From positions 1 to 23,106 of IMG/VR virus record IMGVR_UViG_3300009169_000106: a DNA stretch of 23,106 bases, one strand, 5' to 3'. Shown here piece by piece: positions 1 to 23,106 of this stretch. The notes beneath the pieces were generated by a model. That model did no database searches, was not told the DNA's origin, and saw only the letters and a program-made list of their open reading frames with translations. This DNA comes from a virus. Position numbers and translations under genes: made by a program. The stretch's first letter is position 1, and the number at the start of each line of letters is the position of its first letter.

Positions 1-7
1 AATTTAT

Positions 8-646
8 TTATTTGTAATAAGGTAGTCTATAATGTATAACTCCACCTGTATATTCTTTATGTACTAATTGCCAATCTTTATACTTATCAAAAAGATAATC
101 AAGATAAACACACATAATTTTAACTTGTTTATATTCATCATATCTATTTGTAGTATTTAAACCTGCTTTTTTACACATAGCATTCCAGGTACCATTTATA
201 AATTGAAACATACCTTGAGCTGAAGAACTAGAGTTTTTAGCGTTTAAATTTAACCTAGACTCTTTAAATGCAATATACCATAATAAGTTATGAGGACAAT
301 GATGCTTATCTATTAAACTTTTATAGGTAAAGTACAAATGATTCAATCTTTTTTCTTCTTTTAGAGTTAATTTAAGTGGCAAACTTCTTCTGAAATCAGT
401 ATATTCAGTAGCACTATCTTGGCTTTTTACTTCTAAATGCTTAATAGTTTTTTCTTTTTGCTTCAATATGCTTAACATATTAGTATATTTCATATTTACT
501 GAAACATTATTAGAAAGTAATCCTGCTATTATTAGCATATTTAAAATTAAAGATAGGTATAGTCCGTTAATCCATTTGCCTTTTTTAAAGGTGAGTGAAT
601 CCCTATCATAATAGTACAATTTTGTTTTATTTAATGATAATTTCAT
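8..646 (-). CDS. Membrane-anchored lytic transglycosylase (SLT/lysozyme-like)
   Basis: Likely cleaves peptidoglycan glycan strands, for host lysis or for wall penetration. The C-terminal part reads like an SLT domain: FKESRLN with probable catalytic Glu129, then SSAQGMFQFINGTW at 141-154, the usual Gln-Gly-x-x-Gln/Met-Phe region of lytic transglycosylases. Residues about 27-46 are hydrophobic and would act as a membrane anchor or uncleaved signal. Residues 55-80 are charged and helical, probably a linker. At 212 residues it is a compact single-domain enzyme. No holin could be named beside it, though a one-TM protein lies at 1602-1814. Family assignment is fairly firm; the role (lysin or entry enzyme) is inferred. 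Confidence 0.82.
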   Translation of the reverse strand: MKLSLNKTKLYYYDRDSLTFKKGKWINGLYLSLILNMLIIAGLLSNNVSVNMKYTNMLSILKQKEKTIKHLEVKSQDSATEYTDFRRSLPLKLTLKEEKRLNHLYFTYKSLIDKHHCPHNLLWYIAFKESRLNLNAKNSSSSAQGMFQFINGTWNAMCKKAGLNTTNRYDEYKQVKIMCVYLDYLFDKYKDWQLVHKEYTGGVIHYRLPYYK

Positions 647-663
647 AAATTAGTTTTTGATTG

Positions 664-813
664 TTAATTTATATTATGGGGGTATAGCCCCATAAATGTT
701 GCACTGGGGTATTCTTGTCTCCACTTATTAAAGGCTTCACAAACATCGCCTTCGTATGTTTTACCTTTGCTGAATAAATCTTGTTTGTTAAGTTTAAATA
801 CTATATGTATCAT
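664..813 (-). CDS. Small hypothetical protein (49 aa)
   Basis: Short reading frame filling the gap between the transglycosylase and the next gene. It begins MIHIVFKLNKQDLFSKGK and ends GLYPHNIN before TAA. It contains the pattern YEGDVCEAFNKWRQEYP, which looks like a folded helical segment and not random translation. The strand, spacing and A/T-rich leader match its neighbours. No family recognised and no membrane segment. It is a probable gene on context only. Confidence 0.6.
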   Translation of the reverse strand: MIHIVFKLNKQDLFSKGKTYEGDVCEAFNKWRQEYPSATFMGLYPHNIN

Positions 814-846
814 AATTATAATTTCTTTATTTCGTTTGGTTCTATA

Positions 847-1320
847 TTATTGAGGTCTTTTTATTGTAGATTCGTTTGCATTTTTTACACTAACTTTTTC
901 CGCTTCGTAATAATTCCAATAGGCTTCCACGCTATTACCTGGAACTTTGTATTTATCGGGCATACATTGTGGCATAGGGGTTAATTCTGTTTTGGTTACA
1001 TTAACAGGAGGATTCCTAAGCATATCACTACATTTTAAGATAGTTAAATGTTGTTTACCATAACGTCTTGTATACTCTTCCCCTAGTGCAATCATGTGTT
1101 TATACAACCACTTGTAATTAGAGATGGACTCCCTTGCCCATACCGCTGATGGGTGATTTTTATGAGTTACTTTGTAAGGAACATTAGCCTTATCTCCATC
1201 AGAAATGATATGAGCGGTGCATAGTAATTGTGCAGACTCTAGTATCATCTTTACTACATGCTTGTTATACATATACTCAGCGGCTTTTTTGGGATCTGTA
1301 GACAGATAGAATATATTCAT
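847..1320 (-). CDS. Conserved phage protein of the KHVVKMILESAQLL family
   Basis: Full-length 157-residue frame with a sequence style widespread in tailed phages: MNIFYLSTDP at the start, then KHVVKMILESAQLL (about 21-34), THKNHPSAVWARESISNY (about 52-69) and EEYTRRYGKQH. The conserved His, Asn, Trp and Arg residues suggest a catalytic or nucleic-acid-binding protein, but I know of no established function. The C-terminus ends in a hydrophilic tail (NANESTIKRPQ). It lies among other early-type genes on the minus strand. Family membership is recognised from memory of its motifs; the function is unknown. Confidence 0.8.
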   Translation of the reverse strand: MNIFYLSTDPKKAAEYMYNKHVVKMILESAQLLCTAHIISDGDKANVPYKVTHKNHPSAVWARESISNYKWLYKHMIALGEEYTRRYGKQHLTILKCSDMLRNPPVNVTKTELTPMPQCMPDKYKVPGNSVEAYWNYYEAEKVSVKNANESTIKRPQ

Positions 1321-1344
1321 ATTTTTTGATTTTATTTGCTAGGT

Positions 1345-1530
1345 TTAATAATTTCTAGTGGTATCTCTGATGGCTCTTTCTCTTTGTTTTTCTTGTTCCC
1401 AATAATACCAATTTTTCTGCTCATCAGTGAGTACAAGGGTCTTTGCATCTTTCTCTGCCTTTAGATAGCCTTCATCAAAAATTCTAGTGTGAGTTTGTGG
1501 AAATACTTTTTTTATTATTCTTTGTAACAT
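1345..1530 (-). CDS. Hypothetical basic protein (61 aa)
   Basis: Small charged protein starting MLQRIIKKVFPQTHTRIF and ending REKQRERAIRDTTRNY-like, with a Trp-rich centre (QKNWYYWEQEKQ). It is predicted soluble and mostly helical. A TAnnTTTG-type box at 1551-1558 lies about 20 bases upstream of the ATG, so this gene may start its own leftward transcript running through to the transglycosylase. No family recognised. Confidence 0.65.
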   Translation of the reverse strand: MLQRIIKKVFPQTHTRIFDEGYLKAEKDAKTLVLTDEQKNWYYWEQEKQRERAIRDTTRNY

Positions 1531-1550
1531 ATATCTATTAAATTTAAGTG

Positions 1551-1558
1551 CAAAATTA
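1551..1558 (-). promoter_or_regulatory. Possible Bacteroidetes-type promoter (-7 box)
   Basis: On the minus strand this reads TAATTTTG, fitting TAnnTTTG. It lies at a suitable distance upstream of the ATG at 1530. No clear upstream TTG was found, and the surroundings are very AT-rich, so chance occurrence is possible. Confidence 0.4.
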
Positions 1559-1601
1559 ATAATTATTTTTTTAAAAGAGTTATTTTTTTTTATGGAAGAA
1601 T

Positions 1602-1814
1602 TTATTTTTTTAGTTCAGAAGGGGTAGTGTAAATTATGCTTTGTGTATCTGATCCACTATCTTTATAAGCATCAACTACCTTCGTCTTATTCTTTGCTTT
1701 GGTATATTCAAAAAATATTGGGGGTAAATACATCAGTAAAACTATCAATGTGGCCGACAATAATACTTTTATACTTAATTTTTCTTCTAACCATTCAATC
1801 GTTACTTTTGCCAT
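1602..1814 (-). CDS. Small single-pass membrane protein (70 aa)
   Basis: Begins MAKVTIEWLEEKLSIK and then has one strong hydrophobic segment at about residues 17-36 (LLSATLIVLLMYLPPIFF), followed by a Lys-rich and polar C-terminal half. The topology suggests a cytoplasmic N-terminus with the tail outside, or an inner-membrane anchor. Size and topology allow a holin- or spanin-like role near the transglycosylase, but nothing in the sequence proves that. Function unknown. Confidence 0.6.
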   Translation of the reverse strand: MAKVTIEWLEEKLSIKVLLSATLIVLLMYLPPIFFEYTKAKNKTKVVDAYKDSGSDTQSIIYTTPSELKK

Positions 1815-1853
1815 TTTTTATTTTTTATGGGTATTCCGAATGTTGTACTCATG

Positions 1854-2603
1854 TTATTTCTTTTTAAATTGTTCAAACCATTCTTTTGTATTGTGCGGAG
1901 CATCATTAACAAAAAATGCAATTATCTCAAATACTTCTTCCTCACTATACATTCTTTTTTTTTGCCAAATAAGTTGTTCTGTTAACTTGCTTCTACCATA
2001 AAAACAATTATCACAAGCACAATCTTTTTTAGAAAAATTTCCTGTAGCTTCAACCTCTTCTTTGTCATAACCATATTCTTCTTTTATTTGAAAATCAGGA
2101 TTTCTTTTATCGTAATAGCAAAGTCTTGTTAAATTTATTTCAGTAGTTTCTTCAAGTTTTTCTTGTTTAGGTTCTTCTTGTGGTATGATTATTTTGTAAC
2201 TAATATATTCTACATTTTGAAAATCACCTTCATAACTAACTTCTTCTATTTCTATATGAGATTCTTTTTCAACCTCAACTCTCACACAACTTGGATTCTT
2301 AACAAACCACCCCAAGAATATTTTATCAATCTCTTGAACACCATTTTTAATTAAGTCTTGGTCTGTTGTTAGGATGATTTTTTCACATAAAAGCCCATTA
2401 TGAAAAGATGTAGTTTTTTCTACTAAATTTAAAGCTAAATTAAAATGCCAATCTCCTTCTTTAATTTTTTCATCAGAAGTGATGTAGATGTTTTGAGTTT
2501 TGTATAATATAGGTGATAGTAATCTTGAATTTAAAATTAACTTATCAAAATCACAAGCTAACCTACTTGGTTGGTCCGTTATTAATATATGTATATTTTT
2601 CAT
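1854..2603 (-). CDS. Hypothetical protein with Cys cluster and phage-type C-terminus (249 aa)
   Basis: One of the longest minus-strand genes. The N-terminal half (MKNIHILITDQPSRL...) is rich in beta-type residues. A cluster CACDNC near residue 197 plus LCYYDKRNP upstream could bind a metal. The last 40 residues (RMYSEEEVFEIIAFF ... WFEQFKKK) resemble a C-terminal helical module that recurs in unrelated Bacteroidetes phage proteins. Enzymatic function cannot be named. The neighbour at 2605-2778 starts just upstream in the same orientation with 1 base between the genes. Confidence 0.72.
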   Translation of the reverse strand: MKNIHILITDQPSRLACDFDKLILNSRLLSPILYKTQNIYITSDEKIKEGDWHFNLALNLVEKTTSFHNGLLCEKIILTTDQDLIKNGVQEIDKIFLGWFVKNPSCVRVEVEKESHIEIEEVSYEGDFQNVEYISYKIIIPQEEPKQEKLEETTEINLTRLCYYDKRNPDFQIKEEYGYDKEEVEATGNFSKKDCACDNCFYGRSKLTEQLIWQKKRMYSEEEVFEIIAFFVNDAPHNTKEWFEQFKKK

Positions 2604-2604
2604 A

Positions 2605-2778
2605 TTAATCTTTTTCTATGTGATTATAAATTAATTGCATGACCCAAGCATTTTCAAACTCATACATTCCGCAGGTTTCACAAGCTTCTTCCTCTGTAGC
2701 GTAGTATTTGATTTTTCCTTCTTTATCTTTCATAAAGTCCATGTTTCGCAGGTCTATTATTACATATTGTCCTTTCAT
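2605..2778 (-). CDS. Small hypothetical protein with CxxC (57 aa)
   Basis: Unreported short frame packed tightly between two genes (1 and 2 bases of spacing). It starts MKGQYVIIDLRNMDFMKDK and contains YYATEEEACETCGMYEF and a helical end WVMQLIYNHIEKD. The CETC pair could be a redox or zinc knuckle half-site. Similar short proteins with a K-x-KYY/F-x-T-x-EEA pattern are common in Bacteroidetes phages. The tight packing supports a real gene. Confidence 0.68.
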   Translation of the reverse strand: MKGQYVIIDLRNMDFMKDKEGKIKYYATEEEACETCGMYEFENAWVMQLIYNHIEKD

Positions 2779-2780
2779 GA

Positions 2781-3014
2781 TTATTCTGATTTATAAGTTT
2801 GGTTGTAGTATTGTTCTGCTCCATTCCTATCTATACTACAGCCATCTGAATCAATATTGTCCTCTCCATTTTCAAATGCATCAATAATTTGCTGCTTTTC
2901 CATTTCTTTGACTTTTTCAAATACCATAACCCATTCAGACATTGATTTTGCTTTTATTGTTTGGTCTTCTACAATGTTTTGGATTAATAATCCTACTGCT
3001 GTGACTTTTTTCAT
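2781..3014 (-). CDS. Small acidic helical protein, paralogue of its neighbour (77 aa)
   Basis: The start is the ATG at 3014 (MKKVTAVGLLIQNIVEDQ). A longer frame reaching 3158 uses a TTG and would run into the upstream gene. The N-terminus matches the gene at 3034-3288 (MKxVTAVxxLI...), and both carry KEMEKxQ near residues 36-41, so they are tandem paralogues. The C-terminus GAEQYYNQTYKSE matches a tail common in a widespread Bacteroidetes phage protein family. Function unknown. Confidence 0.72.
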   Translation of the reverse strand: MKKVTAVGLLIQNIVEDQTIKAKSMSEWVMVFEKVKEMEKQQIIDAFENGEDNIDSDGCSIDRNGAEQYYNQTYKSE

Positions 3015-3033
3015 TGTATTGTGATTTATAAGT

Positions 3034-3288
3034 TTATTTGTAATATTCTTCAAGTAAATCAATGGTTCTTTCTGCTCCATCGTATTTTGATTTAGCATGT
3101 AATATTTGACCATAAACATTTCTATTTTTATCAGAATATGTTGCCACAAATTCAGCAAATTTGACCATCTGCTCTTTTTCCATTTCTTTGGCTAGTTCAA
3201 ATAGCTTATAATTCTCGCCTTTCAATGTAACTTCATTTTCAGTTATAAGTTTATGAATTAACCAGTTTACTGCTGTGACTTCTTTCAT
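3034..3288 (-). CDS. Small helical protein, paralogue of its neighbour (84 aa)
   Basis: Starts at the ATG at 3288 (MKEVTAVNWLIHKL). The frame can be extended to a TTG at 3306, but that codon overlaps the promoter box at 3304-3311, so the shorter start is preferred. It shares MKxVTAVxxLI and KEMEKxQ with the next gene downstream. The C-terminal half differs (SKYDGAERTIDLLEEYYK). It is predicted helical and soluble. Function unknown. Confidence 0.75.
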   Translation of the reverse strand: MKEVTAVNWLIHKLITENEVTLKGENYKLFELAKEMEKEQMVKFAEFVATYSDKNRNVYGQILHAKSKYDGAERTIDLLEEYYK

Positions 3289-3303
3289 TATGATTAATTT
3301 TTG

Positions 3304-3311
3304 CAAAGTTA
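3304..3311 (-). promoter_or_regulatory. Bacteroidetes-type promoter, -7 box TAACTTTG
   Basis: Minus-strand TAACTTTG followed by CAAAAATTAATC and ATG 15 bases beyond the box, so the transcript would have a very short leader. No convincing upstream TTG. It follows a gene gap, which fits an internal start for the 3.3 kb to 0 kb part of the leftward cluster. Confidence 0.5.
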
Positions 3312-3352
3312 ATGTTTATCTCTCTAAATAAAAGTTAAAAATTCTAAATACT

Positions 3353-3763
3353 TTAATCTAATAAATAATAAAATTTATTTACATCACAATCTGAGGCATC
3401 AATACCTTTTTCTTTATTTAAAGACAAATTGTAAGATCCTTCTTCACTTTCCGCTACTAATATATAATCTGACTGCACATCCTCTAAGATAGTATTAAAT
3501 TTAGGATCTATCACTGAAATTTCAGCAACAAAAATAGCAGACCTTACATTTCTATATATACTATTTTTAACCGTAAATCTTTTTACATCAAAATTAGAGT
3601 TATTAATTAACTTTTCATAAACCTCAGTAGCATTCAAGTTTGTAGTGTCTAAAGGAATATTTATTGTTACCCCCTTCATGTTACATACAATGGGAGATTC
3701 TTTACCCATACTTTTCATTACACAAGGATCAATAGCTTCTAATTTTTTACCAATTTTTATCAT
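3353..3763 (-). CDS. Hypothetical protein sharing an N-terminal motif with the gene at 5437-5661 (136 aa)
   Basis: The N-terminus IGKKLEAIDPCVMKSMGKES aligns with IGSELVAINPCVMRTTGEEA in the gene at 5437-5661, pointing to a shared small beta domain. After residue 30 the two differ: this one continues with a longer beta-rich region ending ASDCDVNKFYYLLD. It is soluble, with no signal peptide. It may be a divergent duplicate that gained a C-terminal extension. Function unknown. Confidence 0.7.
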   Translation of the reverse strand: MIKIGKKLEAIDPCVMKSMGKESPIVCNMKGVTINIPLDTTNLNATEVYEKLINNSNFDVKRFTVKNSIYRNVRSAIFVAEISVIDPKFNTILEDVQSDYILVAESEEGSYNLSLNKEKGIDASDCDVNKFYYLLD

Positions 3764-3792
3764 AACTTTTATTTGTTTAATTTTTTGTTAAG

Positions 3793-4188
3793 TTAATAAG
3801 AATATTCTCTAAACCCATTTGGATAAAATAACCTCATCACTACCTTTTCAGCAAATATAATTTGAAGATATAACCCAGTAAATGTTGTATAATTTAACAT
3901 TTCATGCACATCATACTTATGTCCTGCGTCAGTATTTGACGTAAATATTGGCTCAACCTGTGTTAAATGAAGGGTTTCTGTTTGTCCATCTGTGTATATT
4001 ATCATCAATCCATTATCATTTTCATTGTATGATAATTTTGATACTCTTGAAAAATATATTGCCTTCTCCCCATATTCTTTAAATGAATATGTTTTGGAAT
4101 AATAATCCCACCCATGGTTTGTCTTAACCATTTGGGAATAAGAGCACAGCGTTATCATCATTAATATTAGTGTTATTATCCGTTTCAT
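3793..4188 (-). CDS. Secreted/periplasmic hypothetical protein (131 aa)
   Basis: Begins with a classical signal peptide: MKR, a hydrophobic core IITLILMMITL and the end CSYSQ, after which cleavage is expected near residue 19. The S-Q ending is typical of Flavobacteriia-type exported proteins. A lipobox is not complete because the Cys is followed by SYS. The mature part is beta-rich with aromatic residues (NHGWDYYSKTYSFKEYG, LFYPNGFREYSY). It may be an envelope-modifying or superinfection protein, but this is only inference from export. Confidence 0.65.
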   Translation of the reverse strand: MKRIITLILMMITLCSYSQMVKTNHGWDYYSKTYSFKEYGEKAIYFSRVSKLSYNENDNGLMIIYTDGQTETLHLTQVEPIFTSNTDAGHKYDVHEMLNYTTFTGLYLQIIFAEKVVMRLFYPNGFREYSY

Positions 4189-4192
4189 ATTA

Positions 4193-4366
4193 TTATAATT
4201 TTAATTTTTGATATTCTGTAATAAAATAAATTACATCATCTTTACTAAATTCTTCACATATATTTTCTTCAAAATTAATTATTAAGCTATCTAGGTAATC
4301 CGAGTCATTTATCTCTTCTGTAGTTAAATCATGTCTATCTAACCACTGGAATAATATTTCTTTCAT
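4193..4366 (-). CDS. Small acidic protein (57 aa)
   Basis: Short frame starting MKEILFQWLDRHDLTTEEIND and ending VIYFITEYQKLKL before two stop codons. It is strongly acidic in the middle (NFEENICEEFSKDD) and predicted helical. The stop lies 4 bases before the ATG of the secreted protein gene, typical operon packing. Size and charge would suit a host-protein inhibitor or DNA mimic, but nothing specific supports that. Confidence 0.62.
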   Translation of the reverse strand: MKEILFQWLDRHDLTTEEINDSDYLDSLIINFEENICEEFSKDDVIYFITEYQKLKL

Positions 4367-4416
4367 CTTGTTTATTTTTAAATTGTTAATACTAACTATT
4401 TTTTAAAGGGGAATAA

Positions 4417-4623
4417 TCACCCATTATAGTTTCTATCTACTTTTACTATATGAGAATAGTTATTCCCTCTACTTGTAAACGCACTTCTAGTATTGGGAGA
4501 CAATGTACTCGACCAGAGTTTATTTAGGTCAACAGGGTTGTTATCTACGCTTTTAGCTTTTTTACGAGCGACTAAAGCAGCTAATTTAATGTCAATGGGG
4601 TTTGTTAAAATTGGATCTTTCAT
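4417..4623 (-). CDS. Hypothetical basic protein (68 aa)
   Basis: Starts MKDPILTNPIDIKLAALVARKK and continues with polar, Asn- and Ser-rich sequence (LSPNTRSAFTSRGNNYSHIVK). Basic and probably partly disordered. Preceded by an A-rich leader. A longer non-coding stretch (4624-4749) follows upstream, with the 15-bp unit ttttaatgttaata(a/g) repeated twice. No family recognised. Confidence 0.6.
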   Translation of the reverse strand: MKDPILTNPIDIKLAALVARKKAKSVDNNPVDLNKLWSSTLSPNTRSAFTSRGNNYSHIVKVDRNYNG

Positions 4624-4749
4624 TTTAAAAATTTTTAATGTTAATAATTTTAATGTTAATAGTTTAAAAACTACCCCTAACAGATATTATATATTATTAG
4701 ATGTAATTCAATTAAAGGGTTTATAGTTAAGTTTAATGTCTTTATAAAT

Positions 4750-4983
4750 TTATTGTAAATAATCAGTCATTAGACTATCTAATTGTCCTTGCAATTCTAC
4801 TCTTCCTACAAAGGTATTGTTGTCAAATACTTCTACAGAAGAATCTACTACATATATTCTAAAGCTACAATCAGTTGGCTCTGAATGAGAATGAATTGTA
4901 GTTTCTAAAATCATAGCTAACATAATAGCTAAAATTATAATTAAAAATGCAGTGGTGCTGAGGGAAATATTTGTTACTCTCAT
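4750..4983 (-). CDS. Small single-pass membrane protein (77 aa)
   Basis: After MRVTNISLSTT there is a hydrophobic helix at about residues 12-28 (AFLIIILAIMLAMILET), then a His/Ser linker and a beta-rich tail (FRIYVVDSSVEVFDNNTFVGRVEL). This looks like an anchored domain with the C-terminal part outside the membrane. It could also be an uncleaved export signal. Function unknown; the gene call is supported by clear topology and spacing. Confidence 0.65.
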   Translation of the reverse strand: MRVTNISLSTTAFLIIILAIMLAMILETTIHSHSEPTDCSFRIYVVDSSVEVFDNNTFVGRVELQGQLDSLMTDYLQ

Positions 4984-5013
4984 ATTTATAGTTTTAAGGT
5001 TAATAATATAAGT

Positions 5014-5205
5014 TTAATTAAGATAATCCATTAACTTTCCATAAACAAAGTCCCCATCATTATTTAATTCGTTAAGTTGATCCTCTGTCATTTCTTCTCC
5101 GTTATATTCTGCTCTAACAATATAAGCATCACAATAATCGGGGTAGTCACCATGGTCGATACCATCAAACTCAATGTCTCTAATCAATTTGTAATCTAAT
5201 GTCAT
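5014..5205 (-). CDS. Conserved small phage protein, DYPDYCDAYI family (63 aa)
   Basis: Contains GIDHGDYPDYCDAYIVRAEY and QLNELNNDGDFVYGKLMDYL, a pattern I recognise as common in small proteins from many tailed phages (ID-x-x-DYPD[FY]CDAYI ... LN-x-D-x-DFVY). Acidic, soluble, with no catalytic motif. The match covers the full length, so this is very likely an intact gene, but the family has no known role. Confidence 0.78.
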   Translation of the reverse strand: MTLDYKLIRDIEFDGIDHGDYPDYCDAYIVRAEYNGEEMTEDQLNELNNDGDFVYGKLMDYLN

Positions 5206-5244
5206 TTTTTTAATTTTTAATTTAATTAATTATAATAATTTTTT

Positions 5245-5412
5245 TTACTCGTAAGTGGAGGAATTAGGGGAGTCATTATTATCACTTATCCTATGTGTTT
5301 TTTCTTCTTCACCATTTTCATCTAAAAATACTTTAGATGGATCACCGAGATTACCAAACATACCTCCATTTATTATCTCATCTAAATCTTCAAAAAATTC
5401 TTTAAAGTCCAT
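5245..5412 (-). CDS. Small acidic hypothetical protein (55 aa)
   Basis: Short frame starting MDFKEFFEDLDEIINGGMFG, then NLGDPSKVFLDENGEEEK and a polar tail ending SSTYE. It is strongly acidic. It sits in the same orientation as its neighbours with 24 bases to the upstream gene and an A-rich leader. No family recognised. The tail after residue 40 is low in complexity and probably disordered. Confidence 0.6.
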   Translation of the reverse strand: MDFKEFFEDLDEIINGGMFGNLGDPSKVFLDENGEEEKTHRISDNNDSPNSSTYE

Positions 5413-5436
5413 ATTGTTTATTTTTAATTTATAAAA

Positions 5437-5661
5437 CTAATTAGAGGGCTTAAACCATTTAGGTAATTCGTCTACTAGAAACCAATGTTCTTCATTTTGT
5501 TCGTCTATTATTACAACTTCATCTTCATCATCATCATCTTTAGTGAGATCAATAATTCCATATTCTTTACCTACAACGAGGGCTTCTTCGCCTGTGGTTC
5601 TCATTACACAAGGGTTAATGGCTACTAATTCTGATCCGATTTGCAATTTACTTTTTTCCAT
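5437..5661 (-). CDS. Small SH3-like/beta-domain phage protein (74 aa)
   Basis: Pattern IGSELVAINPCVMRTTGEEALVVGKEYGI, then an acidic run DDDDEDEVVIIDEQNEEHWF and LPKWFKPSN. It resembles a recurrent phage protein type in which a small beta barrel ends in a D-x-x-x-WF-x-P motif. It shares its N-terminus with the gene at 3353-3763. It is the first gene downstream of the strong promoter module at 5698-5765 and so probably well expressed. Function unknown. Confidence 0.76.
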   Translation of the reverse strand: MEKSKLQIGSELVAINPCVMRTTGEEALVVGKEYGIIDLTKDDDDEDEVVIIDEQNEEHWFLVDELPKWFKPSN

Positions 5662-5697
5662 TTTTTTATTTTATTTTATTTGTTATTAATTTTGGTG

Positions 5698-5765
5698 CAA
5701 ATATACGATTATTGAAAGGGCTGGTGTTATCAATTTTGTTGCAATTACTTTAATTTTTGTTTCAA
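5698..5765 (-). promoter_or_regulatory. Leftward promoter with two 21-bp-spaced upstream boxes
   Basis: The minus strand shows TATATTTG at 5705-5698 (TAnnTTTG box). Exactly 25 bases upstream ends the proximal box TTGCAACAAAATTG (5744-5731), followed by ATAACAC. A second box TTGAAACAAAAATT begins 21 bases further upstream (5765-5752) and overlaps the stop codon of the gene at 5762-5992. The same arrangement, with the same 25- and 21-base distances, is present at 11214-11281. It probably drives the gene at 5437-5661 and those after it. Confidence 0.75.
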
Positions 5766-5992
5766 TTTACGAATAATTCATTATAAATTCCTTCTTCTTG
5801 AAATTTCAATAGGTATGCTTGGCACTTATTGGTGAAACTTTCTGTGTCTAGTCCTTGCACCTCTACAAATCCGTTAAAGTTAAATGTTTTGAGGGGTTCA
5901 CAATGCACCACTTGTTTTTTGCTCTGAATAAATACATAGTTTCCCATTTGTATTACATTTGTGTTTCCGTCTGTTAAGATCTTTTTTGTCAT
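5762..5992 (-). CDS. Hypothetical protein (76 aa)
   Basis: Starts MTKKILTDGNTNVIQMGNYVF, a beta-hairpin-like N-terminus, followed by VQGLDTESFTNKCQAYLLKFQEEGIYNELF, which looks helical. Soluble. The stop codon overlaps the distal box of the promoter module at 5698-5765, so its 3' end has a double function. No family recognised. Confidence 0.65.
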   Translation of the reverse strand: MTKKILTDGNTNVIQMGNYVFIQSKKQVVHCEPLKTFNFNGFVEVQGLDTESFTNKCQAYLLKFQEEGIYNELFVN

Positions 5993-6003
5993 TTTTATGG
6001 CTT

Positions 6004-6318
6004 TTAATTATTTTTATAATTTTTAATAAATTCTACTACTGCTGAATAAATTGCTTCAAACATACTTCCCTCAATAACGTCTACCATTACTTCACTTTTT
6101 GTATTGTTCACTATTTTTACACGATTATCATGTATCTGCACCACGTTATTAAGGTCGTTTATTCTTCCCACTACTTCCATAAGCCAGTCCCATCTAGTGT
6201 TAAAAGTATCCTCTATTAATTTGGTTCCGTGTCCCTGTATGAATAGTTGTTCCTGTCCTTCCTCTAATGGAATTCCCATAAACTCTGCTATTAACTTATT
6301 ATTTTCTATTGTGTTCAT
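6004..6318 (-). CDS. Conserved phage protein, IAEFMG...SWDWLM family (104 aa)
   Basis: Reads NNKLIAEFMGIPLEEG near the start, then TRWDWLMEVVGRINDL and a C-terminal AIYSAVVEFIKNYKNN. This N-[KR]-LIAEFMG ... WDWLMPVV ... [AE]-x-VEFIKWYN layout is frequent in short proteins of Bacteroidetes and other phages, where it is usually left unnamed. The leader contains CATAAAAAATG, shared with several genes of this cluster. The full-length match makes the gene call firm; the function is unknown. Confidence 0.8.
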   Translation of the reverse strand: MNTIENNKLIAEFMGIPLEEGQEQLFIQGHGTKLIEDTFNTRWDWLMEVVGRINDLNNVVQIHDNRVKIVNNTKSEVMVDVIEGSMFEAIYSAVVEFIKNYKNN

Positions 6319-6363
6319 TTTTTATGATTTTTAGTTTAATTGTTTTTAAATTTTTTCTCACTA

Positions 6364-6398
6364 TCTTGATAGCTTTGAGGATATATAGGCTATCAAGA
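6364..6398. repeat. Perfect 10-bp inverted repeat with 15-base loop
   Basis: TCTTGATAGC (6364-6373) pairs with GCTATCAAGA (6389-6398) in the 104-base gap between two leftward genes. The left arm itself lies in a smaller palindrome CTATC-TT-GATAG. No U-run follows on the minus strand (AGTGAGAAAAAA comes next), so an intrinsic terminator is not clear. It could be an RNA hairpin that shields a 3' end, or an operator. Confidence 0.5.
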
Positions 6399-6422
6399 AT
6401 ATAATGAATATAATACATAATC

Positions 6423-7001
6423 CTAATAACATACCACATTGTTTATAAGTCCTTTTTTAATTAAAATAAATGTTTTTAAGTCTTTTTTACATAGTGCCAA
6501 CCGATCCTCACTATATTGTAGTTTGCCACCCATTATAGGATGATCTCCGTGTCCGTTTGTAACTTTTGTACAAATTTCTTCGGCTGTTTCAGAAGTAAAT
6601 TGTGTAGGCTCTATAGCCATTCCTAGATATATTTTTTTATCTTTGTCCACTCCTACAGAAATACCTGTTTCTTTATAATACACTATGGTATTGCATCTTT
6701 CCAAAGAAGGGTATTTTTCTACCCCATCAATTATTTTTTCTAATAGTTGTATGTTCTTTTGGGTTGTTTCAATCAAGGAAGAATACTCTCTAAGATTAGT
6801 AGCTACAGGCTCTGCTATATCGTGGATAATAATCCCATTTTCGGTCTGCTGGGCAAACTTGTTTTGCATTTCCAATAGATAATAATATTCTGATTTTTCC
6901 ATTGTATAGCCTCCATTATTGGAGTACCCCATATTTTTGGGTAATTGTCCTACATTTGTTTCTTGTAGGGTATAATCTGCGTTTTTTACTAATTTGTGCA
7001 T
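6423..7001 (-). CDS. Hypothetical protein with GYTMEKSEYYYLLE N-terminal domain (192 aa)
   Basis: The first about 60 residues (VGQLPKNMGYSNNGGYTMEK, SEYYYLLE, ENGIIIHD) match the short gene at 10299-10466, which stops just after the same GVIIH. The rest contains a long helix (TTQKNIQLLEKIIDGVEKYP), a middle region with YKETGISVGVDKDKKIYLGM, and a C-terminal helix. No enzyme motif recognised. The N-terminal segment may be a binding module reused in two proteins. Confidence 0.7.
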   Translation of the reverse strand: MHKLVKNADYTLQETNVGQLPKNMGYSNNGGYTMEKSEYYYLLEMQNKFAQQTENGIIIHDIAEPVATNLREYSSLIETTQKNIQLLEKIIDGVEKYPSLERCNTIVYYKETGISVGVDKDKKIYLGMAIEPTQFTSETAEEICTKVTNGHGDHPIMGGKLQYSEDRLALCKKDLKTFILIKKGLINNVVCY

Positions 7002-7041
7002 AATTTTTTATTTTTAATTGTTAATTTTTAATTGTTAATTT

Positions 7042-7563
7042 TTAATCACAAAGTTCACTACTAAAGTCTAGTCCAAAAAGGGGATCAATTTCTTCTGATA
7101 TTATTCCTAATATTTCCAAAAACGTCTCATCATCTTCTTCCATAATATAATCGGATATAACTCCTATTTCATTTAATCTGTTTATTATTCCCACCGCACA
7201 ATCTGTTGAATCTGTATATTTAATTTTTTTAATACTTTTAAAATTTTTATTGTCAGTAATTGTACTTGAACTAGGGGCAATACTTTCGTCTGTCTTGGCT
7301 CTTGATCCCCCGTATCTTTTCTTTTTAGGAGGGTTAATCATATTTTCGCTTAACTCTATCTCGCAAAGATGGGCGTTTCCGTCTTTTTCTTGGTTGTCTT
7401 TAGTATCTAAGAATACAATATTGATAGGGTTTTCATCCCAATTTTTTCTATCAAAGGTATCTATATCCACTCCTACAATTTCATAGAAATTTTCGTCAAA
7501 CATATTCATCCATACCATAGGCTTAGATTTCTTCACTGCTTTTTTAAATTCTATCTTATCCAT
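7042..7563 (-). CDS. Hypothetical protein (173 aa)
   Basis: N-terminal part (MDKIEFKKAVKKSKPMVWMN) is followed by a beta-type region and a basic patch PPKKKRYGGSRAK at about 95-107, which could contact nucleic acid. The C-terminal half is acidic and helical (CAVGIINRLNEIGVISDYI, FLEILGIISEEIDPLF). Upstream lies a twice-repeated TTTTTAATTGTTAA leader (7013-7040 region). No known family recognised. Confidence 0.65.
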   Translation of the reverse strand: MDKIEFKKAVKKSKPMVWMNMFDENFYEIVGVDIDTFDRKNWDENPINIVFLDTKDNQEKDGNAHLCEIELSENMINPPKKKRYGGSRAKTDESIAPSSSTITDNKNFKSIKKIKYTDSTDCAVGIINRLNEIGVISDYIMEEDDETFLEILGIISEEIDPLFGLDFSSELCD

Positions 7564-7575
7564 ATATAAGTTATT

Positions 7576-7983
7576 TTAGTTATAATCATTTTTGTAAGGT
7601 AAAAAATACTGCTTATCAAATTCTTGGATAGTGCCTTTGTAATTGTCATTGTATATAAGCACCCCTTTAGGCTCTGAATGTATGAAAGTAATAAATACCG
7701 CTATGCACTCTTGAAAAGTCTCCTCGCAAAGTATCTTTGTTGTTGTGTACAATACTTCTACAATATCTTCTCTATAGGCTACAAATAATTCCACCACCAT
7801 AGTAGGCTCTTTTTGGGTTATTCCATTGGAGGTATAAACTCCTTCTTGATATTGGCAATAAATCTCTGAATCATCAGCCTGTAGGCCACTATATAATTCT
7901 ATAATTCTTGCCTTTGTTTTTTCAAAGTCTAGAATACCTAAAGTACCTATTTTTAATCCTACGTTTAATTCTATTTTTGTCAT
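7576..7983 (-). CDS. Hypothetical protein (135 aa)
   Basis: Soluble mixed alpha/beta protein starting MTKIELNVGLKIGTLGILDF. It contains EEGVYTSNG-type strands, TMVVELFVAYREDIVEVLY and a helix CEETFQECIAVFITFIHSEP. The leader CATAAAAAATG and the upstream CAATTAAAA match the shared motif of this cluster. No family recognised. Confidence 0.65.
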   Translation of the reverse strand: MTKIELNVGLKIGTLGILDFEKTKARIIELYSGLQADDSEIYCQYQEGVYTSNGITQKEPTMVVELFVAYREDIVEVLYTTTKILCEETFQECIAVFITFIHSEPKGVLIYNDNYKGTIQEFDKQYFLPYKNDYN

Positions 7984-8023
7984 TTTTTATGAGTTTTAAT
8001 TGTTTAAATTTTTACTTGTTTAA

Positions 8024-8212
8024 TTAAGATTTTTTAAATTTGCTATATATGTACCCTTTTTTTTCTGCTAATAGATCTTTAATCTTCCACTCCTCCGATA
8101 TACTACAGAATAGTTTTTTACTCGTATGACTAGAAAATGTACAATACTCCTTTATAATAGCTTTTTTTTCTGCCTCTGTATAGGCAAATGGTTTGATTTT
8201 TCCTACTTTCAT
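8024..8212 (-). CDS. Small basic hypothetical protein (62 aa)
   Basis: Begins MKVGKIKPFAYTEAEKKAII and is Lys-rich throughout, ending GYIYSKFKKS. The two Cys (EYCTF, LFCSI) are too far apart for a clear metal site. It has the size and charge of a small nucleic-acid-binding or host-interaction protein, but no motif supports a role. Tight operon context supports a gene. Confidence 0.58.
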   Translation of the reverse strand: MKVGKIKPFAYTEAEKKAIIKEYCTFSSHTSKKLFCSISEEWKIKDLLAEKKGYIYSKFKKS

Positions 8213-8235
8213 TTAATTATTTATTCTTTTTGTGA

Positions 8236-8421
8236 TTAAATTTTTTCTATTGAAATAACTTGGTCGCTATTTAAGTCGTAATAATTGCCATCAAACTTTG
8301 GTTTAGGCAAATCTGCATCTAAATATGTATCTAAGATTAATTCGACTTGGTTTGGAGTTTGGTTTTCAAAATAGTTTCCTTTTATGTGTGATTGAATACC
8401 TCCGATTGTTACATTGTACAT
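8236..8421 (-). CDS. Small hypothetical protein (61 aa)
   Basis: Starts MYNVTIGGIQSHIKGNYFEN and ends NSDQVISIEKI. Slightly acidic, with beta and helical pieces and no cysteines. Its start is 6 bases from the stop of the next gene upstream, a typical operon join. No family recognised. Confidence 0.6.
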   Translation of the reverse strand: MYNVTIGGIQSHIKGNYFENQTPNQVELILDTYLDADLPKPKFDGNYYDLNSDQVISIEKI

Positions 8422-8427
8422 AATTAT

Positions 8428-8682
8428 TTATTTAGTGGCGTTATTAATTACTTTTTCAATTCTTACTGATAGCCAAAACGGCATATCGTTCCAATTATCT
8501 TTTCTTTGATAGTATTCTTGTATTTCTTTTAATAGTTCTAATTTTTCATCTTCGGGAGGATTTTTATCTAAATAGTCTCTCAAATCTGCTTTTAAATTAT
8601 ACAATAATTCATCTTCATCTTTATCATCATAGGTAGATGATTGGTAAATATTAAATAGTTCACTATATTGTGTCTCTGTCAT
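8428..8682 (-). CDS. Hypothetical acidic helical protein (84 aa)
   Basis: Starts MTETQYSELFNIYQSSTYDD; the rest is helical and charged (LYNLKADLRDYLDKNPPEDE, LLKEIQEYYQRKDNW) and ends FWLSVRIEKVINNATK. The leader has CATAAAAAATG preceded by AATTTAAAAT. No membrane part or motif. Function unknown. Confidence 0.63.
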   Translation of the reverse strand: MTETQYSELFNIYQSSTYDDKDEDELLYNLKADLRDYLDKNPPEDEKLELLKEIQEYYQRKDNWNDMPFWLSVRIEKVINNATK

Positions 8683-8708
8683 TTTTTATGATTTTAAATT
8701 GTTATAAA

Positions 8709-8864
8709 TTAGTTTAATTTGCCAAATATTTTCTTATAGATAGCATTCAAACTTGTTGCGGTATACGTTCTTGAATTCTTCTCGGCTATATACGTTCCCT
8801 TCATTCCTAGAGTAAGATAATATCCGTGCTTTTTTAGTTTTTTTCTTATTGCTTGAATTTTCAT
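8709..8864 (-). CDS. Small basic phage protein (51 aa)
   Basis: Short frame starting MKIQAIRKKLKKHGYYLTLG, then GTYIAEKNSRTYTATSLNAI and ending KKIFGKLN. Very basic. The arrangement (basic helix, two strands, short helix) resembles a small phage protein type with an L-x-K-x-GY-x-L ... V-E-x-x-R pattern. It fills the gap between its neighbours in the same orientation. Confidence 0.65.
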   Translation of the reverse strand: MKIQAIRKKLKKHGYYLTLGMKGTYIAEKNSRTYTATSLNAIYKKIFGKLN

Positions 8865-8879
8865 TTTTTTAAATTTTTA

Positions 8880-9065
8880 CTAGTTAACATTACAAAAAAA
8901 GTCTTCCTCCACAAAACTTACATGCTCGTAATGAGCAAATATAACCTCGTCAGATATCTCGTGTGGATAGTCATATTGATATTTATGGTCTATATCCTCA
9001 TCATAGAAGTAATTCCATTTTAATTGGTCTAATTCGTTTTTGTTTAGTTCTTTTACGTTTTTCAT
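8880..9065 (-). CDS. Conserved small phage protein ending in DFFC (61 aa)
   Basis: MKNVKELNKNELDQLKWNYF opens the protein; HEISDEVIFAHYEHVSFVEE and DFFCNV close it. This matches a very common short phage protein with the layout L-x-x-x-EL-x-x-L-K-x-x-YF ... [EP]I-x-x-x-V-x-x-HYE-x-x-x-FV-x-[DE]DFFC. The match runs to the end of the protein, so the gene is intact. No role has been established that I know of. Confidence 0.8.
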   Translation of the reverse strand: MKNVKELNKNELDQLKWNYFYDEDIDHKYQYDYPHEISDEVIFAHYEHVSFVEEDFFCNVN

Positions 9066-9154
9066 TTTTTTACTTTTTTAAAGATATTAATTAATTTAAA
9101 ATAATGGTGTAAAATTAGGGTTTATCTATTTAGTGAATTGTTAATAATTCTTAA

Positions 9155-9355
9155 TTATTTATTAATAAGTGTAAAAAAATCTAGTTCTTTGAAATACAGA
9201 AATTCTCCGTGTTCGTCTGTCAAAGGAAATGAGCAGTCTATTATTGTACTCTGAACCATCAATCCCTCTTTGCCTTGTTGAATCTCATAGCCTGTATTCT
9301 GCCAATATACTTTAGTTCCTTCTGAGATAGCTTTTTTAATTTGTTCTAATGTCAT
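9155..9355 (-). CDS. Conserved small phage protein (66 aa)
   Basis: The ATG at 9355 (MTLEQIKKAISEGTKVYWQN) is chosen; a longer frame from a TTG at 9433 would overlap the upstream gene. The sequence GTKVYWQNTGYEIQQGKEGL looks like a small beta domain found in short phage proteins (L-x-x-I-x-x-A[IL]-x-x-G-x-x-V-x-W-x-N-x-x-Y-x-V). Soluble, function unknown. Confidence 0.76.
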   Translation of the reverse strand: MTLEQIKKAISEGTKVYWQNTGYEIQQGKEGLMVQSTIIDCSFPLTDEHGEFLYFKELDFFTLINK

Positions 9356-9375
9356 AATTTTATTAATTTTATGGG

Positions 9376-9579
9376 TTAATCTTCTAGTTCTTCGTTGTAT
9401 GTAAATGTGTTCGGCTTCCCCTGTTCTATCCAATTTAGGATTTCCCCTTTATATGCAACTTCTATACAAGGAATACCCCCCTCTGTATGTAGTTGATATA
9501 AAGGTCTCCCCTCGTTGTCTCCCTGTGGCTCTATAGTTCCTGTCCACAGGTAAAAAAAGAATATTATTTTAGCTATCAT
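9376..9579 (-). CDS. Hypothetical protein with hydrophobic N-terminus (67 aa)
   Basis: MIAKIIFFFYLWTGTIEPQG gives a short hydrophobic start that could be a weak anchor. The rest is polar (EGRPLYQLHTEGGIPCIEVA, LNWIEQGKPNTFTYNEELED) and beta-rich. Its leader CTAACCAACTAAATTTAAAC resembles the TAACCAA leader of the next genes upstream. Function unknown. Confidence 0.6.
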   Translation of the reverse strand: MIAKIIFFFYLWTGTIEPQGDNEGRPLYQLHTEGGIPCIEVAYKGEILNWIEQGKPNTFTYNEELED

Positions 9580-9597
9580 CTGTTTAAATTTAGTTGG

Positions 9598-9930
9598 TTA
9601 GTATGCTCTTGTTGGTAAATTTTGGGTTTGTTCGTATGAAAGGCTTTCCCATTCTCCCTCTTCGGGATTTGTTAAACTATGAAAATAGCGTTTCAATTCT
9701 TCTGCAATTTTTTCTAGCTTTAATTGCTTTTTTGAGGTAATTTCTTTCCCATATGCGTTTATTGTGTTATTCTCGCTTATAGCCCCCAGCATACCTCCGC
9801 CTAGATAGTTTTGATAGGCGGACATTTTTTCGCCCTTGAAACCTAAGGTAGTGAGGTCAATTTCTACTCCTCCGCCTCTTGACGAAAGTTCTTGTCTTAA
9901 TGTAATTTCTGCAAAGTTAATTTTTTTCAT
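9598..9930 (-). CDS. Conserved phage protein, MSAYQNYLGGGMLG family (110 aa)
   Basis: Contains MSAYQNYLGGGMLGAI at about 36-51 and LEKIAEELKRYFHSLTNPEE at about 72-91, a pattern I recognise in short proteins of Bacteroidetes phages. The protein starts MKKINFAEITLRQELSSRGG. Its message would begin at the hammerhead cleavage site of 9948-9999, giving a 23-base leader. Function unknown; the gene itself is secure. Confidence 0.8.
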   Translation of the reverse strand: MKKINFAEITLRQELSSRGGGVEIDLTTLGFKGEKMSAYQNYLGGGMLGAISENNTINAYGKEITSKKQLKLEKIAEELKRYFHSLTNPEEGEWESLSYEQTQNLPTRAY

Positions 9931-9947
9931 TTTTTATGAATTTTTTT

Positions 9948-9999
9948 GGTTAAGACGTACCGAAGTACGTTTCGACTATTTAAGTCTCATCAGTTAACC
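9948..9999 (-). ncRNA. Type I hammerhead ribozyme (copy 1)
   Basis: Read 9999 to 9948 on the minus strand. Stem I 5' half GGUUAA, core CUGAUGA (9993-9987), stem II GACU-UAAAU-AGUC with the conserved G-C closing pair, core GAA plus A (9973-9970), stem III ACGUAC-UUCG-GUACGU, C at 9954, then stem I 3' half UUAACC. All hammerhead core nucleotides are present. Expected cleavage is between 9954 and 9953. The stop codon UGA of the gene at 9990-10229 is formed by U4-G5-A6 of the core. A second copy with changed but still paired stem III is at 10248-10297. Confidence 0.93.
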
Positions 10000-10229
10000 T
10001 CTATATCTATATACCATTGAATATCTTTACCTACATATTGTAAGTAATTAGAAATCCTATCATAAGAATTATCATCAAAAAATCCTTGCACAACATCATT
10101 GAAATCATCGCCTAAAAGTTCTTTTGCAATGCTTTCATAAAACGCAGTAGCTTTTTCATCAGAGGAGGTAACAAAAGGGGTTCTTATTATACCTTTTTCT
10201 GTTACTATTATAACATTTACTTTTTTCAT
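9990..10229 (-). CDS. Hypothetical protein encoded between two hammerhead ribozymes (79 aa)
   Basis: Starts MKKVNVIIVTEKGIIRTPFV, followed by a helix (DEKATAFYESIAKELLGDDF) and an acidic C-terminal part ending WYIDIEVN. Soluble alpha/beta protein of unknown family. The gene is bounded on both sides by self-cleaving ribozymes: cleavage at 10254/10253 and 9954/9953 would leave it alone on a 300-nt RNA with a 24-base leader. Its stop UGA and a following in-frame UGA lie inside the downstream ribozyme core, so ribosomes reaching the end would interfere with that fold. Confidence 0.74.
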   Translation of the reverse strand: MKKVNVIIVTEKGIIRTPFVTSSDEKATAFYESIAKELLGDDFNDVVQGFFDDNSYDRISNYLQYVGKDIQWYIDIEVN

Positions 10230-10247
10230 TTTTTATGAATTTTAATT

Positions 10248-10297
10248 GGTTAAGACGCCCTAAGGCGTTTCGACTACTTAAGTCTCTTCAGTTAACC
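10248..10297 (-). ncRNA. Type I hammerhead ribozyme (copy 2)
   Basis: Read 10297 to 10248 on the minus strand. Stem I 5' half GGUUAA, core CUGAAGA (10291-10285; the variable N7 is A), stem II GACU-UAAGU-AGUC, GAA plus A (10271-10268), stem III ACGCC-UUAG-GGCGU, C at 10254, then UUAACC. Cleavage expected between 10254 and 10253. Compared with copy 1, stem I and stem II are kept while stem III changes from CGUAC/GUACG to CGCC/GGCG with full pairing. It begins one base after the TAG stop of the gene at 10299-10466. Confidence 0.92.
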
Positions 10298-10298
10298 T

Positions 10299-10466
10299 CT
10301 AGTGAATTATCACTCCGTTAGGTGTATATTCAATCTTTTTACCCTGTGCCTCTAGAAGTCTGTAGTATTCTGACTTCTCCATAGTGTAGCCCTCTTTGAT
10401 GGAATAGCCTACATTTTGAGGTAATTTTGCAACTTGTGTTTTTTGTGTGCTTCTTTGTGCGTTCAT
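10299..10466 (-). CDS. Short paralogue of the N-terminal domain of the 192-aa protein (55 aa)
   Basis: Starts MNAQRSTQKTQVAKLPQNVG and contains EGYTMEKSEYYRLLEAQGK and TPNGVIIH, ending TAG at 10301-10299. It aligns along its whole length with residues about 16-61 of the protein at 6423-7001, where the chain continues after GIIIHD. Either it is a truncated duplicate or the stand-alone form of a small domain. The stop codon lies directly before the stem I of the ribozyme at 10248-10297. Function unknown. Confidence 0.72.
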   Translation of the reverse strand: MNAQRSTQKTQVAKLPQNVGYSIKEGYTMEKSEYYRLLEAQGKKIEYTPNGVIIH

Positions 10467-10520
10467 TTTTTGTGTTTTATTGGTTAGTTAATTATTTGAA
10501 ATTTTTTTAAAGACTAGGAG

Positions 10521-10781
10521 TTAAGGCAATTTTACAAGCACTTCTAAAAATAACATTTTCCCCCCTATATGATTATAGGAGTTAGGCTCGATTAAATAAC
10601 AGGCATCCCCTATCATTACCTCTCTAGTTTTAGTGCCTTGAATTGCAATATCTCCAACTAGCACCCCTTTATCTTTTTTAAGTTCTGCAAAACTTGATGG
10701 CCTCTCAAAACCATTGGCATCTCCCCAAGTTACAATTTCTCTATCTGTGTTAAATAAGTACTCTATTTTAGCTGTATGCAT
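10521..10781 (-). CDS. Hypothetical protein (86 aa)
   Basis: MHTAKIEYLFNTDREIVTWG at the start; the middle has GVLVGDIAIQGTKTREVMIG and the end YNHIGGKMLFLEVLVKLP. Beta-rich and soluble. Its leader AATAACCAAATAAATTTAAT again carries the TAACCAA element of this group of genes. No family recognised. Confidence 0.65.
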   Translation of the reverse strand: MHTAKIEYLFNTDREIVTWGDANGFERPSSFAELKKDKGVLVGDIAIQGTKTREVMIGDACYLIEPNSYNHIGGKMLFLEVLVKLP

Positions 10782-10808
10782 ATTGATTAAATTTATTTGG
10801 TTATTTAA

Positions 10809-11132
10809 TTATTTTGAAGTTAGAAAATGTCTGTCAAATCGGTAGCCTAGAGTCTCCGCTATATCGTCACAAGCCTCCAGCCACAAAGACGTGTAATATA
10901 CGGCTTTAGGACTATTTTGTACCTTTTTCCCTAAATACCATAGGTCTCTACTACCTCTATCGATTTGTTCTTGATAGCAAAGGTTCTTATACTTTTCCTC
11001 GCTTAGTTGCGCTTTGAGTTCTCTTAGCGTTTCACATTCTTGAAGTAGTAAATTGTAGACTATTTGCAAATGAGAATTTGTAGCTTGAATTTGTCCGCTT
11101 TTTAGCATTTGGAATTTTTGTGTCTTTGTCAT
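10809..11132 (-). CDS. First gene of the leftward cluster, hypothetical (107 aa)
   Basis: Mostly helical: QIVYNLLLQECETLRELKAQ and LSEEKYKNLCYQEQIDRGSR look like a coiled-coil or helical hairpin, followed by YTSLWLEACDDIAETLGYRF. Basic N-terminus MTKTQKFQMLKSGQ. It is the first gene after the promoter module at 11214-11281 and so would be made earliest in leftward transcription. Function unknown; a host-takeover or regulatory role is possible only from position. Confidence 0.68.
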   Translation of the reverse strand: MTKTQKFQMLKSGQIQATNSHLQIVYNLLLQECETLRELKAQLSEEKYKNLCYQEQIDRGSRDLWYLGKKVQNSPKAVYYTSLWLEACDDIAETLGYRFDRHFLTSK

Positions 11133-11213
11133 TTTTTTACTTTTTTTAAGATTTGTTAATATTTGTTAATTTTATGTGTATTCTATATAATAGCTCCGCT
11201 ACTAAATATGATA

Positions 11214-11281
11214 CAAAGATAAGCCATCCGCATACCTATGTGTTATCAATTTTGTTGCAAAAACATTAAATTTTGTTGCAA
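11214..11281 (-). promoter_or_regulatory. Leftward promoter with two 21-bp-spaced TTGCAACAAAATT boxes
   Basis: The minus strand has TATCTTTG at 11221-11214, then 25 bases upstream the box TTGCAACAAAATTG (11260-11247) followed by ATAACAC, and a second box TTGCAACAAAATTT starting at 11281, exactly 21 bases (two helical turns) further out. The module at 5698-5765 has the same elements and distances. It drives the gene at 10809-11132 and, through it, the leftward cluster. The boxes look like paired protein-binding sites. Confidence 0.8.
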
Positions 11282-11579
11282 TATATAAACCCACAGAATA
11301 AACCACTCTTTAACACAATTTAACGAAACCCCTCATATAACATTCTAAATTAAATGGGCTGGATTATCTTGTTAAACTTTGTTAAGAGTTTCAGAGAGAC
11401 ACGATAGTTTTGCTATATCTAAGCTACTAGGATATTGATATGTATATGGGCTTAAATGGGCGGATATGGGCGAGAGTTGGTATAATAGGTCACTTACCCT
11501 TACCCACCAGAAAATAATCGCTTAGAACGCCTCTAATGAGATAATGTATAAATATATTCGGACAAATTTGTCTTTTTTT
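11282..11579. other. Non-coding, left part of the divergent control region
   Basis: About 300 bases without a supported gene. It holds AT-rich sequence with short internal matches (ttaacacaatttaacg, gttaaactttgttaagag). The longest plus-strand start here encodes only 17 residues (ATG near 11355). No tRNA or ribozyme fold was recognised by eye. Confidence 0.5.
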
Positions 11580-11870
11580 CCTACTACTAGTTGCACCCCT
11601 CCCGTTTTCCCGCCCCTACTTTGTCCCTCCCCCGCCCTTTTGGTCCTATTGGTCCCTACTCTATAAGGTCCTCGAGGTCCGCCCCTCCTTAGGACCTCCC
11701 CTGTTGGTCCCCCGCTACTTAGGTCCCCTATGTTTATGGACCGCCCTACCCTCCAGCCCCTGTACTCTAGGCCCTATCATACCTCTAGGCCCATAGGCCC
11801 GTAGGCCCTCCCCCTCTAGGTCCTGTATTAGTGAGGGGATATGTAGCCACCCCCTATATATATTATTCTA
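11580..11870. other. C-rich non-coding patch with clustered GGNCC
   Basis: Composition changes abruptly from AT-rich to C-rich on the plus strand. Thirteen GGNCC sequences (ggtcc, ggacc, ggccc) lie between 11642 and 11823, often inside the form TAGG-N-CC. Runs of three to five C at 11586-11640 would form G-runs on the minus strand. No reading frame of note crosses the patch on either strand. It is flanked by both divergent promoters, so a replication-origin or protein-loading role is possible. Confidence 0.6.
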
Positions 11871-11893
11871 TTAGAACTCCCCGACCCCATCCG

Positions 11894-12028
11894 CCCTATG
11901 TATATATACCCCTATGTATATATATCTATTAGTATATATATATAGATAGATAGACGAACTAGACAGACAGACAGAGACAGACAGACTAGACCTCCCCCGA
12001 GCAGAGCAGAGCAGAGCGGGGAGCAGAA
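11894..12028. repeat. Chain of short tandem repeats
   Basis: Side by side: a 15-base unit ccctatgtatatata repeated twice at 16-base spacing (11894-11908, 11910-11924), TA alternations to about 11943, a GATA run (11944-11955), a GACA run (about 11961-11987) and a GAGCA/AGAGC run (about 12000-12028). Such a series of unrelated microsatellites is unusual for a phage. The TA part would melt easily, as in an unwinding element. Confidence 0.7.
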
Positions 12029-12391
12029 CTCCCCCTAGCCACAACGCCCACGCCCTAGAGAGTTCCCCCGAAACTATTTTTCGCTAATGGAAAACCGAGT
12101 TTTTGGAATTTATGGGAGGGTATTTGAAAAATGGGTCATGTAGTTGGGAAAAGTTTTTCATACACCCCACTTTTCATTCTCACATAACATACGGGGGATA
12201 GTTTTTTTGTTCTACTAGGGGGGATATGATTTTGGGTGGGGCTAAAAAAATTTTAGGGGTGGGGGGGGGTATAAAAAATAAAAAATTAGGGGGAGATTTT
12301 CGGGGGTTTGGTTATAGGTAAAACTTGCATATAAATAATTAAAGAAGCGTTAAAAAAAGTACCTAGGAAAATCAAGGGTTCCGAGAGGGTG
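12029..12391. other. G-rich non-coding patch
   Basis: Here the plus strand becomes G-rich, the reverse of the C-rich patch to the left. G runs of three or more lie at 12193, 12218, 12233, 12237, 12256, 12261 (nine G), 12289 and 12302, separated by AT-rich stretches. A four-stranded G structure on the plus strand is possible. No gene supported. AT-rich sequence with short direct repeats leads into the dyads at 12392. Confidence 0.5.
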
Positions 12392-12433
12392 AAAGTACAT
12401 TTTTGTACTTTTCGTGTACATTTTTGTACTTTT
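12392..12433. promoter_or_regulatory. Two tandem dyads, 21 bp apart (operator-like)
   Basis: AAAGTACA-TTTT-TGTACTTT at 12392-12411 is a perfect 8-bp-armed dyad. A second copy with core GTACA-TTTT-TGTAC is at 12416-12429, and the 18-bp sequence gtacatttttgtactttt is repeated exactly at 12395 and 12416. The 21-bp period puts both on the same DNA face. It is about 100-140 bases upstream of the rightward promoter, so it is a likely repressor or activator site. Confidence 0.68.
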
Positions 12434-12442
12434 GACCCGCTG

Positions 12443-12472
12443 AAACCCGCATTTCTTCGTTGAGGGTTTTTT
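12443..12472 (+). terminator. Weak terminator-like hairpin
   Basis: AAACCC (12443-12448) can pair with GGGTTT (12464-12469) around a 15-base loop, followed by further T. The stem is short and the loop long. It could attenuate a transcript entering from the left, but it may be chance. Confidence 0.25.
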
Positions 12473-12528
12473 GGAAAAGGGTGTGATAAATGTGTAAAAA
12501 TAAATTCTTTCTAATAGAAAAATAATTC

Positions 12529-12558
12529 TTGCTATTTGTATAAAAGTTTGTATCTTTG
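12529..12558 (+). promoter_or_regulatory. Rightward promoter (TTG-N19-TATCTTTG)
   Basis: TTG at 12529-12531, 19 bases, then TATCTTTG at 12551-12558, an excellent fit to the Bacteroidetes housekeeping promoter. The ATG of the first rightward gene is 15 bases beyond the box. The 16 bases aaagtttgtatctttg recur exactly at the promoter at 13002-13017. Confidence 0.82.
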
Positions 12559-12573
12559 TAAAAAATTAAAAAT

Positions 12574-12918
12574 ATGAGCGGAGGACATTTTGATTACATA
12601 CAGACACAATTTGAATGGCAAATTATTGAGCCTATTGAAAGTTTAATAGAAAATAATGGTAGGGAAAAAACTAAGGAGTGGATTAAAGAAGAAGAGTCCT
12701 GGCGGGGGGATGATTGGTATGAAAAATATCCTAAAGATAAATTTCATTACAAATATCCTGATGATATTATTGATGAATTTAAAAAGGCTGTATATTATCT
12801 TAAAATAGCTCAAATATACACTCAACGCATTGACTGGTTAGTAAGTGGTGATGATGGAGAAGATTCATTTCGTAGGAGATTAGAAGAAGAGTTAAGTAAA
12901 ATTAAAAAATATAAATAA
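12574..12918 (+). CDS. Conserved phage protein, MSGGHFDY family (114 aa)
   Basis: Starts MSGGHFDYIQTQFEWQIIEP and has near its end YLKIAQIYTQRIDWLVSGDD and SFRRRLEEEL. This MSGGHF[DN]Y ... A-x-x-Y-x-x-RIDWLLSGDDGE-[DE]-SF-x-x-RL pattern is shared by a large family in phages and bacteria. The central part is acidic and aromatic. The role is not established to my knowledge. It is the first gene of the rightward cluster, 15 bases after a clear promoter. Confidence 0.85.
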   Translation: MSGGHFDYIQTQFEWQIIEPIESLIENNGREKTKEWIKEEESWRGDDWYEKYPKDKFHYKYPDDIIDEFKKAVYYLKIAQIYTQRIDWLVSGDDGEDSFRRRLEEELSKIKKYK

Positions 12919-12919
12919 T

Positions 12920-13003
12920 ATGAATAAAGAATTTGTAACCTACGAAGAAGCAGAACTTGCTTGCTTAATTAAATTAATAGAAATTTGTAGCGAATTAAAA
13001 TAA
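12920..13003 (+). pseudogene. 27-codon remnant resembling KEFVTYEEA phage proteins
   Basis: ATG at 12920 gives MNKEFVTYEEAELACLIKLI and stops after EICSELK. The opening KEFVTYE-x-A is the typical start of a larger Bacteroidetes phage protein family, of which only this first part is present. It follows directly after the stop of the previous gene and ends 6 bases before the next promoter box. It could be a leftover of a deletion between duplicated promoters, or a real micropeptide. Confidence 0.4.
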
Positions 13004-13017
13004 AGTTTGTATCTTTG
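12985..13017 (+). promoter_or_regulatory. Rightward promoter (TTG-N22-TATCTTTG)
   Basis: TATCTTTG at 13010-13017 with TTG at 12985-12987. The sequence 13002-13017 is identical to 12543-12558 at the previous promoter, suggesting duplication. The next ATG is at 13067. Confidence 0.75.
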
Positions 13018-13066
13018 CAAAAGTATATTCTAATATCGGAATATGTAATAAATAAAATTATAATAT

Positions 13067-13222
13067 ATGAATAATAAAAAAATGTCAGCAGCAAAATGGA
13101 TGTATGAATTATCTTTAATTCCAGGCCTTTTCTTAGTATATGCTATGCTATCTATAATAGATGGGATTATGAGAGTCTGTAGATATTTAGATTATAGACA
13201 ATATAAATCCTTTAGATCATAA
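13067..13222 (+). CDS. Small membrane protein (51 aa)
   Basis: Starts MNNKKMSAAKWMYELSLIPG, with a hydrophobic segment at about residues 15-33 (LSLIPGLFLVYAMLSIIDG) and a basic C-terminus (RVCRYLDYRQYKSFRS). The positive charges at both ends leave the orientation open. It has its own promoter at 13010-13017 and is followed 7 bases later by another small membrane protein gene. No family recognised. Confidence 0.6.
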   Translation: MNNKKMSAAKWMYELSLIPGLFLVYAMLSIIDGIMRVCRYLDYRQYKSFRS

Positions 13223-13229
13223 TAAGGAT

Positions 13230-13415
13230 ATGAAGGAGTTTATAAAATATTTTATTATTTGGGTGTCACAGAACCTATCCATTCCTTTTTGGACTTTAGG
13301 CCATGTTCATTTAAGTTTGAATGTATATGAGGATGTTCATGAGATAGCTGCTTCTTGTGGGATGAATATAATTGTGGCTATAGGATTTTATTTAGATTAT
13401 AAAAAAAATTCTTGA
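13230..13415 (+). CDS. Small membrane protein (61 aa)
   Basis: MKEFIKYFIIWVSQNLSIPF opens with a hydrophobic stretch and NIIVAIGFYLDYKKNS closes with another short one, so one or two membrane segments are likely. The middle has two His and acidic residues (GHVHLSLNVYEDVHEIAASC). Holin-like topology is possible but unproven. The stop lies at the TTG (13412-13414) of the next promoter. Confidence 0.6.
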   Translation: MKEFIKYFIIWVSQNLSIPFWTLGHVHLSLNVYEDVHEIAASCGMNIIVAIGFYLDYKKNS

Positions 13416-13441
13416 CATTGAATATAAATGTATTATCTTTG
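13412..13441 (+). promoter_or_regulatory. Rightward promoter (TTG-N19-TATCTTTG)
   Basis: TTG at 13412-13414 (in TTGACATTG), 19 bases, then TATCTTTG at 13434-13441. The next ATG is 17 bases beyond the box. The spacing equals that of the promoter at 12529-12558. Confidence 0.8.
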
Positions 13442-13458
13442 CATAAAATTATAAAGAA

Positions 13459-13734
13459 ATGAAAAAAATATTATTAGTATTAGCACTTATAAGTGGAGGA
13501 ATATTATCATCATCTTCTTATAACAGTAAGGAGGTGGGCAAAGAGTTTGTAAATTATGAGTATTGTAGCGGGTGGAAAGAGGGGTATTGTGAGGGGTGGA
13601 AAGATGTCAAAGGACAATTGGCTATTTGCCCTATAACACCTATTTGTCCGATTCCTAGATTAGGGCAAGATAGCTATAGAGATGGGTATAATAGAGGATT
13701 TAAAGCGGGTGCTTTAGCAGCGGATAATGATTAA
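13459..13734 (+). CDS. Secreted cysteine-containing protein with GWK/GY repeats (91 aa)
   Basis: Clear signal peptide: MKK, core ILLVLALISGG, with cleavage expected around residues 18-22. There is no lipobox Cys. The mature part has YCSGWKEGYCEGWKDVKGQ at 35-53, then two more Cys in CPITPICPIP (57, 63), and SYRDGYNRGFKAG at 72-84. The G-[YW]-x-x-G spacing repeats suggest a small fold that recurs in Bacteroidetes phages and genomes, and the four Cys may form two disulfides. Exported, with its own promoter; role unknown. Confidence 0.72.
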   Translation: MKKILLVLALISGGILSSSSYNSKEVGKEFVNYEYCSGWKEGYCEGWKDVKGQLAICPITPICPIPRLGQDSYRDGYNRGFKAGALAADND

Positions 13735-13748
13735 AAAATAATAGTGGA

Positions 13749-14177
13749 ATGAAAAAACTAGAAATAGGAACTAGAGTATTTGATATTAGAAGGGGCTGGG
13801 GAGAAGTTGTAGAATATAGGGAAGATTTTAATGAAATTTCCTATCCTATGATTGTTGGGTTTAATGGGAAAGGAATGAGTACATACACTCTAAGTGGGGA
13901 GCATAGTGTAGGAGATTTATCTCCTCTATTGTCTCTTACAGAATATTCTTTAGAGAATGGGGGCTTCACTGCTTTAAGTGAGTGGGGTAAGCCTAAAGTG
14001 GGGAATTTGGGGTATTTCTGGAATTATGAAAATATACCTTTTGTATTCTATTCTAAGCTAATAGGTATTGATAGTTCTTCCACATACAAATATACTATGG
14101 CAGATAGTACTGGTTGGACATATTTTAGCAAAGAAATTCCAGAATGGTTTTTAGATAAAATAAATAAACAAATATAA
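13749..14177 (+). CDS. Conserved phage protein with RRGWGEVV beta domain (142 aa)
   Basis: The N-terminal domain has IGTRVFDIRRGWGEVVEY, then YPMIVGFNGKGMSTYTLSGE and LSLTEYSLENGGFTAL, a KOW/SH3-like small beta domain I recognise from many Bacteroidetes phage proteins. The C-terminal half (KPKVGNLGYFWN ... WTYFSKEIPEWF) is a second domain with conserved aromatics. Follows the secreted protein by 14 bases. No enzymatic residue set is visible. Possibly nucleic-acid or protein binding. Confidence 0.75.
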   Translation: MKKLEIGTRVFDIRRGWGEVVEYREDFNEISYPMIVGFNGKGMSTYTLSGEHSVGDLSPLLSLTEYSLENGGFTALSEWGKPKVGNLGYFWNYENIPFVFYSKLIGIDSSSTYKYTMADSTGWTYFSKEIPEWFLDKINKQI

Positions 14178-14246
14178 AACAATTAGTTATGACGGTGGAT
14201 ATAGTGGAAATAGATGTATTAGGAGGATAGATAATAAATATATTGT

Positions 14247-14768
14247 ATGTACGAGAAGGTAATTAAATTAAAACATAACGAAAGGGCTGCTAAGATAGAC
14301 TTAGACACTGGAGAAGTGGCAGAAGTGGCGGTACACAATAGGGAAAAAAAGCAGCCAAAGGACCCTTCTATGAATTTCTTTATCAGTACTGAGAGTTATT
14401 CTAGATTTTTTACAAAGGCTTGGCAATTATTAGAGACTCAAACCACTGATACAGAGTTTAAAGTGGCTTATAAGATGTCTATGATGGCTCATGCCTATAC
14501 AAATAGCTTAGAACCATTAAGACCAGAGAGTACAATGAAGGAACTTTCGGAGTTTTTCAATGTTGATAGGAGAAAAATACAGAATATAATTGAAAAATTA
14601 TTTAAATTAGGGGTGATAGGAAAGTTCCAGGTGTATGATAGGTTTGAAAATCATCATAACTACTGGGTATTCAACCCTTATTTGTCTTTTAATGGAAAAA
14701 TAATTAAAAAAGACGTACAAAGTTTATTTAATAATACGCACTATGCGGCACTATCCCCTATTTTATAA
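14247..14768 (+). CDS. RepL-like winged-helix replication/regulatory protein (173 aa)
   Basis: Features in order: FISTESYSRFFTKAWQLLET at about 45-64, a helical region, TMKELSEFFNVDRRKIQNII at 96-115 as the helix-turn-helix, LFKLGVIGKFQVYD at 118-131 as the winged strand, and WVFNPYLSFNGKIIKKDVQ with LFNNTHYA at 140-167. The NP-Y-x-x-x-NGK end is typical of RepL-type plasmid replication proteins and related phage proteins. It probably binds DNA at an origin or promoter; the control region lies 1.7-3 kb to the left. Family call by motif; actual role inferred. Confidence 0.68.
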   Translation: MYEKVIKLKHNERAAKIDLDTGEVAEVAVHNREKKQPKDPSMNFFISTESYSRFFTKAWQLLETQTTDTEFKVAYKMSMMAHAYTNSLEPLRPESTMKELSEFFNVDRRKIQNIIEKLFKLGVIGKFQVYDRFENHHNYWVFNPYLSFNGKIIKKDVQSLFNNTHYAALSPIL

Positions 14769-14784
14769 ATAAATTAACATAACA

Positions 14785-15108
14785 ATGAGTGTAAGAGTTA
14801 TCTGCATTGACGAAAAGAATAAGCCAAAGGAAATCCCTGCAAGTAAATGGGTGAAAGAACAAGAACTCTATCATATTCTAATGATATTCTATTCCATTCC
14901 CTCTAAAACAATGGCATACACTTTGGAAGAAATAGATCTTGACGAATCCTGTGCTCCTTATGGAGTATTTGATGCTAAAAGATTTGCCATACATCAGGAT
15001 GATTTAGAGGAATTTATAGAACTTGCTAAAAATTGCACAGAGTTAAATGATATTGAGATAAAGGAATTAATTGAACAAGAAGAATTTGAAATAATAGAAA
15101 ATGAATAA
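14785..15108 (+). CDS. Hypothetical protein (107 aa)
   Basis: Starts MSVRVICIDEKNKPKEIPAS and has beta-type N-terminal and acidic helical C-terminal parts (LEEFIELAKNCTELNDIEIK). Small and soluble. KPKEIPASKWVKEQELYHI near the start resembles a recurring phage motif of the form KP-x-EIP-x-x-[KR]W-[LV]-x-x-x-x-x-Y. The stop overlaps the next start by 8 bases (ATGAATAA), implying translational coupling. Confidence 0.68.
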   Translation: MSVRVICIDEKNKPKEIPASKWVKEQELYHILMIFYSIPSKTMAYTLEEIDLDESCAPYGVFDAKRFAIHQDDLEEFIELAKNCTELNDIEIKELIEQEEFEIIENE

Positions 15109-15352
15109 AATGCCAAATATTACCATTCTCTCATCTGAGGAATATGCAAAAGCACTAATAGATAAATATAGATTTGTTCTGAATCAAGGGGTGAGTAGGA
15201 ATTTTATACATCACTACGCAAAACAATGTGCTTTGACAACAGCCGATGAATTAGAAAAACAAGAAGCAACCCTTTTAAATTATACCTCAGAAAGGTATTC
15301 ATCTGAATATTGGCAAGAAGTTAAACAGATTATAAAGGACTATAAGTTCTAA
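15101..15352 (+). CDS. Hypothetical helical protein (83 aa)
   Basis: MNKMPNITILSSEEYAKALI is followed by helices (HHYAKQCALTTADELEKQEA, SEYWQEVKQIIKDYKF). It overlaps the previous gene by 8 bases. No motif or membrane segment. The gap to the next gene (15353-15399) has an A/C-rich leader. Function unknown. Confidence 0.65.
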   Translation: MNKMPNITILSSEEYAKALIDKYRFVLNQGVSRNFIHHYAKQCALTTADELEKQEATLLNYTSERYSSEYWQEVKQIIKDYKF

Positions 15353-15399
15353 TGGAACTTTTTTTAGATAATAATTGTTAAATAACAAACACATACAAA

Positions 15400-15816
15400 A
15401 TGGGAGTATATAAACAAAGTATAAAAAAAGGCAAGAAAGAGTGCTTTATAGAAAGGGCTAGAGTATTACTAGCCACTAGAGGGCTGTTACTTTCTGACAA
15501 GACCCTAGAGGTTTTATATTGGGTATTGTATTATAAAATAGACTACCCTGCATTAGATGCTAATAATGTGGGAAAATTTAAGAATATGAATCAAATGCAT
15601 GTAGTGATTGCAAAGCACATGCAAGTATTTTCTTCTTATATTGGGGCTTATATAAATGATAGAATCATTCCTTTTAAGATTTTAAAGAAGACAGTTTCAA
15701 TACCAGCAGATAGATTCTCTAAACCTAGGGTATTGGATTATGAAATACCTCAATGGCTAGAAAAAATGTACAAAGACAAGGAATTTAAATTAGATATAAA
15801 TTTTATATATGAATAA
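15400..15816 (+). CDS. Hypothetical basic protein (138 aa)
   Basis: Basic N-terminus MGVYKQSIKKGKKECFIERA, then helices with TLEVLYWVLYYKIDYPALDA and AKHMQVFSSYIGAYINDRII, ending LEKMYKDKEFKLDINFIYE. The helical, basic make-up would fit a DNA-associated protein, but no helix-turn-helix can be assigned with confidence. Overlaps the next start by 8 bases (ATGAATAA). Confidence 0.65.
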   Translation: MGVYKQSIKKGKKECFIERARVLLATRGLLLSDKTLEVLYWVLYYKIDYPALDANNVGKFKNMNQMHVVIAKHMQVFSSYIGAYINDRIIPFKILKKTVSIPADRFSKPRVLDYEIPQWLEKMYKDKEFKLDINFIYE

Positions 15817-16000
15817 GAGCATTGTACAGATAATAAAAGAAATGAACTCTCCATATAGAAAGCTTATGATAATGGATAATGCCACCTATGACATGCTTAA
15901 AAGAGAGCTAGGTATGGAATACTATGAGGAGCTAGTAAAATACAAAAACCTCACAATAGCTATAAGCTTAGACGATAACTTAAAATTAATGTTAGTATGA
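15809..16000 (+). CDS. Hypothetical protein (63 aa)
   Basis: MNKSIVQIIKEMNSPYRKLM, then LKRELGMEYYEELVKYKNLT and a beta-type end SLDDNLKLMLV. It sits between overlapping neighbours (8-base overlap upstream, ATGA overlap downstream), which strongly supports translation. No family recognised. Confidence 0.65.
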   Translation: MNKSIVQIIKEMNSPYRKLMIMDNATYDMLKRELGMEYYEELVKYKNLTIAISLDDNLKLMLV

Positions 16001-16191
16001 TGGTGATATTGGCTGTAAAATTACTTTTAATCTTAACTTTTCTGCTCACCATGGCAGCTTTAAATATATTTTTTAAGGTAGAAGAAGACTGTGATTTTAA
16101 TATAATGATTAAAAGAATAGCCAGAGACTTTTTAATTATAGTGGTGCTATTTTGTTTCATATCCACCTTAGTGATTGCAAATGTCCAATAG
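15997..16191 (+). CDS. Small membrane protein with two hydrophobic segments (64 aa)
   Basis: Two hydrophobic stretches, residues about 2-25 (MVILAVKLLLILTFLLTMAA) and about 44-62 (DFLIIVVLFCFISTLVIANV), separated by a short charged loop. Holin-like size and topology. Starts at an ATGA overlap with the previous gene; its end overlaps the next start by 11 bases. Function unproven; a holin is a reasonable but untested guess. Confidence 0.66.
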   Translation: MMVILAVKLLLILTFLLTMAALNIFFKVEEDCDFNIMIKRIARDFLIIVVLFCFISTLVIANVQ

Positions 16192-16462
16192 TATATTTGA
16201 GGAAGTTTCTAGTAATCTTGGGGATGTTTCCCCCGAAATGGTGGAAATCATTTATAAGGATTATGTAAAAACGCTTTCAAAGGAAATGTCAAAGTCTCCA
16301 GATAGGGAAATGTATTTGCCTAAGTTTGGTAAAATAGTTCCAAGCATTATAAAGATAAAGAAAAGGCTTAGGATGTTCTTTAAGTTGAGGCATGTAGAAA
16401 AAACACAAAAAATGATAAACACAATTAGATCATTAAGAAATAATAAAAATAAAAGAAAATAA
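16181..16462 (+). CDS. Small basic phage protein, YKDYVKTL...YLPKFGKI type (93 aa)
   Basis: The ATG at 16181 (MSNSIFEEVSSNLGDVSPEM) is preferred over a TTG two codons upstream. Contains VEIIYKDYVKTLSKEM and MYLPKFGKIVPSIIKIKKRL, then a very basic tail (RSLRNNKNKRK). The I-Y-K-x-Y ... P-x-x-GK[IF] arrangement is common in short phage late-region proteins and vaguely recalls a histone-like/IHF layout (helices, beta arm, basic tail). The DNA-binding assignment is only a suggestion. Confidence 0.65.
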   Translation: MSNSIFEEVSSNLGDVSPEMVEIIYKDYVKTLSKEMSKSPDREMYLPKFGKIVPSIIKIKKRLRMFFKLRHVEKTQKMINTIRSLRNNKNKRK

Positions 16463-16474
16463 AAATTATTTTCG

Positions 16475-16482
16475 TATATTTG
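16475..16482 (+). promoter_or_regulatory. Rightward promoter, -7 box TATATTTG
   Basis: TATATTTG at 16475-16482 with no good upstream TTG. It is followed by a leader with acacacaaaacaat (16496-16509), a sequence found again at 19636-19649. The ATG of the next gene is 34 bases beyond the box. Confidence 0.6.
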
Positions 16483-16516
16483 TAAAAATTTTAAAACACA
16501 CAAAACAATCAAAATT

Positions 16517-16945
16517 ATGACAATTAAAGAATTCAAAGAACAACCAATTCCAGATTTCGGGTTTGAAATCAAAAGAGAAAATCACATTTTAGTACAATGT
16601 TACGCTAAAAAAAGTGCATTGGCTTCTCAGCTAGTGGGTATGGACAACCGTAAAACCACTGAAATTAAAAATGCTTTTAAAGTATTGATGGCTAATGGTT
16701 CTAAAACCTTTAAAGAAGGAGATATTATTTCTCTTGGAGATAATATGGTGGATAAACCAATTGTAAGCTATAAGCCGCCTGTAGGAGGAGATCCTGAGGG
16801 AGAAGCTAGACCAGTATTCGGGTCCTATCTACAAGGACTAATGCCATTTGCATTCTTCTGTAATAAGTTAGAAGACGCAGATGATGCTTTAGAGCTTACA
16901 TTTTTAATACCAGAGGATCTTGTCACCGTAAAACATAATATATAA
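16517..16945 (+). CDS. Hypothetical beta-rich protein of the packaging region (142 aa)
   Basis: Starts MTIKEFKEQPIPDFGFEIKR. The middle holds KTFKEGDIISLGDNMVDKPI and PPVGGDPEGEARPVFGSYLQ, the end FLIPEDLVTVKHNI. The GDIISLG element and the final D-x-V-x-V look slightly like a GroES-type small beta barrel, but this is weak. Own promoter and A/C-rich leader suggest high expression, as for a virion or assembly protein. One base separates it from the next gene. Confidence 0.68.
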   Translation: MTIKEFKEQPIPDFGFEIKRENHILVQCYAKKSALASQLVGMDNRKTTEIKNAFKVLMANGSKTFKEGDIISLGDNMVDKPIVSYKPPVGGDPEGEARPVFGSYLQGLMPFAFFCNKLEDADDALELTFLIPEDLVTVKHNI

Positions 16946-16946
16946 A

Positions 16947-17201
16947 ATGGAAAAAAATACCAATAAGAAAAAAACACCAGCTTCTCCTAAGAAGAAATCG
17001 TCTAGAGTGACTAAAAAAGAAGAGACATCTTTGTTAGAGAGCAATAAGATAGAGGATAGCATTATAAATGAAACTCCAATTGTTTATAATACCCCAAAAT
17101 GCACTGTTCCTTCTTCAGATATTCTTGGAATAAAGTCATTTACGGAGTCTTTACGAGACAAAATTGTAAATTTTATAAAACTATTACTAACCTATAAATA
17201 A
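16947..17201 (+). CDS. Lys-rich small protein (84 aa)
   Basis: The N-terminal 30 residues are very basic (MEKNTNKKKTPASPKKKSSR), reminiscent of histone-tail or scaffold-type sequences, followed by polar linker and a C-terminal amphipathic helix (LRDKIVNFIKLLLTYK). Probably disordered N-terminus. It could bind nucleic acid or act as an assembly helper. No family recognised. Confidence 0.62.
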   Translation: MEKNTNKKKTPASPKKKSSRVTKKEETSLLESNKIEDSIINETPIVYNTPKCTVPSSDILGIKSFTESLRDKIVNFIKLLLTYK

Positions 17202-17206
17202 AAAAA

Positions 17207-17527
17207 ATGAAACCAATGATGATGATGAACAACAAAAAGAAAATTCTTTCATTAACAAAAGAGACTAATTCAGAGAAAGAAACTTATGCCCTTAAAAAAA
17301 GAACTGAGAAAGAAGAAGTTACAAAAACTTTAGAAAAAATCAGCAACGGATGGCTTTTAACAGTGGATAAATATTCTTTAGATGGAGGAGATGAGTATTC
17401 TTGCATTAAAAAGTATTTTGAAAAAAACCCTTTAGAAATGGAAGAAGAAGAGGATAAAGAAGAGGAAGAAGTTGGAAAAATGGCAGGAGAAGGGTTTATG
17501 GAAAATTGGGATGTTTTAAGCCTATAA
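17207..17527 (+). CDS. Highly charged hypothetical protein (106 aa)
   Basis: Basic start with repeated Met (MKPMMMMNNKKK), then alternating Lys/Glu (ETNSEKETYALKKRTEKEEV), a short ordered part with ISNGWLLTVDKYSLDGGDEY, and an acidic run EEEDKEEEEVG before MENWDVLSL. Largely disordered. Lies in the block leading to the terminase. Role unknown. Confidence 0.6.
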   Translation: MKPMMMMNNKKKILSLTKETNSEKETYALKKRTEKEEVTKTLEKISNGWLLTVDKYSLDGGDEYSCIKKYFEKNPLEMEEEEDKEEEEVGKMAGEGFMENWDVLSL

Positions 17528-17539
17528 ATAATTTTCAAT

Positions 17540-17845
17540 ATGTTTGCCAATCCAAATGCAGCTAATCCTGCAAAGATTAATTTTAAGAATGTAAAAAACT
17601 TCCTCTCTGCACAAGTCAGGGAGGCAGGTTTTTTGCCTGAATGTGAAAAAGAACAAGTGCTCTGGAGAGCAGAAGTGGCTAAAGAATGCACTGTAAATGG
17701 TAGCTGCTTAGAATGTGGGTGTGAAACCCCAGACCTATATTACGGTACAGACGGGTGTAAAAGAAAGGAAAATCCTTGCTTCCCTGATATGATGGGAGAA
17801 GAGGAGTGGGAGAAGTTTAAATTAGAAAACAATATAAATTTTTAA
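17540..17845 (+). CDS. Cys-rich (zinc-type) phage protein (101 aa)
   Basis: Seven Cys: 35, 50, 56, 59, 61, 73, 80. The pattern NGSCLECGCETPDLYY and then GCKRKENPCFPDMMGEEEWE matches a small conserved phage family (C-x-x-CGC-x-[TV]P ... C-[FY]P-x-M-M-x-x-x-x-W). CxxCxC suggests zinc binding. It is followed 4 bases later by the DUF1573 gene, and I recall the two types as regular neighbours in Bacteroidetes phages. Function unknown. Confidence 0.78.
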   Translation: MFANPNAANPAKINFKNVKNFLSAQVREAGFLPECEKEQVLWRAEVAKECTVNGSCLECGCETPDLYYGTDGCKRKENPCFPDMMGEEEWEKFKLENNINF

Positions 17846-17849
17846 TAAA

Positions 17850-18179
17850 ATGACAGATAATATCAACCCAAACTTAAAGCTCACCACAGTGGTATTTGAA
17901 CCAGACGTAGTATTGGTTACAGGTAGAAGAAATGACACTGTAAGCGGAAAAGCATTAGTAAAAAACATAGGGAATGAAACCTTTGTATGCCAAAGTGTTT
18001 CTAAAAGTTGTGGATGTACCACTCCTTCAGGAATCAATACAGGAACTATTATAGAGCCAGGAGAAAGCAATGAGTTAAATTTTAGTATTCAACTAGGCAC
18101 TCCTTCAGATAAGTTCATTTATGTCCATGGTAATGCTACAGCAATATCTCTTAGAATCACAAAAAACATTATTTCTTAA
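17850..18179 (+). CDS. DUF1573-type Ig-like domain protein (109 aa)
   Basis: Core motif SVSKSCGCTTPSG at 49-61 followed by IIEPGESNELNFSI at 67-80 is diagnostic of DUF1573, an Ig-like/ASPM-type beta sandwich frequent in Bacteroidetes. Here the domain is the whole protein and there is no signal peptide, unlike the cellular exported members. Position among packaging genes suggests a virion or assembly function, such as a capsid decoration, which is inference only. Confidence 0.82.
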   Translation: MTDNINPNLKLTTVVFEPDVVLVTGRRNDTVSGKALVKNIGNETFVCQSVSKSCGCTTPSGINTGTIIEPGESNELNFSIQLGTPSDKFIYVHGNATAISLRITKNIIS

Positions 18180-18188
18180 ACTTTTATT

Positions 18189-18701
18189 ATGGAACTAATT
18201 GTAGATAATAAAAGATTAACTTATATTTTTCATAATGATTTTGAGTTATTAGCAATCAATGATGCCTTAACATTTTTAAATAATAATGATTTACCTATTA
18301 ATTTTTTCATTAACACTCCTGGAGGTTATACAAGTTTTGTACATCCTTTATCTAAAGCTATTGAGGATTATGAGGATATAGTTCTCTACCCTATTGAGGA
18401 ATGCTCAAGTGCAGGATTTTTCTTATTAATGAACACTACCGCTCCAATTTGTTTTTTAGATAAATCAATGAGGGCTATTGTTCATTTTCCAAGAATAGAT
18501 TGTTTAGTGGACCTTAATGAAACTCCTATTTATGATAAAAAAGAATTAAAACTTAGATCAACAAATAATAAATTTAAAGACCTTTTGTTAAAACTACCCT
18601 TAGAGCAAAAGCAACTAAAAAAACTATTAAAAGGAGAAGACATAACCCTATATTATAATGATTTATTAGAGATTTTTAAAGATAGAATAATACATGAGTA
18701 A
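18189..18701 (+). CDS. ClpP-like serine peptidase (170 aa)
   Basis: NTPGG at 42-46 matches the SPGG oxyanion loop of ClpP/SppA-like peptidases. CSSAGFFLLM at 72-81 aligns Ser74 with the ClpP nucleophile, and VHFP places His99 exactly 25 residues later, the ClpP Ser-His distance. GEDITLYYNDLLE at 149-161 fits the RDxFLSAxEA region with Asp151 as third residue. At 170 residues it lacks the N-terminal loops of host ClpP. Likely an assembly or maturation peptidase since it precedes the terminase; host-protein turnover is the alternative. Overlaps the next gene by 8 bases. Confidence 0.78.
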   Translation: MELIVDNKRLTYIFHNDFELLAINDALTFLNNNDLPINFFINTPGGYTSFVHPLSKAIEDYEDIVLYPIEECSSAGFFLLMNTTAPICFLDKSMRAIVHFPRIDCLVDLNETPIYDKKELKLRSTNNKFKDLLLKLPLEQKQLKKLLKGEDITLYYNDLLEIFKDRIIHE

Positions 18702-19107
18702 CCATAATAATCATTTTGAAATTAGAAAAAGTAAAAGACTAAAACAAGTACATTCTACAAGGGATTTCTTTACTGGCGAGACTATTCTGTTTATATGTTG
18801 CGAAGAATCAAAGATACCTACTCAACACACAATACAATTAGACGTAAATTACCATGTGCTAGACCCTATTGTAAAATACATTAAGCATTCCTTTGACCCC
18901 AACGTAAGAGTAGAGGGACATTCTTTAGTAGCCACTAGGAGAATAAGAGAGGGGGAGGAGATTAAGAGAAACTATTACGAAACTGAGGAAATTATTGTAA
19001 AAGAGTTTACAGATAAGGAAACAGGAGAAAAGGTAAACACAAAGAATCTCTATTTATTTAATAATAAAAACACAGACGATGGATTATTATTTAATGCAGA
19101 ATTTTGA
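18694..19107 (+). CDS. SET-domain-like protein (137 aa)
   Basis: IRKSKRLKQVHSTRDFFTGE at 10-29 resembles the entry strands of SET methyltransferases. YIKHSFDPNVRVEGHSLVAT (62-81) matches the NHSCxPN region, and RRIREGEEIKRNYYETE (82-98) matches the GEE[IL]-x-x-x-Y end with the catalytic-region Tyr. The usual Asn before His-Ser is Lys64 and Cys is Phe67, so S-adenosylmethionine binding could be altered. No post-SET cysteines. Probably a protein methyltransferase or a derived binding protein. Coupled to the ClpP-like gene by ATGAGTAA. Confidence 0.76.
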   Translation: MSNHNNHFEIRKSKRLKQVHSTRDFFTGETILFICCEESKIPTQHTIQLDVNYHVLDPIVKYIKHSFDPNVRVEGHSLVATRRIREGEEIKRNYYETEEIIVKEFTDKETGEKVNTKNLYLFNNKNTDDGLLFNAEF

Positions 19108-19630
19108 TTATGAGGTTAATAGAAATTTATTTTGGGAAGTGAATCCTGAATTTAAATTTACAGAGCCTTTTGATAATTTTTATAATTCTTCAGAGAACAA
19201 GGACTACACTTCAGAAGTAATGTGGGCCATATATCTTTTTTGTGATATAAAGTCTCCAAAGATTAGACTTAGAAAAGATGAAAGAGCAGAAGACATTAAA
19301 AAATACTTTTTAAAAAAAGATTCTTTTGATTTTGACCATCACGAAGCCTTGATAGATGCCTATCCAAAGGTAGTGATGACAAAGATACAAAGAGAGTTGA
19401 AGGTATGGCAGGATAAGATAGAGGAGAGAAATAAGTTCCTAGAAACCCTTTCTTATAGCTTAGATACCTTTGAAGCCCTTGATAAGATGATGAAAGACTC
19501 CAAGCTTATCTGGGAATCTTTTGGAAAGGTTTACAAGGAATACCAAGATGAGAACATTGAAACTAGGGCTAGAGGAGGAAGAGAAGAATCTTTCACTGAG
19601 AAATTAGTAAGCAAAGCAAGCAAAAAATAA
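19079..19630 (+). CDS. Conserved late-region protein, possible small terminase (183 aa)
   Basis: Contains FDYEVNRNLFWEVNPEFKFT, DYTSEVMWAIYLFCDIKSPK, and a helical C-terminal half (LKVWQDKIEERNKFLETLSY ... LIWESFGKVYKEYQDE) ending in ARGGREESFTEKL. Mostly helical, acidic and close to TerL. Size, position and helix content would suit TerS, but I cannot see a clear helix-turn-helix, so this stays a hypothesis. The start at 19079 overlaps the SET gene by 29 bases; the ATG at 19094 (MQNFDYE) is an equally possible start. Confidence 0.72.
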   Translation: MDYYLMQNFDYEVNRNLFWEVNPEFKFTEPFDNFYNSSENKDYTSEVMWAIYLFCDIKSPKIRLRKDERAEDIKKYFLKKDSFDFDHHEALIDAYPKVVMTKIQRELKVWQDKIEERNKFLETLSYSLDTFEALDKMMKDSKLIWESFGKVYKEYQDENIETRARGGREESFTEKLVSKASKK

Positions 19631-19669
19631 ACAACACACACAAAACAATAATTTATAAAACTAAAAAGT

Positions 19670-19864
19670 ATGTACCCAGTAAATAAACCAAATATTTATA
19701 ATCAGCCAAAACCAGGAGAAAGATTTTCTTTAAAAGAAGGGAGATATTTTTGGTATTCAAGTATTATGAAAACGTATAATAAAGCCCAACAAGCTGCTTG
19801 GCAGAAAGAAATGGAAGAAAAAACCAAGCAAGACCCTCAAACAACAGATGATAATATTAATTGA
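19670..19864 (+). CDS. Small hypothetical protein (64 aa)
   Basis: MYPVNKPNIYNQPKPGERFS opens with a Pro/Asn-rich extended part; the rest is a helix (MKTYNKAQQAAWQKEMEEKT) and a polar tail. The leader has acacacaaaacaat (19636-19649), identical to that before the gene at 16517, so it may be strongly translated. Overlaps the next start by 17 bases. Function unknown. Confidence 0.62.
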   Translation: MYPVNKPNIYNQPKPGERFSLKEGRYFWYSSIMKTYNKAQQAAWQKEMEEKTKQDPQTTDDNIN

Positions 19865-20105
19865 TACGGAAGATAAAGTAATTGAAGTAGAAGGTGTTAA
19901 TACCTCAAAAGAAACAAAAAAAATTATTAGAGAAACTCTAAAAAATTTTGATGATTTTGAGCACATTATAACTCCCTCTATAGAAATTAAAATTATTCCT
20001 ATAAATACAGATTTTATAATGAATAATTTTTTTAAAAATTTTACTAATCTATCTGGTGACAAAAAAAATAGTTTAGACATAAAACCTGGTCCGCCAAAAC
20101 AATGA
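19848..20105 (+). CDS. Small hypothetical protein (85 aa)
   Basis: MIILIDTEDKVIEVEGVNTS and a helical, basic-acidic middle (KKIIRETLKNFDDFEHIITP) with a hydrophobic stretch, ending SLDIKPGPPKQ. Ends in an ATGA overlap with TerL, so it is coupled to the terminase. Small partner of the packaging motor is possible. No family recognised. Confidence 0.64.
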   Translation: MIILIDTEDKVIEVEGVNTSKETKKIIRETLKNFDDFEHIITPSIEIKIIPINTDFIMNNFFKNFTNLSGDKKNSLDIKPGPPKQ

Positions 20106-22405
20106 TTATAGATACTTCTTATATTTTTCCAAAAATATATGACAATACTCCTTTTATTAAAAACCATCCTGTTTTACACCCTCATAGTACAGCTTATTCT
20201 GAATATTGGACTAAAGAACTTGAGGAATTTATTTTAGGGATGTGGAGAGAGGAACAAACTCCTGAAGGACTGCGTTGGAGGTACATGAACCCTCAATTAA
20301 ACTACTTTGCCAACTATCACACCATCACTATTCAAGATGGTAAGCAACGTATTAAATCTAGACCTAGCCTATTGGATATAAATTGGACAATTTTAAATTG
20401 TTGGTTTATTTGTAGAGGCTTTAGTGGGTTTGATGAGGATGATGAATACACCTGTAATTGGACTGCAAAGTTAAAGCAAGATAAATTGTTAAACAATAGT
20501 CTTCCTGATATTCCTCTTAAATTTTTAAATAACCTCACTGATAATTGTTATAAGAAAGATGGCACCTTAAAGACTTATGTAGATCCTTTAGAATATCTTA
20601 ATGGTACCCATGAAAAACCTCTTGGTAATCCTTTATATGAGAATAACGCATTGAACCTCTTTGTGTTAGGGTCTAGGTCTGGAGGAAAAAGCTTTATGGC
20701 ATCAGCGTTAATGGAGCATGAATGGTTGTCAGACGGGGCAAAGACCGTGGAGGATTATCTATCAGGTAGGAATAAAGTGGAAATATTTTGTGGGTCAGCT
20801 AGTTCAGGAAAATCTTCTCAGCTTTTAGATAAATTCTCAAACTCTTTAAAGAATCTTCCTGGGGAGTATTTTGACAGGGATTATTTTCCTTCTCCTTTTA
20901 GTAGGACTTTTTCAGGAACATTGAAGGTAGGTAACTCTAAAAATCCTTATAGGTTTGAGTATGAGAAAAAGATAGGAAATTCTCTAGTAAAAGAAGGTAC
21001 AGGGTCCTTGTTGATACATGAAACGTATAAAGACAATAAGCAAGCAGCCGTTGGGGGCCGTTACAATGTCCTAGTGGTAGAAGAGGTGGGTTTGGAAGAT
21101 AAGATTCTCACCGTACATGGAGCGAATGAGTCTACGCAAGATATGGGGGCAGGTAAGTTTGGATCTTCCTTATATTTAGGAACAGGTGGGGATATGGATA
21201 AAGTTATTGAGTCTGAGATTATATTCAGAGACCCTGAAGCTTATGATTTTCTAGGATTTAAAGATATTTATGAAGGAAGAGGGACTATAGGCTTCTTTCT
21301 TCCAGCTATTTACACCAATTTAGCATATAAAGATGAAAATGGTAATACGGATGTAGACACCTCTCTTAAATTTGAGATGGAAAGACGTGAAGAAAAGAAG
21401 CAAGCTAATAATACTTCTGCTTATGATGAGTACATCATGTCTAGGCCAATTAAGCCTTCTGAAATGTTTCTCTCAAAAACAGGTAATAAATTCCCTATCG
21501 TTATGCTCAGAGAACAACAAGCTTCCAATGATAGATACCAGTTTAAAAAACATTTAAGAACATTGGGAAACCTTGTTGAAGACCCTGATTTTATTACAGG
21601 TGTTAAATTTAAGCCTAACTTTGATTTAAGACCTATAGATAGATTTCCGCATGATTCTAAGTCAGATTTAAAAAGTGCTTGGGAATTTTATGAGCACCCT
21701 CCAGTGGGAATTATACCCCCTAATTTATTTAAAATTGTATATGACCCTATTAGAGATGAAGGCGGAGGTACCTCATTAGCAGCAATTTACGTTTACAAGT
21801 CTAATAATACCTTAGACAATAACGGTAATGAAATTGTGGCTTGGTGGGTAGGAAGATATGATATGCCTGAAGAAATACATTTAAATTGTGTATTGGCTGC
21901 TAAATACTTTAATGCTCAAGTGATGTTTGAGAATAACATTATTGACTTTAAGAATTATTGTATGCGTACAGGAAACTACCATATACTTGCCTCCACCCCA
22001 AAACAAATAATTGAGAAAGCTATAAAAGACCCCACATTAAAGTATGATGTGGGAATTCCAATGACAAACCCTTTGAAGCAATATGCTTTAAGATTGGCAC
22101 AACAATGGTTGTTGGAGGAGAAGAAAAAATATGCAGAAGAGCTAGAGGATGGGACTAAGAGAGAAATAGTGGTGAGAAACTTAAACACTATTAAAGATGA
22201 TTTGCTATTAGAAGAACTTGTACAATTCAACGATAAGGGAAACTTTGACCGTGTGTCTGCTTTCCTGTTATTAATGCTTTGGCTAGAGCAAGATAAAGAA
22301 ATGGTTATAAAAGAGTCTGAAGACATAGTGAAAAAAACGTCAAATGATTTTTATAAAGACTTATATAATAACCAGTTAAAAAACACTAATTTACTGAAAT
22401 ATTAA
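20102..22405 (+). CDS. terL: Large terminase subunit
   Basis: ATPase and nuclease that cuts and pumps phage DNA into the prohead. Walker A GSRSGGKS at 190-197 (after NLFVL), Walker B YNVLVVEEVG at 321-330 with the catalytic Glu pair 327/328, and a LYLGTGGD coupling motif at 357-364. The nuclease domain shows VYDP with Asp548, MFENN with Glu610 and FDRVSA with Asp716 as likely metal ligands. A length of 767 residues is that of crAss-like terminases and longer than many phage TerL. A second P-loop-like stretch GSASSGKS at 231-238 probably lies in a conserved strand and not in a second site. Portal follows directly. Confidence 0.95.
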   Translation: MIIDTSYIFPKIYDNTPFIKNHPVLHPHSTAYSEYWTKELEEFILGMWREEQTPEGLRWRYMNPQLNYFANYHTITIQDGKQRIKSRPSLLDINWTILNCWFICRGFSGFDEDDEYTCNWTAKLKQDKLLNNSLPDIPLKFLNNLTDNCYKKDGTLKTYVDPLEYLNGTHEKPLGNPLYENNALNLFVLGSRSGGKSFMASALMEHEWLSDGAKTVEDYLSGRNKVEIFCGSASSGKSSQLLDKFSNSLKNLPGEYFDRDYFPSPFSRTFSGTLKVGNSKNPYRFEYEKKIGNSLVKEGTGSLLIHETYKDNKQAAVGGRYNVLVVEEVGLEDKILTVHGANESTQDMGAGKFGSSLYLGTGGDMDKVIESEIIFRDPEAYDFLGFKDIYEGRGTIGFFLPAIYTNLAYKDENGNTDVDTSLKFEMERREEKKQANNTSAYDEYIMSRPIKPSEMFLSKTGNKFPIVMLREQQASNDRYQFKKHLRTLGNLVEDPDFITGVKFKPNFDLRPIDRFPHDSKSDLKSAWEFYEHPPVGIIPPNLFKIVYDPIRDEGGGTSLAAIYVYKSNNTLDNNGNEIVAWWVGRYDMPEEIHLNCVLAAKYFNAQVMFENNIIDFKNYCMRTGNYHILASTPKQIIEKAIKDPTLKYDVGIPMTNPLKQYALRLAQQWLLEEKKKYAEELEDGTKREIVVRNLNTIKDDLLLEELVQFNDKGNFDRVSAFLLLMLWLEQDKEMVIKESEDIVKKTSNDFYKDLYNNQLKNTNLLKY

Positions 22406-22435
22406 AATAAATTTTATAAAAAAATAATTTTTAAT

Positions 22436-22443
22436 TAATTTTG
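22436..22443 (+). promoter_or_regulatory. Possible promoter, -7 box TAATTTTG
   Basis: TAATTTTG lies in the 58-base AT-rich gap between TerL and portal, 20 bases before the portal ATG. No upstream TTG. The low-complexity surroundings make chance likely. Confidence 0.35.
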
Positions 22444-22463
22444 TTTTTTTAAATAAACTAAAA

Positions 22464-23106
22464 ATGGTAATAAACGATAGTTTAACCGCACAATTCTTAA
22501 ACATGCCTGGAAGTGATAGGCTAAGTTATAAGAAAAAAATAGCTGATAACTATGCCTGGGCAAGGCAGAGAATGGATTACCTATGCAATCAATACAACTA
22601 TTATAACGAGAGAAAAGAAAAATTCAAGATAAACTACGAACTATATAACGGTAGAATGGATTTTACCAGTTATATAAATACAGGGAATATAATTGAGAAT
22701 GAATTAGGGATGGATATTCCAGAAATAGAAATCAATCAAAGTGATTTTATACATTTTCCTATATTACAAAACGTATTACACGATCTAGAAGGAGAGGAGA
22801 TAAAAAGACCTTTTAATCTTAGAGTGGTTAGTACAAACTCTACAAGTGAGTCAGTTAGACAAAGAAAGCGTAGAGAGCTTTTAATTGAGAATACTTCTAA
22901 GATTGTAAGACAAGAATTGCTTTTAAAAGCAAAGGCAGTTAATCAAAAAAGACTAGAAGAAATAAAAGCCCAGATGGACCCTTCAATGGACCCTCAGTAT
23001 TTAGAAAAGCTACAAGAAATTACTGCTAATCTAGATGCACAGCTTGAGGAAACCATTAATAAAATGACTCCAGTGGAGGTAGAAACTTACATGGCTAAAG
23101 GGTTTA
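22464..23106 (+). CDS. Portal protein, cut by the right edge (214 codons seen)
   Basis: Starts at the ATG at 22464 (MVINDSLTAQFLNMPGSDRL) and stays open to the window edge. The early part has NYYNERKEKFKINYELYNGR and IHFPILQNVLHDLEGEEIKR followed by RPFNLRVVST, the layout of crAss-like portal N-termini (RK-x-K-x-x-Y-x-LYNG ... LxGEE-x-KRP). It contains a long helical region (KIVRQELLLKAKAVNQKRLE). The portal forms the dodecameric ring at the capsid vertex and contacts TerL during packaging, which matches the gene order. Confidence 0.85.
   Translation, partial: MVINDSLTAQFLNMPGSDRLSYKKKIADNYAWARQRMDYLCNQYNYYNERKEKFKINYELYNGRMDFTSYINTGNIIENELGMDIPEIEINQSDFIHFPILQNVLHDLEGEEIKRPFNLRVVSTNSTSESVRQRKRRELLIENTSKIVRQELLLKAKAVNQKRLEEIKAQMDPSMDPQYLEKLQEITANLDAQLEETINKMTPVEVETYMAKGF

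Follow-up and report, generated by a model that had tools for sequence, protein, structure and literature searches.

Two type I hammerhead ribozymes in neighbouring gene junctions of a phage gene block: probable signals for intergenic mRNA processing

Why should a phage carry two self-cleaving RNA motifs in neighbouring junctions of a single gene block? The locus that raises this question lies in a virus record of 23,106 bases, the whole of which was analysed and is called the window below. The record is probably a fragment of a phage genome. Judged by one gene, the large terminase, whose best match was found in Cellulophaga phage phi14:2 (Steigviridae, Crassvirales; 34% over 97%), the phage appears to be crAss-like (Crassvirales). 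A comparison of positions 8000-12000 with cultured phages revealed no nucleotide similarity. A leftward gene block fills positions 1-11132 and a rightward block starts at 12574. Both hammerheads, designated copy A and copy B, are located inside the leftward block between the genes for proteins of 55, 79 and 110 amino acids (Table 1). The original prediction had described them as type I hammerheads of a phage, placed in neighbouring junctions of one same-strand gene block and serving RNA processing. This remains the best reading, although the novelty claimed for the tandem arrangement was lost, as will be discussed below. We consider it probable that the two hammerheads are intergenic processing signals which cut a leftward polycistronic phage mRNA into messages of one or a few genes.

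Table 1. Coordinates of the two hammerheads and of associated features in the window
Feature	Position	Strand	Remarks
Virus record (the window)			23,106 bases
Upstream gene, 55 aa	10299..10466	-	ORF list; UAG stop codon (10301-10299) ends right before copy A
Unpaired A 5' of copy A stem I	10298	-	partner A at 10247
Hammerhead copy A (type I)	10248..10297	-	predicted cut 10254/10253
Predicted 24-nt 5'-OH leader of 79-aa gene	10230..10253	-	UUAACCAAUUAAAAUUCAUAAAAA; from sequence
Gene between ribozymes, 79 aa	9990..10229	-	ORF list
Unpaired A 5' of copy B stem I	10000	-	partner A at 9947
Hammerhead copy B (type I)	9948..9999	-	predicted cut 9954/9953
Predicted 23-nt 5'-OH leader of 110-aa gene	9931..9953	-	UUAACCAAAAAAAUUCAUAAAAA; from sequence
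Downstream gene, 110 aa, unknown function	9598..9930	-	widespread in virus contigs
Candidate Bacteroidota-type -7 element	11214..11221	-	TATCTTTG; pattern scan

Direct reading of the minus strand confirmed the observation of two complete type I hammerheads at the predicted place, with every described element present, and the predicted cuts agree with the sequence. In both copies stem I is composed of GGUUAA at the 5' end and UUAACC at the 3' end, and stem II of GACU and AGUC. Copy A has CUGAAGA in the core, UAAGU as loop II and ACGCC-UUAG-GGCGU as stem III, while copy B has CUGAUGA, UAAAU and ACGUAC-UUCG-GUACGU, respectively. Stem II is followed by GAA and stem III by the C of position 17 (H expected), which immediately precedes the predicted cut. 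In both, the core of CUGANGA and GAAA includes A15.1-U16.1. The two copies are therefore identical in stems I and II and have a single base difference in loop II. Each gave the hammerhead three-way junction as its minimum-free-energy fold. Fold and covariation alike give the hammerhead topology of three helices, with stem I open and stems II and III closed by loops. Stem III differs between the copies and stays paired, as had been pointed out, but the term compensatory variation needs qualification. The copies are paralogous, and because their arms differ in length (6 bp in copy B, 5 bp in copy A) they show no position-by-position covariation. Covariation of that kind comes from the comparative data on relatives.

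A search with the Rfam type I model had been proposed as a check. RF00163 (Hammerhead_1) matched both copies end to end, but with scores below the curated cut-off of 34: in this record copy B reached 27.4 bits (E 1.4e-6) and copy A 24.0 bits (E 1.9e-5), and Rfam gave no match in the window at gathering score. The copies share the core, the topology, the 6-bp stem I and the short loop II with RF00163 but differ from it in having unpaired A residues outside stem I together with a UNANU loop. Their low scores might be taken to mean that they are chance or non-catalytic hairpins, for instance terminators or mRNA-stabilising stems, which merely resemble hammerheads. However, the same cut-off was reached by only 1 of 54 relatives, so the cut-off itself is the problem, being too high for this set; the curated score is a database diagnostic and not a defining feature of type I hammerheads. 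A covariance model, R1, was built from 44 relatives with copy B left out. It scored copy B, which is outside the training set, at 65.7 bits (E 5.9e-16) and copy A, which is inside it, at 74.4 bits. A pattern scanner demanding core and stems found nothing in the window after any of 300 dinucleotide shuffles; in related loci it gave 302 matches in 2.0 Mb of real sequence against none in 6.1 Mb of shuffled sequence. The absence of matches in shuffles and the invariant core described below make chance or non-catalytic hairpins an extremely improbable explanation. Nor do the copies belong to RAGATH-1 (RF03152), whose model scored 22.5 and 20.2 bits against a curated 56.3; as regards its upstream hairpin with a conserved loop, relatives showed no strong 5' conservation beyond the first flanking base.

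The same element is present in hundreds of virus contigs, singly or in one-strand clusters of up to seven. A pattern that combined the core with the 3' strand of stem I gave at least 120 matches in the virus collection, and so did a second pattern without stem I; in 84,980 bacterial and archaeal genomes the GGUUAA form was found on 2 contigs. When 47 records were searched with model R1 they contained 1 to 7 copies each, multiple copies lying within a few kilobases, and in all 61 non-redundant multi-copy loci the copies were on one strand. Two metagenome-assembled genomes, of a beta proteobacterium and a Streptomycetaceae bacterium (L229 and L230), carried 2 and 4 copies on short contigs, which are probably phage contigs binned with bacteria.

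C3, U4, G5, A6, G8, A9, G12, A13, A14 and A15.1 were invariant in 99 unique model matches, all 99 of which had CUGANGA and GAAA, while the sequence of stem III was not conserved. The core was also intact in 37 copies that satisfied neither search pattern. In an alignment fitted to the model, 99.5% of the helix cells paired and the covariation score was 0.739, against 0.140 for shuffled and at most 0.070 for slid alignments. Pair counts of the sequences from which the model was built are not independent evidence, because these sequences were selected for pairing. Better evidence is provided by the covariation score, by the comparison of conserved junctions (see below) and by the set collected without bias for stem I. 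Among the matches listed for the latter, stems I and III were formed in 110 of 113 core matches, and stem I was exactly 6 bp long in 109 of the 110, with about 50 different sequences. Among 268 unique relatives position 17 was occupied by C in 241 and by A in 27, G having been excluded by the scanner.

An unpaired A was found on the 5' side of stem I in 98% and on its 3' side likewise in 98% of 261 unique relatives, and most relatives had UNANU as loop II. Contact between loop II and stem I is what makes natural hammerheads fast, and co-variation of flanks and loop is its expected mark (see PMC3088659 and PMC6155905). As a sequence signature rather than a structure, A.A flanks accompanied 223 of 224 UNANU loops but only 48 of 63 other loops; flanks other than A.A occurred with 1 of the 224 and 15 of the 63, respectively (Fisher p 4e-10). 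Going by this signature, the unpaired A residues flanking stem I in the window may make a tertiary contact with the UNANU loop II. A minority form (L127, L187, L221, L222) has A-U as the outermost pair of stem I, U.U flanks and GUAA or another loop II, pointing to an alternative contact between loop II and stem I. In 34 unique hammerheads (L095, L037, L051, L056, L082, L093 and others) an extra base, U in 31 of them, was inserted between core A9 and stem II. Some viroid hammerheads also carry an extra base at this point.

How are these ribozymes placed with respect to genes? Of 276 upstream stop codons, 175 were located within the ribozyme's first 20 nt and 245 between -60 and +20. From the predicted cut to the next AUG the median distance was 25 nt, with 160 of 266 distances falling between 19 and 28 nt, and no more than 5 of 285 ribozymes lay inside an ORF. 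Stop codons in at least two frames were present in 257 of 258 ribozymes, 133 of which had all three frames closed within the first 30 nt. Exactly one ORF was found in 47 of 90 intervals between ribozymes. The median interval was 91% coding, and the ORF following a ribozyme had a median length of 79 aa. In the window the 79-aa gene ends within the catalytic core of copy B, where U4-G5-A6 of CUGAUGA serve as its UGA stop codon. The 79-aa protein had no relatives in viral contigs or in 12 related contigs and no PHROG or Pfam match. The 110-aa protein, also without a match in Pfam or PHROG, had 103 relatives in virus contigs, the best with 97% identity. The product of the 55-aa gene is paralogous to part (residues 7-60) of the 192-aa protein encoded by ORF 6423-7001 on the same minus strand (BLASTP 59% identity, E 7e-20); the gene stops at the ribozyme as if truncated at a domain border.

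A common transcript of the 55-, 79- and 110-aa genes is plausible and may, as the original prediction had it, serve early gene expression. The element at 11221-11214 was the only -7 candidate on the minus strand from the start of the block to copy A, and no terminator was detected on this strand between the candidate and the 110-aa gene. As 38 matches to the pattern were expected in the window and 60 were obtained, the single site is weak evidence. TATCTTTG or TATATTTG elements were also noticed shortly 5' of several rightward genes (12551, 13010, 13434 and 16475, plus strand), where they resemble the Bacteroidota -7 promoter element.

On such a transcript each ribozyme would fold during the passage of RNA polymerase and cut 3' of GUC, that is after the C at position 17. 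The new 3' end of the upstream gene would then consist of the stem II and stem III hairpins with a 2',3'-cyclic phosphate. The 79-aa gene would obtain its own message of about 300 nt (10253 to 9954) and the 110-aa gene would stand at the start of a separate message. Both messages would begin with a 5'-OH and a short leader, A-rich and 23-24 nt long. The 5'-OH end would be expected to resist 5'-phosphate-dependent decay and the hairpin end to resist 3' exonucleases. We infer the cleavage, its timing, the chemistry of the ends and any effect on stability or translation from the sequence, structure, position and comparative conservation of the elements. Published support for the first of these comes from the cleavage in Escherichia coli of a tandem, phage-type Agrobacterium array (PMC3088659). 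As the stop codon of the upstream gene falls within the 5' arm of the ribozyme or next to it, no reading frame would be separated from its stop codon. Some observations stand against processing: the small genes on which the ribozymes are found are unrelated and quickly replaced, an oddity if separate processing is required by a particular gene, and the two copies have an identical stem I, which simple local processing does not need.

A terminating ribosome would cover the ribozyme. Cutting may thus have to be complete before one arrives. This consideration also opens the way to regulation. The ribozymes might be switches, either aptazymes or coupled to translation, in which a ligand, a protein or terminating ribosomes set the expression of small genes through cleavage. 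Most stop codons do overlap the ribozyme, so that terminating ribosomes could block folding, and some relatives have long stem III arms. However, stem III has no conserved sequence, and the short, closed and otherwise unconserved stems of the window copies leave no room for an aptamer domain. We regard such switches as unlikely.

It might be thought surprising that stem I is the same in both window copies, and usually also within other phages of the GGUUAA type. Part of the explanation lies in the leader. The 3' strand of stem I is a piece of a leader motif which also occurs before ribozyme-free genes: UAACCA was seen 36 times in the leaders of such genes of GGUUAA phages, against about 7 expected (summed). 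As a general rule this was rejected, for it failed in both phages with other stems I that were tried (L424, L427). Shine-Dalgarno-like leaders were rare in GGUUAA phages (20 of 116) and frequent in the others (55 of 102), so the type of leader is probably determined by the host rather than by the ribozyme. Members of another phage group (L136, L221-L223, L144) showed the stop-ribozyme-start layout with a post-cut leader, CTGCTAGGAG, of the Shine-Dalgarno type.

A shared stem I would also be expected if tandem ribozymes yield circular or spliced RNA, for example a circular mRNA of the 79-aa gene. The excised unit would start with UUAACC and its 3' ribozyme contains GGUUAA, so the ends could pair and be religated by the ribozyme or an RNA ligase. 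Neighbouring ribozymes with unlike stems I cross-paired at all six positions in 12 of 41 cases, against 7.5% of unlike pairs from different genomes, but shared descent predicts such an excess as well, and 18 of the 41 cross-paired at four positions or fewer. Where the search had been free of stem I bias, stem I was shared in only 8 of 54 pairs from the same locus. The stems I of such loci are unlike and covary separately, and circularisation was rejected as the general cause of a fixed stem I. Moreover, Perreault et al. sought such products and saw none (PMC3088659). Circular or spliced products therefore seem improbable, even a little more so than regulated switches.

Processing also has to be reconciled with the rapid gain and loss of the copies. 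Among the closest relatives (terminase 90-100% identical) most contigs were without any copy, so the device must be dispensable; two relatives, G053 and G058, had one copy each. In the window, G053 and G058 a ribozyme comes after the 55-aa gene; next stands a different gene in each, the three (79, 80 and 95 aa) being unrelated, and then the 110-aa gene, the second ribozyme before the latter being present in the window only. Homology among the three ends near the start codon after the ribozyme, and the G053 ribozyme resembles copy B though it occupies the junction of copy A. On a wider scale, the 260 ORFs that follow ribozymes fell into 211 families. A mobile element with its own protein was considered and rejected, as no gene family is shared among the flanked ORFs.

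Two comparisons of homologous genes bear on this turnover. When a ribozyme followed one member of a homologous pair only, the next gene was shared in 2 of 230 pairs (both of them scanner misses), against 303 of 1175 pairs with a ribozyme after neither. Where both neighbours of a junction were homologous, the ribozyme was present in both junctions in 66 distinct pairs and in one only in 1; by our own count about 16 of the 66 involve loci that have diverged, and in the others the contigs are near-identical or one and the same. Several of these diverged pairs carry compensatory stem changes. A copy thus persists as long as its junction does, and ribozymes are gained and lost along with the small accessory genes that they flank. 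Two apparent losses at conserved junctions proved to be an artefact of the scanner, both copies having an extra U between A9 and stem II.

These patterns might mean that the chief function of ribozyme and leader is that of a gene-swapping seam: a repeat of 50-80 bp at which small accessory genes are exchanged and where cleavage gives each newcomer, in whatever place it has landed, its own message. The slot after the 55-aa gene, the break in homology near the start codon, the copy B-like ribozyme of G053 and the 2 of 230 shared next genes all fit such a seam. On the other hand, an adjoining slot without a ribozyme has been swapped among the same relatives too, and the A-rich leader also precedes ribozyme-free genes, so the leader by itself may be the seam. 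The counts, moreover, are not independent, and the invariant core requires a catalytic role in any case. We regard a seam as the main function as possible but clearly less likely than processing, and in view of the non-independent counts and the swapped ribozyme-free slot we do not claim that the ribozyme causes gene exchange. Processing and exchange can be combined in a wider proposal, which we put forward tentatively and do not hold to be likely: hammerheads may be standard punctuation in a large, mainly metagenomic phage group, turning small accessory genes into self-contained expression cassettes exchanged across seams. A stop codon, a self-cut and a leader of 20-28 nt would then be packed into about 75 nt, and an incoming gene would gain its own mRNA 5' and 3' ends without a promoter or terminator.

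To what extent were such arrangements already known? The suggestion that tandem hammerheads of this kind were undescribed is refuted by Perreault et al. (2011; PMC3088659), who found several hammerheads around single genes or blocks of genes in prophages, proposed that they process the RNA into single-gene mRNA and showed cleavage of three arrays. Their clusters in Clostridium scindens, Azorhizobium caulinodans and Agrobacterium tumefaciens (their Figure 3) resemble the window in having several hammerheads around phage-origin genes whose identities change. The window likewise contains two hammerheads close together and flanking phage genes. In contrast to the present set, which is of type I and comes from viral contigs, those clusters belong to prophages in bacterial genomes and to types I, II and III. 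No discussion of stop codons, ribosomes or translation was found in that paper; the position of the stop codon in the ribozyme and the spacing of about 25 nt are quantified here. A review of 2017 described such motifs as close together around small non-conserved ORFs and called the role of prokaryotic hammerheads an open question (PMC6155905). A literature search, which covered few subscription papers, found no later paper on this phage set.

Several other systems may be compared. The halovirus HF1/HF2 carries a hammerhead variant 13 nt 5' of a helicase start codon, with the 5' end of a transcript mapped close to the cut (PMC3088659). It shares with the window set a cut just before a start codon and belongs to a lytic virus, but it is a single copy with an altered core in an archaeal virus. 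In retrozymes (PMC4918200, PMC7761336), as in the window, two hammerheads bound a unit. The intervals described here, however, have no conserved unit and contain different protein genes each, and are therefore neither retrozymes nor other mobile RNAs bounded by ribozymes. Among cultured phages, Flavobacterium phage elemoC and Pelagibacter phage HTVC019P matched the same model (E 7e-12 and 6e-12), and a strict scan revealed a hammerhead in Agrobacterium phage OLIVR1. In contrast to the window, one copy was found in each of the three, with other stem I sequences and no annotation in the records. The elemoC hammerhead lies between two genes, with an AUG, that of the gene at 16929 (minus strand), about 28 nt past the predicted cut. 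A small antisense gene has been deposited over this ribozyme (elemoC 16937-17044; L123 2962-3069) and is probably a false call.

What the present analysis adds is the extent of the set, the geometry of stop codon, cut and start codon, the rule relating flanks and loop, the near-absence from annotation and the link to gene turnover. The set offers an architecture that can be tested (a stop codon in or beside the ribozyme, the cut, about 25 nt, a start codon) in hundreds of natural replicates and three cultured phages. Because the Rfam cut-off hides nearly all copies, this probable processing signal goes unannotated in phage genomes. If the processing reading is true, an RNA enzyme does work in shaping phage messages that is usually done by endoribonucleases, promoters and terminators.

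The two gene blocks of the window diverge from 1.4 kb without clear genes (11133-12573). From about 11580 to 12060 the plus strand is C-rich, the G+C content reaching 0.585 in an otherwise AT-rich phage, and a sharp change in GC skew follows. TA and GACA runs and repeated GTACATTTTTGTAC palindromes are found around 12395-12430 in the same gene-poor stretch.
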